From the NCBI GenBank assembly GCA_001603275.1, contig LUYM01000012.1:1-64000 (forward strand): a stretch of DNA of 64,000 bases, given 5' to 3'. Below, in pieces: positions 1-64,000 of the stretch (position 1 is its first letter; every line of letters begins with the position of its first letter). The position numbers and the translations under genes are program-made. The notes below the pieces were generated by a model. The model had not been told where the DNA came from, did not search any database, and worked only from the letters and a program-made list of their open reading frames with translations. Source of the DNA: Actinomycetales bacterium Actino_02. GTDB lineage: Bacteria; Actinomycetota; Actinomycetes; Propionibacteriales; Propionibacteriaceae.

Positions 1-72
1 ACAGCGGTGCTCCATGGCGACTCCCTGGGGTCAGTCGGGCGGGTGGGCTGGGGTAGCGAGGAGGGAGCAGCC

Positions 73-516
73 TCAGACGCTGGTCGGCGACACGGGCTGA
101 CACCAGGCCGCAGTGTTCTTGGCGAATGCAGCCACCGCCAGAATCACCAGGACCACGGCGTCCACCAGAGCCAACACGGCTCCGAACACGAGCACTGCCG
201 TGAGGCTGTTCTCGCCCAAGCTACTCAGCAGGGCGATCATGCCGAACGCGGAGAACGCGGTGACGATGTTGGCCACAACGCCGAGAATGGCCAGGATGCC
301 GATCACGATTCGTGCCCAGTCTTTGCGGGCGACTACCTGGGAGGCCAGATACAGGTAGGCGATGATGCCGATCACACCACCAATGAATGTGGGGCTCAAG
401 CTCTGCGCCACTACGGTGCCGATGATCAGGCTGACTGCACCGATTGCGGCGGCGATGTAGCTGAGGGTCCTGACTCGCGACACAGATTCGGGCAGAGCGC
501 TGGTCGGTGTGGTCAT
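73..516 (-). CDS. small four-helix membrane protein, unknown function
   Basis: A 147-residue protein with a short polar N-terminus and four predicted hydrophobic segments (about residues 17-40, 44-63, 67-92 and 105-130), so it is almost certainly an integral membrane protein. The start ATG at 516 is preceded on the minus strand by a purine-rich AAAGGAA ribosome binding site. I see no catalytic motif or recognisable family signature; the layout resembles many small actinobacterial four-helix membrane proteins. It is transcribed divergently from lysS with about 250 bp between them, so it is probably monocistronic. The function is unknown. Confidence 0.75.
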   Translation of the reverse strand: MTTPTSALPESVSRVRTLSYIAAAIGAVSLIIGTVVAQSLSPTFIGGVIGIIAYLYLASQVVARKDWARIVIGILAILGVVANIVTAFSAFGMIALLSSLGENSLTAVLVFGAVLALVDAVVLVILAVAAFAKNTAAWCQPVSPTSV

Positions 517-763
517 GGCATTCCTTTCGGGTGGGTCTTGTCGGGGTTTCTGTCACCGAGCCGGCTCGAGGCACAGCTAGACGTGGCCCGGCAGGGTCAT
601 CGGCGTCCGTCCGTTCGCGATTACATCGCATTCCACAGGTGGCGGAAAGGCATGGCATTGATTTGTCAGTGATTTGGCGGCCGGTCGGGACTTGGCCGCA
701 GAGATGCACCCGCGGGCGTCCGGCCGACACTAACCCGGACGCGGAGTCGGTAGCCTAGGCGCC

Positions 764-2275
764 GTGAATCAGACGCCAGCCGTGAACCCGTCCCTGACCG
801 AGCAGGAGCAGGTCCGCCACGATAAGCGCGCCCGGCTGATCGAGGCCGGCGGCCAGGCGTACCCGATCACCGTCCCACGGACGCACAGCGCGGCCGCCGT
901 CCACCAGACCTGGGGTCACCTCACCGCCGGCGAAGAGACCACCGACGTGGTCAGCGTCTCCGGACGGGTGGTGTTCATTCGCAACACCGGCAAGCTCTGC
1001 TTCGCCACGATTCAGGACGGCTTCACGCTCGCCGAGTCCGGTACCCGGCTGCAGGTGATGCTGTCCCTGGCTCAGGTGGGCGAGGAGTCCCTGGAGGCAT
1101 GGAAGGCCGAGATCGATCTGGGTGACTTCGTCTCGGTGACCGGCACGGTGATCTCGTCCAAGCGCGGCGAGCTGAGTGTGCTGGCCACCGACTGGGTGCT
1201 GGCCAGCAAGGCGCTGCGTCCGCTGCCGACGCTGCACAAGGAGCTCGGTGAGGAGACCCGGGTCCGGCAGCGCTACGCCGATCTGGTGGCCCGTCCCGAG
1301 GCTCGCGACATGGTCCGGCTGCGCGCCGCGGTCACCCGCAGCATCCGCGAGACGCTGTACGCCGACGGCTACCTGGAGCTGGAAACCCCGGTCCTGCAGC
1401 TGATCCACGGCGGGGCGGCAGCGCGTCCGTTCAACACGCACCTGAACGCCTTCGACATCGACATGACGCTGCGAATCGCGCTCGAGCTGTACCTGAAGCG
1501 GGCCATGGTCGGTGGTGCCGATCGGGTCTACGAGATCGGTCGCATCTTCCGCAACGAAGGCATCGATTCGTCCCACTCGGCCGAGTTCACCATGCTGGAG
1601 GCCTACCAGGCCTGGGGCGACCAGTTCAGCATCGCCGAGCTGATCAAGAAGCTGATCCAGAATGCGGCGGACGCGGCCCTGGGCACCCGAGTGATCCAGA
1701 CCGAAGCCGGCGAGATCAACCTCGACGGCGAGTGGGAGTGGAAGCCGGTCTACCCGACCCTGTCGGCCGCGCTGGGTGAGGAGATCACTCCGGAAACGCC
1801 GGCCGAGCGGCTGCGCGAGATCGCCACCGCCCATGAGGTGCCCTTCGATCCGTCCTGGCCGGCGCAGAAGCTGATCATGGAGCTGTTCGGCGAGATCGTC
1901 GAGCCGGGCCTGCTTCAGCCGACGTTCGTGTGTGACTACCCGCCGATCGCCCAGCCGCTGGCCCGGACGCATCGCAGCGACCCGAACCTGATCGAGGCCT
2001 GGGATCTGATCATCGGCGGCGTCGAGCGCGGCACCGGCTTCTCCGAGCTGATCGACCCGGTGATTCAGCGCGAGCGGCTGGTGGCCCAGTCACTGAAGGC
2101 TGCGGCCGGCGACGTCGAAGCCATGCAACTGGACGAGGACTTCCTGGCTGCGCTGGAGTTCGGCGCCCCGCCAATGGGTGGTCTCGGGCTGGGCATGGAC
2201 CGGCTGATCATGCTGCTGACCGGGGCCGGGATTCGGGAGACGATCCTGTTCCCGCTGCTCAAGCCGCAGGGCTGA
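764..2275 (+). CDS. lysS: lysine--tRNA ligase, class II
   Basis: Charges tRNA-Lys with lysine in the cytoplasm. The 503-residue length is normal for bacterial class II LysRS. An N-terminal OB-fold anticodon-binding domain (about residues 50-160, containing VSVSGRVVFIRNTGKLCF) is followed by the class II catalytic core. Motif 2 appears as RIFRNEGIDSSHSAEF and motif 3 as GGLGLGMDRLIMLL near the C-terminus. The start is GTG at 764. The gene ends facing crgA. Its position next to crgA-pabA-pknB is compatible with the chromosomal lysS; the mycobacterial LysX-type MprF fusion is excluded because no membrane domain is present. Confidence 0.96.
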   Translation: MNQTPAVNPSLTEQEQVRHDKRARLIEAGGQAYPITVPRTHSAAAVHQTWGHLTAGEETTDVVSVSGRVVFIRNTGKLCFATIQDGFTLAESGTRLQVMLSLAQVGEESLEAWKAEIDLGDFVSVTGTVISSKRGELSVLATDWVLASKALRPLPTLHKELGEETRVRQRYADLVARPEARDMVRLRAAVTRSIRETLYADGYLELETPVLQLIHGGAAARPFNTHLNAFDIDMTLRIALELYLKRAMVGGADRVYEIGRIFRNEGIDSSHSAEFTMLEAYQAWGDQFSIAELIKKLIQNAADAALGTRVIQTEAGEINLDGEWEWKPVYPTLSAALGEEITPETPAERLREIATAHEVPFDPSWPAQKLIMELFGEIVEPGLLQPTFVCDYPPIAQPLARTHRSDPNLIEAWDLIIGGVERGTGFSELIDPVIQRERLVAQSLKAAAGDVEAMQLDEDFLAALEFGAPPMGGLGLGMDRLIMLLTGAGIRETILFPLLKPQG

Positions 2276-2289
2276 TTCAGGACGCAGCC

Positions 2290-2372
2290 TCGTCCGTCCC
2301 CCGCTGAGGGCTCGCCCTAACGGCGAGGGCCTCTCCCGGGGGACGAGCTTTCGGCGCGAAGGCGAGCCTTCG
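2290..2372. terminator. structured convergent gap lysS/crgA
   Basis: The gap between lysS and crgA folds into two hairpins. In the larger, CTCGTC... pairs with the distal GACGAG and encloses CTCGCC-CTAAC-GGCGAG. The smaller is CGAAGGC-GA-GCCTTCG at 2357-2372. It probably terminates both converging transcripts. No T-tract is obvious, so Rho-independence is uncertain. Confidence 0.45.
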
Positions 2373-2394
2373 ACGAGAAGAGCGGGGGTGCGGG

Positions 2395-2691
2395 CTACTT
2401 CCAGAGGGTGGCCAGCGCGAAGGAGGCGGCCATCAGGCCCATCCCGATCAGGACATTCCAGGAGCCGAGGGTGTCGCTGAAGAACGGGATGAAGATGTTC
2501 ACGGCCGAGGTGATGTAGAAGACGACCAGCCACAGCACACCGAGCAGACCGACGGTGATGAAGGTCGGCACCACCCAGGCACGGCTACCGGGTGCGACTA
2601 CCGGGTTGTGCTTTTCAGCCTCAGTCGTCGCCGAACGGTCGGCGAGCTTCTTCTTCTCAACTGCGGCCTTGCGGACCTTCGACTCCGGCAC
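2395..2691 (-). CDS. crgA: cell division protein CrgA
   Basis: A small actinobacterial septation protein that recruits or stabilises PBPs and FtsZ-ring components at the septum. The 98 residues fit the family: a charged cytoplasmic N-terminus rich in Lys/Glu (MPESKVRKAAVEKKKLAD), then two transmembrane helices (about residues 38-62 and 78-96) joined by a short external loop. Between crgA and the next gene (pabA, divergent) there are about 80 bp for promoters. crgA-pabA-pknB synteny is widespread in Actinomycetota, which supports the call beyond the topology. Confidence 0.92.
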   Translation of the reverse strand: MPESKVRKAAVEKKKLADRSATTEAEKHNPVVAPGSRAWVVPTFITVGLLGVLWLVVFYITSAVNIFIPFFSDTLGSWNVLIGMGLMAASFALATLWK

Positions 2692-2773
2692 CTGAACTCC
2701 TCATGACGTGCATGGACGTCTGAAAAGGATATCCGAGATCGCAGTCCGGCGTTGGTGGGCGAGAATGGACGCC

Positions 2774-3415
2774 ATGGCACGGATCCTGGTGATCGACAAC
2801 TACGACTCGTTCGTCTACAACCTGGTCGGCTACCTGGGGCAACTCGGGGCGCAGACCGAGGTCTGGCGCAACGACGACCCGCGGTTCGCCGACCCCGGAT
2901 GGGCGGACGGCTTCGACGGCATCCTGCTGTCGCCGGGTCCCGGCACCCCCGAGGAGGCCGGGGTCTGCATCGACGTCGTCCGCGGCCAGGGCGGACGCGT
3001 CCCGATCTTCGGCGTGTGTCTGGGGCTGCAGTCGATGTCGGTGGCCTTCGGCGGCGTCGTGAACCGTGCGCCCGAGCTGCTGCACGGCAAGACCTCACTG
3101 GTCCATCACGACGGACGCGGCGTCTTCGCCGGGCTGCCCAACCCGTTCACGGCCACCCGCTACCACTCGCTGGCCCTGGACCCGGCAACCGTCCCCGACG
3201 ACCTGGAGGTCAGCGCCACCACCGAGTCCGGCGTGATCATGGCGGTCCGGCACAAGAGCCTGCCGATCGAGAGCGTCCAGTTCCACCCGGAGTCGGTGCT
3301 CACCGAGGGCGGCTACCAGATGCTGGCCAACTGGCTGGTGGCGTGCGGGGACGCAGACGCACCGGCGCGCGCCGTGGGGCTGACCCCGTTGATGGCGCTG
3401 CGCGAGCAGGCCTGA
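2774..3415 (+). CDS. pabA: glutamine amidotransferase, PabA/TrpG type
   Basis: The glutaminase subunit that feeds ammonia to aminodeoxychorismate synthase (folate) or anthranilate synthase (tryptophan). From the ATG at 2774 the product has 213 residues and begins MARILVIDNYDSFVYNLVGY, the canonical N-terminus. The class I amidotransferase triad is complete: nucleophile Cys82 in GVCLGLQS, and His171 and Glu173 in FHPES. A longer in-frame start at 2708 only adds an unconserved extension. The partner subunit is not in the window. The location beside pknB matches the copy annotated as para-aminobenzoate synthase component II in many actinobacteria. Confidence 0.9.
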   Translation: MARILVIDNYDSFVYNLVGYLGQLGAQTEVWRNDDPRFADPGWADGFDGILLSPGPGTPEEAGVCIDVVRGQGGRVPIFGVCLGLQSMSVAFGGVVNRAPELLHGKTSLVHHDGRGVFAGLPNPFTATRYHSLALDPATVPDDLEVSATTESGVIMAVRHKSLPIESVQFHPESVLTEGGYQMLANWLVACGDADAPARAVGLTPLMALREQA

Positions 3416-3450
3416 GCCCGGACGTCCATCGCGATCCCACCCAGAATTGC

Positions 3451-3480
3451 TGAACGCCTCCACCGAGGTGGAGGCGTTCA
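3451..3480. terminator. bidirectional terminator pabA/pknB
   Basis: A perfect 14-bp inverted repeat, TGAACGCCTCCACC (3451-3464) and its complement (3467-3480), separated by GA, lies between the converging pabA and pknB genes. Confidence 0.75.
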
Positions 3481-3488
3481 GGGTGAAC

Positions 3489-5258
3489 TCAGGGCGTTGA
3501 CGTCGGGGTGGTCGTCGGCGTCTCGGTCGGCGTCTCGGTCGGTGTCGGCGGAGCGACCGCCAGCACCAGCTTGATCACCGTGGTCCGCTTGACCACCTTG
3601 CCCAGCACCGGGTTCTGCGAGATCACGGTGCCAGCCGTCTCCAGCGATTCGGCCGTGCTGAACTTCGGCGGTGGGAAGCCGGCCTCGACCGCCTGCGCGA
3701 TCGCCTCCTCCTGGGTCAGACCCTTGAAGTTCGGCACTCCGGACTCCCCGGTGGCGTAGTAGATGGTGATCAGGGCGTCCAGATTCACCGTCTGACCAGG
3801 CTGTGGGTCGATGTTGGTGACGTCATTCGTCCGGGCCGTCAGCGGTTCGTTCGGGTCCTTGATCGTTCTCGTGTTCGAGAAGCCGAGCGCAGTCAGTTTG
3901 GCGACGGCGTCATCGACGTTCGTGTCGATCAGGTCGGTCGGGATCTGCCCCTTGGCCGGGCCGATGTTGACCTCGATGGTCACCTCGGTGCCCAGCGGAA
4001 CCGAAGTGCCGCCGGGAATCGACTGCCGGGTCACCCGGCCCTTGCTCTCATCGTCGGGTCCGGTGACCGGCACCACAACCGCCTTGAGCCCCAGATCGGT
4101 CAGGGCGAACTGTGCGTCGGCCTGCTGCCGCTTCACCAGGTCGGGGACCTTCACCATCTCAACGGCGGCCGGCAGCGTCGCGAAGTAGACCACGAAGCCG
4201 ATTGCGACAAGGGTCAGCGCAGAGAGGAACACCACCACCGGCCACAGCCGGCGCTTGGGACGAGTGGCCACCGGGCCTGCGACTGTGGCCGGCGAGGGTA
4301 GCGGCGGGTTCGGGGTGCCGGCCAGCACGGTGGTCGGCTCGTAGGCTGCCGGAGTCAGGGAGCTGGTCGGTGCGATCACCGGCATCACCGGCGGACGGGT
4401 CGAAACCTCCTGGCCGGCGAGCAGCCGGCTCAGATCCGAGCGCATGGCGGCGGCGCTCTGGTAGCGATCCTCGGGGTCCTTGGCCAGCGCCTTCAGCGTG
4501 ATGGCATCCATAGCCGGGGTGATCATCGGATCCAGATGCGACGGCGGCACCGGAGCCTCACGGACGTGCTGGTAGGCGACACTGACCGGCGAATCACCCT
4601 GGAACGGCGGACGCCCGACCAGCAGCTCGTAGAGCAGACAGCCGGCCGAGTAGATGTCGCTGCGCGAGTCGACGGTCTCACCGCGGGCCTGCTCCGGGGA
4701 GAGGTACTGCGCGGTGCCGATCACGGCCGCGGTCTGGGTCATCGTCGAGGAGGTGTCGGCGACGGCCCGGGCGATGCCGAAGTCCATCACCTTCACGGTG
4801 CCGTCCGCGGTCAGCATCACGTTCGCGGGCTTGATGTCGCGGTGGATGATGCCGGCCTTGTGGCTGTAGCTCAGCGCGTCCAGAATGCCGCGGACGAACT
4901 CCAGTGCCTTGGTCGGGACGATCTTGCGCCCGGTGCGCAGCAGGTCGCGCAGGGTGCGTCCCTCGACCAGCTCCATCACGATGTAGGGCACTCGCACGCC
5001 GGTGGACGGGTCGGTGTCCTCGCCGGTGTCGTAGACCGCGACGATGTTGGGGTGATTCAGGCCGGCGGCCGACTGGGCCTCCCGACGGAACCGCTCCTGG
5101 AACGTCGGGTCTGAGGCGAGGTCGACGCGCAGCTGCTTGACTGCGACGTCGCGTCCCAGTCGTAGATCGCGGGCTCGACGGACCTCGGCCATGCCACCAC
5201 GGCCCAGCACCTCGCCGAGCTGGTAGCGGCCTCCGAGAATCCTCGGCTCTTCGGTCAT
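3489..5258 (-). CDS. pknB: Ser/Thr protein kinase PknB with PASTA domains
   Basis: A membrane receptor kinase controlling peptidoglycan synthesis and division. The Hanks kinase domain spans about residues 12-275: glycine loop GRGGMAEV, Lys41, catalytic HRD at 139-141, DFG at 159-161, and an activation loop rich in Ser/Thr ([12 protein letters not shown]). A single transmembrane helix lies near residue 345. Three extracellular PASTA repeats follow, which bind muropeptides or lipid II; mycobacterial PknB has four. The protein ends in a low-complexity Pro/Thr tail (PTETPTETP). It is the last gene of the minus-strand fhaA-fhaB-pstP-rodA-pbpA-pknB cluster, 82 bp after pbpA. Confidence 0.97.
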
Positions 5259-5340
5259 CTCACTGCGTCCTTTCGGGCCGGTGAACCGCCGGGCCGAGCG
5301 CGGCCCACCGGTACATTGTGGCTGATCAGGGGTGCTCGGG

Positions 5341-6759
5341 TCATCGCAGGGCCTCGATCACGGCCTTGGCGATGGGTGCGGCCACGCGTCCGCCGGCAAT
5401 TTCGCTGGCGTCGATCTGGGCGTCCTCGACGAACGCGCAGACGGCCACATGCGGATTGTCGGCCCACGCGGTGAACCAGGCATAGGGGTTGCGGATCCGG
5501 TCCGACTGGGCGGTGCCGGTCTTGCCGCCGACGGTGACGCCCGAGATCTGCGCGTTGTGGCCGGTGCCGTTGGCGACGACCTGGACCATCATCTTCTGCA
5601 ACTCGGCGGCGCTCGAGGCGCTCAGCGCCTGGCTGTGCGCCCGCGGCGTCGTGGTGCGGACCACATTCAGGTCGGAGTCGGTGACCTGGCTGACCAAGTA
5701 CGGCTCCATCAGCACGCCGCGGTTGGCGATCGCCGCCGACACCATGGCCATCTGCAGCGGGGACGCGGCCACCTCATACTCGCCGATGGCACTCATCGCG
5801 GTCTGGGCCGGATCGAGCTCGTCGGGGAAGCGGCTGGCGGACGAGCCGATCTCGTCGAGGAACTTCGAGCCGAAGCCGAAGCGTTCGGCCTGGTTGCGCA
5901 GCTCCTCTTGGCCGAGGCTGGCTCCGAGCCGGGCGAAGCCGGGGTTGCAGGAAACCTTCAGCGCCTGGGTCAGGGTGATCGAACTGCCGCCGCAGTTGCC
6001 GGTGATCACCTTGGTCGAGGTGGGCAGCTTGTAAGCCGACGCGTCGATCTTGGTGTCGGCGGTCATCCCGGATTCCAGAGCTGCGGCCGCAGTGATCAGC
6101 TTGAAGGTGGAGCCGGGCGGATAGATCTCCCGAGTGGCCCGGTTCGACATCGGCTTGGACGCGTCGTCGTTCAGGGCGTTCCAGGCCTTCGTGGAGTCCT
6201 TGAGGTCGTGAGTGGCCAGCTTGTTCGGGTCGTAGCTGGGGCTGGTGACCAGGGCCAGGATGGCGCCGGTGGTGTAGTCGATAGCCACCACGGCACCCTT
6301 ACGTCCGGCCAGCGCCTTCCAGGCCGCCTGCTGGGCCTTGGCGTTGATGGTGGTCTCGACGGCGCCACCGCGGGGGACGGCCCCGGACAGCATGTTGACC
6401 AGGCGACTGAGGAACTGGGACGCGTCCTGGCCGGACAGTTCGGAGGAGTAGGACTGCTCGAGCCCGGAGGTCCGGTACAGGTAGGAGTAGAAGCCGGTGA
6501 TCGGGGCGTACAACTCGCCGTTGGCGTAGCTGCGCTGGAACTTGTAGCGATCCTTGACCGGCTTGGACTCGGCGATCGCCGTGTTGCCGACCAGGATCGG
6601 CCCGCGGTCCTGGCCGAACCGGGCGTCGGCTACGCGGCGGTTCTCGGCCCGATCGTTGAGGTAGCTCTGCTGACCGATGCTCAAGTAGGTCAGGTTGGCC
6701 AGCAGTGCGGCGAACATCACCATGGCCGCGATGGCCACGCCACGAATGGGGCGGTTCAT
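5341..6759 (-). CDS. pbpA: penicillin-binding protein 2 transpeptidase PbpA
   Basis: A class B PBP that cross-links peptidoglycan, paired with the SEDS glycosyltransferase encoded just upstream. The 472-residue protein has an N-terminal membrane anchor (about residues 8-28), a dimerisation region, and a transpeptidase domain carrying all three signatures: STFK with nucleophile Ser217, SCN at 270-272, and KTGTAQ from Lys413. The start ATG overlaps the rodA stop as ATGA, so the two are translationally coupled. Confidence 0.95.
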   Translation of the reverse strand: MNRPIRGVAIAAMVMFAALLANLTYLSIGQQSYLNDRAENRRVADARFGQDRGPILVGNTAIAESKPVKDRYKFQRSYANGELYAPITGFYSYLYRTSGLEQSYSSELSGQDASQFLSRLVNMLSGAVPRGGAVETTINAKAQQAAWKALAGRKGAVVAIDYTTGAILALVTSPSYDPNKLATHDLKDSTKAWNALNDDASKPMSNRATREIYPPGSTFKLITAAAALESGMTADTKIDASAYKLPTSTKVITGNCGGSSITLTQALKVSCNPGFARLGASLGQEELRNQAERFGFGSKFLDEIGSSASRFPDELDPAQTAMSAIGEYEVAASPLQMAMVSAAIANRGVLMEPYLVSQVTDSDLNVVRTTTPRAHSQALSASSAAELQKMMVQVVANGTGHNAQISGVTVGGKTGTAQSDRIRNPYAWFTAWADNPHVAVCAFVEDAQIDASEIAGGRVAAPIAKAVIEALR

Positions 6760-8372
6760 CGGGGGCCCCCATCGTCGGGGGTGATCGCGGTGGTGGCTTC
6801 GGTGTTCGGATCGACCGTTGGTACGAATTCGGTCGGATCGTCCGAATGGATGGACGGCACCGGCCCGGTGAGCGCATCGGGGGAGACCGCCGGGATCGGT
6901 CCGGTGGGGGCATCGGGGGAGACCGCCGGGATCGGTCCGGTGGGGGCATCGGCGAAGATCGGCAGGGGGCCGGTCTCGTCCTCGGCCACCGACGGACGGA
7001 CGCTGCCGACCGGGATCAGCTGGGTGGCCTCCCCGGCCAGCGAAGCGACCGGGTCGGCTACGGGCTCGACGCTGGGCTGGCGGACCTGGTGGGTGATCAG
7101 CAGCAGTAGCCCGATCATCACCCAGTTCGCGACCAGCGATGAGCCACCTTGGGACATGAAGGGCGTTGTCAGACCAGTCAGCGGCAGCAGCCGGGTGACG
7201 CCGCCGATGATCGCAAAGACCTGAATGGCGAACACGAAGGCCAAACCGGCGGCCAGCAGCTTGCCGAACGGATCGCGGCTACCGAGTGCTGCCCGCAGGC
7301 CGCGGGCCACGATGAAGCCGTAGAGGATGATGACGGCGGCCAGCCCGGTGATGCCCAGCTCCTCGCCGATGGCCGCAGAGATGAAGTCGGTCTTGGCCAG
7401 CGGGGTGAGGTTCGGCCGTCCCAGACCCCAGCCGGTGCCGAACAGTCCGCCCCAGGCGATGCCGAACTGACCGTTGATCACCTGGTAGTTCAGGTCGTAG
7501 TTGCTGAACGGGGTCAGCCAGCCCGACACCCGGGTCTGAACGTGCCCGAAGAGGAAGTAGGCCCCGACCGCGCCGGAGATGAACAGGCCAAGACCCAGAA
7601 TCACCCAGCTCGGCTTCTCGGTGGCCACATAGAGCATCATCACGAACAGGCCGAAGAACAGCAGCGAGGTGCCCAGGTCCTTCTGGAAGACCAAGACCGC
7701 CAAGCTGGCCAGCCACATCACCAGGATCGGACCGAGATCGCGGGCCCGGGGCAGGTCCAGGCCCACGAACTTGACCCCGGCCAGCGCCAGGACGTCCCGC
7801 TTCTCGACCAGATACGAGGCGAAGGCGACGGCCAGGACGAGTTTGGCCAGCTCGGCCGGCTGGAAGCTGTAGCTGCCCAGGTGAATCCAGATCCGGGCAC
7901 CGTTCTTCTCCAAGCCGAGCCCGGGCACCAGCGGCAGCATCAGCAGGGCCATGCCGGCCAGGAACATCAGGTAGGTGTAGCGGTGCAGGATCCGGTAGTC
8001 GCGCAGCCAGATCAGCACGGCGCAGCAGGCGATGACGGCGACCACCATCCAGCCCAGCTGCAGTTCGGCGGAGTGCATCACCGGGTCGGTGCCCAAGTCG
8101 AGCCGGTGGATCATGGCCAGTCCCAGCCCGTTCAGCAGCATCACCAGCGGCAGGATCAGCGGGTCGGCGTACGGCGTCCGCCAGCGCACGACCAGGTGCA
8201 GCACCAGGGCCATCCCGAACAGGATGCCCAGCGCCCACGGCCACTGCTTGGGCAGCTCGGCGTCCTGGTTGAGGTGGATGATCACGTAGCCGCCCCAGCC
8301 GAGCGCCACGGCGAAGACCAGCATGAAGGCCTCGACGCCGCGTCGCTTTCGATAGCTGACGACTTCTGCCAT
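6756..8372 (-). CDS. rodA: SEDS peptidoglycan glycosyltransferase, FtsW/RodA/SpoVE family
   Basis: A polytopic SEDS glycan polymerase that works with PbpA. About ten to twelve hydrophobic helices cover residues 8-430, with family signatures such as GVTRLLPLTGLTTPFMSQGG near the last helices. I chose ATG 8372, which overlaps the pstP stop as TGATG; a GTG six bases upstream is also in frame. The final ~110 residues form an unusual cytoplasmic tail. It contains three 12-residue repeats of the type DAPTGPIPAVSP, encoded by 36-bp DNA repeats starting at 6875, 6911 and 6947. The Thr-rich tail is a plausible PknB/PstP target; this is inference. Confidence 0.93.
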   Translation of the reverse strand: MAEVVSYRKRRGVEAFMLVFAVALGWGGYVIIHLNQDAELPKQWPWALGILFGMALVLHLVVRWRTPYADPLILPLVMLLNGLGLAMIHRLDLGTDPVMHSAELQLGWMVVAVIACCAVLIWLRDYRILHRYTYLMFLAGMALLMLPLVPGLGLEKNGARIWIHLGSYSFQPAELAKLVLAVAFASYLVEKRDVLALAGVKFVGLDLPRARDLGPILVMWLASLAVLVFQKDLGTSLLFFGLFVMMLYVATEKPSWVILGLGLFISGAVGAYFLFGHVQTRVSGWLTPFSNYDLNYQVINGQFGIAWGGLFGTGWGLGRPNLTPLAKTDFISAAIGEELGITGLAAVIILYGFIVARGLRAALGSRDPFGKLLAAGLAFVFAIQVFAIIGGVTRLLPLTGLTTPFMSQGGSSLVANWVMIGLLLLITHQVRQPSVEPVADPVASLAGEATQLIPVGSVRPSVAEDETGPLPIFADAPTGPIPAVSPDAPTGPIPAVSPDALTGPVPSIHSDDPTEFVPTVDPNTEATTAITPDDGGPR

Positions 8373-9757
8373 CAGCACTCCGTGGGCGCTGCCGGGGTGC
8401 TGGTGTCGGTCGGCTGCGGAGTAGCGATCGCAGTGGGGACGGACGGGGTCGCACCCGGCTTCGCCGTCGGCGAGCTGGAGGCTGAGCCGGTCGGCAGGCC
8501 GGAAGTGGTCTCACTGGGGGACGGGGTGGGGCTGGGCGAATGCCAGCCGGAGCGCTGCTCAATGCACTGCTCGGCCTTCAGCCGCAGGGTTTGCAGGATC
8601 CGCTGGGCCGCCGGCAGCGACTCGGCGGTCAGCGCCTTGGCCCGGACCTGTTCTTGGAAGTAGCCCGGCAGGTCGGCGACTCGCGTGTCGTCCTCCTGAA
8701 TGACCTGCGACAGCGGCAGATTGAACACCGGCTCGGGGATCCCCTGGTAGATGGCGATCTGCTCTGCATTCGCCCCCAGGTAGTACTGGCCCTGCGTGTA
8801 GTGATACCAGCCGTAGCCGGCGCCGCCGATCAGGGCCAGCGGAATCAGAATCGCCAACAGCACTGTCGCCCAGGTGCGCACTCGGTGCTTGGCGGTCGGT
8901 GCGTAGCGAGCGGTCTCGCCGGCGCTCGGATCGGGAACCACCTCGGCCAGCTGGCCGGCGGCCAGGGTGATGGTGTTCTCACTGACGTCGTCCGGGTCGA
9001 TGGCCGCGGCCGCGCCCAGCACCTCGGGAGTGCCGGACGGCTCGCCCTCGACCACATCGGCCAGGATGATCGTGATGTTGTCCAGGCCGCCCTCGGCGTG
9101 GGCCACCTTGATCAGCGACTCCAGAACCTGGGGCAGCTCACCGTCCATCTCGGCGGCGATCACGGTGTCGGTGACCATGCCGCACAGGCCGTCGGAGCAG
9201 ACCAGCAGCCGGTCGCCGGCCTGGACGTCCACCAGCTCCAGGTCGGGCAGGTGCTGGGTGGAGCCGTTGATGACCCGCAGGATCAGCGAGCGGTGCGGAT
9301 GCTCGAGGGCTTCGGCTTCGGTGATCCGTCCCTCGTCGACCAAGGTCTGCACCCAGGAGTGATCGCGGGTGAGCCGAGTGAGGATGCCGTCGCGGTAGCG
9401 GTAGGCGCGGGAGTCGCCGATGTTGGCCAAGCCGAGCTGGTTGCCGTCGAACATGAAGCCACAGACGGTGCTGCCCATGCCGTCGAGGGCCGGATCGTCC
9501 TCGATCAAGTCCGAGATCGACCGGGACGCCTTGGCGATGGCCGCGTCGATTGCGGTGAGCATGGCCTCGCCGGTCAGCGGGCCGTCCGCCTCCTGCAGCT
9601 CGCGGATTGCAATGGCCGAAGCCAGGTCGCCGGCCGCGGCACCGCCCATCCCGTCGGCGACCATCAGCATGGTCGGCGAGGTGTAGGCCGAATCCTGGTT
9701 GTTGCGGCGGACCAGTCCGATCTCGGAGTGGGCCAGATAGCGCAGGGCGAGGGTCAT
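8372..9757 (-). CDS. pstP: PP2C-type Ser/Thr phosphatase PstP
   Basis: Dephosphorylates PknA/PknB and their substrates. The 461-residue protein has a PP2C catalytic domain in the first ~235 residues, with metal-binding signatures MVADGMGGAAAG, LVCSDGLCGMV and GGLDNITIILA. A juxtamembrane linker precedes one transmembrane helix (WATVLLAILIPLALIGGAGY, about residue 300). An extracytoplasmic region follows and ends in a Ser/Pro/Thr-rich tail. The layout is that of mycobacterial PstP. The ATG follows directly after the fhaB stop codon with no spacer, and the stop overlaps the rodA start, indicating one tightly coupled operon. Confidence 0.96.
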   Translation of the reverse strand: MTLALRYLAHSEIGLVRRNNQDSAYTSPTMLMVADGMGGAAAGDLASAIAIRELQEADGPLTGEAMLTAIDAAIAKASRSISDLIEDDPALDGMGSTVCGFMFDGNQLGLANIGDSRAYRYRDGILTRLTRDHSWVQTLVDEGRITEAEALEHPHRSLILRVINGSTQHLPDLELVDVQAGDRLLVCSDGLCGMVTDTVIAAEMDGELPQVLESLIKVAHAEGGLDNITIILADVVEGEPSGTPEVLGAAAAIDPDDVSENTITLAAGQLAEVVPDPSAGETARYAPTAKHRVRTWATVLLAILIPLALIGGAGYGWYHYTQGQYYLGANAEQIAIYQGIPEPVFNLPLSQVIQEDDTRVADLPGYFQEQVRAKALTAESLPAAQRILQTLRLKAEQCIEQRSGWHSPSPTPSPSETTSGLPTGSASSSPTAKPGATPSVPTAIATPQPTDTSTPAAPTEC

Positions 9758-10237
9758 CTACTTCTCCACGCTCATCAGGGTGCGGCCGATGCGCAGGGTG
9801 TCACCGGTGCCGAACGGGGTGGGGGCGGTGACCCGCTGGTTGTTGACGAAGGTGCCATTGGTGGAGCCGAGGTCTTCGACCTGGTAGCCGGTCGCGGTCA
9901 CCACGATGCGAGCGTGCTTGGTGGAGACGTAGTCGTCCTCGAGCAGCAGCTGGCAATCAGGCGAACGTCCGATCAGCACGCCACCGGCTAACGGGACGGT
10001 GAGTCCGGCCTGTCGTCCGTGGGTGATCTTCAGCAGCGTCGGCAGCCGCTTCTCGACCTTGCGGGACATCTTCGCGGTCGGGCCGCTGGCGGCCACCAGG
10101 CTGGCCTGGGCGATCTCCGTGGCCGGCAGCTTGCGTCCGAACAGGTCGGTGCGCACCACATTGCCCACGAAGAGGATGAACAACCACAGCAGGGCCAGGT
10201 AGCCGAGCTTGAGCGCGACGACGACGAGTTCAGACAT
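9758..10237 (-). CDS. fhaB: FHA domain protein FhaB (FipA-like)
   Basis: A phosphothreonine-binding adaptor for the PknB cluster, 159 residues from ATG 10237. An N-terminal transmembrane helix (LVVVALKLGYLALLWLFILF) is followed by a cytoplasmic linker and an FHA domain in the C-terminal ~85 residues, with conserved IGRSPDCQLLL, the STKHARIV recognition loop and DLGSTNGTFVN. A longer frame begins upstream, but ATG 10237 overlaps the fhaA stop by 8 bp and gives the conserved N-terminus. In mycobacteria FhaB couples PknB signalling to FtsZ and septation. Confidence 0.93.
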   Translation of the reverse strand: MSELVVVALKLGYLALLWLFILFVGNVVRTDLFGRKLPATEIAQASLVAASGPTAKMSRKVEKRLPTLLKITHGRQAGLTVPLAGGVLIGRSPDCQLLLEDDYVSTKHARIVVTATGYQVEDLGSTNGTFVNNQRVTAPTPFGTGDTLRIGRTLMSVEK

Positions 10238-10940
10238 CCGAGGTCGGCGAGACGATGGCGAGTCGGGTGGTTCCGATCTCGATGCGGCTACCTTCGCCGA
10301 GGCTGGCCTGACGGGTGCGGACGCCGTCCACGGTGATGCCGTTGGTGGAGCCGAGGTCCTCGATGCTGATCTGTTGGCCGGCCGCGGTGTCCACGACATT
10401 GATCCGGGCGTGCAGCCGGGAGACGCCGGGATCGTTGATCCGCAGGTCGGCGTCGGTGCCGCGGCCGATGCTGAAGCCGGGAGGGGCCAGCGGATGCCGG
10501 ACGCCGTTCACCTCGACTACCAGGCGGGCATTGCGCACCTCGCTGGGAGTGGGCTCGGCGGCGTCCACTCCGGCCACGGCGGCCGAGGTGACGGTGAACC
10601 GTCCGACCGGCAAGGAGGTGTCCAGCACGTACTCGATGGTCACCGGGCCGTTGAACAGATAGCCGGCGTTCGCCGCGTAATCACGCAGGACCGGGATGAT
10701 CTCGGCGTTCAGCGTCTTCGAATAGGGGGTGAGTCGGTCGTAGTCGTGCTGGGAGAAGCCGATCGTGAAGTCGTTGGGGACGAGCTTGCGATCACGATCG
10801 AGCAGCTTGGCCTCGCTGTCGAGTTCGCGCTGCAAGCGAGCGGTGATCTCCACCGGCTGGACATCGCCCTTGAAGGCGCGCGCAAAGACCCCGCTGACGG
10901 CGCCCTCCAGCTTCTTCTCCACCCGATCGAAGACCCCCAT
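10230..10940 (-). CDS. fhaA: FHA domain protein FhaA (DUF3662-FHA)
   Basis: A cytoplasmic adaptor that binds phosphorylated partners, including the MviN/MurJ pseudokinase in mycobacteria, and modulates peptidoglycan synthesis. The 236 residues start MGVFDRVEKKLEGAVSGVF, the hallmark N-terminus of the DUF3662 domain. A linker and a C-terminal FHA domain (FSIGRGTDADLRI, VSRLHARI, DLGSTNGITVDG) follow. I rejected an in-frame codon 11 positions upstream because ATG 10940 gives the conserved N-terminus. This is the first gene of the six-gene cluster; its promoter should lie between 10941 and the tRNA gene. Confidence 0.94.
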   Translation of the reverse strand: MGVFDRVEKKLEGAVSGVFARAFKGDVQPVEITARLQRELDSEAKLLDRDRKLVPNDFTIGFSQHDYDRLTPYSKTLNAEIIPVLRDYAANAGYLFNGPVTIEYVLDTSLPVGRFTVTSAAVAGVDAAEPTPSEVRNARLVVEVNGVRHPLAPPGFSIGRGTDADLRINDPGVSRLHARINVVDTAAGQQISIEDLGSTNGITVDGVRTRQASLGEGSRIEIGTTRLAIVSPTSDV

Positions 10941-11125
10941 GCGCACTCCTTCTGCTGTGGCCGGTAGCTCCAAGCCTATCGAGGCCCAGGTAAGCGTCCC
11001 ACGTTGTCGCTGTGGACGCGGCGGACGAATATGGATCTTCAGCAGCCGTTCAGGAGGTTCGGCTCGAATCGAACTGGACGGCCAGTCTGTGCTAGCCTCT
11101 TGCGGCTGGCTCCTGAGGGAGTCGG

Positions 11126-11208
11126 GCGCGAGTGGCGGAATGGCAGACGCGCACGGTTCAGGTCCGTGTGTCCGAAAGGACGTGGAGGTTCAACTCCTCT
11201 CTCGCGCA
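11126..11208 (+). tRNA. tRNA-Leu (CAG)
   Basis: A type II tRNA with a long variable arm. The acceptor stem is GCGCGAG (11126-11132) pairing with CTCGCGC (11201-11207), with discriminator A at 11208. The anticodon loop TTCAGGT is closed by CACGG/CCGTG, giving anticodon CAG (reads CUG). The T arm is GGAGGTTCAACTCCT. The 3' CCA is not encoded in full. Shadow ORFs across this gene produce the familiar GVEPPRPFGHTDLNRARLP antisense peptide and are not genes. Confidence 0.97.
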
Positions 11209-11979
11209 CAATGACGAGAGGTCTCGTGACTAGGTAAACACCCTGGTTGCGAGGCCTCTTGACGTTTGCTGAGACTTCGCCGGATGGACTCAAGTCGGGC
11301 TGGGGCAGGATGTCGCCTTGCCAGAACCGCTGTGGCTCTGCCAGGCCGTCGAACGGATCTCCGGCGCCGTGGGCGGCTGCGCCGGCCGGGGCACGCGTGC
11401 CGGCATGATCGTCGCCTCTTGATTGTGTCCGGCGCCCCGCAGGTCGGCAGGCTGAGAACCACGGCTGGCCTTCTGCGCCTCGCCCGGCGAAGCTCTTGCC
11501 GTTGCAACCTGGACCGTTCCTCACGGCGGTGCGGCGCTCACGGTCCCCTGGAGTTCGCCGTGTGGTGCCGCCTGCTCCGGCCGGCACGCCTCTCCTGGGC
11601 AACTGCCTGAGATGCGCAGCGTCGCGCAGTCGGCGGCATCGGGGTTGACGCTTTCGATCAGGGCGCGATGTGGCCTGTGGGCAGCGCGCCCCCGAGTGCG
11701 GGTGTCGGCATCGACGGGTCGTCGGGGTCAGAGCTTCGGCGGCTGTGTCGGGCAAGCGGGCCTTTCGCGTCATCTCGCGCCGACGGGGTTCGTGCGGTGC
11801 GGCGGCGACTTTGCCCGGGTGTCCGAGGCCACCAGTCTCCACTGGAGTTTCGATGGGTGGGGGCTGACCTCGGGTGCAGGGGCATAGATCCGGGGCAGCC
11901 GACGCGCTCGGTTGACGGCACCCAGCCGGCGACCTTTCGCATCGGCAGCCAATGCAGTAGCCGAGTGAAGGGAATCGTC

Positions 11980-12111
11980 ATGAAGGTATCGATGTGGAAG
12001 ACCCGGTTTGATCCGCAGCACTGGTCGCGGGTGGTGCGGCGCCTGACACTGCCGGTTGAGGCGCTTCTGCTGGTGGTCGAAGTGGTGAGACTCCTGCAGC
12101 TTGCCGCATGA
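11980..12111 (+). CDS. candidate 43-residue small protein
   Basis: The ORF starts at ATG 11980, seven bases after a GAAGGGA ribosome binding site (11967-11973), and ends TGA at 12109-12111. The product is basic and aromatic at first (MKVSMWKTRFDPQHWSRVVR) and ends in a hydrophobic, Leu/Val-rich helix (about residues 24-43) that could be amphipathic or membrane-associated. Codon use is GC-rich at third positions like neighbouring genes. It is the only well-initiated frame in a 1.1-kb gap. No family is recognised, and it could be chance. Confidence 0.35.
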   Translation: MKVSMWKTRFDPQHWSRVVRRLTLPVEALLLVVEVVRLLQLAA

Positions 12112-12285
12112 CCGAACGCTCACCCTCGCCGTCGGCATACTCGGCGGCGATCTCTGAGCATGGGCGACGCTCGTCCGTTCTGGCCGCATGACCCGCCCTG
12201 CGGCGAAGTCGTGCGGCCAGGTCCCGCCGGACTGCTCTGTGGCGGATGGGGTAGGACTCGGTCACTGAGGAGTCAGGATGCGCGG

Positions 12286-12318
12286 AACGTCACAGAAACG
12301 CTCATCATGTGTTACGTT
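12286..12318. promoter_or_regulatory. candidate operator upstream of first aldolase
   Basis: An imperfect inverted repeat, AACGTCACA (12286-12294) with TGTG-TT-ACGTT (12308-12318), lies 37-69 bp upstream of the aldolase start. It is a plausible site for the DeoR regulator encoded two genes downstream. No clear -35/-10 pair was found. Confidence 0.35.
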
Positions 12319-12354
12319 GGTCTCACAAAGTCCCATTTGGTGAGGAGCCAGCAC

Positions 12355-13155
12355 ATGACCAGCGCGCGGCGATGCGAGCGCATCTTCTCTGACGACGGCA
12401 AGACCGTGATCCTGGCGCTTGACGCGCCCTACTTCGCGACGAACATCAAGGGAGTGGACGCTGCAGTGGCCGCGGTCCCCGAGATGAGTCGCCACGGTCT
12501 GGACGCCGTCCTCGTGCCCAGCGGAATCGCCCAGCGGCAGTACCGCCCACTGCGCGACGTCGCCATGGTGCTGCGCTGCGACATGGTCACCGATGTCTAT
12601 GACGGGACGGTCCCCGCAACCTTCATGGTGAACACCGCTCTCGATGCCGTGCAGCTGGCGGCCGACGGTGTGGTTGTCATGGCGTTCCCTGGAACCGCGA
12701 GCCATGTCGCCCACCAGGTGCAGACCCAGAAGCTGCACGAGGATTGTGTGAAGTACCAGATGCCGCTCATCGTCGAGGCGCTTCCCTTCGGCTACCTGCC
12801 GGCCGAGCCGCGTCACTCCGACCCGGCCAATGTGGCCACCGCGGTGCGCATCGCAGCCGAACTGGGTGCGGATGTCGTGAAGACTCGTTTCAGCGGTGGG
12901 CCCGGCGACGAGCTGATCGCCGCGGCCACGGAGGTTCCGGTGGTGGCGCTGGGTGGTCCCAAGGCCGATCTCGAAGGCTACTTGGGCTTCATGCGGCACT
13001 GCATCGATGCGGGAGCCGCCGGCGTCGCGGTGGGCCGCAACATCGTCGAAGACCCAGATCCGGTTGCGAAGGTGGCGGCGCTGGCCGCAATCGTCCACGG
13101 GGGAGCCACCCCCGCAGAGGCGGTCGCGCTCTACCACGACGTGACGCGGCGGTGA
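12355..13155 (+). CDS. class I aldolase, LsrF/FbaB/DeoC superfamily
   Basis: A TIM-barrel Schiff-base aldolase of 266 residues. ATG 12355 follows GAGGAGC and starts MTSARRCERIFSDDGKTVIL; the conserved opening GKTVILALDAPYF corresponds to [13 protein letters not shown] in LsrF, with Asp-His replaced by Asp-Ala. The candidate Schiff-base lysine lies in DVVKTRFSGGPG, and the phosphate-binding loops are VVALGGPK and AGVAVGRNIV. It is related to, but clearly diverged from, the LsrF homologue at 20.9 kb. The gene ends 5 bp before the dehydrogenase gene, so the two form an operon. The probable role is cleavage of a phosphorylated keto-sugar; the substrate is unknown. Confidence 0.8.
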   Translation: MTSARRCERIFSDDGKTVILALDAPYFATNIKGVDAAVAAVPEMSRHGLDAVLVPSGIAQRQYRPLRDVAMVLRCDMVTDVYDGTVPATFMVNTALDAVQLAADGVVVMAFPGTASHVAHQVQTQKLHEDCVKYQMPLIVEALPFGYLPAEPRHSDPANVATAVRIAAELGADVVKTRFSGGPGDELIAAATEVPVVALGGPKADLEGYLGFMRHCIDAGAAGVAVGRNIVEDPDPVAKVAALAAIVHGGATPAEAVALYHDVTRR

Positions 13156-13160
13156 CGGCA

Positions 13161-14165
13161 ATGCGTGTGCTTGCGATTGCCGACCAACTCATCGGCCCCG
13201 AGATGCTCACAGCCGGGCTCGCCGATACCCCAGAGCTCAGCGCAGACCTGACCATCAGGGAGTGGGCGCACCGAGACCTCTCGGCCCTGCAGGAGGACAA
13301 CCTCATCGTGGAGCAGCGTGGTCCCGACGCTGTCGCGGTGCCGCCTGCGTTGTTCGAGGACATCGACACCTTCGACGTGGTGATCACCCATTTCTGCCCG
13401 ATCGGTTCTGAGGTGGTGGCCAAGGCGTCCCGGGTGAAGGCGATCGGCGTCATGCGCGGGGGGACGGAGAACGTCCACCCCTCCGCGGCAGCCAAGGGCA
13501 TTCCGGTCGTGAACGCACCGGGGCGCAATGCGAACGCCGTGGCGGAGTTCGCGGTGGGAATGATCCTGGCCGAGACGCGGAACATCGCGCGATCCCACTT
13601 CCAGTTGCGCAACAGCGATTGGGACCGGTCCTTCGCAAATGCCGACGCCATCCCCGAGCTGGCCGGCCGCCACATCGGTCTGGTCGGGCTGGGCCAGATC
13701 GGCTCTCGGGTTGCGCAGCTGCTGACCGCATTCGACGCGACGATCAGCTACTACGACCCCTACATCACCGAGGCCCCCTACAAGAGGTTCGATGACCTTG
13801 CCACCCTTGCGTCCGAGGTGGACGTCCTCAGCATCCACTCCCGGATGACGGACGCGACCGCGAGGATGGTGTCGGCAGACGTGATCGCCAAGATGCAGCC
13901 GCACGCGGTCCTGGTGAACACCGCACGATCCGGCCTGGTGGATGAAGAGGCGCTGGTCCGGGCGCTTGCCGACAAGCGCATCATGGGGGCGGCCATCGAC
14001 ACCTTCGATGTTGAGCCGCTGCCGCTGGATAGCCCGTTCCTCACCCTGAACAACGTCACGATCACCGGCCATTTGGCGGGCTCCACGATCGATGCCATGG
14101 CCAAGACGCCGAGGATCGTCGCCTCGAGGCTGCTTGCGACGCTGGGCGACGCGACCGCTGGATGA
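13161..14165 (+). CDS. D-isomer 2-hydroxyacid dehydrogenase (NAD-dependent)
   Basis: A 334-residue member of the D-2-hydroxyacid dehydrogenase family (phosphoglycerate dehydrogenase fold). The Rossmann motif is HIGLVGLGQIGSRVA. The catalytic triad is visible as Arg in NTARSGLVDEEAL, Glu in DVEPLPLDSPF and His in TGHLAGST. There is no C-terminal ACT domain, so it is not a classical SerA. It follows the aldolase by 5 bp. It may reduce or oxidise an aldolase-derived 2-keto/2-hydroxy acid; this is inference from position. A 7-bp hairpin begins at its stop codon. Confidence 0.88.
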   Translation: MRVLAIADQLIGPEMLTAGLADTPELSADLTIREWAHRDLSALQEDNLIVEQRGPDAVAVPPALFEDIDTFDVVITHFCPIGSEVVAKASRVKAIGVMRGGTENVHPSAAAKGIPVVNAPGRNANAVAEFAVGMILAETRNIARSHFQLRNSDWDRSFANADAIPELAGRHIGLVGLGQIGSRVAQLLTAFDATISYYDPYITEAPYKRFDDLATLASEVDVLSIHSRMTDATARMVSADVIAKMQPHAVLVNTARSGLVDEEALVRALADKRIMGAAIDTFDVEPLPLDSPFLTLNNVTITGHLAGSTIDAMAKTPRIVASRLLATLGDATAG

Positions 14166-14185
14166 CGAGTCGGAGGGTGACTCGT
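14165..14185 (+). terminator. hairpin after dehydrogenase gene
   Basis: ACGAGTC (14165-14171), loop GGAGGGT, then GACTCGT (14179-14185), starting at the last base of the stop codon. It may separate the two-gene operon from the DeoR gene 220 bp on. There is no strong T-tract. Confidence 0.45.
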
Positions 14186-14404
14186 TCGTCCAGGGGCGGC
14201 GTGGGGGCTTCGGCCGCAGTGGCCGCATCCGGTCCAGGTGCCGATCGCGGGCCGCAACTCCCGGCGGATCACCCAGCGGCACCGGTCCAGGATGGCCCTG
14301 TCGGGCCGGGTGAGGAGGGGTCGCGTCCCCTCCCTGCCCGGCCCACCCGCTCTCCTTCGAAGGCCGATCTCGGATCCCATACCCTTCGGGCTAGAGTTGC
14401 CCGC

Positions 14405-15244
14405 ATGGGGTTCGGGCCTACCGCCAGCAACGAGGTCTGGGAGTTGGGCGGCGGCAGCATCGCCCAGCGGGCGCGTTTCCGCCGGATCATGGACGTCCTC
14501 TTCGAGAAGGGGTTTGCCAGCGTCGACGAGCTTGTCGGCGAGCTTTCGGTCAGCCGAATGACGGTCCACCGCGACCTTGACGAGTTGGATTCGCGCGGAG
14601 CGCTCCGGAAGGTTCGGGGCGGCGCCACGGTGGGCAGGACCGAACAGTTCGAGAGTTCTTGGGAGTACCGCACCCGAATCGCGGTGGACAAGAAGATCGC
14701 GATCGCCAGGAGGGCCCTGGACTACGTCGAGCCGGGGAGTTCGCTCTGCCTTGACGCGTCCTCCACGGTGCACGAACTGGCCAAGCTCGTCGCGGCCAAG
14801 ACGCCACTGACCGTCGTCACCGCGTCACTCCCGGCACTGGGTGAACTGGCGCTGGTCCCGGGTGTCGAGCTCCACTCGGTCGCCGGCGAATACGATCCGC
14901 ACTTCCGTACCTTCATGGGTGCGCGCGCTGAACAGTCGATTCGTCAGATGCGGGTCGACACCGCCTTCATCTCGATGGCGGCCATCACCGGCACGACGGT
15001 CTGCCACTCCCAGGCGAAGGCGATCCAGCTCAACCGGGCCTTCTTCGACATCGCCACCACCAGAATCCTGCTGGTCGACTCGACGAAGTTCGGTCACTCG
15101 GCCATCCACGTGTTCTCCGACATCTCCGAGTGGGATCGCGTCATCACTGATAGCGAGGCGCCCGCCGAGCACGTGGAGGCCCTCCGTTCGGCGGGCGTCC
15201 AGGTCGACCTGGTGGATGCCGCTGCGGACTCCGGCACTTCCTGA
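14405..15244 (+). CDS. DeoR-family transcriptional regulator
   Basis: A sugar-catabolism repressor of 279 residues from ATG 14405. The N-terminal winged HTH is ASVDELVGELSVSRMTVHRDLDEL (described in parts: ASVDELVGELSV then SRMTVHRDLDEL). The DeoR_C sensor domain, a phosphosugar isomerase-like fold, follows with signatures such as LCLDASSTVHELA, LLVDSTKFG and VITDS. It probably responds to a phosphorylated intermediate of the neighbouring aldolase pathway. A longer frame runs upstream but lacks conserved sequence. It converges on the GntR gene with a 48-bp gap. Confidence 0.9.
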   Translation: MGFGPTASNEVWELGGGSIAQRARFRRIMDVLFEKGFASVDELVGELSVSRMTVHRDLDELDSRGALRKVRGGATVGRTEQFESSWEYRTRIAVDKKIAIARRALDYVEPGSSLCLDASSTVHELAKLVAAKTPLTVVTASLPALGELALVPGVELHSVAGEYDPHFRTFMGARAEQSIRQMRVDTAFISMAAITGTTVCHSQAKAIQLNRAFFDIATTRILLVDSTKFGHSAIHVFSDISEWDRVITDSEAPAEHVEALRSAGVQVDLVDAAADSGTS

Positions 15245-15292
15245 CGTGAGGGCGGCCGCCGGTACGAGTCCGGGGCTCCTGCCGGGCCGTCC

Positions 15293-16045
15293 TCAGCGAA
15301 TGCCGACGTAGAAGCGGGATTCTCCGCTGCGGTGGACGCCGCGGTAGTACTCGAACGGCGTGCCGTCATCGCCCCACGCGATCGACTCGATGCGGAGCGC
15401 GGGCTCGCCGCTGGCCAGGCCGAGCAGCTCGGTTTCCTCATCGGTGGGGATCACCGCGTCCAGCCAGCGGTCGGCACCCTTCGGAGTGATGCCGTAGTGG
15501 CGGCGCAGATGCTCGTACAGCGAGCGGTTCTCGAGGTTGGCCTTCGCGAGCCCGGGGAAGAGCGACTTCGGCAGCACGGTGTGGACGAGCAGCCACGGCG
15601 TGCCGTCCACCAGGCGCAGGCGGCGCACGCGGATGACCGGATCGCCCTCATCGATGCGCAGCGCGGCTGCCTCGTCCGAATCGGCGAAGCCTTCGCCGTT
15701 CGATAGGACGCGCGTGGTCACGGTCTTGCCGGTGGTGCGCAGATCCTCGGAGGAGCCGAGGGTCGTACCGATGAAGCGAAGAGCCGGACGTGCCGGCGAG
15801 ACGAACGAGCCCTTGGCCCGGATCTTGTAGATGTGGCCGCTGCGGACCAGCTCGGCCAGAGCTTCGCGCACCACGGTGCGGGAGACGCCGTAGCGGTCGA
15901 TCAGCTCGGCCTCCGAGGGCAGTGCCTGGTCGGGCGCGAGATCGCCACGCTCGATCGCTGCGCGCAGCAGGACGGACAGCTGCTGCCACAGCGGCAGTGC
16001 CGACTCTCGATCCAGCTGATCGCCTTGCAGGGTCGACGCGTTCAT
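15293..16045 (-). CDS. GntR-family regulator, HutC subfamily
   Basis: A 250-residue regulator. The N-terminal winged HTH reads LPSEAELIDRYGVSRTVVRE, with the wing at GSFVSPA. The C-terminal UTRA ligand-binding domain includes VIRVRRLRLVDGTPW and ends SRFYVGIR. It is divergent from the ABC transporter operon, and the shared ~220-bp region holds a promoter with a perfect TCATTAC-N6-GTAATGA operator-like repeat, so it most likely represses that operon and itself. HutC-type regulators commonly sense sugar phosphates or small acids. Confidence 0.93.
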   Translation of the reverse strand: MNASTLQGDQLDRESALPLWQQLSVLLRAAIERGDLAPDQALPSEAELIDRYGVSRTVVREALAELVRSGHIYKIRAKGSFVSPARPALRFIGTTLGSSEDLRTTGKTVTTRVLSNGEGFADSDEAAALRIDEGDPVIRVRRLRLVDGTPWLLVHTVLPKSLFPGLAKANLENRSLYEHLRRHYGITPKGADRWLDAVIPTDEETELLGLASGEPALRIESIAWGDDGTPFEYYRGVHRSGESRFYVGIR

Positions 16046-16099
16046 CGGGTCCTCCTCATGCCCTCGCGGGACTCGGTTTGAGACTACTGCCGCCCGTGG

Positions 16100-16150
16100 T
16101 TGACACCGCGGAGGCTGGCTCCTAGTCTAATCATTACCAACTTGTAATGA
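16100..16150 (+). promoter_or_regulatory. promoter plus GntR operator candidate for the ABC/polyol operon
   Basis: TTGACA (16100-16105), a 17-bp spacer and TAGTCT (16123-16128) make a good sigma-A promoter. TCATTAC (16131-16137), a 6-bp spacer and GTAATGA (16144-16150) form a perfect inverted repeat covering the expected start of transcription. The AT-rich palindrome stands out in this GC-rich DNA and sits between the divergent GntR gene and the operon. Confidence 0.65.
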
Positions 16151-16263
16151 CTAGTTGGTCGGGACAAGACGCAGTCCTGCTCCGACAATCCGCACTTCCT
16201 TCGCAGGGCACCGGCGCCCCCGGTTGACCTTGCGGTGAAGCGAATCCCTTGGAGGGAAAAACA

Positions 16264-17361
16264 ATGTCGTTTGGATCTCTGCAACGCATCGGCGTCGCCG
16301 TACTGGCGGCCGCCGCGCTCGTCCTTTCCGGTTGTGCTTCCGGCAGCGGATCGTCCGCCAGCCCCGCCGCCGGCTCCTCGGGCAGCTCAGCCGCCGGCAA
16401 ACCCATCTCGATCGCACTGTCGAACGGGTTCGTCAACGGCTGGCGGCTCACGCTCATCAACAAGTTCGAGACCGAGGCCAAGAAGCTCAAGGAGCAGGGT
16501 GTCGTCTCCGACTACACCACCGTCAACGCCCCTGGCGAGAACAGCGCGACGGAACAGGCCTCGCAAATCCGCAGCCTGATTCTGAAGAAGCCGGACGTGC
16601 TCATGGTGATTCCCGCATCGTCGACCGCCCTCGTGCCGGCCGTCGAAGAGGCCTGCGCAGCCGGCATCACCGTCCTCGTCCTCGACGCCGACATGGACGC
16701 CAAGTGCGCGACCGTCGTGCGTAACGCCTACAGCCAGTGGGGCGAGGACTCCCTCAAACCGGCTCTGGATGCCATCGGTGGCAAGGGCAACATCATCATC
16801 AACCGCGGTGTGATCGGCTCGCAGCCCGAGCAGGAGTTCAACGATCGTCAGCACGAGATCCTGAAGGACTACCCGGACGTGAAGGTCGTGGCCGAGGTGA
16901 ACGGCTACTGCGACTCGTCGACGGCGCAGAAGGAGATCGTCGCGGTGCTCGGCTCGCTTCCTCAGATCGCGGCAGTGCCCGGCTGCATCGGCGGCATGGG
17001 GGTCGTGCAGGCCTTCGAGTCGGCGGGACGCCCGCTGCCGGTGGTCGTCTTCGACACCGACGGCAAGTCGCTCTCCTTCTGGAAGAAGAGCGGCATCAAG
17101 AACGGCTCGTTCGCGGCGCTGACCGATCCGGGCCAGAGCGTGGCGGCGATCTACGTCGCGCTCGCGAAGCTCGCGGGCAAGGACGTTCCTCACGAGATCG
17201 TGCTTCCGCTGGTGTCGGTCAACCAGGAGAACCTCGACTACTGGGTCGGCAAGCTCGGGGCAGATGAGTACGCCTCGCAGCCGTGGACTGAGGCGAGTGT
17301 TCAGGCCGCGCTCGACGCGATTGCCGCCGGCAAGCCTGCGCCCGCACCTGCCCTCAACTGA
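16264..17361 (+). CDS. sugar ABC transporter substrate-binding lipoprotein
   Basis: A ribose/galactose-type periplasmic-binding-protein-like lipoprotein (Peripla_BP_4 fold), 365 residues from ATG 16264, which follows a GGAGGG site. The signal peptide ends in lipobox LSGC. A Ser/Gly/Ala-rich linker leads to the binding domain beginning KPISIALSNGFVNGWRL. It is not an LsrB-type AI-2 receptor by eye despite the LsrF homologue downstream. It is the first gene of a nine-gene run (SBP, ATPase, two permeases, aldolase, oxidoreductase, kinase, aldolase/SDR, phosphatase), with a likely promoter at 16100. Confidence 0.9.
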   Translation: MSFGSLQRIGVAVLAAAALVLSGCASGSGSSASPAAGSSGSSAAGKPISIALSNGFVNGWRLTLINKFETEAKKLKEQGVVSDYTTVNAPGENSATEQASQIRSLILKKPDVLMVIPASSTALVPAVEEACAAGITVLVLDADMDAKCATVVRNAYSQWGEDSLKPALDAIGGKGNIIINRGVIGSQPEQEFNDRQHEILKDYPDVKVVAEVNGYCDSSTAQKEIVAVLGSLPQIAAVPGCIGGMGVVQAFESAGRPLPVVVFDTDGKSLSFWKKSGIKNGSFAALTDPGQSVAAIYVALAKLAGKDVPHEIVLPLVSVNQENLDYWVGKLGADEYASQPWTEASVQAALDAIAAGKPAPAPALN

Positions 17362-17391
17362 CCGCACGACCGACGAGCCCGAAGGAATCAC

Positions 17392-18900
17392 ATGTCCTCC
17401 ATCGCGATGGACCGCGGCGTGAACGATGCCACGTCACGCCGGGGACCGGACGTCATCGTCGCCAGCGGGGTGACGAAGCGTTACGGCAGCACTACGGCAC
17501 TGAACGGCGTAGACCTCGCCGTAAGCCGGGGGGAGATCCTCGGGCTCGTCGGCCATAACGGAGCCGGCAAGAGCACCCTCATGCGGATGTTCGCCGGACG
17601 AGAGTTGCCCGACGAGGGACGCGTGTCCTGGCACGGAGGCGACGGGCGCTGGGACGCGCGCGCCGCCGCCGCGGCCGGGGTGCGCATGGTCTACCAGGAG
17701 CTTGCGCTCTGCGCCGACCTCACGGTCGCCGAGAACGGAGCGCTCTCCGACCCCAGGCCGTCACGTGCAGGCTGGCGGGGAACAGCCGAGCGTCGGATCG
17801 GCGAGGTGCTCGATCGGGTGTTCCCGGGTCACGGCATCAGCGTCATCCAGCGCGTCGGCGAGCTGCCGATGGCTGAGCGGCAGATGGTGGAGATCGCCAG
17901 AGTGCTGTGCACCGATCGCCTCGGTCTCCTCATCCTCGACGAGCCGACCGAATCGCTCGGGGTCGATGCGACGCGTCAGCTGTACGTGCATCTGAAGACG
18001 CTCGTGGCCGAGGGCGTGAGCGTCCTGCTCATTTCGCACCGGATCCAGGAGGTGCTCCAGCACTGCGATCGGATCGCCGTCATGAAGGATGGCGCGGTCG
18101 TGGACATCGTCGGCGCGGACCGCGCCACGGAGTCGGCGCTGCTGGAGGCGATGGGTGGTGAGGTGCGAGCCGACGTCGGCACGCTGGCGCGCGCCAAGGT
18201 GCTTGCCGATGCTGCGCCGCAGACCGGTGCGACGGCGGAGATCATCGCCGAACTCCGAACCGGCGACGGTCCGGCGCTACGGGTCGGAGCGGGGGAGATC
18301 GTGGGTCTCGCCGGGCTCGCCGGCCAGGGGCAGGAGGACGTCCTGGCCCGGCTGTGGCAGGGCGGTCGCGGTGCTCGGGTGCCGAAGCGCCGGGCCTATG
18401 TGCCGGGTGACCGCCAGACGTCCGGGATTCTCCCGCTGTGGTGCGTGGCTGAGAACCTGACCATCTCGGCGCTGGGTGGCGTCTCGAAGCTGGGATTCCT
18501 CGACCTGCGAGCCAAGCGTGCGCTTGCTGCGCGATGGATCCAGGCACTGCGGGTGCGCGGCGAAGCCTCGACCCCGATCACGGCGCTTTCCGGCGGCAAC
18601 CAGCAGAAGGTGCTCATCGCTCGGGCCTTCGCCAGCGACGCCCGGCTGGTCCTACTCGACGACCCGTTCCGCGGCGTCGATGTCGCAACCAAGAGCGAGC
18701 TTTACGCATTGATGAAGGCCGAAGCTGCCGCCGGCCGCGCCATCGTCTGGTACTCGACAGAGAACCGCGAGATGGCGCACTGCGAGCGCGTCTACGTCTT
18801 CCGCTCCGGCCGGATCGTCTCGGAGCTGAGCGGAGCGACGAACACCGAGGAGCGCATCATCGCCGACTCCTTCGACCACGCCACGGGAGGATCACGATGA
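17392..18900 (+). CDS. sugar ABC transporter ATP-binding protein, RbsA/MglA type
   Basis: A 502-residue protein with two fused ATPase domains. The N-terminal domain has Walker A GHNGAGKST and Walker B LLILDEPTES, with a degenerate signature (LPMAERQ). The C-terminal domain lacks a Walker A lysine (GLAGLAGQGQED), as is usual in this family, but keeps signature LSGGNQQKV and LLDDPFRGVD. It energises uptake of the sugar or polyol bound by the lipoprotein encoded 30 bp upstream. Its stop overlaps the first permease start (ATGA). Confidence 0.95.
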   Translation: MSSIAMDRGVNDATSRRGPDVIVASGVTKRYGSTTALNGVDLAVSRGEILGLVGHNGAGKSTLMRMFAGRELPDEGRVSWHGGDGRWDARAAAAAGVRMVYQELALCADLTVAENGALSDPRPSRAGWRGTAERRIGEVLDRVFPGHGISVIQRVGELPMAERQMVEIARVLCTDRLGLLILDEPTESLGVDATRQLYVHLKTLVAEGVSVLLISHRIQEVLQHCDRIAVMKDGAVVDIVGADRATESALLEAMGGEVRADVGTLARAKVLADAAPQTGATAEIIAELRTGDGPALRVGAGEIVGLAGLAGQGQEDVLARLWQGGRGARVPKRRAYVPGDRQTSGILPLWCVAENLTISALGGVSKLGFLDLRAKRALAARWIQALRVRGEASTPITALSGGNQQKVLIARAFASDARLVLLDDPFRGVDVATKSELYALMKAEAAAGRAIVWYSTENREMAHCERVYVFRSGRIVSELSGATNTEERIIADSFDHATGGSR

Positions 18901-19886
18901 CCGCGCCAGCCGTCGCGTTGCGCACCTACACGGGGCGGACGAGCCTCGCCGAGCGGGCGAAGACCGCTGCTCGCCAGGGATCACCGGCGCTGCTGTCGCT
19001 GGCCGCGCTCCTCGCTATCTTCGCTGTTGCCGTCGCCAATCAGCCCGGCATCCTGAGCATCCCGGGGCTCACCCTCATGCTCATGTCAGCGGTGCCACTC
19101 GTCTTCGCCACCCAGGCCCAGATGCTCATCATGGCGGTGGGCGACATCGACCTCGGCATCGGCTACCTGGTCGGCCTAGTCACGGTCATCGCCGCGACGT
19201 TGCTCGATGCGCAGCCGCTGCTCGGCATCGGCCTGCTGGTCGGCATTGTCGGCGTCTACGCCCTCGTCGGTCTGCTCGTAGAGCGGCGCGGGGTGCCGTC
19301 GATCATCGTCACTCTCGGCATGTCGTTCGTCTGGCTCGGACTCGGCCTGCAGCTGCTGCCGACACCGGGAGGTGCCGCACCGGAGTGGCTCGCCGCGATC
19401 GGTAGCTGGCGCCCGACCTGGATCCCCGGCCCGCTGGTATTCGTCGTGCTGGCAACCGTCGTGGGCTGGTACCTCGCGCGGCACAGCCGGATCGGCATGC
19501 GAATGCGGGCACTCGGCTCCAGCGCACCGACCCTCAACAAGGCCGGGCGATCGCTGACGGCCACCCGGGTCATCGCTTTCGCGCTCGCCGCCGTCCTGGT
19601 GATTCTCGCCGGCCTGCTGTTGGCCGCACAGACCCGATCAGGGGACGTGAACTCGGCGACCAACTTCACGCTGACCACCATCGCCGCGGTCATCCTCGGC
19701 GGAGGCAACTTCTCCGGCGGCCGCGCGCTGCCGGTCGGCGCCACCTTCGGCGCCGTCACGCTCGGCTTCATCACCGTGCTGCTCAGTCTGGTGAACCTGT
19801 CGTCGAGCCTCCAGTCCGCAGCACAGGGCCTGATCGTGCTCGCCGTGCTCGCCGGACGCGTCATCACCGAGAGGTTCACCCGATGA
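18897..19886 (+). CDS. sugar ABC transporter permease (BPD_transp_2), first subunit
   Basis: A 329-residue polytopic membrane protein, with about nine hydrophobic segments, of the RbsC/LsrC family. The conserved cytoplasmic motif region reads AVILGGGNFSGGRALPVGAT near the C-terminus. The start ATG 18897 is 4-bp overlapped with the ATPase gene stop; the longer frame that begins upstream is out-of-frame read-through of the ATPase gene. It forms the membrane channel with the next gene product. Confidence 0.92.
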   Translation: MTAPAVALRTYTGRTSLAERAKTAARQGSPALLSLAALLAIFAVAVANQPGILSIPGLTLMLMSAVPLVFATQAQMLIMAVGDIDLGIGYLVGLVTVIAATLLDAQPLLGIGLLVGIVGVYALVGLLVERRGVPSIIVTLGMSFVWLGLGLQLLPTPGGAAPEWLAAIGSWRPTWIPGPLVFVVLATVVGWYLARHSRIGMRMRALGSSAPTLNKAGRSLTATRVIAFALAAVLVILAGLLLAAQTRSGDVNSATNFTLTTIAAVILGGGNFSGGRALPVGATFGAVTLGFITVLLSLVNLSSSLQSAAQGLIVLAVLAGRVITERFTR

Positions 19887-20929
19887 TCACCGCTCCTCAT
19901 CCCGTCCCCGAAGCCACCGTCGTTTCGGTGGAGCGTTCCCGCCCGCGCCTGGTCTGGCCGGCGTGGGGATGGTCACTGGTCGGCGTCCTGCTGATCTGGG
20001 GATTCATCATTGCAGTACGCCCAGGCGCTCCGTTCGACCCGCTCGCGCAGGCACTTTCGCTCGCACCTTTCTTGGTACTGGTCGCGCTGGGACAGATGCT
20101 CGTGATCACCCTGGGGCCCGGCAACATCGACGTGTCGGTCGGAACCATCATCTCGATGAGTTCCTACGTCTCGGTCGCGGTCAGTGTTGTGGCCGGCCCC
20201 GTCGCCGGTCTGGTTGCGGCGGTCGGGGTGGGGTTGGTCGCCGGGGCGGTGAGCGTCGTGGCCATCCTCCTGCTGCGCGTGCCGCCCATCATCGCCACCC
20301 TGGCGACCAGCCTCATCGTCAGCTCCGCCACCCTGCTTCTGTCCGATGCGAACCGCGCCGCGGCCGATGCCGGCCTGCGGGTCCTGGTCAACGCGAAGCT
20401 ACTCGGCGTCCCGGTGAGCGCACTCTTCGTGGCCGTCGTCACCGTGCTGATCGCGCTGATGTTCACCCGCACCCGGTTCGGTCTCTCGATCGTCGCGGTC
20501 GGCCAGAGCCTGCGCGCCGCTGAGCGGGCCGGCCTGCGAGTGAAGACCCTCACCGCGATCGCTTACCTGGTGTGCGCTGCATTCGCCGGTCTCGCCGGCG
20601 GCCTGCTTGCGGCGTTCATCTCGCCGAGCACCGTGCTCGGGACCTCCTACATGCTCGACTCCGTCGCCGTGGTCGTCATCGGCGGGACTCTCGTCTCCGG
20701 CGGACGCCCGGTGCCGGTCGGCACCTGGACCGGCGCGATGTTCTTCGTGCTGCTGTCGGGCCTGCTCAACCTCGTCGGCTGGCCGGTCGGTGCGCAGAAC
20801 ATCCTCAAGGGCCTGCTCGTCGTCACCGTCGTCCTCATCTCGACCGCGTCGACCGGCACCGGCCGATCGACCCTCGCACGACTCCGCGCCTCACTCAACC
20901 CACACAAGAAGGAGACCACCAATGGCTGA
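19883..20929 (+). CDS. sugar ABC transporter permease (BPD_transp_2), second subunit
   Basis: A 348-residue paralogue of the preceding permease, RbsC/LsrD-like. The N-terminus carries one hydrophobic segment ([16 protein letters not shown]), followed by the multi-helix core; the signature loop is [20 protein letters not shown]. Its ATG overlaps the previous stop (ATGA), and its own stop lies 8 bp inside the LsrF-like gene. Two permease genes in tandem are typical of LsrCD and related polyol/pentose importers. Confidence 0.92.
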
Positions 20930-21794
20930 CCTCGACGACCTCCGCGACGGCACCGACTTCGGAGGAGCCGACCCTGTGGCCACCGGCTTCCACCTCAAGG
21001 GCCTCGCCGGCCAGGACTGGGGCATGCGCGCTCGACTGTCGCGGATCTTCGACCCCCGCGACGGCAAGACGGTGATGCTGGCGTTCGACCATGGCTACTT
21101 CCAAGGCCCGACCTCCGGGCTTGAGCGCCTGGACCGCTCGATCCTGCCGCTCGTCCCGCAGGCCGACGCGCTGATGTGCACCCGGGGCGCCCTGCGCACC
21201 ACCATGCCGCCCACTTCGGGCAAGGGCGTCGTACTGCGCGCCTCCGGCGGCCCGAGCGTGCTCAGCGAGCTCTCGAACGAGGAACTCGCCATCTCCATCG
21301 ACGACGCCGTGCGCCTCGACGCCGCTGCGCTTGCCGTGCAGGTGTTCATCGGCGGAGAGAACGAGACGAAGTCGGTGAAGAACCTCACCACGCTGGTCGA
21401 TCAGGGCCAGGCGATGGGGATCCCGGTGCTCGCCGTGACGGCCGTCGGTCGGGACATGGTGCGCGACGCCCGCTACTTCCGCCTGGCCACCCGGATCACG
21501 GCCGAGCTGGGCGCCACCTTCGTCAAGACGTACTACATCGAGGACGGCTTCGAGACGGTGACCAGCGCCTGCCCGGTGCCGATCGTCATCGCCGGTGGCA
21601 AGAAGGTCGAGGAGCGCGAGGCGCTCCAGGTCGCCTACCGCGCCATCCAGGAGGGTGCAGCCGGGGTGGACATGGGCCGCAACGTGTTCCAGTCCGAGCA
21701 CCCCGCAGCGATGCTCGCGGCCGTGCGGGGCGTCGTGCACGACGGGCTCACCGCCGGCGAGGCCTATGCCCTCTTCGAGTCACATTCGCACTGA
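20922..21794 (+). CDS. LsrF-like class I aldolase/thiolase
   Basis: 290 residues from ATG 20922 (GAAGGAG upstream). The protein is strikingly close to Escherichia coli LsrF as I recall it: [58 protein letters not shown], and the Schiff-base lysine in [12 protein letters not shown]. It also has [14 protein letters not shown] and [14 protein letters not shown]. LsrF transfers an acetyl group from phospho-HPD to CoA in AI-2 breakdown. Here lsrG, lsrR and an LsrB receptor are absent and polyol-type enzymes follow, so it more likely cleaves a ketose phosphate. It overlaps the upstream permease gene by 8 bp. Confidence 0.88.
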
Positions 21795-21865
21795 CTCCGC
21801 AGCACCGGATCCCGCATCCGGCGCCTTTCACAGCTTCGACCATGAATCACATTGAAGGAACACCC

Positions 21866-23527
21866 ATGCCCGCTCTATCCAGCTACCACCCCGTAGTCGG
21901 GGCCGTCGACGTCGCAGTAGTCGGCGCCGGCATCAACGGACTCGCCATCGCGAGGGAGGCGGCACACCGGGGTCGCTCGGTCCTGCTGATCGATCAGGAC
22001 GACGTCGGCGCGCGCACCTCGGCCATCAGCACCCGTCTGATTCACGGTGGGCTGAAGTACCTGGAGCGGCTTGAGGTCCACCTGGTTCACGAGTCGATCC
22101 GCGAGCGGAACATCCTGCTGGAGCACGCGGGCCACCTCGTGCATCACTATCCGATGCTGATGCCGTTCGTGAAGACCAACAGCCGTCCGGGGTGGCTCCT
22201 CGCATGTGGGCTGATGACGTTCGAAGTGTTGTCACTGGGCAAGCCGCTGCCATGCTCACAGATTCTGTTCAGCAAGCAGGTGCGCCGTGAGTATCCGTCC
22301 GTGCTGGCTGGACGGCTGAAGTGGGGTGGAATCTTCCACGACGCGAACGTGCCGCTCACCGAGCGGCTGTGTGTGGAGCTCGCGATCGACGCCCAGGCGC
22401 ACGGCGCCACGATCCTGACCCACTCACGGGTCGAGTCTCTGGTGCGCACGGACGGACGGATCACCGGACTGCGCTATCGAGACCGGGTGACCGGCGAGCT
22501 TTCCAGCGTGGACGCCAAGATCGTGGTGAACGCCGCCGGGCCCTGGGTCGACGACATCCTCGACCTCGCCGGCTCGCATCCCCGGCAGATGGGCCCCACC
22601 AAGGGCAGCCATCTGGTCGTCGGGCCGTTCCCGGGGGCCCCGGACACCTGCATCTTCTTCGAGTCGCCGGACGACACCAGGCCGATGTTCATCCTGCCCT
22701 GGCAGGGCCGCTACATGATCGGCACCACCGACCTGCCGTACAACGGGTCACTGGACGAGATCGTGATCGACGACGACGAGATCGCCTACCTGCTGCGGGC
22801 CGTCAACGAGTTCGTCCCGGCAGCCAAGCTCACTCCCGACGACGTGCTGTGGTCCTACTCGGGCGTCCGTCCGCTGCCCTACGTGGCCGACCTTGACGAT
22901 CCGTCCAAGGTGAGCCGGGATCACGAGATCATCGTGCACGACGGTGATCGTCGCGGCCTGGTGACGGTCATCGGCGGCAAGCTCACGACGCATCGCGCGC
23001 TCGGAGAGCTCGTCGTCAAGCGTGTCGAGAAGGCACTCGGGAACCGGCCGGGTCCCTCACCCACGCGCACGGCGCAGTTCCCCGGCGCTCCCGAGGGTGA
23101 CTGGCTGGACTACAGGACCCGGTTCATCGGGGCGAGCTCCCTGGAGACAGCCGTGGCCACGAGGCTGGTCGACACCTACGGAACTCGTGCCGCAGCAGTC
23201 GAGGCCCTCGTGACCGCGGATCCGACCCTGGCCGAGGTCGTCGACCCCGAGACCGGTGCCATCGCGGCGGAGGCGATCCATGCAGTGTTCGACGAGGGGG
23301 CCTTCACTCTCGAAGACGTCGTGCTGCGCCGGATGACCGTGGGGTTGAACTCCGATGTCGGCCTCACCGCGGCGCCGGTGGTGGCGGACGTGCTCGTGTC
23401 GCACGGCGCCTGGACGCGTGAGTACGCCGACGCCGAGCTTGCTCGATACCGTGACGCTATGCGGCGGTTCATGCCGCGTGCGCTCAGGAGCAATGGCGCT
23501 GCCCGAGCTACAAAGGAGTCAGCGTGA
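21866..23527 (+). CDS. GlpD-family FAD-dependent polyol-phosphate dehydrogenase
   Basis: A flavoprotein of 553 residues related to glycerol-3-phosphate dehydrogenase GlpD and to erythritol-phosphate dehydrogenase EryB. The FAD-binding motif VVGAGINGLAIAREAAHRG lies at the N-terminus, the GlpD signature is RLIHGGLKYLERLE, and a second substrate/FAD region reads VTVIGGKLTTHRALGE. ATG 21866 is preceded at good spacing by GAAGGA; an ATG at 21842 is less well placed. The stop overlaps the kinase GTG (GTGA). In this operon it probably oxidises a kinase-made polyol phosphate to a ketose phosphate, passing electrons to the membrane quinone pool. Confidence 0.88.
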   Translation: MPALSSYHPVVGAVDVAVVGAGINGLAIAREAAHRGRSVLLIDQDDVGARTSAISTRLIHGGLKYLERLEVHLVHESIRERNILLEHAGHLVHHYPMLMPFVKTNSRPGWLLACGLMTFEVLSLGKPLPCSQILFSKQVRREYPSVLAGRLKWGGIFHDANVPLTERLCVELAIDAQAHGATILTHSRVESLVRTDGRITGLRYRDRVTGELSSVDAKIVVNAAGPWVDDILDLAGSHPRQMGPTKGSHLVVGPFPGAPDTCIFFESPDDTRPMFILPWQGRYMIGTTDLPYNGSLDEIVIDDDEIAYLLRAVNEFVPAAKLTPDDVLWSYSGVRPLPYVADLDDPSKVSRDHEIIVHDGDRRGLVTVIGGKLTTHRALGELVVKRVEKALGNRPGPSPTRTAQFPGAPEGDWLDYRTRFIGASSLETAVATRLVDTYGTRAAAVEALVTADPTLAEVVDPETGAIAAEAIHAVFDEGAFTLEDVVLRRMTVGLNSDVGLTAAPVVADVLVSHGAWTREYADAELARYRDAMRRFMPRALRSNGAARATKESA

Positions 23528-25023
23528 CGACGAAGCACTGCGTGATTGGGATCGATGTCGGCTCGACCGCGGCGAAGGCGGCCGCTTTCGACCAGTCCGG
23601 CGCCGAGATCCGCACGTTCTCCGCTCCCAATCCGCGGGTGGCCGTGTCGAGGGATCGCCAGGAGATCGACATGATCGCGCTCTGGGAGGTGGTCGCTACC
23701 GTGCTCGGCGGGCTGACCGCCTGGCTGCGTGAAGAGGGTTGGGACGTCCGCGGCGTCGGCGTGACCGGACATGGGAACGGCCTCTATCTCGTCGACGCAG
23801 ACCTCCATCCGGTGCGGGCAGCGTTTGCCTCAACCGACAGCCGCGCGGAGTCGATTGTCGCTGCGCTCGAGGCGGCGGAGGTCGAGCAGGTCCGCCGGGT
23901 GACCGGGTCGGTGCCGTGGGCTGCGCAACCGGGCGTGCTGCTGCGCTGGCTCCTCGACCACGAGCCGGAGTCGCTCCAGCGCGCGCGGTGGGCACTGACC
24001 TGCAAAGACTGGATCGTCACGTGCCTGACCGGAGTGGCGAGCGCCGACTACTCCGATGCCTCGGCCTGCGGCCTGGTGACCCTCGCTACCCGCGAGTATG
24101 AGCCGGCGGTGTTCGACCTGCTCGGCCTGCCGCGGGAGCTCATGCGACTGCAGCCGCCGCTGAACGAGTCGAACGCGGTGGTCGCTGCGGTCACCCTCGA
24201 GGCTGCACAGCGCAGTGGGCTGCCCGTCGGCACCCCGGTCGTGGCCGGCTGCATGGACTGCGTCGCCAGCCCGCTGGGAGCCGGAGCGGTGGCTCGCGGC
24301 GATGTCACGATCATCGTCGGAACATGGGCGATCAACTCTGTGGTGGTGCCGGTCGACGAGGAACCGCCGCACGTCACCTTGAATGCGCTGCTCCCCGATC
24401 CTGCGTTGATGCTCGCCCAGGAGGTGGCGCCGACGTCGGCTGCCAGCATCGAGTGGTACGCCTCGCTGATGTCGAGCGTTGCGCCGGAGCGGGTGACGCC
24501 GCGGCAGCTCCTCGAGGTCGCGGCCGATGCGCCCGCGGGCTCCGATGGGCTGCTGTTCCTGCCGTTCGTGCACGGTGCTCCCGAGCATCTCGGGGCGTCC
24601 GCGACCTTGGTGGGCGCGAAGGGTAGCCACGGGTACCGCGAGATTGCCCGAGCAGTGGCCGAGGGCATCACCCAGTACCACCGCGTGCAGGTCGAGAAGG
24701 TGCTGCGCAGCGGGGCGGACGTGTCGGACGCACCGTGGACGCTGGCCGGCGGCGGGGCGAAGAACCCGTTGTGGGCGCAGATGTTCGCCGACATCCTCGG
24801 GCATCCGGTGCGCCGCCAACTCGGCACCGAATTGGGGACCCGGGGGGTGGCCTCACTCGCCGCTCACGGCGCGGGATGGGACACCTCTGCCTGGCGGGAC
24901 GATCCCGATCTGACCCTCGTCGTTGAGCCGGGCGCCGACCGAGACACCTATCGGGCCCAAAGCGATCGCTTCGACCGGGTGCTCGCGGCGATGGCCGAGG
25001 TATGGACGGCGGCGGGACGATGA
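23524..25023 (+). CDS. FGGY-family carbohydrate kinase (LyxK/EryA-like)
   Basis: A 499-residue sugar/polyol kinase with the ASKHA fold. Phosphate loop 1 is GIDVGSTAAKAAAFD, the substrate region is GVTGHGNGLYLVD, and the C-terminal adenosine loop is TLAGGGAKNPLWAQM. The central stretch LAQEVAPTSAASIEWYASL resembles L-xylulose kinase (LyxK) and erythritol kinase (EryA) more than glycerol kinase. It starts GTG, overlapped with the GlpD-like gene, and its stop overlaps the next start (ATGA). It likely phosphorylates the imported polyol or ketose; the substrate is not predictable by eye. Confidence 0.9.
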   Translation: MTTKHCVIGIDVGSTAAKAAAFDQSGAEIRTFSAPNPRVAVSRDRQEIDMIALWEVVATVLGGLTAWLREEGWDVRGVGVTGHGNGLYLVDADLHPVRAAFASTDSRAESIVAALEAAEVEQVRRVTGSVPWAAQPGVLLRWLLDHEPESLQRARWALTCKDWIVTCLTGVASADYSDASACGLVTLATREYEPAVFDLLGLPRELMRLQPPLNESNAVVAAVTLEAAQRSGLPVGTPVVAGCMDCVASPLGAGAVARGDVTIIVGTWAINSVVVPVDEEPPHVTLNALLPDPALMLAQEVAPTSAASIEWYASLMSSVAPERVTPRQLLEVAADAPAGSDGLLFLPFVHGAPEHLGASATLVGAKGSHGYREIARAVAEGITQYHRVQVEKVLRSGADVSDAPWTLAGGGAKNPLWAQMFADILGHPVRRQLGTELGTRGVASLAAHGAGWDTSAWRDDPDLTLVVEPGADRDTYRAQSDRFDRVLAAMAEVWTAAGR

Positions 25024-26963
25024 CGCCACACATCAGTCGATACGGCCAGGCCGCCGGGTTCGCGCTCGACGAACTCACCCGGGTCTCGCACCGCCTCGGC
25101 GCGGACCCGTCCCTTGTGCTGCACGGTGGCGGGAACACCTCGATCAAGGTGACCGGCGTCGATGTGGCCGGCGAACCCGTCGAACTGATCTTCGTCAAGG
25201 GTTCTGGCTGGAACCTGGCGACCATCGAGCCGGCAGGGTTCGCTCCGCTGCGGTTGGAACGCCTGCTTCCGCTCCTGGAGCGCGAGCAGTTGGGCGACCA
25301 GACGATGGTCAACGAGCTGCGTCAGGCATCGCTGGACGCGACCGCACCGACCGCGTCGATCGAGGCTCTGCTCCACGCGCAACTCCCGGCGAAGGTGGCT
25401 TTGCACTCCCACGCCGACGCGATCGTCGCCCTCACTGATCAGCCCGACGCCGACGACCGGGTGCGGGAGGTGCTCGGCGAGGGTGTGGTCGTGCTGCCCT
25501 ATGTCATGCCCGGCTTCGAGCTTGCTCGGCTGGTGGCGGCCACCGACCTGGACGGCGCGGACGCCATCGTGTTGTCCAATCACGGGCTGTTCACCTTCGC
25601 CGACGATCCCGATGCGGCGTTGGCTCGTCATCTGGCGCTCGTCGAGCGTGCGGCGGCTGCGATCGGGCAGCCCGCCTGGGGTGACCCGGGCGAATCCGTC
25701 GAGCGGGCCGGTGATCCGCGCGCGCTGGCCGAGCTGCGCAAGGCGGTCTCAGTGGCGGCTGGACGACCCCTGCACCTGGGCCAGTCGTCCTCGTCGCGCG
25801 CTCTGCAGTTCGCCCGACGCGGCGAGCTGGACGCCCTGACCTCGCGCGGCACGGCGACTCCCGAGCACGCGATCTACACCAAGCGCAGTCCGCTGGTGGG
25901 ACGCGATGTCGCCGGATATGCGGCCGACTACCGGCGCTACGTCGATGCCCATCGGCACCGCGCGCCCGGTGCGATCACCGACATCGATCCGGCCCCACGG
26001 GTGATCCTCGATCCTGAGTTCGGATTGCTCACCGCCGGGCCCACGGTGTCGGCTCTCGGCGTCGCAGCCGACATTGCCCTGCACACGATGGACATCATCG
26101 ATGCCGCCGACCGCGTGGCGGGGTATCGGTCGCTGGACGAAGCCTCGACCTTCGACATCGAATACAGCCCGCTGGAGCAGGCCAAGTTGCACAAGGCCGC
26201 GCTACCGCAGCTCTCCGGTGAGGTGGCCGTGGTGACCGGCGCTGCCTCGGGCATCGGACGCGCGGTCGCGGCGGCACTCCTGGACAGCGGCGCGGCCGTT
26301 GTTGGGGTCGATCTTTCGGCGGACGTTGCGGCGACCTTTTCGGCGCCGGGCTGGCGAGGAGTCTCCGGCGACGCCGGCGATGCCGAGCTGTTGGGTCGGG
26401 CGTTCGAGCTTGCCGTCCGAGAGTTCGGCGGTGTCGACATCCTCGTCGTGGCTGCGGGGATTTTCCCGCCGAGCGCGCCGATCGCCGAACTCGACGACGC
26501 GGCCTGGGAGCGGGCCATGCGGATCAACGCGACCGCTGTGATGAAGGCGTTCCGGGCTGCCCATCCCTACCTTGCCCTCTCTCCGCGCGGGGGACGGGTG
26601 GTACTGGTCTCGACGAAGAACGTCGCGGCACCCGGGCCGGGCGCCGCCGCGTATTCGGCGAGCAAGACTGCGGCCGCACAGCTGGCGCGGGTCGCCGCAA
26701 TCGAGTGGGCCGGCGAGGGCATCCGGGTGAACCAAGTGGAGCCCGATGCCGTGTTCGACACGGCGATCTGGACCCCTGAGCTGCTTGCGAAGCGGGCGGC
26801 GCAGTACGGACTGACCGTCGAGGAGTACCGCTCGCGCAATCTGCTCCGTACGGAGGTCACCAGTGCAGCGGTGGCCGAGGCTGTGGTCGCCTTCTGCACA
26901 GGGCTCACGGCGACGACGGGTGCGCACCTGAGCGTCGATGGGGGCAATGATCGCGTCATCTGA
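25020..26963 (+). CDS. bifunctional class II aldolase / short-chain dehydrogenase (YuxG/RhaD-SDR type)
   Basis: A 647-residue fusion. Residues ~1-210 are a class II (zinc) aldolase/epimerase domain: LHGGGNTSIKV, FVKGSGWNL, metal ligands HSHAD and a distal LSNHGLF. A linker or insertion follows to ~395. The C-terminal SDR has VVTGAASGIGRAVAAAL, catalytic Tyr/Lys in YSASKTA, and a C-terminal SVDGGND. Members of this architecture cleave rhamnulose-1-phosphate and oxidise lactaldehyde. No rhamnose isomerase or kinase set is present, so I would not call it RhaD. It may process the ketose-1-phosphate and the aldehyde formed. Confidence 0.88.
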   Translation: MTPHISRYGQAAGFALDELTRVSHRLGADPSLVLHGGGNTSIKVTGVDVAGEPVELIFVKGSGWNLATIEPAGFAPLRLERLLPLLEREQLGDQTMVNELRQASLDATAPTASIEALLHAQLPAKVALHSHADAIVALTDQPDADDRVREVLGEGVVVLPYVMPGFELARLVAATDLDGADAIVLSNHGLFTFADDPDAALARHLALVERAAAAIGQPAWGDPGESVERAGDPRALAELRKAVSVAAGRPLHLGQSSSSRALQFARRGELDALTSRGTATPEHAIYTKRSPLVGRDVAGYAADYRRYVDAHRHRAPGAITDIDPAPRVILDPEFGLLTAGPTVSALGVAADIALHTMDIIDAADRVAGYRSLDEASTFDIEYSPLEQAKLHKAALPQLSGEVAVVTGAASGIGRAVAAALLDSGAAVVGVDLSADVAATFSAPGWRGVSGDAGDAELLGRAFELAVREFGGVDILVVAAGIFPPSAPIAELDDAAWERAMRINATAVMKAFRAAHPYLALSPRGGRVVLVSTKNVAAPGPGAAAYSASKTAAAQLARVAAIEWAGEGIRVNQVEPDAVFDTAIWTPELLAKRAAQYGLTVEEYRSRNLLRTEVTSAAVAEAVVAFCTGLTATTGAHLSVDGGNDRVI

Positions 26964-27663
26964 TCACCCGGACCTGCCTGCTCCATCGCGCGAATCGTAT
27001 CGAGGGGAGGTGTCGGACGCGGCCACGTTGCTGTTGGTTCGGCACGGCCGGACGGCGTGGAACCGAAGCGGTCGCTGGCACGGCCAGGCCGATGTCCCAC
27101 TGGACGAGCTGGGCGTCCGACAGGCGCAGGGACTCGCTCCGCAGATCGCGCGGCTATGCCCGGACCGGGTGGTCACCTCGCCGCTCATCCGCGCGCGCAG
27201 GACGGCGCAGACCCTGGCCATGGCATTGGGCCACGATGTCGAGCTGGGGTCCGACGACCGGCTGAAGGAGGTGGACGTCGGCACCTGGGAAGGCCTCGTC
27301 GACGCCGAGGTGGCTGCGCTGGATCCCGAGTTCCCGGGTTCGCCTGCTGCCGACAGACGATTCTCCGAGACTGGGGAGCGCCCCTCTGAGTGTGCCGCCC
27401 GGGTGGCGGCGGCACTGCGCGACCTGGCGAGATCCCACCCCGGGCAGACTGTCCTCGTGGTCAGTCACGCGTATGCGATCAAGGTGGGGGTGGGGGCGCT
27501 CCTGGGCTGGGATCTGCCCGCGACCAATGCTCTGCCTGCGCCGTACAACTGTGCCTACGCAGAGCTCCGCGGCCGCGCGGACGGACCGTGGTCGCTGGTC
27601 TCGTGGAACGTCGAGGACCCGCACGTGCCACTGCAGCGTCTCGGTGAGGTCCACGTGGTGTAG
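26938..27663 (+). CDS. histidine phosphatase superfamily (phosphoglycerate mutase-like) protein
   Basis: A cytoplasmic phosphatase of about 240 residues. The catalytic RHG motif is in LLLVRHGRTAWNRSGRWHG, a second arginine in TSPLIRARRTAQT, and a distal histidine in VVSHAYAIKVG. It resembles CobC/GpmB-type broad phosphatases. The start is uncertain: ATG 26938 and ATG 26947 both lie inside the upstream gene, and GTG 27010 is possible. It is the last gene of the operon and may dephosphorylate a pathway intermediate or relieve sugar-phosphate stress. A strong terminator follows 7 bp after the stop. Confidence 0.82.
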   Translation: MGAMIASSDHPDLPAPSRESYRGEVSDAATLLLVRHGRTAWNRSGRWHGQADVPLDELGVRQAQGLAPQIARLCPDRVVTSPLIRARRTAQTLAMALGHDVELGSDDRLKEVDVGTWEGLVDAEVAALDPEFPGSPAADRRFSETGERPSECAARVAAALRDLARSHPGQTVLVVSHAYAIKVGVGALLGWDLPATNALPAPYNCAYAELRGRADGPWSLVSWNVEDPHVPLQRLGEVHVV

Positions 27664-27669
27664 TCGCGC

Positions 27670-27698
27670 AGGGCGAACAACCCCGCGTTGTTCGCCCT
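27670..27698 (+). terminator. operon terminator
   Basis: A perfect 11-bp stem, AGGGCGAACAA (27670-27680) with TTGTTCGCCCT (27688-27698), loop CCCCGCG, immediately after the phosphatase gene and between convergent genes. Confidence 0.75.
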
Positions 27699-27774
27699 AT
27701 GCCGTCCCGGTCGGACATCGTCGGCGCCGCTGAATCCGGCCGGGGCCGACCTCAGCGGCCGATCCTCGGCACGA

Positions 27775-29379
27775 TCAGGCGGGGATCGCCAGCGGCGCGC
27801 TGACCATCGAGACGGTGGCGTAGCCGGACAGCTTGCCGGTGACCCGGACGCTGATCTGAGTGCCGGCGTCGGCCGCAGTCAGCTTGTAGCTCGACTTTGT
27901 GGCCTTACGGATCACCGCACCGTCGCGCAGCCATTGGTAGCTGAGCTTGGTCTTCTTGGTCCAGGTTCCCGGGGTGGCCTTCAGGGTGGAGCCGACGACG
28001 GCTGAGCCGCTGACCGTCGGGGTTCCGGCGGTGGCGACCTTGGCGGTGGCTGAGCTCGTCCGGCTGATCACCGGGAAGTTCAGGTACTGCCCGCTCACCT
28101 TGACGGTGAGTCGCTTGCCCTTCTGGGCGGTGGTGAGCGTGAAGGTCTGCGCGGTCGCGTCCACGATCGCCTTGCCGTCGGCGTACCACTGGTAGCTGGG
28201 AACCGAGGCCGACTCCCAGGCTCCGGCGTCGGCGGTCACCTCGGACCCGACTGCCACGGTTCCACGAATCTGCGGCACCGAGCTGCGCAGCAGCGGCCAG
28301 CTCGTCGGGGACGTTGCGGTCACCCAGTAGTTGCCCACGTGGCTGGTCACTCGGACCTGGAGCTGGGCGTGCAGGTCGGCCGATCCCGGCGTGTAGGTCT
28401 TCTTCGTGGCCTTGGGGATCGTCACCCCGTCGCGCAGCCACTGGTAGCTGAAGGAAGCCTTCTTCCACTTCCCCGGCCCGACATCGGCCTTCTGCTCCAG
28501 CCCGATGCTCGGCGATCCCAGCACCCAGGGCGAGAGCAGGCCGGCGTTCTTGGACCCGCTGAAGGAGAGCAGGCTGACGTAGTGGGCCTCGGCCTTCAGC
28601 CGGGCTCCCTTGGGCATCTCACTGTCGACCGCGTAGCTGCCGGGACGCAGTTCCGGGAAGCTGAAGCGTCCGGCGCTGTCGGTGGTGAAGGACTCCAACT
28701 CGCCCCAGTAACCCGCGTCCATCCAAATGAACAGGGTGATCCAGCGTCCGGCAAGCGGCTTGCCCTTGGAGCTGGTGAGCGTGCCGCTGACCGTGTCCAG
28801 GTGATCCAGTTCGGCGTCGGCCTCGACCCCCGGGCCGTCAGCGGTGACGGTGATCACCGTGGCGCCCCACGAGCCGGAGTTGTGGTTCTTCCACCATTGA
28901 TCGATGAAGCCTTCGCCGGTGAACTCCAGCAGGTAGTCGCCGGCCGGCACAACGCCCAGGGAGTAGTAGCCGTAGGCGTCAGTGACGGCCGTCGCGACGG
29001 GGTCGCCACCGGAGCTGCCGCTATGCCAGAGCCTCACGGTGATGCCCTCGACTCCATCGCCGGAGTAGGTCTCCCAGGCGTGGCCGTAGACGGACGGCTC
29101 GGTTGCCGGGTCGTCCGCGGTCGCGCTGACCCGGCTGCTCTGGACGGCTCGGCTGGCGTCGAGGCTCCTGTGCTCGCTGGCGGCCCCCACCGGCCGGGTC
29201 CGCACGCGGTGATCCACCGGCGGAGCAGCCAGCTGCGGGCTGGCGCTGCTCGCCGCGGGCCGGGTTGGCCGGGGATCAGTGGTGTCCTCCGCCTGAGCGG
29301 GGAGCGTCGAGCCGACCGCGAATGAGAAGGCGAGAAGGGTGGATGCGAAGACGCAAGCGAGTCTGGTCGACCGTGACAT
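27775..29379 (-). CDS. secreted protein with carboxypeptidase-regulatory and Ig-like repeats
   Basis: A 534-residue exported protein. The Sec signal peptide MSRSTRLACVFASTLLAFSF ends near AQA-ED. Two carboxypeptidase-regulatory-like/CnaB-type beta-sandwich domains follow (about residues 90-170 and 195-290; DAYGYYSLGVVPAGDYLLEF, DSAGRFSFPELRPGSY). Three Ig-like repeats come next, each with a SYQWLRDG-type core and SYKLTAADAG-type strand. There is no LPXTG sorting signal and no catalytic domain, so it is probably a secreted or wall-associated binding protein. It is monocistronic, flanked by a terminator on the 3' side. Confidence 0.85.
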   Translation of the reverse strand: MSRSTRLACVFASTLLAFSFAVGSTLPAQAEDTTDPRPTRPAASSASPQLAAPPVDHRVRTRPVGAASEHRSLDASRAVQSSRVSATADDPATEPSVYGHAWETYSGDGVEGITVRLWHSGSSGGDPVATAVTDAYGYYSLGVVPAGDYLLEFTGEGFIDQWWKNHNSGSWGATVITVTADGPGVEADAELDHLDTVSGTLTSSKGKPLAGRWITLFIWMDAGYWGELESFTTDSAGRFSFPELRPGSYAVDSEMPKGARLKAEAHYVSLLSFSGSKNAGLLSPWVLGSPSIGLEQKADVGPGKWKKASFSYQWLRDGVTIPKATKKTYTPGSADLHAQLQVRVTSHVGNYWVTATSPTSWPLLRSSVPQIRGTVAVGSEVTADAGAWESASVPSYQWYADGKAIVDATAQTFTLTTAQKGKRLTVKVSGQYLNFPVISRTSSATAKVATAGTPTVSGSAVVGSTLKATPGTWTKKTKLSYQWLRDGAVIRKATKSSYKLTAADAGTQISVRVTGKLSGYATVSMVSAPLAIPA

Positions 29380-29569
29380 TGGGGGCTCTCTGTGGGACTG
29401 CTGTGGAATCTAGCAGCCCTAGTCAGCTCCCTGATAAACGCTTCTGGAACTGGCCGCGAAATGGCCGCGGCCGTCCGCCCCGGCGAGCCGTGGTGACCGA
29501 GGTCGCCCCGGTGGAGACGTCCGGCTGCGACCCGGCGTCCATACTGGAGGTGACCAGAGGGGGACGGCC

Positions 29570-30394
29570 ATGGGCAAAACCATCGTGATCACCGGGGCCA
29601 GCGACGGGATCGGGGCAGCGGCCGCCGCGCGACTGGCGGCGTCCGGGCACCAGGTGGTGGTCGTCGGACGGTCGCCGGCCAAGACCAAGCAGGTCGCCGA
29701 GGCGATCGACGCCGACTATTTCGTGGCCGACTTCACCGAGCTCGCCCAAGTGCGCTCGCTGGCCGCCGAACTGCTGGCCGAGTATCCGCGGATCGACGTG
29801 CTGGCCAACAATGCCGGTGGCCAGTTCGGAGCCCGGACGACCACCGTGGACGGCCATGAGAAGACCTTCCAGGTGAACCATCTGGCACCGTTCCTGCTGA
29901 CCACGCTGCTGCTTGAGCGGCTGGTCGAGTCGCGGGCGAGCGTGGTGAACACCTCCAGCATCGGCAGCAAGCTGTACGGCCACGTCGATCTGGCCGACCT
30001 GGACTCCGAGCGGCATTACGGGGCGTCTCGGGCCTACTGCACGTCCAAGCTGGAGAACGTTCTGTTCACCAAGGAACTGCATCGCCGCTACGCCGACAAG
30101 GGGATTTCGACGGTCGCCTTCCACCCCGGCGTGATCGCCTCGAACTTCGCTCACGAGGCAACCAACCTGATGGGCCTGCTGTATCGGACCCGGCTGCGCA
30201 ACCTGCTGACCAGCTCGCAGACCGCCGGTGGTTTCCTTGCCTTCTTCGCCGAGGGGACGCCCGGACGCGACTGGATTCCCGGGCAGTACTACGAGAAGAC
30301 CCGGCTGGCCACCCCGGCGAAGCAGGCCAACGACGCAGCTCTGGCCAAGGCGTTGTGGCAGCGCAGCGCGGAACTGGTCGCCGCGTCTGCCTAG
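29570..30394 (+). CDS. short-chain dehydrogenase/reductase
   Basis: A 274-residue classical SDR. The NAD(P) motif is VITGASDGIGAAAAARLA (Rossmann GxxxGxG), with an NNAG loop (VLANNAGGQFG), a catalytic serine in NTSSIGS and the YxxxK pair in AYCTSKLENV. The substrate loop resembles retinol-dehydrogenase-like SDRs (FHPGVIASNF). The substrate is unknown. ATG 29570 follows GGGGGAC. Its stop lies 3 bp from the stop of the convergent redoxin gene, inside a palindrome CCTAGCC/GGCTAGG at 30397-30410. Confidence 0.88.
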   Translation: MGKTIVITGASDGIGAAAAARLAASGHQVVVVGRSPAKTKQVAEAIDADYFVADFTELAQVRSLAAELLAEYPRIDVLANNAGGQFGARTTTVDGHEKTFQVNHLAPFLLTTLLLERLVESRASVVNTSSIGSKLYGHVDLADLDSERHYGASRAYCTSKLENVLFTKELHRRYADKGISTVAFHPGVIASNFAHEATNLMGLLYRTRLRNLLTSSQTAGGFLAFFAEGTPGRDWIPGQYYEKTRLATPAKQANDAALAKALWQRSAELVAASA

Positions 30395-30397
30395 CCC

Positions 30398-31012
30398 CTA
30401 GCCGGCTAGGTGCGAACGAACCTGGCTGAGCAGCTCGTCCGGCGAGAGCCACATGGACGGGTACTCGCCGTACCACCGCTGGATTCCGGTCGCGTCGATC
30501 AGGACGAAGCTGTGGCCCGGCAGCCCTGCGTGCATGCCTTTGCCGAGCGTGCCGTACGCCTTCGAAACCGTGCCGTCGTCGAGCAGGAACGGAGTGCGAA
30601 CTCCGTAGTGCTGGAGGTCGGCGGAGATCTCGGCCTTGCTGTTCATGACGATCGGCAGGACGCTCAATCCGAGCGCATCGAAGTCGGCCCTGCGCTTCTC
30701 GATCTCGCCCATCTGCAGGATGCAGGCTCCACAGCCGGCACCCTCGTTGAAGTAGAGCAGAACGGGCTTGCCCCGCAGCGCCGAGAGGCGGACGGTCGTG
30801 TCATCGGTGGTCGGCAGGCTGAAGTCGGCAGCCACGGTGCTGCTGCTCGCGGAGACACTCTGCGAGGTGACCAGCATCACCGCGACGATCGCCACGACTG
30901 TGACGGCGGCCAGCCAGCCGATCCCGCGGACGATCCTGGCCTGCCGGTGCTGGCTCTGGGCGGCGGCCTGTTGACGGGCGTGAAGCTCTTGGCGAGCGGT
31001 GGTGTTCGACAT
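30398..31012 (-). CDS. membrane-anchored thioredoxin-fold redoxin (TlpA/AhpC-TSA-like)
   Basis: A 204-residue protein with a cytoplasmic N-terminus and one transmembrane anchor (IGWLAAVTVVAIVAVMLV, about residues 32-49). A periplasm-facing redoxin domain follows, with an active-site CGAC dithiol in NEGAGCGACILQMGEIEK. The domain ends SFVLIDATGIQRWYGEYPS, as in AhpC/TSA-type peroxiredoxins. It lies 15 bp downstream of the CcdA-like electron carrier gene, which probably keeps it reduced. Likely roles are oxidative or copper-related thiol repair of exported proteins, or cytochrome c maturation. Confidence 0.85.
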   Translation of the reverse strand: MSNTTARQELHARQQAAAQSQHRQARIVRGIGWLAAVTVVAIVAVMLVTSQSVSASSSTVAADFSLPTTDDTTVRLSALRGKPVLLYFNEGAGCGACILQMGEIEKRRADFDALGLSVLPIVMNSKAEISADLQHYGVRTPFLLDDGTVSKAYGTLGKGMHAGLPGHSFVLIDATGIQRWYGEYPSMWLSPDELLSQVRSHLAG

Positions 31013-31027
31013 GGTGATTCCTTGAGG

Positions 31028-31963
31028 TCAGTGGCAGTGAGGGGCGGTCTCGGCTGCGGCGTCCGGAGCTTCGGCAGGCACGGCATCAGCCGGCGATGGT
31101 CGCGCGGTGCGGAGCCGTCCGATCAGCGTGGCCCAGATGAAGAACCCGGCCAGGCCGAGCAGGCCCAACCCGAGAATCGGCTCGGGTACCGGGGCGAGCC
31201 AGGCCTCAATCGAGGCGAACCAGCCGGCCAGCGCCCGACCGGTGGCCACCTGGAGTTCAGGGCCGCTGGTCATCTGGCCGGTGTTGGCCAGATAGATGAC
31301 GAAGCCGCCCATCACGGCGAAGCCGATCGCGACCGCGAGGTTCACCGTGTTGGTGGCCAGGCTCCAACGCCCGGCCCGAAGGCGGACGGCCCTAGCTACG
31401 AGCGGGCGGTTGCGCAGCCCGGTGGCGTCCCAGATCAGCGCCATCACGAACAGCGGGAACACCATGCCGAACACGTAGGCCAAGCCCAGGCCAACTCCGC
31501 CGATCGGGTTGCCGGCCAGCGCCGACAGGGTCATCACGCCGATCAGGACCGGCGCGCAGCAGCTGGAGGCGATGCCGCTGAAGACGCCGAGGGCGAAGAA
31601 GCTCGCGCCGTCGCCTCGGCTGGTGTCGGGGCTGCGCAGAAAGCTGGGCAGGCTCCACATCCGCCCGGAGAGGGTGAGCACGGCCAGGACGAGCATCAGA
31701 ACCCCACCGGCCCAGTACAGAACTGTGTGGTACTTGGCGATGGCTGCGGCGATCAGGCTCACCCCGACCGTGATCGGCACCAGGATCGAGGCCAACCCGG
31801 CGGAGAACAAGAAGGTCAGCGGCAGCAATCGCCAGCGCCGATTCTTCACGGCGCCGGCCAGGTAGCTCGGAGCGAGGAACACGATGCAACACGGGGCGAA
31901 CAGGGCGACGCCGCCGGCGAAGAAGGCGGCCAGCACACCACCGGTGGTCAGCAGGTCACCCAC
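31028..31963 (-). CDS. CcdA/DsbD-like transmembrane electron carrier
   Basis: A 311-residue polytopic protein of the DsbD/CcdA family, which moves reducing equivalents from cytoplasmic thioredoxin to extracytoplasmic thiols. Two membrane-embedded cysteine motifs are visible: ALFAPCCIVFLAPSY in the first helix and IASSCCAPVLIGVMT in a mid-protein helix, each with a proline beside the cysteines. The C-terminus ends AAETAPHCH. The GTG start overlaps the glutaredoxin-like gene by 8 bp. The Pro-Cys-Cys arrangement differs from the usual spaced cysteine pair of CcdA, so partner specificity may be unusual. Confidence 0.85.
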   Translation of the reverse strand: MGDLLTTGGVLAAFFAGGVALFAPCCIVFLAPSYLAGAVKNRRWRLLPLTFLFSAGLASILVPITVGVSLIAAAIAKYHTVLYWAGGVLMLVLAVLTLSGRMWSLPSFLRSPDTSRGDGASFFALGVFSGIASSCCAPVLIGVMTLSALAGNPIGGVGLGLAYVFGMVFPLFVMALIWDATGLRNRPLVARAVRLRAGRWSLATNTVNLAVAIGFAVMGGFVIYLANTGQMTSGPELQVATGRALAGWFASIEAWLAPVPEPILGLGLLGLAGFFIWATLIGRLRTARPSPADAVPAEAPDAAAETAPHCH

Positions 31964-32267
31964 GGCGGGCCACCTCCGCGCCGATCAAGCCGCGGCGTCG
32001 CAGGAGGGCCTCGAGCTTTCGTCGAGGGAGCCGTCCGGCTGAGAAGTAGCTGCTATCGACAAGCACCAGCGGATTCATCGCCGGACGATGTCGCGCGATC
32101 AGGATGCGACCGAGATCGGAGGTTGCCGCCACCACCTCGAGCCTGATCGGGACCCCGGCGTCGATCAGCGCGCGTAGCGCCGTGAGGGCTTCGTCGCAGA
32201 AGTGGCAGCCGGAGGCAGTGACCAGGGTCACGACCGGAGCCGAGTCGTACAGTGCGTCCGCGCTCAT
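31956..32267 (-). CDS. glutaredoxin-like thiol-disulfide protein
   Basis: 103 residues from ATG 32267, which overlaps the upstream stop as ATGA. A thioredoxin-fold beta strand VVTLVTASGCHFCDEALTAL carries an active-site CHFC dithiol. A cis-Pro segment (AMNPLVLVD) and a basic C-terminus (RLPRRKLEALLRRRG) follow. It is probably the cytoplasmic or membrane-proximal partner of the CcdA-like carrier encoded next. A longer upstream frame is a shadow of the small membrane protein gene. Confidence 0.82.
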   Translation of the reverse strand: MSADALYDSAPVVTLVTASGCHFCDEALTALRALIDAGVPIRLEVVAATSDLGRILIARHRPAMNPLVLVDSSYFSAGRLPRRKLEALLRRRGLIGAEVARRG

Positions 32268-32521
32268 CGCAGCTCGCCTTCCGGACGGGCGGGGGCCGGC
32301 TCGGCGTCGCGGGCCGCGGAGTCGTCGAGGGGGAAGCTCGGCTGCTGCCAGACCGGGCCCGGCAACGGCTGAGGGGCCGGCGGCTGGACGTCCTGGCGGT
32401 GTGGCTGACTCACGCCGATGGCCGTGACCGTCCACCAGACGGCGCCCCAGATCAGGGCGACCGCGATCGCGCCGAAGATCCACGCAGCGCCTATTCCCAT
32501 TCCTGTGTAGCCCATCATCAC
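32264..32521 (-). CDS. small single-pass membrane protein
   Basis: 85 residues: MMMGYTGMGIG, then a Trp-rich transmembrane helix (about residues 12-36, AAWIFGAIAVALIWGAVWW), then a hydrophilic Pro/Gln-rich tail ending RPEGELR. No family was recognised. It is the first gene of the minus-strand thiol-redox operon (this, glutaredoxin-like, CcdA-like, redoxin). Its stop overlaps the next start by 4 bp, which argues that it is translated. It may be an accessory or assembly subunit. Confidence 0.7.
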   Translation of the reverse strand: MMMGYTGMGIGAAWIFGAIAVALIWGAVWWTVTAIGVSQPHRQDVQPPAPQPLPGPVWQQPSFPLDDSAARDAEPAPARPEGELR

Positions 32522-32593
32522 CGGGCATCTCCTGAGCTGTTCACGTAGTCAGCCAAGCTGGGCTGTGCCTACAGAACCCCGAAGGAACCATGA

Positions 32594-32615
32594 AGAAACG
32601 CTGTAGTTGGTTTCT
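32594..32615. promoter_or_regulatory. inverted repeat between redox operon and two-component genes
   Basis: AGAAAC (32594-32599), 10 bp, GTTTCT (32610-32615): a perfect inverted repeat in the ~135-bp divergent region between the redox operon and the response regulator gene. A similar pair (AGAAAC, then GTTTGC) occurs at about 36803-36820, upstream of the membrane gene divergent from copB. It is a possible response-regulator site, weakly supported. Confidence 0.3.
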
Positions 32616-32656
32616 GGTCTTGGGGGACCCGCCTCGTCTGCGGGCATGATTGCGGC

Positions 32657-33364
32657 ATGAGTGAATCCGCCGGCTCCACTCCCGCCCACGTCCTGGTGGT
32701 CGACGACGAGACAGTGCTGGCCGGCATGGTCGCGAACTACCTGCAGCGAGCGGGATTCCGTACCAACATCGCCCACGACGGAGTCCGGGCAGTGGAGCTG
32801 GCCTTGGCCGATCGCCCCGATGTCGTCATCTTGGACCTCGGCCTGCCCGGCAAGGACGGGCTGCAGGTCTGCCAGGAGATTAGGCGCTCGTCGGACTGCT
32901 ACATCTTGATGCTGACCGCCCGCAACGAGGAGCTCGACATGCTTGTCGGGCTCTCTTCGGGGGCCGACGACTACATGACTAAGCCGTTCAGCGCCCGCGA
33001 GCTGGTTGCCCGAGTCCAGGTGCTGTTGCGTCGGCCTCGTGCCGATCGGGTTGTCGAGGAGCCGCCGCGGCAGATCGGAGCGCTGCGGCTCGACCCCGCA
33101 GGTCGTCGCGTCTACGTGGACGATACCGAGGTCGAGCTCACCCGGACCGAGTTCGACCTCCTCGATGTGCTGTCGGCCCGTGCGTCCACGGCGTTCACGC
33201 GGCGCCAGCTGGTCGATGCGGTGTGGGGAGTGGACTGGGTCGGCGATGAACACCTTGTGGACGTCCACATCGGCCACCTGCGTCGCAAGCTGGCTGCTGT
33301 CGCCGACCTGCCGTTCGTCGACACCGTGCGGGGCGTCGGATATCGGATGGGCCCGGGCCGGTGA
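32657..33364 (+). CDS. OmpR/PhoB-family response regulator
   Basis: A 235-residue two-component regulator. The receiver domain starts HVLVVDDETVLAG (acidic pocket) with the phospho-accepting Asp in DVVILDLGLPGKDG, Thr in LMLTARNEE and Lys in YMTKPFSARELVA. The C-terminal winged helix (from about residue 135) contains ELTRTEFDLLDVL and HIGHLRRKL, ending GVGYRMGPG. Its stop overlaps the histidine kinase start (GTGA). Context between the thiol-redox operon and the copper ATPase suggests a role in metal or envelope stress. Confidence 0.95.
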   Translation: MSESAGSTPAHVLVVDDETVLAGMVANYLQRAGFRTNIAHDGVRAVELALADRPDVVILDLGLPGKDGLQVCQEIRRSSDCYILMLTARNEELDMLVGLSSGADDYMTKPFSARELVARVQVLLRRPRADRVVEEPPRQIGALRLDPAGRRVYVDDTEVELTRTEFDLLDVLSARASTAFTRRQLVDAVWGVDWVGDEHLVDVHIGHLRRKLAAVADLPFVDTVRGVGYRMGPGR

Positions 33365-34476
33365 AAGCCCCGGCTCGCCCTGGCAGCCTGGCCACCAGGC
33401 TTCTCATGTCGCAGGTCGCGGTGTCGTTGGCGATGGCACTGACCATGATCGTGGTCGCGGTGATCGCCGGACCGCCGCTGTTCGAGGCGCACATGCGTCA
33501 GGCCGGCCACGAGAGCCCGAACGTCCTCGTCCACTCCGAAGAGGCCTTCAATACCGCCGGCACGCTAGCCCTTCTGATTGGGCTGCTGATTGCGGCGACC
33601 GGCTCGATCGTTGTCAGCGTGGTGATCACCAGGCGACTGCGGCACTCCCTGGATGACCTCGGGGCTGCCGCCGCGCGGATTTCGGACGGCGATTACGCCC
33701 AGCGGGTCACCCACGCCGACTCCCGCGAGCTGGCCAGCCTTGCCGACAGCTTCAACGCGATGGCCGCTCAACTCGACTCCATCGAGGCTAGCCGCCGCCG
33801 ACTGCTCACCGACCTTGCTCACGAGATACGCACGCCGCTGGCCAGCATGGACGTCTGCGTGGAGAGCCTCGAGGACGGCGCAATCGAACCCGGTCCGCAG
33901 GCGTGGCAGATCCTCCACGGTCAGATCGAGCGGATCGCGCGCCTCACCGACGACCTCGGCCAGGTGTCGGCCGCGGAAGAGGGCCGGCTGGACCTCGTCC
34001 TTGAGTCGGTGGACGCATACGAGCTGGCCGGCGAGGCCGTCTTGGCGGCGAGCGAGAGCTACGAGCGCAAGGGAGTGCGGCTGGTGCTCGCGCCGAACGG
34101 TGGTGAGGCCGAGGTGCGCGCTGATTCGACTCGGATCGGCCAGGTGCTCGGCAATCTGCTGTCCAACGCGCTACGGCACACCCCGGCCGGCGGACGGGTG
34201 GACGTCCGGGTGTTGACCGAGGCTGATGCCGTGGTGATCGAGGTTGCCGACACCGGGGACGGCATTGCCGCCGAGCACCTGCCACACATCTTCGAGCGCT
34301 TCTACCGGGCCGATACCGCTCGTGATCGGGACAGCGGCGGCACCGGCGTTGGGCTGGCGATCAGCCGGGCCATCGCATTGGCCCACGGTGGGCAGCTGAC
34401 CGCCGCGAGCGTCGGTCCCGGAACGGGAGCGACGCTGAGCCTGAGGCTTCCGCGTGCGCTGCGACTGCCCGGCTGA
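33361..34476 (+). CDS. HAMP-type sensor histidine kinase
   Basis: A 371-residue membrane sensor. A first transmembrane helix lies at about residues 14-36 and a second at about 60-82 (ALLIGLLIAATGSIVVSVVI). The extracytoplasmic loop between them is very short (~25 residues) and contains His/Met (AHMRQAGHESPNVLVH). A HAMP domain follows, then the phospho-acceptor box LTDLAHEIRTPLASM and the ATPase boxes (LLSNALRHTPAGG; VADTGDGIAAEHLP; GGTGVGLAISRAIA). The short loop suggests intramembrane sensing or metal binding close to the membrane. It partners the response regulator it overlaps. Confidence 0.94.
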   Translation: MKAPARPGSLATRLLMSQVAVSLAMALTMIVVAVIAGPPLFEAHMRQAGHESPNVLVHSEEAFNTAGTLALLIGLLIAATGSIVVSVVITRRLRHSLDDLGAAAARISDGDYAQRVTHADSRELASLADSFNAMAAQLDSIEASRRRLLTDLAHEIRTPLASMDVCVESLEDGAIEPGPQAWQILHGQIERIARLTDDLGQVSAAEEGRLDLVLESVDAYELAGEAVLAASESYERKGVRLVLAPNGGEAEVRADSTRIGQVLGNLLSNALRHTPAGGRVDVRVLTEADAVVIEVADTGDGIAAEHLPHIFERFYRADTARDRDSGGTGVGLAISRAIALAHGGQLTAASVGPGTGATLSLRLPRALRLPG

Positions 34477-34505
34477 GCTGAGACGTACACGGCCCTCCGG
34501 ACGGC

Positions 34506-36707
34506 TCAGTGCCGGACGCCGGGGCGCAGGTCGAGGCGACGCAGCCACTGGGCGTTGAGGGCGACCACCACCGTTGACAGTGACATCAGGATCGCGCCGA
34601 GCTCCATCGGCAGATTGATCCCGATTCCGGCCAGCACACCGGCGGCCAGCGGAACCGCGATCACGTTGTAGCCGGCCGCCCACCACAGGTTCTGCAGCAT
34701 CTTGCGGTAACTCGCCTTCGAGAGCTCGATCACCGACACCACCGAGCGCGGGTCGTCGCCGGCCAGGATCACCCCTGCGGACGCGACCGCAACGTCGGTG
34801 CCGGCACCGATCGCCAGGCCGACGTCGGCCTGGGCGAGAGCCGGGGCATCGTTGACCCCGTCGCCGACCATGGCCACCCGTTGGCCGCCTGCCTGGAGGC
34901 CGGCGATCTGGCTGGCCTTGTCCTCGGGACGAACCTCGGCCAGGACGGTGTCGATGCCAAGCTCGCCGGCGATCCGCTCGGCCACAGAGCGGGCATCGCC
35001 GGTGATCATCGCCACCCGAATACCGTGGCGATGCAGCTCGGCCACGGCGTCCGCGGATTCCGGACGGACTTCGTCGGCCAGACTGACTGCGCCCACCACC
35101 CGTCCGGCCTGGACGACGTAAAGCCTGGTCAGGCCAGCATTCTCGGTTCCGGATCCGGCGAAGGGGTCACGCAATCCGGTTTCGACGAGCAGCCGCGGGC
35201 CGCCGACCTGCACCAGGTCACCGGCAACCTGAGCGGACACGCCTAGCGCCGGCTCGGAGTGGAATCCGGAGGCTCGCGGCACCGACAGGCCACGGCTCTC
35301 GGCCGCACGGACGATCGCGCGGGCCAGTGGATGCTCGCTGTCGGCCTCGGCTGCGGCGGCCAGCGCCAGCACGTCCGCCTCGCTTCGGCCGCCGACGGCC
35401 TGGATCGAGACCAGACCGGGCTGGCCCTTGGTCAGGGTGCCGGTCTTGTCGAAGACCACAGTGCCGATCGTCCGCATCCGCTCCAGCGCCAGCCGATCCT
35501 TCACCAGCACGCCGGCTCGCGCTGCGCGTTCGGTGGAGATGGCGACCACCAACGGGATGGCCAGCCCCAGGGCGTGCGGGCAGGCGATCACCAAGACGGT
35601 GATCACCCGGACGACGGCCTGCTGCGGCTCACCGAGCAGCATCCAGACGATGCCGGTGAGGGCTGCCGAACCGAGGGCGAACCAGAACAGCCAGGCCGCG
35701 GCCCGGTCGGCGAGCCGTTGGGCGTGTGAGGATGAGCTCTGCGCCTGCTCGACGAGGCGGCCGATGCCGGCCAGGGCAGTGTCGTCGCCGGTCGCCGTGA
35801 CCTCGATCCGCAGCCCGGAGTCGGTGCTGACCGTCCCGGCCGTGACCGCGTCTCCGACACCGCGCCGGATCGTCCGAGACTCTCCGGTGACCATCGACTC
35901 GTCCAACTCGGCTTCACCGGCGACGATTCGTCCATCGGCGGGGATGCTGCCGCCGGGACGGACCAGCACCAGGTCGCCGACAACGAGGTCGGCCGGTGCC
36001 ACCTGCTCAGTGCGGTCCCCGCGGACGACTTCGGCGGTGTCGGGCAGCAGGGCGGCCAGAGAGTCCAAGGCGTTGGAGGTCTGAGCGAGTGAGCGCATCT
36101 CCAGCCAATGACCGAGCAGCATGATCACGATCAGCAGGGCCAGCTCCCACCAGAACTCCAGGGTGTGGCTGAGCAGGCCGAGGGTGGCGCCCCAGCTGGC
36201 CAGGAACGCCACCGTGATGGCCAGGCCGATTAGCAGCATCATTCCGGGGCGCCGGTTGCGCAGTTCGTCCGCGGCGCCGACCAGGAAGGGAGACCCGCCC
36301 CAGGCGTAGATCACGGTGCCCAGCACGAGCGGAATCAGCGACAGCAGGCCCACGCTGGGCACTTGGTAGCCGATCAGCATGCCGAACATGGGGGACAGTG
36401 CCACCACCGGTACGGCCAAGATCAGCATCACCCAGAACAGCCGGGCGAACGTCGCGGCGTGGCCGGCGTGGCCGTGTGCGGCGTGGCCATCATGACTGTG
36501 AGCGTGGGTGGACGCGGCGTGCGTGGCGTGAGCATGGCCGACGTGGTCGCCGTGCCCGACGTGGTCGCCGTGCCCGACGTGGTCGCTGTGGTCGTGCACT
36601 GCGGGCTGCTCGTGGGAAGACCCGTGAGGGGTAGCGCCGTGGTGGTGCTCGCCCGCAGGTGCCAGCCCCGGATGCTCGTGCCCCGTGCCGTGTTGGTGTT
36701 CAGCCAT
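34506..36707 (-). CDS. copB: CopB-type P1B copper-exporting ATPase with His-rich N-terminus
   Basis: A 733-residue heavy-metal ATPase. About 26 histidines lie in the first 83 residues, including three GHGDHV-type repeats encoded by an 18-bp DNA tandem repeat at 36540-36590. The transmembrane metal motif is CPH (residues 376-378, IACPHALGLAIPL), characteristic of the P1B-3/CopB group (Cu2+, possibly Ag+). Also present are TGES (274-277), phosphorylated Asp420 in DKTGTLTKG, and GDGVNDAPAL near the C-terminus. The start ATG follows GAGGAG. A CsoR-like operator lies 15 bp upstream of the start codon. Confidence 0.93.
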   Translation of the reverse strand: MAEHQHGTGHEHPGLAPAGEHHHGATPHGSSHEQPAVHDHSDHVGHGDHVGHGDHVGHAHATHAASTHAHSHDGHAAHGHAGHAATFARLFWVMLILAVPVVALSPMFGMLIGYQVPSVGLLSLIPLVLGTVIYAWGGSPFLVGAADELRNRRPGMMLLIGLAITVAFLASWGATLGLLSHTLEFWWELALLIVIMLLGHWLEMRSLAQTSNALDSLAALLPDTAEVVRGDRTEQVAPADLVVGDLVLVRPGGSIPADGRIVAGEAELDESMVTGESRTIRRGVGDAVTAGTVSTDSGLRIEVTATGDDTALAGIGRLVEQAQSSSSHAQRLADRAAAWLFWFALGSAALTGIVWMLLGEPQQAVVRVITVLVIACPHALGLAIPLVVAISTERAARAGVLVKDRLALERMRTIGTVVFDKTGTLTKGQPGLVSIQAVGGRSEADVLALAAAAEADSEHPLARAIVRAAESRGLSVPRASGFHSEPALGVSAQVAGDLVQVGGPRLLVETGLRDPFAGSGTENAGLTRLYVVQAGRVVGAVSLADEVRPESADAVAELHRHGIRVAMITGDARSVAERIAGELGIDTVLAEVRPEDKASQIAGLQAGGQRVAMVGDGVNDAPALAQADVGLAIGAGTDVAVASAGVILAGDDPRSVVSVIELSKASYRKMLQNLWWAAGYNVIAVPLAAGVLAGIGINLPMELGAILMSLSTVVVALNAQWLRRLDLRPGVRH

Positions 36708-36721
36708 CTCAGTCTCCTCAG

Positions 36722-36738
36722 ATACCCCCCATGGGTAT
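36722..36738. promoter_or_regulatory. CsoR-like operator for copB
   Basis: ATACCC (36722-36727), 5 bp, GGGTAT (36733-36738), matching the ATACCC/GGGTAT-type dyad of copper-responsive CsoR repressors. It overlaps the likely -10/leader of copB. No csoR gene is present in the window. Confidence 0.6.
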
Positions 36739-36893
36739 ACGGATCAACGCTGTGCGTCACCAACCCATTCCCTCCAGGGGCCTGCTCGGCGCGGATCTTC
36801 AGAGAAACTTCATCGTTTGCGGGAGCGTGATGTGGCGCAGTCGGTGAGCCTTGTGGTGCCCGAACCGTGCACCGAGAATCAATGAGGACCCCA

Positions 36894-37532
36894 GTGACCA
36901 CGACCGACGCCCGGACGTCCCTCGACCGTCCCACCCGAACCCTGAACAGCCCGGTCGCGACGATCGTCGTGCTCGTGCTCACCGCCGTGTTGAGCCTCAC
37001 CGCGCTGCTCGGCCCCAACCTGGCGGCCAGCGAAGCCAGCATGCTGATGTCGATGGGCATGACCCACTACATGGAGCTGCTCTCGGTGCACCAGCCCCGG
37101 AACTTGATCATCTTCATGGCCGTCCCGGTGATCCTGGCCGAGACCTTGGCCATCACCGAGCTGGCGATCCTCTTCCGCCGTGACGTGACCCCGGCCTGGG
37201 TGCGCAGCACGAGCCGCATCGCTGGACTCCTGGCCGGCCCGATCATGCTGGCGATCTTGCTGCACCTGACCGTGAACGCCGTGGTGCCGCTCACCCTCAC
37301 CGGAGGGTGGCGCGGTCCGGCGGACGTGATCGCCGTCCTCTTCTACCTGTCCGGCGCCGTCCCCTTTGTCGGCATCACCCTGGTGGAACTCGGCCTTGTC
37401 GGCCGCGACGCCACCTCGTTGAAGTGGCACGCGACGTTCATCGCGATCTTCCTTGTCGTCGCCCATGTCGCGATGATCTTCGGCATGCTCGAACCGTCCC
37501 TGCTGGGCTACCGGATGATTCACCAGCACTAG
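36894..37532 (+). CDS. multipass membrane protein, unknown function
   Basis: About 212 residues. GTG 36894 has a properly spaced AGGA site; ATG 36882 and GTG 36867 are in-frame alternatives. Five hydrophobic segments follow a polar N-terminus. Met/His-rich stretches (MLMSMGMTHYMELLSVHQ; MIHQH at the C-terminus) lie at membrane borders and could bind copper. The divergent arrangement with copB and the residue composition suggest a metal-related role, but I recognise no characterised family. A terminator-like hairpin follows. Confidence 0.75.
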   Translation: MTTTDARTSLDRPTRTLNSPVATIVVLVLTAVLSLTALLGPNLAASEASMLMSMGMTHYMELLSVHQPRNLIIFMAVPVILAETLAITELAILFRRDVTPAWVRSTSRIAGLLAGPIMLAILLHLTVNAVVPLTLTGGWRGPADVIAVLFYLSGAVPFVGITLVELGLVGRDATSLKWHATFIAIFLVVAHVAMIFGMLEPSLLGYRMIHQH

Positions 37533-37553
37533 TTGGTGCGGGCCCGCGTCGGA

Positions 37554-37573
37554 GCCGAGTCGCTGGACTCGGC
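37554..37573 (+). terminator. hairpin downstream of membrane protein gene
   Basis: GCCGAGTC (37554-37561), loop GCTG, GACTCGGC (37566-37573): a perfect 8-bp stem between two co-directional membrane protein genes, followed by TTGGC. Confidence 0.55.
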
Positions 37574-37597
37574 TTGGCGTAATGCCACCATTGAGGC

Positions 37598-38014
37598 GTG
37601 GCTTCCTGGGTTTCCGCCGTGATCTTCCTCGGCGTTGCGGGGCTGTCGTTCGTGATGTCCGTCAAGGGGCTCGGTGCTCGCCGATTGCTTCCGTTCCACC
37701 AGAACGCGTCGGGCCGGGAGTGGGCTTCGTTCACCGCGGACGAGCAGGCTGTGGCGCTCGCGCTGACCCGCTCGCTGGGCCTAGGCTTCCTTGTCGCCGG
37801 GCTGTCCCTGGTCGGGGCAGCGATCGCGGCCATGCTGGACGCGGTGGCCATGGCGTCCGTCCTTGCCGGTGTGGCCTGCGTGTTCTGTGCCGGGTTGGCC
37901 GTGATCAATCGCCGGCTGAGCGTGGCAACACAAACCTCGACGCCGTGGCGGGGATCGGTATATGCCGCGGTCCTGATCGTCGTCGCGATCGTGATCGTGA
38001 TCGCCTTCGGCTGA
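37598..38014 (+). CDS. small membrane protein, unknown function
   Basis: 138 residues from GTG 37598. Four hydrophobic segments (about 3-22, 55-80, 82-104 and 118-137) flank a polar loop that contains LLPFHQNASGREWASF. No motif was recognised. It lies between two other membrane-protein genes on the same strand but is separated from the previous gene by a hairpin, so it may have its own promoter. Confidence 0.65.
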   Translation: MASWVSAVIFLGVAGLSFVMSVKGLGARRLLPFHQNASGREWASFTADEQAVALALTRSLGLGFLVAGLSLVGAAIAAMLDAVAMASVLAGVACVFCAGLAVINRRLSVATQTSTPWRGSVYAAVLIVVAIVIVIAFG

Positions 38015-38089
38015 GCTGGTGACCTGGGTCGCTGGGTCTACGGCTGTGGCAGTGCGAGGATGGCTGCTCTAGCACTGGCAGGAGGCGAC

Positions 38090-39136
38090 GTGAGGGCAGC
38101 ACTGAGCAATCGCGGCGTCCAGGCCGCGCTCGCTTCGGCCGTCCTGTTCGGCGCAGGGACGCCGCTGGCCAAGCTGTTGCTCGGCGACGTGAACCCGTGG
38201 CTGTTGGCCGGGTTGCTCTACTGCGGCTCGGGGCTGGGCCTGCTGGTCTACCGGCTTGTCCGCCGGCTGCCGCGGGTGCGGCTGGCCCGGGATGAGTGGT
38301 GGCCGCTGGTCGGCGCGGTCGGCTTCGGTGGCGTGATCGGGCCGGTGCTGCTGATGCTGGGGCTGACCGCGATGCCGGCGTCCGGAGCGTCCCTGCTGCT
38401 GAACGCAGAGGCGGTGTTCACGTCCGTCCTGGCTTGGCTGGTGTTCAGAGAGCACGTCGATCGGCGGATCCTGCTGGGAATGGCCGCCATCGTGGCCGGG
38501 GCGATCGTGCTGGGGGTGCCGTCCACCGTTTCACTAGGGACGCCGCTCCCGGCGCTGGCGATCCTAGGGGCCTGCCTTGCCTGGGGACTGGACAACAACC
38601 TGACCCGAAAGGTGGCCCTGAACGATGCCACCTGGCTGGCCGCGGTGAAGGGCTGCGTGGCCGGGCCGATCAACTTGCTGCTGGGCTTCGGGTTGGGCGC
38701 CACCCTGCCGCCGGCTGCGGCGGTTGGCGGAGCGATGGTGGTCGGGCTGTTCGCCTACGGGGTGAGCCTGGCCCTGTTCATCGTCGGCATGCGGCAAGTG
38801 GGGACGGCCCGAGCCGGCGCCTACTTCTCGGTGGCACCGTTCTTCGGGGCGCTGCTGGCGCTGGGCTTGGGTGAGCCGATCACCTGGTCGCTGGCGGCGG
38901 CGTCCGTCCTGATGGGGCTGGGAGTGTGGCTGCACCTGAGTGAGCGGCATGAGCACGTCCACACTCACGAGGCGATCACGCACACCCACTGGCACACCCA
39001 CGACGAGCACCACGACCATCTGCACCCGGACGGGCCGGTCGCGCCCGGGGTGCGGCATCGCCACGAGCACACCCACGAGCCGATCACCCACTCGCACCCG
39101 CACTACCCCGACGCCCACCACCGGCATCGGCACTGA
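38090..39136 (+). CDS. EamA/DMT-family transporter with histidine-rich C-terminal tail
   Basis: 348 residues from GTG 38090, which follows GGAGG at 38081; ATG 38060 is possible but has no spaced RBS. Ten transmembrane helices form two EamA repeats (first repeat ends VFREHVDRRILLG; second begins LGACLAWGLDNNLT). The unusual part is the C-terminal ~65 residues, which contain 23 histidines in HxH and HEHTHE patterns. Such tails bind Zn, Ni or Cu, so the carrier may export a metal-chelate or be metal-gated. The substrate is unknown. It is followed by the longest repeat array of the window. Confidence 0.85.
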   Translation: MRAALSNRGVQAALASAVLFGAGTPLAKLLLGDVNPWLLAGLLYCGSGLGLLVYRLVRRLPRVRLARDEWWPLVGAVGFGGVIGPVLLMLGLTAMPASGASLLLNAEAVFTSVLAWLVFREHVDRRILLGMAAIVAGAIVLGVPSTVSLGTPLPALAILGACLAWGLDNNLTRKVALNDATWLAAVKGCVAGPINLLLGFGLGATLPPAAAVGGAMVVGLFAYGVSLALFIVGMRQVGTARAGAYFSVAPFFGALLALGLGEPITWSLAAASVLMGLGVWLHLSERHEHVHTHEAITHTHWHTHDEHHDHLHPDGPVAPGVRHRHEHTHEPITHSHPHYPDAHHRHRH

Positions 39137-39141
39137 ACTGC

Positions 39142-39494
39142 GGGGACGGTTCCTTTACCGTCCGCGGTAGTCAGGCGATGCCATGGGGACGGTTCCATTC
39201 CGGTCCGCGGCGGTCAGGCCCAACTCCCGTTGGTCATGGGGACGGTTCCATTCCGGTCCACGGCGGTCAGTTGGTCATGGCAACGGTGGACGGTAATGGA
39301 ACCGTCCCCGGGGGTTGGGCTGGGAAGGGTGGACGGTAATGGAACCGTCCCCGGGGGTTGGGCTGGGAAGGGTGGACGGTAATGGAACCGTCCCCGGGGG
39401 TTGGGCTGGGAAGGGTGGACGGTATTGGAACCGTCCCCGTTTCGTTCCGGGAGGCTGGTCGACGGCGGGTTGGGACGTAACAGGAACCGTCCCC
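39142..39494. repeat. repeat array A: eight copies of the GGACGGT hairpin element
   Basis: The gap between the convergent EamA and metal ATPase genes holds eight copies of a 22-bp element, GGACGGT-N6-ACCGTCC plus flanking GG or CC. Three copies read GGGGACGG... (39142-39163, 39185-39206, 39238-39259). Five read the other way (39288-39309, 39331-39352, 39374-39395, 39417-39438 and a diverged one at 39473-39494). The four from 39288 are in exact 43-bp register, each a 22-bp hairpin followed by a 21-bp spacer. The remainder of this 377-bp gap contains no ORF of interest. Confidence 0.92.
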
Positions 39495-39513
39495 GTTTTG
39501 TCCCGGGGCGGGG

Positions 39514-41424
39514 CTAGCGGGTGCCGACGGGCTCCAGCTCCGGGTCCTCGACGGGCGGGAAGGCGCTCTCCAGCTGATGGGAGAGTTGCCGCTCGGTCGG
39601 GCCCGGACGGACGGCGCGCAGCGCACTTAGGATCGCGGCCAGATCGACGAGTTCCTGGAGGGCGGCACCAACGATGGCCGGCAGCACGCCCCACACCGCG
39701 ATCAGCATCAACACCACGCTGATCACGATGCCCAGCCAGATCGACTGCAGTGCGATCCGGACGGTTCGCTGGGCGATGGCGATGCTGGTGGCGACCCGGC
39801 TCAGGTCGTCCAGCATGATCACGACCTCGGCGGACTCGCTCGCGGCCGTCGCGCCCTTGGCGCCCATGGCGATGCCGACATCGGCGGCGGCCAGCACCGG
39901 GGCGTCGTTGACGCCGTCACCGACCATGGCCACCGGCCCGAGCGGCAGCGAGGCCACCTGAGCCACCTTGTCGGCCGGCAACAGTCCGGCGCGGACGTCG
40001 TCGATCCCGATCTTGGCGGCGATGTGCCGAGCGGTGGCCTCGGCATCGCCGGTGAGCATGGCGACGCTGCGCACCCCCAGCCCGTGCAGCGCCTGCAGCG
40101 TGGCCGGGGCGTTGTTGCGGACCTGATCGCTGAGCAGGATCCGGCCCAGGTAGCCCGACTCGTCGCCCAGATAGATCGCGATATGGCCGGGCGGGACGGG
40201 GAGTTCGGGCGGCTGATGGCCGGTCGTCCGGGCGACGTGGGCGGCATTGCCGACCGCGGTGCGTCGCCCCTCGATGGTCGCCGTCATGCCGGCCGCCGTG
40301 GCCTCCTCGACCCCGGTCGCCTCCGGGATGCGGAGCTCGGCGTTGTGGGCGGCGTGGACGATCGACGTGGCCAGGACGTGGGCAGAGAAGGTCTCGGCTG
40401 CGGCCGCGGTAGCCAGCAGGTGGTCGGCGCTGATCCCGTCCGCCGGTTCGAGAGTGTCGACGACCGGGTGGCCGTGGGTGAGGGTTCCGGTCTTGTCCAG
40501 GGCAACCGTCCGAACCCGGGAAAGGGTCTCCATCACGCCGCCGGACTTCACGATGACTCCGTTGGCGGCCGACCGGCTCATCCCGGCCAGGAACGCGACG
40601 GGGGCGGCGATCAGCAGTGGGCACGGAGTGGCCACCACCAGGACCTCGGCGAACCGAACCGGGTCGCCAGACAGATACCAGGCGACCCCGGCGATCACCA
40701 GCGACACCAGGGTGAATGGCACGGCGTAGCGGTCGGCCAGCCGGACGATCGGAGACTTGCTCTGTGCCGCGGCCTGCACCAGGTCGATGATCTGCTGGTA
40801 CTGGCTGTCCTTGGCCGAGAGGCTGGCCCGGACCAGGGCCGCCTTCTGCTGACTGACCGATCCGGACAGCACCTGCTCGCCGTGCAGGTGTTCGACCGGC
40901 AGCGGCTCCCCAGTGATGGACGATTCGTCGAAGGCGGCCGATTCGCCCTCCAGGATGCCGTCCACCGGGACCACGTCACCGGGACGCACCAGGACCAGAT
41001 CGCCGGCCACCACCTCACTGATCGGCACCTCATCGAAGCCGCCGGTGAGGTTGGCCCGATGGGCGAACCGGGGTGCTCGCTCTAGCAGCGCCGACACTTC
41101 GCGGTGGGCGCGGGCGTTGGCGTAGTCCTCCAACGCCTCGCCGCCGGTGAGCATGAGGACGACGATCAGTGCGGCCCAGTGATCGCCGACCAGGACGGTT
41201 GCCGTGATCGCCGTGACTGCCAGGACGTCCAGGCCGAAGTTGCCGCGCAGCAGATCCTTGATCATGGACACGGACTGCCAGGCGGCGATCGCCAGTGCGT
41301 AGCCGCCGACCAGCCAGTAGGACAGCGTCGGTTGGTTCGCGACGAGCAGCAGGAGGCCCGCGACCCCCACGGCGATGGTGGCCGCGATGACCGGGTAATG
41401 ACGGATCGAATGCCACAGCTTCAC
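39514..41424 (-). CDS. heavy-metal P-type ATPase with TPCP motif
   Basis: About 636 residues from GTG 41424 (VKLWHSIRHYP); an in-frame TTG at 41463 is the longest option. The transmembrane motif is TPCP (VVATPCPLLIAAPVAFLAG) instead of CPC. I recall this as the P1B-5 type described for Ni/Fe exporter Nia; the assignment needs checking. SSITGEPLPVEH, DKTGTLTHGHP and GDGVNDAPVLAAADVG are intact. There is no N-terminal heavy-metal-associated domain. Two DtxR/IdeR-like iron boxes lie just upstream, arguing for iron (or manganese) export. It is transcribed after the sigma factor gene but with a 370-bp gap. Confidence 0.9.
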   Translation of the reverse strand: MKLWHSIRHYPVIAATIAVGVAGLLLLVANQPTLSYWLVGGYALAIAAWQSVSMIKDLLRGNFGLDVLAVTAITATVLVGDHWAALIVVLMLTGGEALEDYANARAHREVSALLERAPRFAHRANLTGGFDEVPISEVVAGDLVLVRPGDVVPVDGILEGESAAFDESSITGEPLPVEHLHGEQVLSGSVSQQKAALVRASLSAKDSQYQQIIDLVQAAAQSKSPIVRLADRYAVPFTLVSLVIAGVAWYLSGDPVRFAEVLVVATPCPLLIAAPVAFLAGMSRSAANGVIVKSGGVMETLSRVRTVALDKTGTLTHGHPVVDTLEPADGISADHLLATAAAAETFSAHVLATSIVHAAHNAELRIPEATGVEEATAAGMTATIEGRRTAVGNAAHVARTTGHQPPELPVPPGHIAIYLGDESGYLGRILLSDQVRNNAPATLQALHGLGVRSVAMLTGDAEATARHIAAKIGIDDVRAGLLPADKVAQVASLPLGPVAMVGDGVNDAPVLAAADVGIAMGAKGATAASESAEVVIMLDDLSRVATSIAIAQRTVRIALQSIWLGIVISVVLMLIAVWGVLPAIVGAALQELVDLAAILSALRAVRPGPTERQLSHQLESAFPPVEDPELEPVGTR

Positions 41425-41460
41425 GTGGCCATAATCGCCTGGAATTCTGCCAATCTCTAC

Positions 41461-41508
41461 CAAGGAATGCCTTACCTCAGTGCGTGGACTGAGGTTTGCC
41501 TCACCTAT
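41461..41508. promoter_or_regulatory. tandem DtxR/IdeR-like iron boxes
   Basis: TGAGGTTTGCCTCACCTAT at 41490-41508 matches 15 of 19 positions of the iron-box consensus TTAGGTTAGGCTAACCTAA when read on the minus strand. A weaker copy, CAAGGAATGCCTTACCTCA, lies at 41461-41479 (12 of 19), 29 bp away centre to centre. They stand 37-84 bp upstream of the metal ATPase GTG. The rest of the 41509-41791 gap shows no gene; one short hairpin (GGACG-TAT-CGTCC) is visible. Confidence 0.6.
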
Positions 41509-41791
41509 TCACGACAGCGCCATAAGCTGTTTTGAAGGTATCAAAAGCCCTAGTGAAGGGGCAGTTGCCAGTTGTGTGCCAGGAGTCGGTGAGATTATTC
41601 CCGATCCGACGAGAGCAGTTGTTGGCACCCATTCTGGGTCGAAGGATCTGCTACGAGTGAGCGGGTTGGAGGCCGACCTGCGGCTGCCCGTCCGGCAGGT
41701 GGACGTATCGTCCTGCCCGCCTCACGCGTGGGCCATTCGGCGGCGGCTCGCGGCTCCCGCGTCCATCCCAATCCGGAACCGGTCCTCCGGG

Positions 41792-42370
41792 CTAGACGGC
41801 GGCAGACTCCTGCGTCCGCCCGGATGACTGGGCAGAACTGAGCCGGCGGCGAAGCGCCCGCAAGGCACGATGCTGCACAACGCGGACCGCGCCCTCGGAC
41901 TTGCCGACGATCTGGGCGGTCTCTTCGACCGTGAACTGATGGACGTAACGCAGCAGCAGAATGCTGCGCTGGTCGATGCTGAGGCTGGCCAGGATCTCGC
42001 TGATCGCGGCCTGCTGCTCGCTGGGTGAGTCGACCGGCAGTTCGGGACGCAGGTGGTCGGCAGCGGTGACAACGTCCTCACCGCTGCGAGGTGGACGGCG
42101 CTGCTCCCGACGCCAGGAGTCGATCAGCCGGCTGCGGGCGATGGTGAAAGCCCAGGCGCGAAAGGCGGCTTCGTCGCCGAGGAAGCCGGCCAGTTGGCGG
42201 ACGATCTGAATGAACACGTCACTGAGGCAGTCTTCGGGGTCGGCGGCGCCATGGGCGGCCAGGAACCGCAGCAGTCCGGGAGCGAGCTCGCGGTAGAGCT
42301 CGGTCCAGGCCCAGTCGGCGCCCTCGGCCGCGGCCGAGAGCACCTGCGGGAAACGTCCACCGATAGGCAC
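41792..42370 (-). CDS. ECF-type RNA polymerase sigma factor
   Basis: 192 residues. Region 2 spans about residues 20-95 (LYRELAPGLLRFLAAHGA; DCLSDVFIQIVRQLA; FRAWAFTIARSRLIDSWRRE). An acidic linker follows, and region 4 spans about 115-175 (ILLLRYVHQFTVEETAQIVG with GKSEGAVRVVQHRALRALRR). The start is GTG 42370 with a weak RBS. A CsoR-like palindrome lies 39-52 bp upstream of the start. The gene upstream on the same strand encodes a single-pass membrane protein that could be its anti-sigma factor, but a terminator hairpin separates them. Confidence 0.92.
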   Translation of the reverse strand: MPIGGRFPQVLSAAAEGADWAWTELYRELAPGLLRFLAAHGAADPEDCLSDVFIQIVRQLAGFLGDEAAFRAWAFTIARSRLIDSWRREQRRPPRSGEDVVTAADHLRPELPVDSPSEQQAAISEILASLSIDQRSILLLRYVHQFTVEETAQIVGKSEGAVRVVQHRALRALRRRLSSAQSSGRTQESAAV

Positions 42371-42408
42371 GGCGCAGATAATTCCGGTTAGCGCTGGGCT
42401 GGGGGAAG

Positions 42409-42422
42409 TACCCGTGCGGGTA
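42409..42422. promoter_or_regulatory. CsoR-like palindrome upstream of the sigma factor gene
   Basis: TACCC (42409-42413), GTGC, GGGTA (42418-42422). It has the same half-sites as the copB operator at 36722-36738, with a shorter spacer (4 vs 5 bp between GGGTA-type arms). It lies in the promoter region of the ECF sigma gene. Confidence 0.45.
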
Positions 42423-42454
42423 TGGGCTGTCCTGACTGGGTTGTCCGCAGAGAA

Positions 42455-42488
42455 GTGCTGACCCGGTGAGCAATCACCGGGCCAGCAC
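42455..42488 (-). terminator. terminator of the Asp/Ser-rich membrane protein gene
   Basis: GTGCTGACCCGGTGA (42455-42469), GCAA tetraloop, TCACCGGGCCAGCAC (42474-42488): a 15-bp stem with one G-U position, followed on the minus strand by TTCTCT. It lies between this gene and the sigma factor gene. Confidence 0.7.
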
Positions 42489-42511
42489 TCTGACCAACCT
42501 CAGGGTGGTGA

Positions 42512-43249
42512 TCAGTCCTCGGAGTCATCGTCACCGGAGTCGTCGCTGGAGGTGTCGCCGCTCTGGTCGTGGCTGCTGTCCGCGCTGGAGTGCTCGCTCG
42601 AGTCATCGCCGGAGTCGTCGCCCTCATCGTCGGACTGGTCTTCGGCCTCGGCGGAGTCATCGTCGCTGGAGTCGTGGCTGCCACCGGCCTTGGAGTGGTG
42701 GTCGCTGTCGTCCTCGGAGTCGTCGTTGGCGTCATCGTTCTCGCGGTGCGAGGTGGGCGTGGCGCTCGGAGTGGAGGTGCTGTCGTCGCCGGACTCGGCC
42801 TCGGACTGGTCGTCGCTGTCGTCGTCGGTCGCGGTTGCGGTCGGCTCCGCGGTCGGAGTGTCGGTGAGCGTCGGCTCCGGGAGCGGAGCGGTGGTCTCGG
42901 CAACCGGGAGGAACGGGGCCAGCGGGCCGGTTCCGGTAGCGGCGGCCACCCCGACGCCGGCGGTGAGCGCGACCACCGCGGCAATCACGGCACCGATCAG
43001 CAGGCGGTGGGTCTTGAAGGTGAATAGGTCTTTCATGCGGGTCCTCCTGTTGGTCTGGGGTGCGTTCCGGATGGCGCGCGCCTCATGCGAGACGGCAGCG
43101 ACGATGGCTGCCTCGTACTGCGCAGCGGACGTGTTGGCGTAGGCCACGTCCACGGCTTCCAGGAAGGCGGAGACCTCCCCCCAGGTCGGGTCATCAACCG
43201 GCATCTCTCCTGAGATCAGCCGGTTCTCCTGCTCTTTGTCGATGCCCAT
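42512..43249 (-). CDS. single-pass membrane protein with acidic Ser/Asp tail; candidate anti-sigma factor
   Basis: 245 residues from ATG 43249 (GGTGG just upstream). A cytoplasmic N-terminal domain of ~85 residues (MGIDKEQENRLISGEMPVDD...) is followed by one transmembrane helix (LLIGAVIAAVVALTAGVGVA) and an outer segment. The outer segment becomes a ~115-residue tail almost entirely Ser, Asp, Glu, with Thr/Pro at its start. The short helical cytoplasmic domain, single TM and disordered tail resemble RsdA-type anti-sigma factors of actinobacteria. The assignment rests mainly on adjacency to the sigma gene. No ZAS His/Cys motif is present. Confidence 0.7.
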   Translation of the reverse strand: MGIDKEQENRLISGEMPVDDPTWGEVSAFLEAVDVAYANTSAAQYEAAIVAAVSHEARAIRNAPQTNRRTRMKDLFTFKTHRLLIGAVIAAVVALTAGVGVAAATGTGPLAPFLPVAETTAPLPEPTLTDTPTAEPTATATDDDSDDQSEAESGDDSTSTPSATPTSHRENDDANDDSEDDSDHHSKAGGSHDSSDDDSAEAEDQSDDEGDDSGDDSSEHSSADSSHDQSGDTSSDDSGDDDSED

Positions 43250-43450
43250 GACCACCTTTCCGAAGTGGTAAACGCGGGCTCGGACGGCGTTGTTACACCG
43301 TTTCTCCTGAGATTTTCGAGAAGGCCCGAGGGTAGCGGGCAGGAACGGGGCTGATTCGCTCACAGGAATGCCACAGCAGGCTCCGAGGAGGCCCGTGATC
43401 GGGGCTCCTAGCGTTTCGGCCACAACCCAGTGATCGGGCGGTGGTCTTCT

Positions 43451-44725
43451 ATGAACTTCAGTAAGCGCGCTGTGGCGGCCGTGGCGGCCGTCGTCAGCCT
43501 CGCCATTCCGCTGGCGGGCTGCGCCGCCAGCACAGCCAGCTCGTCGAGTTCGAGTGTCGTGGCGACCTCGACCGCTTCGGCGGCGTCCGCAGCCAGCGGC
43601 TCAACCACCATCGACGGCATCTCGGCCGGCACCTACACCGCGACCTTCGACGGCGAGCAGGTGACCTTGTCCGGCGCCTATCTGATCGACGGAAAGTCGG
43701 TCACCGTCGACTCGGGCACCTACGCGAGCGCGACGGCTGATCAGGCTGTCTTCCTGGTCGTCAACGGTGGCAGCCTGACCGTCACCGGCGCCACCATCAC
43801 CAAGAGCGGGGACGCCACCGCCAACAGCCAGCAGAACGCCGGCGACGTCAGTGACGACTACAACTTCTACGGGCTGAACTCGGCAGTGGTCGTGGTCGGC
43901 GAGGGCAGTTCGGCGACGATCGACGGCTCGACGATCACCACGACCTCCAGCGGTTCGAACGCTGTCGTGTCGACGCTGTCGGGCAAAGCCACTGTGACCG
44001 GAAGCACGATCACCACCTCCGGCAACTCCTCGCGGGGCTTGCGCGCCACCTATGAAGGCGAGATCACCGGATCGGACCTGACCATCACCACGTCGGGCGC
44101 TCATTCGGCCGCGCTGGCCACCGACCGCGGCTCGGGCACCGTCACCGTGACCGGGACGAACACCTTCAACACCTCCGGTGATGGCAGCCCACTGCTGTAC
44201 TCGACGGGCACGATCAGTGCGTCCGGCGTCACCGGGACGTCCAGCGGGGCCGAGGCAGTCGTCGTCGAGGGCAAGAACCACGCCACCCTCACCGACTCGA
44301 AGGTGACCTCGAAGGGCAGCTACGCGGTGATGCTCTATCAGTCGTTCTCCGGCGACGCGGCCGACGCCAACGCCCAGGCCGAGGTGTCCACGCTGGTGCT
44401 GAAGAACACCACGATCACCTACACCGGCACCGGTCCGCTGCTCTACTTCACCAACACCTCGGCGAAGGTGACGATGACCGACTCGTCCTTCAGTTCGACG
44501 AGCGCGTCCGAGCTGGCCAAGGCCGCCGAGGATCGCTGGGGCAACTCCGGCTCCAACGGCGCGACCGTCACCATCGAGGTGGCCGGCTCGAAGCTCAGCG
44601 GGGCTGTGGCCGCCGGTGACTCGTCCTCGATCAGCGTGAAGCTGACCGACAGCTCCCAGCTGAGTGGTGCGACCAGCGGTTCGGTGAAGGTCTCGGCTGA
44701 CTCGAGTTCGTCCCAGAAGATCTGA
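43451..44725 (+). CDS. beta-helix-like surface lipoprotein
   Basis: 424 residues from ATG 43451. The lipoprotein signal MNFSKRAVAAVAAVVSLAIP ends in LAGC. A Ser-rich linker leads to repeating short strands rich in Thr, Ser, Gly and Val, with turn motifs such as GSTITTSGNSSRG, GSGTVTVTGTNTF and VEGKNHATLTDSKV. This pattern is typical of right-handed parallel beta-helix adhesins. No catalytic residues were identified. The sequence strongly recalls putative adhesins I associate with anaerobic Firmicutes, so horizontal transfer is possible. It is divergent from the acidic membrane protein gene. Confidence 0.8.
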   Translation: MNFSKRAVAAVAAVVSLAIPLAGCAASTASSSSSSVVATSTASAASAASGSTTIDGISAGTYTATFDGEQVTLSGAYLIDGKSVTVDSGTYASATADQAVFLVVNGGSLTVTGATITKSGDATANSQQNAGDVSDDYNFYGLNSAVVVVGEGSSATIDGSTITTTSSGSNAVVSTLSGKATVTGSTITTSGNSSRGLRATYEGEITGSDLTITTSGAHSAALATDRGSGTVTVTGTNTFNTSGDGSPLLYSTGTISASGVTGTSSGAEAVVVEGKNHATLTDSKVTSKGSYAVMLYQSFSGDAADANAQAEVSTLVLKNTTITYTGTGPLLYFTNTSAKVTMTDSSFSSTSASELAKAAEDRWGNSGSNGATVTIEVAGSKLSGAVAAGDSSSISVKLTDSSQLSGATSGSVKVSADSSSSQKI

Positions 44726-44808
44726 GAGTTTCCGGGCGTCCGTCCTTCCATCAGCCCGGGCCGAGCCGGCGTCGACCCTCGCGGTCGGCGCCGGCTTCTG
44801 GCATCCGT

Positions 44809-44874
44809 GGACGGTTTTGGGGACTGCCCCCACGAATTGCGCTGGCTAGGGTGGACGGTTTTGGAACCGTCCCC
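44809..44874. repeat. repeat array B: two hairpin-element copies
   Basis: Two copies of the GGACGGT element, at 44809-44830 (diverged: ends GGGGACTGCCCC) and 44853-44874, 44 bp apart. The spacer ACGAATTGCGCTGGCTAGG resembles those of arrays C and D. They lie between the convergent lipoprotein and trehalose genes. Confidence 0.88.
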
Positions 44875-44878
44875 GGGG

Positions 44879-47800
44879 TCAGGGCTGGAGGGGGAGGAGG
44901 AGGGCGCCGGCGTGGGGAGGGAGCAGGATCTCCGAACCGCCCAATCGGGCGCCGGCCGGGGTCGTCCAGCGCAACTGGTAGGCCCCGCCGAGCTCGATCA
45001 CGCTCTGGTAGTCGCCGAAGTTGATCGCCACCACCAGCCCGCCGCGCCGCATCACGAACCAGCGGGCTTCCTCGTCGACCTCACAGCTGGTCCGCAGCAG
45101 GGACGGATTGGTCAGCTCGGCGTACTGGCGTCGCAGCCCGATCAGCTCCCGGTAGGCCTCCAGCAGCGCCCGATGATCGCCGTCCTCGCGCTCCTCCCAG
45201 CGCAGCTTCGCCGACTCGAAGGTCTCGACGGCCATCGGGTCGGGGACGGCGTCGTGATCCCAGTCCATCCGGGCGAACTCGGCCAGCCGTCCGGCGCTGA
45301 TGGCGGCCGAGAGGTCCGGCTCGGGGTGGCCGGAGAAGAATGGGAACGGAGTACTGGCACCCCACTCGTCGCCGGCGAAGATCAGCGGTGAGAAGCCGCT
45401 GGTCAGGGTGAGCAGAGCGGCGCTGGCCAACTGATCGACGTCCAGCCGAGCCGAGAGCCGGTCACCGGCCGCGCGGTTGCCGACCTGGTCATGGTTGGCG
45501 CTGTAGCCGACCAGCCGCCAGGCGTCGGTCGTCTCCCGATTCAGCGGGGCGCCGTGGTGGCGTCCGCGGAAGCTCGACCAGGTGCCGTCGTGGAAGAAGC
45601 CCTGCTCACAGACCTTCGCCAACGCCGACAGCGGCTCGAAATCGGCGTAGTAGCCGGTGACTTCCCTGGTCAGCGCCACATGCAGGGCATGGTGGAAGTC
45701 GTCACTCCACTGGGCGTCGACACCGAGGCCGCCGGCGCTGCGCGGGGCGGTCAGCCGCGGATCGTTCTGGTCGGATTCGGCGATCAGGGTCAGCGGACGG
45801 CGCAGATGGGCCGACAGATCGGCGGTCACCTCGGCCAGCTCGGCGAGCAGATGGGTCGGTGAGGTGTCCACCAGCGCATGGACGGCGTCCAGCCGAAGGG
45901 CGTCCACATGGAGGTCGACGAACCAGTGTCGGACGTTGTCGGCCACGAACCGACGGACCTCGGCGCTGCCCGGGCCGTCCAGGTTGATCCGGGTGCCCCA
46001 GCCGCTTTCGGCGTCGTCCCCGGCACCCAGGTAGGGGCCGAACCGGGGCAGGTAGTTGCCGCTGGGGCCCAGGTGGTTGTAGACGACGTCCTGGATCACG
46101 CCCAGGCCGAGACCGTGGGCGGCGTCGACGAAACGGCGGTAGGCGTCCGGGCCGCCGTAGGGCTCATGGACGGCGAACCAGGCGACGCCGTCGTAGCCCC
46201 AGCCGCGCTCGCCGTTGAAGGCGTTGACCGGCATCAGTTCGACGAAGTCGATGCCCAACTCGACCAGGTGTGGGAGCCGGCCGATGGCCGCGTCGAGAGT
46301 GCCTTCGGGAGTGAAGGTGCCCACGTGCACCTCATACGTGACCGCACCGGCCAACTGCCGTCCGGTCCAGCCCTGGTCGTGCCAGCCGAAACCAGCCGGA
46401 TCGAAGGTCCGGGACAGGCCGTGGACGCCGTGCGGCAGCCAGCGGCTGCGCGGATCCGGCAGCACCGTCGGATCGTCGTCGAGCAGGTAGCCGTAGTCGA
46501 CCCGGCCCAGCGGCTCCGGCTCGGCCGGGGTCCACCAGCCGTCCTCGCCGCGGGTCATCGAGACGATCCGGTCGTCCACCTGCAGCCGGACCCGCTTCGG
46601 CAGCGGTGCCCAGACGTCGAAGCGTCCCCGTTCACCGGCGCGGCGTTCCTCGCGGACCAGCGCCGCCACCGGGTAGTGGGCCAACAGCTCGGCCAGCGGC
46701 ACAGCGCCAGAGGCGTCCCGGCTGACCAGCAGGCCCGAGATCAGGTCGCGCCAACGGCCCTCGGGCAAGGGCAGGGACGTCTCCCGCCAGCCACCCGAGG
46801 CGGCCAGGGTGACCGGCAACCGGGTAGCGACCGCGATCAGGCCGCCGCGGTCGAAGGCGAGGGCGTGCGATGCGGCCGAGCCAAGTGCTGCCAGCGGGAC
46901 ATACTCGCCGAACAGCTCGGGACGATCCCGGCGCAGGGTCAGCAACTGGTGGCAGACCAGCAGCTTGGCCGCGCCGTCGTCGGTGAGGCCGGTGCCCAGC
47001 GCCGGACGGGCGCCGGTGCGTACCCGGCGCAGCAGGTCGGCCCGAGCCGCGAAGTCGACCGGACGCCGGTTGTCCGGGTCGACCAGGCTCTGCTCCCACA
47101 GCTCACTGCCCTGATAGAGGTCCGGGACGCCCGGGATGGTCAGCGTGAGCAGCTTGGCCGCCAGCGAGTTGCTGCGGCCGGGGCCGACGACGACTCCCAG
47201 CACCCGCTCCAGCACGGCGCGCACCCGCGGATTGTCGAAACAGGCATGCACGCACGCCTCGATGGCGTGCTCGTAGTCGGGGTTGGTGGCCGTCCACATC
47301 GTGTGCTCGCCAGCCTCGCGCATCGCCTTTTCGGCGTAGTCGCGCAGCCTTTCCCGGCTGGCCGGCCAGGCGCCGATGATCGCCTGCCACAGCAGATTGG
47401 CCATTCCGGCGTCGGGCACCGGCACCAGCGTCAGCAACTCCTCCAGCGCCTCCCGCCACAGCTCGGGCACCTCGGCCAGCACGCTGATCCGGGCCCGGAC
47501 GTCCTCGCCGCGCTTGGTGTCGTGGGTGGTGCCGGCGGTCAGCGCGCGCGGCCAGTCCTGCTGGCGGGCGGCCATCAGTTCGTGGAATTCGCTGGGGCTG
47601 ATCGAGAACAGGTTCGGGTTGCCGCCGACCTCGTTCAGCGACGTCAGCCGCGCCCAACGGTAGAAGGCGGAGTCCTCCACGCCCTTGGCCATCACCATGC
47701 CCGAGGTCTGCTGGAAGCGCTGCGCGGGCGCCGACGCGCCATCGGACAGGATCGGCACGAGGACGTCCAGTAGCTCCGATAGGTCCGGACGATGGCGGCG

Positions 47801-49024
47801 GGCGGTCTCGAAGGCCCGGTCGACGTACTCGCGTCCTTCGGGCAGGTAGGACCGGTAGACCTCGAAGTCGGCCAGCAGCTCGGCGATGGCCTCGTCCAGG
47901 GCGTCCAGCTCGGGAGCCTGCTCGGGGTCGAGGGTGGCCCACACTTCGCGGGCGATCCGGCGGGTCTCGGAGTTGAGGATTCCCTGCGCGACCGCCAGCT
48001 TGCGGGCGTGGACGAGCTCGGGCCAGTCGGTGGCATGCGCGCGAAGCTCAGCCTCCAGCTCGGTGAGCGGAGCCTCGCCATCCGGGTCGACCAGGACGCG
48101 GTCGATCAGCGCCATCGCCTCATAGCCGGTGCTGCCGGCGGTGGCCCAGGTGTTCGGCAGCTTCTCCAGGGCCAGCCGTCCGGACTCGCCGTCGGTGATC
48201 GAGAGGATCTTCTCGACCAGGACGTAGCTGTTCTTGGTCAGGTTGGCCAGATCGTCGAGGTAGCGGGCCGGGTCGCGCAGGCCGTCCGGGTGGTCGACTC
48301 GCAGCCCGTCCACTAGGCCTTCGTCGAACCAGCGCTGAATCTCGGCGTGCGACTTGCCGAACCATTCCGGATCCTCGACCCGGATCGCCACCAGGGTGTT
48401 CACCGCGAAGAAGCGGCGGTAGTTCAGCGTCCGATCGGCCTCGCGCCAGTTCACCAACTGGTAGTGCTGACGGGCGTGGACGAGGTTGGGATCCTCGTCC
48501 GGCCCGAGCGCGGTGTCGGGGGCCAGCGGGAAGCGCTGGTCGTAGTAGTGAAGCTCGCCGCCGAGCACCTGCAGATGCTCGATCCGGCCGTCGGCGTCGA
48601 TGTCGTCATCGCCGATCACCGGAATCCGCAGCTTGCCGTCCCCGGCCGCCCAGTCGATGTCGAAAGCCGAGGCGTAGGGGGAGTCCGGGCCGTGGGTGAG
48701 TACCTGCCACCACCAGTCGTTCTCCCACGGACGGGCCACGCCGACATGGTTGGGGACGATGTCGACGAGCACGCCCATGCCCAGCCGACGGGCCTCCGCC
48801 GAGAGTGCGGCCAGGCCGGACGCCCGTCCGCGGGACGGGTCGATGGCTCGGTGATCGGACACGTCGTAGCCGTGTTCGCTGCCCGACTCCGAGGCCAGCA
48901 GCGGAGACAGATAGACCCAGTCGACACCCAGCTCGTGCAGGTAGCTCAGCTGCCGAGCGGCCGCGACCAGGTCGAAGTCCTCGGTGATTTGCAGCCGGTA
49001 GGTGCTGGAGGGGATACGCCGCAC
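44879..49024 (-). CDS. treYZ: fused maltooligosyltrehalose synthase (TreY) - trehalohydrolase (TreZ)
   Basis: A single 1381-residue protein carrying both steps that make trehalose from glycogen-type maltooligosaccharides. Residues 1 to ~795 are TreY: STYRLQI start, VDIVPNHVG, nucleophile Asp in DGLRVDHPDG, acid Glu in YVLVEKILS. From ~803 (RFDVWAPLPKRVRLQV) it is TreZ: VTYEVHVGTFTPEGT, nucleophile in VDALRLDAVHAL, acid in LIAESDQNDP, and YSANHDQVGNRA. I prefer GTG 49024, which follows AGGGA, over a TTG at 49090. There is no stop or frameshift at the joint. Debranching enzyme TreX is not in the window. Confidence 0.93.
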   Translation of the reverse strand: MRRIPSSTYRLQITEDFDLVAAARQLSYLHELGVDWVYLSPLLASESGSEHGYDVSDHRAIDPSRGRASGLAALSAEARRLGMGVLVDIVPNHVGVARPWENDWWWQVLTHGPDSPYASAFDIDWAAGDGKLRIPVIGDDDIDADGRIEHLQVLGGELHYYDQRFPLAPDTALGPDEDPNLVHARQHYQLVNWREADRTLNYRRFFAVNTLVAIRVEDPEWFGKSHAEIQRWFDEGLVDGLRVDHPDGLRDPARYLDDLANLTKNSYVLVEKILSITDGESGRLALEKLPNTWATAGSTGYEAMALIDRVLVDPDGEAPLTELEAELRAHATDWPELVHARKLAVAQGILNSETRRIAREVWATLDPEQAPELDALDEAIAELLADFEVYRSYLPEGREYVDRAFETARRHRPDLSELLDVLVPILSDGASAPAQRFQQTSGMVMAKGVEDSAFYRWARLTSLNEVGGNPNLFSISPSEFHELMAARQQDWPRALTAGTTHDTKRGEDVRARISVLAEVPELWREALEELLTLVPVPDAGMANLLWQAIIGAWPASRERLRDYAEKAMREAGEHTMWTATNPDYEHAIEACVHACFDNPRVRAVLERVLGVVVGPGRSNSLAAKLLTLTIPGVPDLYQGSELWEQSLVDPDNRRPVDFAARADLLRRVRTGARPALGTGLTDDGAAKLLVCHQLLTLRRDRPELFGEYVPLAALGSAASHALAFDRGGLIAVATRLPVTLAASGGWRETSLPLPEGRWRDLISGLLVSRDASGAVPLAELLAHYPVAALVREERRAGERGRFDVWAPLPKRVRLQVDDRIVSMTRGEDGWWTPAEPEPLGRVDYGYLLDDDPTVLPDPRSRWLPHGVHGLSRTFDPAGFGWHDQGWTGRQLAGAVTYEVHVGTFTPEGTLDAAIGRLPHLVELGIDFVELMPVNAFNGERGWGYDGVAWFAVHEPYGGPDAYRRFVDAAHGLGLGVIQDVVYNHLGPSGNYLPRFGPYLGAGDDAESGWGTRINLDGPGSAEVRRFVADNVRHWFVDLHVDALRLDAVHALVDTSPTHLLAELAEVTADLSAHLRRPLTLIAESDQNDPRLTAPRSAGGLGVDAQWSDDFHHALHVALTREVTGYYADFEPLSALAKVCEQGFFHDGTWSSFRGRHHGAPLNRETTDAWRLVGYSANHDQVGNRAAGDRLSARLDVDQLASAALLTLTSGFSPLIFAGDEWGASTPFPFFSGHPEPDLSAAISAGRLAEFARMDWDHDAVPDPMAVETFESAKLRWEEREDGDHRALLEAYRELIGLRRQYAELTNPSLLRTSCEVDEEARWFVMRRGGLVVAINFGDYQSVIELGGAYQLRWTTPAGARLGGSEILLPPHAGALLLPLQP

Positions 49025-49232
49025 TCGTCCCTGCCCTTCTGGTCGTCGTTGGGGTCCGTCGGCCGCTGCGCGGGGACCGGCGCCGCGCAAGGGGTAATCC
49101 CTTGAGGCTAGCCGGGGAGGGCAAAGACGTCACTACCGTTGAAATGCCCGGTGTAAACAGGCATGGTGCGGGGCACATGGCTGCGAAGCCCGGTCGGCGC
49201 GGCCGACAGTGCACACAGGAGCGGGGGAGCTG

Positions 49233-50171
49233 ATGGGTGAGGTGGACGTAATCGCGTCGCCGACAGCGGACGGGCTCAGGAGGCTCGCCGTGGTGGTCAA
49301 CCCGACCAAGACCGACGCGCTGGCCGAGCTTGAGGCGTCCATTGACGATCCAGCCCGGGCGGCTGGCTGGACGGTGTCCTGGTACGAGACCAGCAAGGAG
49401 GACCCCGGCGAGGGCCAGGCTCGGCAGGCCGTCGCCGACGGCGCGGAGCTGGTCTGCTCGCTGGGTGGTGACGGCACCGTCCGTGCGGTGGCGTCCGGGC
49501 TTGTCGGGAGCGAGGTGCCGTTGGGGATCCTGCCCGGCGGCACCGGCAACCTGCTGGCCCGCAACCTCGGCCTGCCGGTGGACGACCTGGCCGCCGCGCT
49601 GCAGGTGGCACTCACCGGAGTTGAGCGGCAGATCGACGTCGGAGCGGTGGCCTGGGACGACGACCCTGAACAGATCTTCCTGGTGATCGCCGGAATGGGC
49701 CTGGACGCCCGGATGATTGGCGACGCGGACGAGCGGATCAAGAAGGCCGTCGGCTGGCCGGCCTACCTGCTGTCGGGGGCGCGTGGGTTGTTCGATTGGG
49801 GCTTTTCGGCGCACATCACCGCTCCGGGACGGCGGGAGGGCAGTCGGCGGGCCCGAGCCGTGGTGGTCGGCAACTGTGGCCAGCTGCCCGGCGGCCTGGA
49901 CCTGATGCCGAGCGCTCAGCTAGACGACGGGCTGCTCGACCTGGTGCTGGCCGCTCCGCGCGGGCTGTTCGGCTGGCTCGGACTGCTGCGCGAGCTGATC
50001 ACCGGCCGCGGGGATCGCAGTCTGCGGCGGCTCACTGCCGAGTCGGCTCGGATCCGGCTGGGCCGTCCGATCCTGGCCCAGCTCGACGGCGAGGCCGTCG
50101 GCCCCCGGACCACGATGACCGTGCGCGTCCGTCCGCTGGCCCTGAGGGTGATGGTCCCCGCCGCCTCCTGA
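49233..50171 (+). CDS. diacylglycerol/lipid kinase family protein
   Basis: 312 residues from ATG 49233, which follows GGGGGAG; an in-frame GTG at 49209 is less well placed. A DAGK catalytic domain occupies the N-terminal half: LAVVVNPTKTDA, nucleotide loop CSLGGDGTVRAVASGL, and LGILPGGTGNLLARNLGL. The YegS/BmrU-type beta-rich domain follows. It is a cytoplasmic enzyme phosphorylating diacylglycerol, sphingoid or a related lipid; the substrate is not predictable. It stands divergently from treYZ with ~200 bp between them. Confidence 0.9.
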   Translation: MGEVDVIASPTADGLRRLAVVVNPTKTDALAELEASIDDPARAAGWTVSWYETSKEDPGEGQARQAVADGAELVCSLGGDGTVRAVASGLVGSEVPLGILPGGTGNLLARNLGLPVDDLAAALQVALTGVERQIDVGAVAWDDDPEQIFLVIAGMGLDARMIGDADERIKKAVGWPAYLLSGARGLFDWGFSAHITAPGRREGSRRARAVVVGNCGQLPGGLDLMPSAQLDDGLLDLVLAAPRGLFGWLGLLRELITGRGDRSLRRLTAESARIRLGRPILAQLDGEAVGPRTTMTVRVRPLALRVMVPAAS

Positions 50172-50186
50172 CCGCTCCTCAAGAGC

Positions 50187-50349
50187 GGGGACGGTTCCAT
50201 TTCCGTCCGCCCTAGTCAGCCCAACTCGTGGGGACGGTTCCATTACCGTCCGCCCTGGTCAGACGGAGTAGCCCCGGATTTGCTGGACGGAAATGGAACC
50301 GTCCCCGGCAATTGCCGTGACAAGGATGGACGGAAATGGAACCGTCCCC
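50187..50349. repeat. repeat array C: two inverted pairs of the hairpin element
   Basis: Two forward copies at 50187-50208 and 50230-50251 (43 bp apart) face two reverse copies at 50285-50306 and 50328-50349 (also 43 bp apart). The whole gap between the convergent lipid kinase and panB genes is filled by this palindromic arrangement. The 21-bp spacers of the two pairs are reverse complements of a common sequence (consensus core ATTGNGCTGAC). Confidence 0.93.
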
Positions 50350-50359
50350 GTTTGTGGGG

Positions 50360-51250
50360 TCAGCCGAGGTGGGCCAGGCGGACGGTGAGGTCGGCGAGCT
50401 CGTCGGCGGGGATGGCGTAGGTGTGCTCGGTGGACGGGAACTCGCGGGCGCGGACGGCGTCGGCGTACGCAGTGACGCCGCGCAACATCTCGGTGCGGAC
50501 GTCAGCGAAGGTGCGGACGAATTTGGCCAGCGAGCCATCGGTGATGCCGAGCAGGTCGTGCCAGACCAGCACCTGGCCGTCGGTGGCCGGGCCGGCTCCG
50601 ATGCCAATCGTCAGGCAGCTCAGCCGCGGGACGATCAGCTCGGTCACCGCGGCCGGCACCGCCTCGAAGACGATCGCGAAGCAGCCGGCGTCCTGCAGGG
50701 CCACAGCGTCCTTCGCCAGCTGTTCGGCCTGGTCAGCGGTGCGTCCCTGGGCTCGGTAGCCGCCCAGAGCGGTGGCCGCCTGCGGGGTCAGGCCGAGGTG
50801 GCCGACCACTGGGATCCCTGCCGCGACGATGGCCCGAGCTCGGTCGATGCTGGTGCCAGCGCGCTCGAGCTTCACCGCGTCCGCGCCGCCCTCCTTCACG
50901 AAGCGCTGCGCGGTATGGACGGCCTCCAGATCGCTGGCCTCATACGAGCCGAACGGCAGGTCGGCCACCAGCAGCGCCCGGCGCAGGCCACGGCGGACGG
51001 CCTTGGTCAGAACCAGCAGCTCGTCCACGCTGACCGGAACCGTGGACTCGTAGCCCAGGACGACATTGGCGGCCGAATCGCCGACCAGCACCAGATCGAC
51101 CCCGGCTTGATCGGCGATCAACGCGCTCGGGTAGTCGTAGGCGGTGACCATCACCACCGGTCGGTCGCTGGCCTTGCTCTGGGCGAGCGCGGTCAGGGTC
51201 ACCGGGCGCTCCTCGGCGGCCGCAGCCTTCGGACGTCCTGCTGCGCTCAC
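50360..51250 (-). CDS. panB: ketopantoate hydroxymethyltransferase
   Basis: The first committed step of pantothenate synthesis: it transfers a hydroxymethyl group from methylene-tetrahydrofolate to alpha-ketoisovalerate. The 296 residues show VTAYDYPSALIADQAG, the Mg-binding LVGDSAANVVLGYEST, AVKLERAG and the catalytic Glu region IVFEAVPA. The GTG start overlaps the panC stop (GTGA), so panC and panB are co-transcribed. The usual SLGMVV after LVGD is SAANVV here, a modest deviation. Confidence 0.95.
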   Translation of the reverse strand: MSAAGRPKAAAAEERPVTLTALAQSKASDRPVVMVTAYDYPSALIADQAGVDLVLVGDSAANVVLGYESTVPVSVDELLVLTKAVRRGLRRALLVADLPFGSYEASDLEAVHTAQRFVKEGGADAVKLERAGTSIDRARAIVAAGIPVVGHLGLTPQAATALGGYRAQGRTADQAEQLAKDAVALQDAGCFAIVFEAVPAAVTELIVPRLSCLTIGIGAGPATDGQVLVWHDLLGITDGSLAKFVRTFADVRTEMLRGVTAYADAVRAREFPSTEHTYAIPADELADLTVRLAHLG

Positions 51251-52098
51251 AGTGCCACCTCCAGGTTGTCGATCAGCCGGACCGGGCCGACCGGGACGGC
51301 CAGCGCGACCAGCGCCGGACCGTCCAGCTCGTCGATCGGGGCGAACGTGGACGGGTCGACCACGGCGATGTACTCCGCGCTCAGGTCAGCGGCAGCGAGC
51401 TCGGCCGTGATGATCGTCCGGAGCACGTCAGCGGAGCGTTCGCCCTGCTCAGCGGCCGCTTGCGCGGAGAACAACCCCCGCGACAGTGCGGTGGCCCGGC
51501 GCCGGTCGTCCGGGTTCAGGTGGACGTTGCGGCTGCTCATCGCCAGGCCGTCCGGCTCGCGGACGGTCGGGCACACCTCGAGCGCGACCGGCAGGTTCAG
51601 GTCGGTGATCATCCGGCGGACCACGGCCACCTGCTGGGCGTCCTTGGCCCCGAAGAAGGCCACGTCGGGCTGCACCATGTTCAACATCTTGGCGACCACG
51701 GTGGCCACCCCGGCGAAATGGCCGGGCCGGTGGGAGCCTTCGAGAACGTCCGCCACGCCGGAGACGGTGATGGTGGTGGCGTAGCCGTCCGGGTAGACCT
51801 CGGCGACCTCCGGCGCGAACAACAGATCGGCCCCGGCGGCGGTGGCGAGTTCGGCGTCACGGGCCTCGTCGCGCGGATAGCCGGTCAGATCGGCGGCGTC
51901 GTTGAACTGGGTGGGGTTCACGAAGAGCCAGACCACGACCAGGTCGCAGGACGTCCGGGCAGCCCGGATTAGCGACAGGTGGCCCTCATGGAAGGCGCCC
52001 ATCGTAGGCACCAGGCCGACCCGCAGCGGGGCCGCCGCGGCAGCCCGGGCCTCGGCGATCGCCGCCCGCACCCCGGCGACGTCGCGGACGATCTGCAT
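51247..52098 (-). CDS. panC: pantothenate synthetase
   Basis: ATP-dependent condensation of pantoate with beta-alanine. The 283 residues show the HIGH-type nucleotide motif in LVPTMGAFHEGHLSLI, WLFVNPTQFN, FFGAKDAQQVAVV and the KMSKS-like AMSSRNVHLNPDDR. It is the first gene of the panCB pair. panD is not in the window. Confidence 0.96.
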   Translation of the reverse strand: MQIVRDVAGVRAAIAEARAAAAAPLRVGLVPTMGAFHEGHLSLIRAARTSCDLVVVWLFVNPTQFNDAADLTGYPRDEARDAELATAAGADLLFAPEVAEVYPDGYATTITVSGVADVLEGSHRPGHFAGVATVVAKMLNMVQPDVAFFGAKDAQQVAVVRRMITDLNLPVALEVCPTVREPDGLAMSSRNVHLNPDDRRRATALSRGLFSAQAAAEQGERSADVLRTIITAELAAADLSAEYIAVVDPSTFAPIDELDGPALVALAVPVGPVRLIDNLEVAL

Positions 52099-52147
52099 CG
52101 CGGCCGCCTCCGTTCACCCGTCCGACCCGGTGTCGGCGCACCAGAAA

Positions 52148-53023
52148 TCATCCCCCGGCGCGCAACCTACCGGCAACAGGAGGGCTCAGCTCCTGGGTGC
52201 CGAGGACGACGGCGAGCTCGAGCAGCTCGGCGTCCCGGCTGCCCGGCTCGGCGGTGTAGACCATGATCCGCAGATCGTCGGAGGCCACCACCAAGGTGTC
52301 GCAGGTCAGCGCAATATCGCCCACCGCCGGGTGACGAATCACCTTGTGGCGACTGGAATCAGGGGGCAGTGGCTCGCTTGCGGCCGTCCACAACTCGACG
52401 AACAAGGGGCTGGCTGAGCGCAGCTCGGCGAGCAGCCGGCGCAGCCCCGGATCCTTCGGGTAGCGGGCGGCGGTCAGTCGAAGGTCGGCGACCAGGCGGG
52501 CTGCGGTATTGGCGTGCTCGTCCTCGCTCTGCACGGCGCGTGAACCCGGCCCGATCACGTTGCGCCAGACTCCGTTGCGGTCGTTGCCCTTCAGGGCGGA
52601 CGTCTCTCCCATCAGAGCGTCGTAGGGGGCGTTGGCCACGATCAGATTCCACGCCGCGTCGTAGACCACCAGCGGGACGTTGCCGAGCCGATCCAGCAGG
52701 CGCTGGACGCTCGCGGTGATTCTGGTGCAGATCAGGCCCGGGCCAGGCGCAACGAGCCCGGCCAGGGTGAACAGCAGCTCGCGCTCGGCATCGGCCAGCC
52801 GCAGGGCTCGGGCCAAGGCCTCCACAATCTGGGGTGATGGTGAAGTCGCCCGTCCCTGCTCCAGCCGGGTGAGGTAGTCGACGGAGATCCCGGCCAGGCC
52901 GGCCACCTCCTCGCGGCGCAAGCCAGCAGCGCGCCGGCGTGAGCCGACCGGCAGGCCGACGGCCTCGGGTCGCACCTGCTCACGCTGGCGCCGCAGCGCC
53001 TTGCCGAACTCGCTGGGCTCCAT
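52148..53023 (-). CDS. XRE-family regulator with MmyB-like ligand domain
   Basis: A 291-residue regulator. The N-terminal HTH spans about residues 10-85 (RRAAGLRREEVAGLAGISVD then YLTRLEQGR). The C-terminal MmyB-like PAS-type domain (VYDAAWNLIVANAPYDALMG ... DEHANTAARLVADLR) is thought to bind hydrophobic ligands. It is divergent from an SDR gene, a pairing common in actinobacteria, and the intervening 100 bp contains the perfect palindrome at 53078-53095. It likely represses the SDR gene and itself. Confidence 0.92.
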   Translation of the reverse strand: MEPSEFGKALRRQREQVRPEAVGLPVGSRRRAAGLRREEVAGLAGISVDYLTRLEQGRATSPSPQIVEALARALRLADAERELLFTLAGLVAPGPGLICTRITASVQRLLDRLGNVPLVVYDAAWNLIVANAPYDALMGETSALKGNDRNGVWRNVIGPGSRAVQSEDEHANTAARLVADLRLTAARYPKDPGLRRLLAELRSASPLFVELWTAASEPLPPDSSRHKVIRHPAVGDIALTCDTLVVASDDLRIMVYTAEPGSRDAELLELAVVLGTQELSPPVAGRLRAGG

Positions 53024-53077
53024 TGCTCCATTCTGCGCGCCCGACGGTCGGGTGTCCTGGCCCTGCCAGTCCTACGA

Positions 53078-53095
53078 CAACCAGGGGCCTGGTTG
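53078..53095. promoter_or_regulatory. palindromic operator between regulator and SDR
   Basis: CAACCAGGGGCCTGGTTG, a perfect 8-bp inverted repeat with a 2-bp centre, 30 bp upstream of the SDR start and 55 bp upstream of the regulator start. Confidence 0.65.
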
Positions 53096-53124
53096 CGCTG
53101 AGGCCGGCGGGCAACCATCGACGC

Positions 53125-53835
53125 ATGACCACAACATTGATCACCGGGGCGAATACGGGCCTCGGCAAGCAAACGGCAAGACTCCTCGTCGAGGCGGGCC
53201 ACACGGTGTGGCTCGGCGCCCGCGATGAAGCTCGCGGACGGGCTGCCGCCGACGAACTCGGGGCCCGGTTCGTCCAACTCGACGTCACCGACGACGCGTC
53301 CGTGTCCGCCGCGCTGACCACGATCGAGGCCTCGGGAACCGGGCTGGACGTCCTGGTGAACAACGCCGGCATCGCCAGGCGGAGTGCCGGGGGAGCGGAG
53401 GCTCTGGACGGGCCGAGCGTCCTGGCGGTCTTCGACACCAATGCCGTCGGGATCATCCGAGTCACCGAGGCTGCGCTGCCGCTGCTGCAGCGCTCGGCGA
53501 ACCCGGTGATCGTGAACATCTCCAGTGCCCTCGGCTCGTTCTGGGCCACCCACGAGCCGTCCCGGCCGGCCTCGCACTTCCGCTCGATCGCCTACGGTTC
53601 GAGCAAGGCCGCGGTGTCGATGATCACCGTCCAGTACGCGCTGAGCTATCCGCAGGTGCGGGTCAACGCCGTCGAGCCGGGGATCACCCAGACCTCGCTG
53701 GGCGGCGGCGATCCGAACAGTCATCCGGGACGTCCGGCGGTCGAGAGTGCGAAGGTGGTGGCCCGGCTGGCCTGCATCGGCCCCGACGGCCCGACCGGCA
53801 CCTTCCAGGAGGACGACGGCGAGCTCGGCTGGTAA
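53125..53835 (+). CDS. short-chain dehydrogenase/reductase
   Basis: A 236-residue SDR from ATG 53125. The cofactor motif is LITGANTGLGKQTARLL, then VLVNNAGIARR, VNISSALGS and catalytic YGSSKAA. An extra loop after the catalytic serine (WATHEPSRPASHFRS) is common in SDRs paired with MmyB-type regulators. The substrate is unknown; it is likely induced by the ligand of the divergent regulator. Confidence 0.9.
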   Translation: MTTTLITGANTGLGKQTARLLVEAGHTVWLGARDEARGRAAADELGARFVQLDVTDDASVSAALTTIEASGTGLDVLVNNAGIARRSAGGAEALDGPSVLAVFDTNAVGIIRVTEAALPLLQRSANPVIVNISSALGSFWATHEPSRPASHFRSIAYGSSKAAVSMITVQYALSYPQVRVNAVEPGITQTSLGGGDPNSHPGRPAVESAKVVARLACIGPDGPTGTFQEDDGELGW

Positions 53836-53886
53836 TTCGCCGGTGCTCCGCGACCGGTGTGACCAGTCGCGGCGGATACTCGGTGC

Positions 53887-54360
53887 ATGAGCAACAAGGG
53901 TTGGCAGACCCACTGGCACAAGCATCCGGGCGTCCGCTCCGGCGACCAGCTCACCGTCGGCGAGCGAGCCGCTGACCGGATGCGCAATGCGATGGGCTCG
54001 TGGCCGTTCGTCTTCGGTTTCTTCGCGGTGATGTTGGGCTGGGTGATCGTCAACAGCGTGCTGGCGATCGGCGGGCCGCACGGGTTCGATCCGTACCCGT
54101 ACATCCTGCTGAATCTGTTCTTGTCGATGATGGCCGGGGTGCAGGCGGCGGCGCTGCTGATCGCCGCCAAGCGGTCGGACGCCATCGCGTCCGAGATCGC
54201 GATTCACACCGAGCGCAACACCGATGACATCAAGGAGCTGCTGGCGCAGAACCTCGCGCTGATCCAGGAGGTGAAGCGGAACACCGACCTGCTCGACGAA
54301 ATTCATCGGCACGTGACCGCGCAGACCCCGGCGGCCGGGGAGTTCCCGCCGAAGGTCTAG
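53887..54360 (+). CDS. DUF1003 family membrane protein
   Basis: 157 residues with two transmembrane helices (about 42-62, WPFVFGFFAVMLGWVIVNSV, and 75-95) joined by the DUF1003 signature GFDPYPYILLNLFLS. A C-terminal coiled-coil-like segment (HTERNTDDIKELLAQNLALI) is cytoplasmic. The function is unknown. ATG 53887 lies 51 bp after the SDR stop, so it could share that transcript. Array D begins directly after the stop codon. Confidence 0.88.
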   Translation: MSNKGWQTHWHKHPGVRSGDQLTVGERAADRMRNAMGSWPFVFGFFAVMLGWVIVNSVLAIGGPHGFDPYPYILLNLFLSMMAGVQAAALLIAAKRSDAIASEIAIHTERNTDDIKELLAQNLALIQEVKRNTDLLDEIHRHVTAQTPAAGEFPPKV

Positions 54361-54362
54361 CT

Positions 54363-54460
54363 GGACGGTTATGGAACCGTCCCCACCAATTGCGCTGACA
54401 AGGTTGGACGGTATTGGAACCGTCCCCGGGGTTGGGGTGGACGGTATTGGAACCGTCCCC
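54363..54460. repeat. repeat array D: three hairpin-element copies
   Basis: Reverse-orientation copies at 54363-54384, 54406-54427 (43 bp on) and 54439-54460 (33 bp on). The first spacer, ACCAATTGCGCTGACAAGG plus two bases, best matches array C. The loops differ (TTAT, TATT) while the stems are identical. They fill the 113-bp gap between the convergent DUF1003 and DeoR genes. Confidence 0.92.
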
Positions 54461-54473
54461 GGGGTTGGGGCGA

Positions 54474-55235
54474 CTAGCGGTTGGGCTGGTCGGTCCGGCT
54501 GACGTTGGCTTGGATGATCGGGATCGGGAAGCGGGAGGCCCGCAGTGGATCCAGCAGGTCGTCGGTGATGCCGGCGGTGAAGTCGTCGATGGCGAAGACT
54601 TTGAACAGGGCTTCGCGGCCGAACTTCGAGCTGTCGGCCACGAAGAAGGCCTCCTTGGCGACCGAGCGCATCACCCGCTTCAACTCGAGCTCGTAGCTGT
54701 TCGCGTGGTACAGCCCGTCCTCGGAGACGGTGTCGGAACCGAAGATCGCGACGTCCACCCGCAGGTTGGCCAACTGCTGCACCGACGTCGGCCCCCACAT
54801 CGTGTAGAGGTTCGGCAGCAGCTCGCCGCCGATGAACACCAAATGTAGTGATCGTTTTCGCGCAATCTCCAGGCCGATCCGCAGATCATTGGTCACGACG
54901 GTCACCCGCTGGTGGTTGAGGTTACGCGCGACTTCGAGCGTGGTGGTCCCGCCGTCCAGCAGGATCGTCTGCCCCTCCAGCACTCGCTCGGCCATGGCCT
55001 TGCCGATTGCCGACTTCTCCGGTCGGTGCAGCTCTTCCTTGAAGTGGTGCGGCGTCTCCGACTGGCGCACCGGCGTCGCTCCGCCGTGGGTGCGCCGGAT
55101 CAGGTCCATCGATTCGAGCTGCTCAAGATCGCGACGAATGGTGGACTCGGTGACGCCGAAGGCTTGCGCGAGATCGCGCACCGACTGGAAGCCGTGGTCG
55201 CTGAGCACCTCAACGATCTCCGCCTGCCGAGACAT
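54474..55235 (-). CDS. DeoR-family transcriptional regulator of the DhaKL operon
   Basis: 253 residues from ATG 55235 (GAGGAGGA upstream). The DeoR HTH is SVRDLAQAFGVTESTIRRDL. The DeoR_C sensor domain shows ILLDGGTTTLEVARNL, GSDTVSEDGLYHAN and FVADSSKFG, the expected phosphosugar-binding loops. It is divergent from the ABC/DhaKL operon and is very likely its repressor; candidate binding sites are described at 55392-55492. Confidence 0.93.
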   Translation of the reverse strand: MSRQAEIVEVLSDHGFQSVRDLAQAFGVTESTIRRDLEQLESMDLIRRTHGGATPVRQSETPHHFKEELHRPEKSAIGKAMAERVLEGQTILLDGGTTTLEVARNLNHQRVTVVTNDLRIGLEIARKRSLHLVFIGGELLPNLYTMWGPTSVQQLANLRVDVAIFGSDTVSEDGLYHANSYELELKRVMRSVAKEAFFVADSSKFGREALFKVFAIDDFTAGITDDLLDPLRASRFPIPIIQANVSRTDQPNR

Positions 55236-55391
55236 GTTCCTCCTCATCCATCTTGCTGCAAAGGCTAGCTCCACTAGCGGCCACGCGCAGCAAGCGCGCG
55301 AAAACGTGCATCAGTAACCGTACGACATCCCGAACTCACACCCGCACGAAATGAAGCGTCCAGCGCGCAGCGGCCGCTCGCCACAGCCGAC

Positions 55392-55492
55392 CCGATGCGC
55401 GTTCAAATTGTGCCGATGCGCGCGTTTTGCGCGATGTAGCGCAAGATTATGCTCGTTTTCGCTTGACCCGGCCCCTCGGCAGGGTCTAGCGT
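55392..55492 (+). promoter_or_regulatory. promoter and operator region of the DhaKL operon
   Basis: The promoter is TTGACC (55463-55468), 18 bp, TAGCGT (55487-55492). Upstream lies a perfect inverted repeat, TTGCGC (55427-55432) / GCGCAA (55439-55444), with a 6-bp centre. The direct repeat CCGATGCGCG occurs at 55392-55401 and 55413-55422, exactly 21 bp (two helical turns) apart. These are probable DeoR-type regulator sites. The gap 55236-55560 has no gene. Confidence 0.55.
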
Positions 55493-55560
55493 CCACCGCA
55501 ATGGGGCGCCGCATGCAGGCTCGCGCAGCCCCAAACCAGGCTTTGGACAAAGGAGTTCCT

Positions 55561-56613
55561 ATGAAGCGCAGGTTCATGCCCGCCGCCGCAGTTCTCGCGG
55601 TTGGGCTGTCCTTCTCGGTAGTCGGTTGCACGACGGTGGGAGAAGCTGCCCCGTCCGCCTCCGGCGCCGCCTCGTCGTCCGCCCCGGCCGGCGACAAGGA
55701 CAAGGTGATGGTCACCGTCGTCAAGGCGCAGACCATTCCGTGGTTCCAGCGGATGGCTGAGGGCGTCAAGTCCTTCGCCGAGCGCACCGGCATCGACGCC
55801 CGCCAGGAAGGCGCGGACGACGTGGCCCCGGAGAAGCAGGTCAAGATCATCGAGGACCTGATCGCCCAGCACCCGACGGCGATCACCGTCGTCCCGAACT
55901 CGCCCGAGGCCGTGGAGAGCGCCCTGGCCAAGGCTCGCGAGCAGGGCATCATCGTGGTCTCTCACGAGGCCACCGGCATGAAGAACGTCGACATCGACAT
56001 CGAGGCCTTCGACAACGCCGCCTACGGTTCCGACATCATGAAGAACCTCGGCGAATGCATGGGTGGCAAGGGCAAGTACGTCCAGTTCGTCGGTGGCCTG
56101 ACCGCCAAGACCCACATGGAGTGGGTGGGTGCGGCCTACGACTACCAGACCAAGAACCTGCCCGACATGAAGCGGGTCGAGACCCCGATCGAGAGCACCG
56201 ACAACCAGGAGACCGCTTACCAGCGGGCTCGCGAGATCCTGGCCAAGTACCCCGACATCGCGGGCTTCGAGGGTTCGGCCGGTAACGACGTCCCCGGCAT
56301 CGCTCGTGCGGTGAAGGAAGCCGGTCTGCAGGACAAGATCTGCGTCATGGGCACCTCGATCCCGTCGGTCGCCAGCCAGTACCTGGAGGACGGCTCCATC
56401 GACAAGATCTTCTTCTGGGATCCGGCCCTGGCCGGCGAGGCCCAGCTGCAGATCGCCAAGATCCTGTCCGAGGGCGGCAAGATCACCGCGGGGACCGATC
56501 TGGGCATCGAGGGCTACAACAACCTGCAGCCGATGGCCGGCCAGACCAACGTCTTCGTTGGCACCGCCCAGGTTGCAGCCGACAAGGAGAGCGCGAAGAA
56601 CTACAAGTTCTGA
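55561..56613 (+). CDS. sugar ABC transporter substrate-binding lipoprotein
   Basis: 350 residues from ATG 55561 (AAGGAGTT upstream). A lipoprotein signal peptide has lipobox VVGC, then an Ala/Ser linker and a Peripla_BP_4 domain (VMVTVVKAQTIPWFQRMAEG; VVPNSPEAVESALAKAREQG; FEGSAGNDVPGIARAVKEAG). The layout is that of RhaS/LsrB-like receptors for small sugars. It is the first gene of the second sugar operon. A 10-bp hairpin follows it (56634-56662), which may boost its expression relative to downstream genes. Confidence 0.92.
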   Translation: MKRRFMPAAAVLAVGLSFSVVGCTTVGEAAPSASGAASSSAPAGDKDKVMVTVVKAQTIPWFQRMAEGVKSFAERTGIDARQEGADDVAPEKQVKIIEDLIAQHPTAITVVPNSPEAVESALAKAREQGIIVVSHEATGMKNVDIDIEAFDNAAYGSDIMKNLGECMGGKGKYVQFVGGLTAKTHMEWVGAAYDYQTKNLPDMKRVETPIESTDNQETAYQRAREILAKYPDIAGFEGSAGNDVPGIARAVKEAGLQDKICVMGTSIPSVASQYLEDGSIDKIFFWDPALAGEAQLQIAKILSEGGKITAGTDLGIEGYNNLQPMAGQTNVFVGTAQVAADKESAKNYKF

Positions 56614-56633
56614 GTCACTCAGCGTCAGCGGAT

Positions 56634-56662
56634 CCGGGGCGTGTCGACACGGCACGCCCCGG
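56634..56662 (+). promoter_or_regulatory. intercistronic stem-loop after the binding-protein gene
   Basis: CCGGGGCGTG (56634-56643), 9-nt loop, CACGCCCCGG (56653-56662). Such hairpins after binding-protein genes commonly protect the 5' mRNA segment or attenuate read-through. No T-tract is present. Confidence 0.5.
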
Positions 56663-56690
56663 GCCCAACCCAAGAGAACAGAAGCTCCCG

Positions 56691-58226
56691 ATGAGTTCCA
56701 CCACAGCACCAGCAACGCAGCTGGCGGACGCGACCGGCCCGGCCCCGGTCCTGTCGGCCCGGCACATCTCCAAGCGATTCGGCGGCGTCCAGGCTCTGGA
56801 TGATGTCTCGCTGGACCTGATTCCCGGCGAAGTGCACTGCCTGGCCGGCGAGAACGGCTGCGGCAAGTCGACCCTGATCAAGATGATCTCCGGCGCGGAG
56901 CGTCCCGACTCCGGCGAGATCGAAGTGGACGGCATCGTCCACACCCGAATGAACACCACTTCGGCCATCCAGAGCGGGATCCAGGTGATCTACCAGGACT
57001 TCTCGCTGTTCGGGAACCTCACCGTGGCCGAGAACATCGTCCTCACCTCCGCGGTGGCCGCCAAGCGCAAGCTGTACCGGGTCAAGGATGCGCGCGAGAA
57101 GGCGCAGGCCATCGTCGATGAACTCCAGCTCGACCTGGATCTGAACGCCGACGTCGAGAACCTCTCCGTGGCCGACCGGCAGCTCACTGCCATCTGTCGG
57201 GCCCTGGTCAGCGACGCCCGAGTGATCATCATGGACGAGCCGACCACTGCCCTCACCCACTCCGAGGTGGAGCATCTCTTCACCGTCGTCGAGCGGCTGC
57301 GGGCCCGCGGAGTGGCCCTGGTCTTCGTCTCCCACAAGCTGCAAGAGGTGCTGGCCATCTCGCAGCGGCTCACCATCATGAGGTCCGGACGGGTGGTCAT
57401 CTCCGGCCCGTCCGCCGACTTCGACCGGCGCTCGATCGCCCGGCACATGACCGGCAGCGACGTCGAGGAGTCCCGGCGCGTCCCCGACTTCGACCAGACC
57501 GCCACCCCGGCTCTCGAGGTGCGCGGGCTCACCCTGCCCGGCGCCTTCCGGGACGTGTCCTTCCAGGTCGGCAAGGGCGAGATCCTCGGCGTCACCGGCC
57601 TGCTGGGTTCGGGACGCACCGAGCTGGCCGAGTCCGTCTTCGGGGTGCTGCCGGCCAAGTCCGGCACGATCGCGATCGACGGGAAGCCGGTCCGGGTGCG
57701 CAACATTCAGGACGCGGTGGCGGCCGGCATCGGCTACGTCCCCGAGGACCGGCTCACCCAGGGCCTGTTCCTGGAGAAGCCGATCGCCGACAACATCATC
57801 GCGGCCTCCTTCAACGAGCACCGCAACCGGTGGAAGCTGCTGGACCGCAAGCGGATCTGGGGCACGATCACCCACTTCTTCGATCAGCTGAAGATCCATG
57901 CGCCGCACCCGAACCGGGCCGTCCGGACGCTGTCCGGCGGCAACGCTCAGCGGGTGGTGCTGGCCAAGTGGCTGGCCACCGACCCCAAGGTGCTCATTCT
58001 CAATGGCCCCACGGTCGGCGTCGACGTCGGCTCGAAGGCCCAGATCCTCGATCTGCTGAGGATTCAGGCAGAGCGGGGAATGGCCGTCGTGATCATCTCC
58101 GACGACGTCAACGAGCTCGTCGCCTGCTGCCACCGGGTGCTGGTGGTGGCCCACGGGCAGATCACTCATGAGTTGGTCGCCGATCAGGTGACCGAGGATT
58201 CGATCCAGGAAAGCATGGCGGTCTGA
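56691..58226 (+). CDS. sugar ABC transporter ATP-binding protein, RbsA/MglA type
   Basis: 511 residues with two ATPase modules. The first has Walker A GENGCGKSTLI, signature LSVADRQL and Walker B VIIMDEPTTAL. The second has GVTGLLGSGRTEL (no Walker lysine, as usual), TLSGGNAQRVVLAKWLA and LILNGPTVGVDVG. The Asn-Gly-Pro in place of Asp-Glu-Pro in the second Walker B region is a deviation seen in degenerate second modules. The stop is followed by 1 bp before the next gene. Confidence 0.95.
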   Translation: MSSTTAPATQLADATGPAPVLSARHISKRFGGVQALDDVSLDLIPGEVHCLAGENGCGKSTLIKMISGAERPDSGEIEVDGIVHTRMNTTSAIQSGIQVIYQDFSLFGNLTVAENIVLTSAVAAKRKLYRVKDAREKAQAIVDELQLDLDLNADVENLSVADRQLTAICRALVSDARVIIMDEPTTALTHSEVEHLFTVVERLRARGVALVFVSHKLQEVLAISQRLTIMRSGRVVISGPSADFDRRSIARHMTGSDVEESRRVPDFDQTATPALEVRGLTLPGAFRDVSFQVGKGEILGVTGLLGSGRTELAESVFGVLPAKSGTIAIDGKPVRVRNIQDAVAAGIGYVPEDRLTQGLFLEKPIADNIIAASFNEHRNRWKLLDRKRIWGTITHFFDQLKIHAPHPNRAVRTLSGGNAQRVVLAKWLATDPKVLILNGPTVGVDVGSKAQILDLLRIQAERGMAVVIISDDVNELVACCHRVLVVAHGQITHELVADQVTEDSIQESMAV

Positions 58227-58227
58227 T

Positions 58228-59271
58228 ATGCAGCTCCTTCGCAAGTTCCGGGGCGCCAACAATGAGGGCAGCCTGGCGCTGATCCTGCTGGTCGTCGTCC
58301 TGGGAATGTCCCTGCTCAACCCGGTCTTCTTCAGCGTCAACACGGCGTTCTCGATCCTGCGGGCCGCCACGGTGCCGATGATCCTGGCGCTGGCCGTGCT
58401 GTTGGTGATCATCTCCGGTGGCATCGACGTGTCGTTCCCGGTGGTTGCCATCGGCTCGGCCTACACGGCCGTGACGATCTGCCTGAAGACCGGCTTCGAC
58501 CCCGGTCTGCCGGCCATCTTCGGGATGGCGATCGTCATCGGCGGCCTGCTCGGCCTGGTGAACGGCTTTGTCATCGCCAAGTTCCGGCTGCCAACCCTGA
58601 TCGTCACTCTCGGCACCCAGGGCATCTTCTTCGGGGCCATGCTGGTCTACGTCGGCACCCGCTACTACCCGACGCTGCCGGACTCGATGGCTGCACTCTC
58701 CGCGGTGAACGTCGTCGAACTGACCACCAGCGCCGGACGGGCGTACCTGCACGTGCTGGTGCTGCTGTCGATCGCCATCGCGCTGATCATCTGGGCAGTG
58801 CTGAAGTACACGATGTTCGGACGCTCGCTGTACGCCATCGGCGGCGACGCCGAAGGCGCCCGCCGGGCCGGCATTCGGGTGGTGCGCACCCAGCTGTGGA
58901 TCTACGTGCTGGTCGGCATGGTGGCCGCCATCGGCGGCGTGGCCTATGTGGTGATGAGCCGCAGCGCCAACCCGCAAGACCTGGTCGGCGGCGAGCTGGA
59001 CATCATCGCCGCCGTGGTGCTGGGCGGGGCGTCCATCTTCGGTGGACGCGGCTCGGTGCTGGGCACCGTGCTGGGCGTGCTGCTGATTCAGGTGATCAAC
59101 AACAGTCTGCTGCTGGTCGGCGTCCCGAGCGCCTGGCTGCGGGCAGCGGTCGGTCTGCTGCTGATCCTGGGCGTCGGCGCCCAGGCGGTCAGTGCCCGGC
59201 GCAGCGCGCAGCGGATACACACAGTGGACACGGGCGAGGCCGTCCGACTCGAGCTGGAGAAGGTGTCATGA
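58228..59271 (+). CDS. sugar ABC transporter permease, first subunit
   Basis: A 347-residue RbsC/LsrC-like protein with about nine or ten hydrophobic segments. The cytoplasmic family loop reads IIAAVVLGGASIFGGRGSVLG. Its C-terminus (RIHTVDTGEAVRLELEKVS) is cytoplasmic. Its stop overlaps the next ATG (ATGA). Confidence 0.93.
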   Translation: MQLLRKFRGANNEGSLALILLVVVLGMSLLNPVFFSVNTAFSILRAATVPMILALAVLLVIISGGIDVSFPVVAIGSAYTAVTICLKTGFDPGLPAIFGMAIVIGGLLGLVNGFVIAKFRLPTLIVTLGTQGIFFGAMLVYVGTRYYPTLPDSMAALSAVNVVELTTSAGRAYLHVLVLLSIAIALIIWAVLKYTMFGRSLYAIGGDAEGARRAGIRVVRTQLWIYVLVGMVAAIGGVAYVVMSRSANPQDLVGGELDIIAAVVLGGASIFGGRGSVLGTVLGVLLIQVINNSLLLVGVPSAWLRAAVGLLLILGVGAQAVSARRSAQRIHTVDTGEAVRLELEKVS

Positions 59272-60407
59272 AGACCGAACAGGCACAGCCGCAGGCCGCA
59301 GAGAACAGCCTCGCGGCCATGAACAACCGGATCGGACGCGTCGTCACCGAGGCGGTCGGACGGACGCTGCGTGACCGCGGCGTCTCCCGGATGCTGATCG
59401 CCCTTGTCGTCGCCTTCGGCTTCTTCGCGATCATGCGGCCGCGGATCTTCCTGGGCCCGATCAACCTGCAGAACATCATGGTGGCCGCGCCAGAGGTGGG
59501 CGTGATCGCCATCGCCATGATGCTGGCCATGCTGACCGGCGGCATCGACTTGTCGCTGGTGTCGATCGCGAACCTGTCGGCAGTCACCATGTCGACGCTG
59601 TTCACCGCCATGGCGGCGTCCAACCCGGCGTTCGGCGAGTCGATGACCGTCCCGATCATTCTGATCGGACTGGTCGTCGGGGCGGCCTGCGGCCTGCTGA
59701 ACGGCCTGCTGATCAGCCTGGTCGGGATCACCCCGATTCTGGCGACGCTGGCCACCATGCAGATCCTCAACGGCCTGGCCGTGGTGTGGACCGGTGGCAA
59801 GACGCTCTATGGTGCGCCGGCCGCGCTGACCACCTTCGGCAAGACCGCCATCGGCCCGGTGCCGATGCTGTTCATCGTGTTCGTCCTGGTGGCCATCGTG
59901 ATCGCCACGGTCGTCCGCAGTACGGCGCTGGGCCGCAAGCTCGAGCTGCAGGGTGCCAACCCGGTGGCCGCCCGGTTCTCCGGGATCCCGAGTCGCTCGG
60001 TGCTGATCTCCAGCTACACGATCGGCGGCCTGCTGGCCGGCTTGGCCGGAGTGCTGTTCCTGTGCCGCAACCCCACGGCTTCGGCCGACTACGGTGCGTC
60101 CTATGTGCTGCTGGTGATCGTGATCGCCGTGCTCGGCGGCACGAATCCGAACGGCGGCTTCGCCACGGTCGCCGGGGTGGTCCTGGCCACGCTCACCCTG
60201 CAGGTGGTGGCCAGTGGCTTCACGGCGCTGCGGCTTTCGCCCTATCAGTACTCGATCGCGCAAGGCGTGATCCTGGTCGTGGTGATGATCCTCGACACCA
60301 TCCAATGGTCGCGTCCGAAGTGGCGCAAACGCGGTGTGACTACCGATTCAGCTTCATTGCAGACGACACAGGTCGGAACAATCAAGAAAGATAAGGAACA
60401 AGAATGA
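59268..60407 (+). CDS. sugar ABC transporter permease, second subunit
   Basis: 379 residues from ATG 59268. A ~45-residue hydrophilic N-terminus is followed by the BPD_transp_2 core (EVGVIAIAMMLAMLTGGIDL ... VIAVLGGTNPNGGFATVAGV). A long C-terminal cytoplasmic tail (KWRKRGVTTDSASLQTTQVG) distinguishes it from the first permease. It overlaps both neighbours by 4 bp, indicating translational coupling with dhaK. Confidence 0.92.
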   Translation: MKTEQAQPQAAENSLAAMNNRIGRVVTEAVGRTLRDRGVSRMLIALVVAFGFFAIMRPRIFLGPINLQNIMVAAPEVGVIAIAMMLAMLTGGIDLSLVSIANLSAVTMSTLFTAMAASNPAFGESMTVPIILIGLVVGAACGLLNGLLISLVGITPILATLATMQILNGLAVVWTGGKTLYGAPAALTTFGKTAIGPVPMLFIVFVLVAIVIATVVRSTALGRKLELQGANPVAARFSGIPSRSVLISSYTIGGLLAGLAGVLFLCRNPTASADYGASYVLLVIVIAVLGGTNPNGGFATVAGVVLATLTLQVVASGFTALRLSPYQYSIAQGVILVVVMILDTIQWSRPKWRKRGVTTDSASLQTTQVGTIKKDKEQE

Positions 60408-61405
60408 AGAAGATCATCAACGAGCCGCTGCGGTTCGTCGACGAGTTCCTCGAGGGAATTCTTCTCGCTCACCCCGACCTGGTGAAGACCCCGGGCGATG
60501 ACCCGCGGATCCTGGTTCGGGCGGACGCTCCGGTGGCCGGCAAGGTCGGCATCGTCACCGGCGGCGGCTCCGGACACCTGCCGCTGTTCAAGGGCTATGT
60601 CGGCAAGGGACTGTGCGACGGCGTGGCGATCGGGAACGTGTTCTCGTCCCCGTCTTCGGCCCAGGTGTTCGAGGCGACCAAGGCCGTCGACGGCGGCGCG
60701 GGCGTCCTCTATCTCTATGGCAACTACGGCGGCGACGTCTTCAACTTCGACCTGTCGGTGGATCTGGCCGAGCTGGAAGGCATTCCGACCCGGACGGTGC
60801 TGGGCTGCGACGACGTCGCCAGCCAGCCCAAGGAGCGCGCGGCCGACCGCCGCGGCGTGGCCGGCATCATCTTCGCGTTCAAGGCTGCCGGTGCGGCCGC
60901 CGAGCGCGGTGACAGCCTCGATGAGGTGGCTGCGGTCGCCCAGGACATCGTCGAGAACACCGCCACCATGGGCGTGGGGCTCACCCCGACGATCCTGCCG
61001 ACCACCGGCAAGCCGAGCTTCGAGCTGGCCGAGCGGGAGATGGAGATCGGCATCGGCATTCACGGCGAGCCCGGCATCCACCGCGGTGAGCTGGAGACCG
61101 CCGACGAGATCGCCGATCACCTGCTGGCTCCGCTGATGGCCGACCTCTCCCTTGTCGCCGGCGATCGGGTGGCCGTGCTGGTCAACGGCCTCGGCGCCAC
61201 CCCGCTGGAGGAGCTGTACGTCCTCTACCGTCGGGTGCACCAGACGCTGACCGCGGCCGGCATCGAGGTCGCTAAGAACTACGTCGGCGAGTACGCCACC
61301 AGCCTCGAGATGGCTGGTGCGTCCATCTCGCTGCTGAAGCTCAACGACAGCAGGCTCGAACTACTCAACGCGGCGGCTCGTTCGCCCTTCTTCATCGAGG
61401 CATGA
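60404..61405 (+). CDS. DhaK-type dihydroxyacetone/tetrulose kinase, substrate-binding subunit
   Basis: A 333-residue DAK1-domain protein. It keeps GIVTGGGSGHLPLFKGYVG, the substrate pocket around YLYGNYGGDVFNFD, and the histidine that forms a covalent hemiaminal with the ketone substrate in GIGIHGEPGIH. It lies in an operon with an ABC importer and a DhaL-like gene but no DhaM phosphoryl-donor gene. Such pairs include erythrulose (tetrulose) kinases in mycobacteria; dihydroxyacetone is the alternative. Confidence 0.9.
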   Translation: MKKIINEPLRFVDEFLEGILLAHPDLVKTPGDDPRILVRADAPVAGKVGIVTGGGSGHLPLFKGYVGKGLCDGVAIGNVFSSPSSAQVFEATKAVDGGAGVLYLYGNYGGDVFNFDLSVDLAELEGIPTRTVLGCDDVASQPKERAADRRGVAGIIFAFKAAGAAAERGDSLDEVAAVAQDIVENTATMGVGLTPTILPTTGKPSFELAEREMEIGIGIHGEPGIHRGELETADEIADHLLAPLMADLSLVAGDRVAVLVNGLGATPLEELYVLYRRVHQTLTAAGIEVAKNYVGEYATSLEMAGASISLLKLNDSRLELLNAAARSPFFIEA

Positions 61406-62040
61406 CAGTAATGACCGGAAAAGAACTCGCCGAGGCGATCCAGAAGTGCCTGGCACTGTTCACCGACTACGCCGACGAACTCGGCGATCTTGATCAGGCG
61501 CTCGGTGACGGCGACCTGGGCATCACCGTGTCGCTGGGAGCCAAGGCCGCCAGCGACGCCCTGAGCAACCTGGACGACGCGGCCACCCCGGCCGAGGTGG
61601 TCCTGGCCTGCGCCAAGGCGTTCGCCAATGCCAACCCGTCCACGATGGCGGCGCTGGTGGCGGGGGCGCTGCTGGCCGGCTCGCGGATCCTGGGCGACGC
61701 CACCCAGGTGGCTCCCGGCCAGGCCGGCAAGTTCGCTCTGGCTGCGGCCGAGTCGATCAGCCAGCGCGGCAAGTCGCAGGTGGGGGACAAGACGATTCTG
61801 GACGCCATGTTCCCGGCCGCCGAGGCCCTGCTGGCTTCGCCGGACGGCGTCGCCGACCTGAGTGCTGCGATCGAGGCCGCCGAGGCCGGCGTGATTCGTT
61901 CGACCGGGCTGCAGTCGCGGCGCGGCCGGGCGTCCTGGCTGCAGGAGCGCAGCATCGGCCTGCAGGATCCGGGTGCCACCGCGTACCTGCGCTTCCTGCA
62001 GTCCTGGCAGGCGGCGAACAGTCCGGCCGAGGTCGGCTAG
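61402..62040 (+). CDS. DhaL-type nucleotide-binding kinase subunit
   Basis: 212 residues (ATG 61402 overlaps the dhaK stop; ATG 61411 is also possible). DAK2 fold: the metal/nucleotide-binding aspartates are in LGDLDQALGDGDLGITVS. The usual DGDHG is DGDLG here, replacing a histidine next to the metal site. NPSTMAALVAGALLAG and SQVGDKTILDAMFPAAEALL are the other family helices. With no DhaM in the operon it probably exchanges ATP directly; in PTS-type DhaL the ADP is a fixed cofactor. Confidence 0.9.
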   Translation: MTVMTGKELAEAIQKCLALFTDYADELGDLDQALGDGDLGITVSLGAKAASDALSNLDDAATPAEVVLACAKAFANANPSTMAALVAGALLAGSRILGDATQVAPGQAGKFALAAAESISQRGKSQVGDKTILDAMFPAAEALLASPDGVADLSAAIEAAEAGVIRSTGLQSRRGRASWLQERSIGLQDPGATAYLRFLQSWQAANSPAEVG

Positions 62041-62047
62041 TACTCAA

Positions 62048-62129
62048 CGAGCAGCGTGCCGCCACGGGCTGCTCGATAACCCCGGGGTGTGTGCCGGTCC
62101 GAATCTCTCGCGGACGGTGCACACCCCGG
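62048..62129 (+). terminator. structured spacer between dhaL-like and alcohol dehydrogenase genes
   Basis: CGAGCAGC (62048-62055) / GCTGCTCG (62068-62075), then CCGGGGTGTG (62082-62091) / CACACCCCGG (62120-62129), the latter enclosing a smaller GTCCG/CGGAC stem and followed by CCCTTTCTCTC. It is terminator-like, so the dehydrogenase gene may depend on read-through or its own promoter. Confidence 0.5.
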
Positions 62130-62163
62130 CCCTTTCTCTCGTCCACTTCGGAAGGTGACCTTG

Positions 62164-63180
62164 ATGACTTCGATGTTTGCGCAGGAACTCGATACCCCGG
62201 CGCCGCTGAGCGCTTCGCCGCTGAGCTGGCGGGCGACGGCGCGTCCGGAACCGGGGGAGGGGCAGTTGGTGATCGAGGTGGCCTCCTGCGGGGTGTGCCG
62301 CTCGAACCTGCACATGGTGCAGGGCGACTGGGTGGCCGGTGGGGTGCCGGCCATCTCGCCGATCATTCCCGGCCATGAGGTGACCGGACGGGTGGCTGCT
62401 GTCGGTGTGGGCGTGATCGGCTTCGCTGTCGGCGACCCGGTGGGCGTCCAGCCGGTGTGGTGGACGTGTGAGGAGTGCGAGTTCTGCACCAGCGGACGCG
62501 AGCAGCTGTGCCATCGCCGGATCATCACCGGTGAGCATGTGAATGGCGGCTATGCCGAGTTCATGCTGGCCAATGCTGCGCACACCTATCGGGTGCCCAG
62601 CTCTTTGGACCTGGTCGATGCCGCGCCGCTGTTCTGCCCGGGGATCACCGCCTTCGGGGCTGTGGAGAAGGCTGCGATCGTGCCGGGTCAGCGAGTTGCC
62701 GTCTTCGGGCTGGGTGGGGTCGGGCACATGGCCGTCCAGTTCGCCCGGCTGGCCGGCGGCGAGGTGATCGCGGTTGGACGCAACCCCGAGCATCTACGGG
62801 TGGCCCGCGAGCTGGGGGCGTCGGCTGCCGTGGACTCGACCGACCCGGCGCAGCTAGCCGCGTTGGAGGATTCGGCCGACGTGGTGCTCACCTTCGCTGA
62901 CGCCGATGTGGTCACTGAGCAGGCGTTCCGCGCGCTGAAGTGGGGCGGGACGCTGGTGGCCGGGGTGCCGCTGAACGTGGCCGGCTTCCACTTCAACAAG
63001 GCGCAGACCATCAAGGCGTCCATCCTGGGCAACCGCGAGCAGATGCGGACGGTGCTCGAGCTGGCCGCGGCCGGGAAGATCACCACCGTGGTGGAGCGCT
63101 TCGCGATGTCGGACGCCGCTCATGCCCTCGACCTGCTGGCGTCCGGCCGGCTCTCGTCCCGGGCCGTCCTGCACAACTGA
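62164..63180 (+). CDS. zinc-dependent alcohol dehydrogenase
   Basis: A 338-residue MDR-family dehydrogenase from ATG 62164 (GGAAGGTGA upstream). The catalytic zinc site is VASCGVCRSNLHMVQGDW and PGHEVTGRV. The structural zinc site is CEECEFCTSGREQLC. The Rossmann motif is VAVFGLGGVGHMAVQFA. It may oxidise a polyol (for example threitol or erythritol) to the ketose phosphorylated by the upstream DhaK/DhaL pair, or reduce an aldehyde. A stretched spacer with hairpins separates it from dhaL. Confidence 0.92.
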   Translation: MTSMFAQELDTPAPLSASPLSWRATARPEPGEGQLVIEVASCGVCRSNLHMVQGDWVAGGVPAISPIIPGHEVTGRVAAVGVGVIGFAVGDPVGVQPVWWTCEECEFCTSGREQLCHRRIITGEHVNGGYAEFMLANAAHTYRVPSSLDLVDAAPLFCPGITAFGAVEKAAIVPGQRVAVFGLGGVGHMAVQFARLAGGEVIAVGRNPEHLRVARELGASAAVDSTDPAQLAALEDSADVVLTFADADVVTEQAFRALKWGGTLVAGVPLNVAGFHFNKAQTIKASILGNREQMRTVLELAAAGKITTVVERFAMSDAAHALDLLASGRLSSRAVLHN

Positions 63181-63196
63181 GGCTGCCGTAACCGAG

Positions 63197-63237
63197 GCCC
63201 CGCAGATAAAGGGGACAGTCCCCTTTATCTGCGGGGC
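63197..63237. repeat. 19-bp perfect palindrome
   Basis: GCCCCGCAGATAAAGGGGA (63197-63215), CAG, then the exact complement (63219-63237). Its centre, GGGGACAGTCCCC, echoes the GGGGAC edges of the hairpin-element family. It sits just after the alcohol dehydrogenase stop. Confidence 0.9.
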
Positions 63238-63255
63238 TGCAGGTCTCAGGTGCCT

Positions 63256-63277
63256 GGACGGTAATGGAACCGTCCCC
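63256..63277. repeat. repeat E: single hairpin-element copy
   Basis: One copy of GGACGGT-AATGGA-ACCGTCC plus CC, immediately before the hemL stop codon, in the convergent gap between the alcohol dehydrogenase and hemL genes. Confidence 0.9.
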
Positions 63278-63279
63278 GT

Positions 63280-64000
63280 TTATCCGGCGGAGGCGGCGCG
63301 GGCGGCGGCGGGGAGGGCGGCGATCAGCTGGTCGAGGTCGGCGTCGGAGTGGGCGGCCGAACAGAACCAGGCCTCGTAGGCCGAGGGCGGCAGGGCCACC
63401 CCGGCGTCGAGCATGGAGTGGAAGAAGCGCCGGTAGGCGGACGCGTCCTGGGTCTGCGCCTGCGCGTAGTTGGTGACCGGCGCGTCCACGCCCCAGAAGA
63501 TCGAGAACAGTGAGCCTGCCCGCGAGATCACGTGCGGGACGCCGGCCTGGGTCAGGGCGTCGTCCACGGCCGTCGACAGCGCGGACGCCACCGCGTCCAC
63601 CCGGGCGTAGACCTCGGCGTCGGCCAGCTTCAAGGTCGCGATCCCGGCCGCCGTGGCCAGCGGGTTCCCGGACAGGGTGCCGGCCTGGTAGACCGGGCCG
63701 AGCGGGGCCAGCAGGTCGAGCAGCTCAGGGCGTCCGCCGAGGGCGGCCAGCGGCATGCCGCCGCCGATGACCTTGCCGAAGGTGAACAGATCCGGGGTGA
63801 TCGCGCCCTGCTCTAGGCCCCACCAGCCGGCCGCCGAAACCCGGAAGCCGGTCAGCACCTCGTCGTAGATCAGCAGGGCGCCGTGGGTCGAGGTCAGTTC
63901 GCGGAGCAGGGCGTTGAAGCCCGGGGCCGGGGCCACCACGCCCATGTTCGCGGCGGCCGGCTCGGTGATCACCGCGGCGATCTCGGAGCCGCGGGCCGCG
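63280..64000 (-). CDS. hemL: glutamate-1-semialdehyde 2,1-aminomutase, C-terminal part
   Basis: Tetrapyrrole synthesis: it converts glutamate-1-semialdehyde to 5-aminolevulinate. The window edge cuts the gene; the visible ~240 C-terminal residues run from [20 protein letters not shown] to the TAA stop. They include the PLP phosphate region, [13 protein letters not shown] and the PLP lysine in [18 protein letters not shown]. The GTG that would start the visible frame at 63972 is internal. Part of the protein upstream of 64000 is missing. Confidence 0.94.

Follow-up and report, generated by a model that had tools for sequence, protein, structure and literature searches.

Known AI-2, polyol and deoxysugar systems

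LsrF has so far been described, to our knowledge, solely as the last step in the destruction of the AI-2 quorum signal. The erythritol pathway pairs the EryA kinase with the EryB flavoprotein, and isomerases of the EryC, EryH and EryI type are presumably its mark. Radical-SAM and pyruvate dehydrogenase side reactions give rise to deoxypentoses, MtnK and MtnA are the makers of 5-deoxyribulose-1-phosphate, and 1-deoxy-D-xylulose 5-phosphate (DXP) is a precursor common to isoprenoids, thiamine and vitamin B6. The sections of PMC6079011 cited here describe the conversion of 5-deoxyribose to DHAP and acetaldehyde via MtnK, MtnA and aldolase homologues. For RhaEW, those of PMC3870299 report the cleavage of a deoxyketose-1-phosphate to DHAP, with oxidation of the aldehyde. 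In the part of PMC3424233 cited, 1-deoxy-D-xylulose is phosphorylated by E. coli XylB and produced by pyruvate dehydrogenase.

Layout and genomic setting of the operon

The window analysed here is a stretch of 64,000 nt from Actinomycetales bacterium Actino_02 (GCA_001603275.1, contig LUYM01000012.1, positions 1-64,000, forward strand). An earlier note on this DNA had described nine genes in a row, among them genes for LsrF-like, GlpD-like, FGGY and aldolase/SDR proteins. Their order is confirmed, all nine reading frames are open, and the parts list is borne out by family and profile matches. The nine genes and the features around them are as follows.

11126..11209, plus strand: tRNA-Leu(CAG), bounding the variable region on the left (ARAGORN)
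15293..16045, minus strand: GntR/UTRA family regulator, divergent (PF00392 and PF07702)
16127..16154, no strand assigned: palindrome, candidate GntR operator, one mismatch within the outer 8-base arms
16264..17361, plus strand: CUT2-type sugar-binding lipoprotein, SBP (PF13407)
17392..18900, plus strand: ABC ATPase with two nucleotide-binding domains (PF00005, two stretches)
18897..19886, plus strand: ABC permease 1 (PF02653)
19883..20929, plus strand: ABC permease 2 (PF02653)
20922..21794, plus strand: LsrF, 3-hydroxy-5-phosphonooxypentane-2,4-dione thiolase (NF006081)
21866..23527 (alternative start 21842), plus strand: GlpD-like FAD-dependent sugar-phosphate dehydrogenase (PF01266 and PF16901)
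23524..25023, plus strand: FGGY carbohydrate kinase, LyxK side (PF00370 and PF02782; tree)
25020..26963, plus strand: class II aldolase/short-chain dehydrogenase fusion, RhaEW-like (PF00596 and PF00106)
26938..27663 (alternative start 26947), plus strand: histidine-phosphatase superfamily protein (PF00300)

A gap of 30 bp between the SBP and ATPase genes is followed by overlaps of 4, 4 and 8 bp, a gap of 71 bp between the LsrF and GlpD-like genes, and overlaps of 4, 4 and 26 bp. The nine-gene operon is real and its arrangement is far from chance, since it recurs collinearly in dozens of genomes and the enzyme set was assembled separately in alphaproteobacteria. It sits in a variable region beside tRNA-Leu: in the sister genome G431, similarity to the window ends at 11209 and resumes in the right flank from 27766. 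No exact copy of at least 12 bases of the tRNA-Leu 3' end, as an attachment repeat, was found up to position 30000. The same variable region holds a second gene group directly upstream, comprising a DhnA-type aldolase, a hydroxyacid-dehydrogenase-like protein and a DeoR regulator. The histidine phosphatase, encoded by the last gene, gave no match above reporting limits in the relatives' loci, where almost every locus with a fusion stops no more than about 0.4 kb from it and L096 alone is a good test.

Regulator and importer

The GntR regulator is collinear in type A and type B loci (53-74%), and the palindrome half-site GTCATTAC/GTAATGAC occurs in 16 of the 28 intergenic regions examined, a raw count that includes the window. 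The closest solved chain to the SBP is 4pe6 (E 2.6e-101), versus E 2e-5 for LsrB (5gta); against the LsrB model it scores 27.7 bits, the cut-off being 384. Apiose was rejected as the ligand: the SBP scores just about 45 bits against 5ibq and 4ry0, which we take to be solved apiose-binding SBPs. Importer relatives occur in ten alphaproteobacterial loci; in the seven nearest (SBP 44-47%) they are accompanied instead by parts of an apionate-like gene set. Counter to the main model proposed below, these neighbours hint at a possible branched C4-C5 ligand.

Enzymes of the operon

LsrF is the firmest assignment. It scores 462.2 bits against NF006081 (PRK08227), whose curated cut-off is 297 and whose name states the substrate, and it matches the E. 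coli LsrF structures at E 7e-118. In the control run of the model one E. coli genome was listed as a match and none of the 14 control genomes exceeded the cut-off; E. coli K-12 LsrF was compared directly. The gene is kept in every assembly, its product being 58-72% identical to E. coli LsrF, and K203 (A in the 4p2v chain) is retained in all 43 sequences, window included. A CoA-dependent thiolase activity is predicted.

The GlpD-like label holds at family level only, the score against NF008899 being 344 bits versus a cut-off of 360. Residues Y55, H233, R317, R332 and K354 of E. coli GlpD, which we take to be catalytic and phosphate-binding, are kept in 43/43 GlpD-like sequences, including that of the window. 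At the position of GlpD R54, 42 of the 43 have K, the window among them. This is no signature of the pathway: of four plasmid GlpDs whose displayed stretch contains no LsrF, two, the Rubrobacter enzyme and one from Rhizobium, likewise have K, and Sagittula has R. A single LsrF-linked clade of GlpD and FGGY was not supported either: actinobacterial and alphaproteobacterial GlpDs fall in separate supported groups, and the FGGY tree, which carries long-branch warnings, is open at the depth of that split.

For the kinase, too, the label is family-level only, the top model being XylB (TIGR01312; 195.7 bits, cut-off 380.25). The tree, with its long-branch warnings, places it on the LyxK side and not the XylB side, in agreement with the earlier suggestion of a LyxK-like kinase, and the Asp aligned with XylB D233 is kept. 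Against the LsrK model it reaches 131 bits, with a cut-off of 528.

The fusion scores 786.6 bits against NF006196 (cut-off 831), again a family-level label, and 395.5 against the RhaEW model TIGR02632 (cut-off 567.75). E115, H129, H131 and H188 are kept in 21/21 sequences; 19 of these extend into the SDR part, and all 19 keep Y545 and K549.

Recurrence in other bacteria

The earlier note had treated the operon as singular; it proves instead to be a recurrent conserved system. Its core (GntR regulator, CUT2 ABC importer, LsrF, GlpD-like enzyme and LyxK-side FGGY kinase) is collinear in Microbacterium, Leifsonia, Mycetocola and Nocardioides, as well as in Microbispora, Streptosporangium, Micromonospora, Streptomyces and others. 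LsrF, the GlpD-like enzyme and FGGY are all present in 42 of the 53 loci examined (39 once duplicate contigs are removed). Presence was counted by tblastn because the simple GC-position script used to call the relatives' genes missed or shadowed some of them, for example the fusion in L096. LsrF, the GlpD-like enzyme and FGGY are the enzymes common to type B operons, no other gene family being found in more than five of 16 type B loci.

The fusion adjoins the three-enzyme core in 20 of the 42 loci and is absent from the other 22; two of four whole genomes whose core operon has none beside it lack any homologue at E <= 1e-30. It is accordingly accessory and not part of an essential core, and the earlier proposal that two aldolases cleave one branched substrate at two C-C bonds is not supported. 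Plasmids of Shinella and Sagittula bear this enzyme set too, assembled separately in these alphaproteobacteria. Sagittula keeps the aldolase part of the fusion and has no SDR part; linkage of the SDR is therefore not invariable.

Within the phylum, most LsrF genes are located elsewhere, and the window-type GlpD adjoins LsrF in none of the 24 phylum loci annotated. Among 40 annotated LsrF loci, 11 have LsrF beside the same fusion, with MtnA in seven of these and MtnK in six (L086, LsrF-like at 35% and fusion-like at 28%, was left out as too distant). Such neighbours of LsrF and the fusion are frequent within the host's own family.

A predicted route for a 1-deoxy sugar

We propose, with a probability of about one half, that the operon serves to import and degrade a five-carbon 1-deoxy sugar, which would be a 1-deoxyketopentose (1-deoxy-D-xylulose, for example) and, where the fusion is present, also a 1-deoxypentitol. 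Gene order, families, catalytic residues and recurrence are observed; the substrate and every intermediate are what we infer from them. The ABC importer would take up the deoxy sugar and the FGGY kinase would phosphorylate its terminal CH2OH. The GlpD-like flavoprotein would then oxidise the carbinol adjacent to CH2OP, as GlpD does on glycerol-3-phosphate. From a 1-deoxyketose-5-phosphate this reaction would give 3-hydroxy-5-phosphonooxypentane-2,4-dione, exactly the substrate of LsrF, which with CoA would cleave it to DHAP and acetyl-CoA. Since these three enzymes are the ones that type B operons share, kinase, carbinol oxidase and thiolase are expected to form a complete or nearly complete route, and a 1-deoxyketopentose fits it with no step missing. 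The XylB precedent for 1-deoxyxylulose is indirect, the kinase lying on the LyxK side of the tree.

On a deoxypentitol, the flavoprotein would yield a 5-deoxyketose-1-phosphate, which would suit the fusion. The latter might cleave it to DHAP and acetaldehyde and oxidise the aldehyde, or its SDR domain might oxidise C4 and pass the product to LsrF. The two cleaving enzymes more likely work on a single C5 deoxy skeleton, each at a different oxidation level.

A narrower version, which we put forward tentatively and as rather less likely, is a drain for 1-deoxy-D-xylulose: the kinase would form DXP, a new flavoenzyme activity, DXP 4-dehydrogenase, would convert it into the AI-2 breakdown intermediate, and LsrF would release DHAP and acetyl-CoA. 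If so, LsrF would be a general deoxypentose thiolase, borrowed or shared by the AI-2 pathway and fed by several entry modules (kinase and GlpD; MtnK and MtnA; a DhaK-type kinase).

The earlier interpretation as a whole is partly supported: a polyol or ketose pathway not yet assigned, with a deoxy substrate among the options, agrees with these results. No description of the pathway was found in open-access PubMed Central, in titles and abstract starts among the matches listed. In the open-access literature searched, no paper was found on LsrF together with 5-deoxyribose, and the three matches for LsrF with FGGY concern LsrK, judging from their titles. The operon points to a deoxypentose route not yet assigned and predicts two new activities, namely a kinase acting on a deoxypentose or deoxypentitol and a flavin dehydrogenase acting on the resulting phosphate. 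In this recurrent carbon-source operon, devoid of AI-2 genes, lsrF is the fixed cleaving enzyme, which makes its annotation as quorum quenching unsafe.

Other candidate substrates

The operon might instead serve an ordinary pentitol, tetritol or 6-deoxyhexitol (e.g., L-rhamnitol or L-fucitol), the kinase and GlpD-like enzyme giving a ketose-1-phosphate, the fusion giving DHAP and a hydroxyaldehyde, and LsrF acting as a plain class I aldolase. Plasmids of Agrobacterium, Rubrobacter and Rhizobium do bear FGGY and GlpD pairs whose displayed stretch has no LsrF, and RhaEW acts on L-rhamnulose-1-phosphate. However, type B operons have no fusion, which leaves LsrF as sole cleaver, the fusion falls short of the rhamnulose model, and LsrF is retained throughout at high identity to the E. 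coli enzyme; we judge such a substrate unlikely.

Reversal of DXR, opposite to its normal direction, would be required for a branched C5 sugar alcohol such as 2-C-methyl-D-erythritol, which the kinase would convert to MEP and an ordinary DXR to 1-deoxy-D-xylulose 5-phosphate, ahead of the GlpD-like enzyme and LsrF. This would account for the continued fit of these two enzymes, and the related alphaproteobacterial transporter adjoins a branched-sugar set (OiaK-like kinase, OiaX-like RuBisCO-like protein, ApnL-like lactonase and 6PGDH-like genes). Yet the operon has no DXR gene, the apionate-family scores lie below their cut-offs, and an SBP identity of 44-47% leaves the ligand unfixed, so that we consider this route improbable.

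We give similarly little credence to salvage of 5-deoxyribose or methylthioribose (DHAP shunt) by substitute enzymes. The linkage of LsrF and the fusion to MtnK and MtnA in relatives within the host's family speaks for it; against it, profile families detect no MtnK, phosphorylase or MtnA in the window operon, and, on the same aldose, a kinase and flavin oxidase would presumably be unable to take over from an aldose-1-kinase and an isomerase unless the sugar were first reduced.

The earlier note had named AI-2 and erythritol operons as the assignments that would overturn its reading, and neither applies. Erythritol was rejected, the nine genes including no EryC/EryH/EryI-type isomerase and no RpiB or triose-phosphate-isomerase family member. 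An actinobacterial AI-2 uptake and degradation (lsr) system, with the FGGY kinase as LsrK and LsrF completing the route, is hardly credible despite the LsrF score and the partial match to the LsrK model: the operon has no LsrB, LsrK or LsrR orthologue and no LsrG, which was found in none of five other operon-bearing genomes; the window genome's LsrG-like protein (67.6, cut-off 135) is encoded on a different contig, next to a DyP-type peroxidase, and G431, itself without LsrF at E <= 1e-60, has a counterpart of it; a true lsr operon of the phylum (L078) looks quite different; and we know of no place for a flavin oxidase in AI-2 breakdown.

Comparison with known systems

The operon resembles the E. 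coli lsr operon in LsrF itself and in the CUT2 ABC importer and FGGY kinase alongside it; it differs in lacking the Lsr receptor, kinase, regulator and LsrG and in having an extra GlpD-like oxidase and aldolase/SDR protein. With the erythritol pathway it shares an FGGY kinase accompanied by a GlpD-like enzyme, whereas it has LsrF in place alongside them and none of the Ery isomerases. The fusion has the domain order, family, metal-site residues and SDR Tyr/Lys of RhaEW (YuxG), the rhamnulose-phosphate aldolase/lactaldehyde dehydrogenase, yet it scores below the rhamnulose cut-off, has other partner genes and stands in an operon without rhamnose genes. As in the DHAP shunt, or drd 5-deoxyribose disposal (MtnK or DrdK, MtnA or DrdI, DrdA or Ald2), a 5-carbon deoxy skeleton is predicted to yield DHAP and a C2 unit, and related genomes place LsrF and the same fusion beside MtnK and MtnA. 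Unlike that shunt, the window operon has a kinase and flavin oxidase where the shunt has a kinase and isomerase, and LsrF thiolysis would replace or join the aldol cleavage.

Operon organization and genomic setting

The earlier note had claimed a nine-gene operon under GntR control, and this operon is real and conserved, with a function still unassigned: nine packed genes are encoded on the + strand, with a GntR/UTRA regulator oriented divergently. The features of the region are as follows.

16264-27663, +: nine close-packed genes, divergent GntR/UTRA regulator in front; order from family models: CUT2 sugar-binding protein (SBP), double ABC ATPase, two permeases, LsrF, GlpD-like flavoprotein, FGGY kinase, class II aldolase/SDR fusion, histidine phosphatase
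16127-16154, intergenic: palindrome, putative operator
11209-27766: variable region adjoining tRNA-Leu, from comparison with the sister genome G431
12160-15244: second group of genes within the variable region (DhnA-family aldolase, D-2-hydroxyacid-dehydrogenase-like protein, DeoR-type regulator)

LsrF scores above the curated cut-off of its model, while the kinase, flavoprotein and fusion each score below that of their best-scoring model and are therefore assigned to family level only. Of 28 intergenic regions compared between relatives and the window, 16 contain the half-site word of the palindrome.

Similarity to G431 extends to the final base of the tRNA-Leu (11209), and the right flank of the window (27766-30385, then 38090 onwards) is matched in G431 about 18.5 kb off. 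The 11.2-27.8 kb segment is missing from G431, which carries different DNA there, partly ~75% like window 30.4-36.5 kb, and lacks LsrF at a threshold of E <= 1e-60. In a search of 394 genomes from the class, the SBP (E <= 1e-50) was found only in the window's genome, in one other at 77% identity and in four at ~50%. The operon was likely gained horizontally. No integrase was noticed among the translated ORFs of the variable region, and an attachment repeat was looked for there and not found. In the second gene group, the aldolase reaches 150 of the 241 bits of its best model and the dehydrogenase-like protein was named by eye; the comparison of relatives' loci showed no such group adjoining their operons.

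Recurrence and separate assembly

A pattern-based scan with an SBP alignment, covering one genome per species (84,980 named species), returned 45 loci, and five from further genomes plus three plasmid loci complete a set of 53. LsrF, the GlpD-like protein and the FGGY kinase occur together in 42 of them, or 39 distinct loci once three duplicate contigs, recognised by their length, are discounted (L097/L122, L098/L123, L099/L124). The other 11 comprise one 3.6 kb fragment (L127) and ten alphaproteobacterial loci sharing the transporter only.

The fusion or its aldolase part is found in 20 of the 53 loci: 17 actinobacterial (type A, as in the window), two from Shinella and one from Sagittula. 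Type A members are Mycetocola, Leifsonia, Microterricola, Microbacterium, Herbiconiux, Leucobacter, Frigoribacterium, one Nocardioides MAG and the genome G679. Type B (22 loci; Streptosporangium, Microtetraspora, Nonomuraea, Microbispora, Micromonospora, Streptomyces and other genomes) has the order GntR-SBP-ABC-permeases-LsrF-GlpD-FGGY and lacks an adjoining fusion. No additional gene family was found in more than five of the 16 type B loci checked. A fusion homologue at E <= 1e-30 is absent from two of four whole type B genomes, and the other two hold only a 35% paralogue elsewhere in the genome.

Catalytic residues of these enzymes are intact. LsrF K203 and GlpD Y55, H233, R317, R332 and K354 are retained in 43/43 sequences, and fusion E115, H129, H131 and H188 in 21/21; the SDR Tyr and Lys are retained in 19/21, i.e., in all sequences long enough to include the SDR part.

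The plasmid loci are arranged differently: DeoR, lsrF, fusion, transporter, FGGY, GlpD in Shinella (genes of the second, unannotated record were located by tblastn), and sugar-binding regulator, GlpD, FGGY, lsrF and a 397-residue protein, matching the aldolase part alone of the fusion models, in Sagittula. Their GlpD and FGGY proteins are 30-35% identical to those of the window, versus 59-64% for LsrF. In the GlpD tree, the actinobacterial group (96/99) stands apart from the alphaproteobacterial group (100/100), which also includes GlpDs not linked to LsrF. Given the low GlpD/FGGY identity and the separate GlpD groups, the same functions were probably united more than once. In the FGGY tree, the alphaproteobacterial rows fall on the LyxK side without resolved placement and with long-branch warnings.

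Candidate substrates

The AI-2 and erythritol readings of the operon were both rejected.

Counter-evidence to a deoxy-C5 substrate comes from the transporter. The ten alphaproteobacterial loci encode related transporters, with SBP identities of 44-47% (seven loci) and 32-35% (three). As determined by clustering, the seven closer loci (L133-L139) all carry an OiaK-like kinase and a 6PGDH-like gene, with an OiaX-like RuBisCO-like protein in 5/7 and an ApnL-like lactonase in 4/7; the three distant loci have just an SGL-type lactonase in common. This gene set resembles that of apionate degradation, and L133-L139 perhaps encode a pathway for an apionate analogue, the apionate-type family scores all lying below cut-offs where scanned (523/700, 427/700, 443/750). 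By analogy, the operon ligand may be a branched C4-C5 compound, which counts against a deoxy-C5 substrate. The nearest solved SBP relative, 4pe6, is annotated merely as a putative ABC transporter.

The best reading remains a deoxy-C5 thiolase pathway, to which we assign a probability of about one half, and every step of which we infer. In the reaction of LsrF on the AI-2 intermediate described in PMC7828210, acetyl-CoA is formed from one portion of the skeleton and DHAP holds the remainder; the substrate named in the LsrF model is 3-hydroxy-5-phosphonooxypentane-2,4-dione. The GlpD-like enzyme would oxidise the carbinol neighbouring CH2-O-phosphate. Acting on 1-deoxyketopentose-5-phosphate, it would yield exactly this diketone; acting on 1-deoxypentitol-5-phosphate, it would yield a 5-deoxyketose-1-phosphate, the same compound type as the MtnK + MtnA product and a natural type of substrate for a RhaEW-like aldolase/dehydrogenase such as the fusion (PMC3870299). 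A single C5 deoxy skeleton occurring at two levels of oxidation would thus account for two cleaving enzymes in type A and one in type B. 1-Deoxy-D-xylulose is reported to be phosphorylated by E. coli XylB and formed by purified pyruvate dehydrogenase (PMC3424233).

LsrF in other settings and the DHAP shunt

LsrF (E <= 1e-60) occurs in 17 of 198 genomes of the family, the window's included. We annotated 40 LsrF or LsrF-like loci (the 16 remaining family loci and 24 from the phylum, several on short contigs); none has a window-type SBP or GlpD, so within the phylum LsrF lies mostly in different settings.

Side observations concern two other settings of lsrF or lsr-type genes. On the Bacteroidota plasmids L166 and L169, DhaK, DhaL and lsrF are consecutive, which suggests that a DhaK-type kinase supplies LsrF. 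In two lsr-type loci (L078 18133-18432, L077 8324-8623), a cupin 29% related to that of the MtnK/MtnA/LsrF clusters adjoins lsrK-like genes and may replace LsrG.

LsrF adjoins the same fusion in 11 of the 40 loci (L049-L057, L065, L066), with MtnA in seven (L050, L051, L054-L057, L066) and MtnK in six of those seven. LsrF and the fusion are thereby associated with enzymes producing 5-deoxyketose-1-phosphate. Most LsrF/fusion/MtnK/MtnA loci also encode a cupin together with a DrdA-like class II aldolase, and their CUT2 importer is a different one. In L053 (4780-11837), one cluster encodes a DhaK-type kinase, RpiB-like isomerase, fusion, cupin, LsrF, triose-isomerase-like protein and class II aldolase, the kinase and the two isomerase-like proteins occupying the place of MtnK/MtnA. 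PMC6079011 and PMC10986504 describe conversion of 5-deoxyribose to DHAP and acetaldehyde via MtnK and MtnA homologues and an aldolase; the loci combining LsrF and the fusion with MtnA/MtnK, for which we found no description, would represent a variant of this DHAP shunt.
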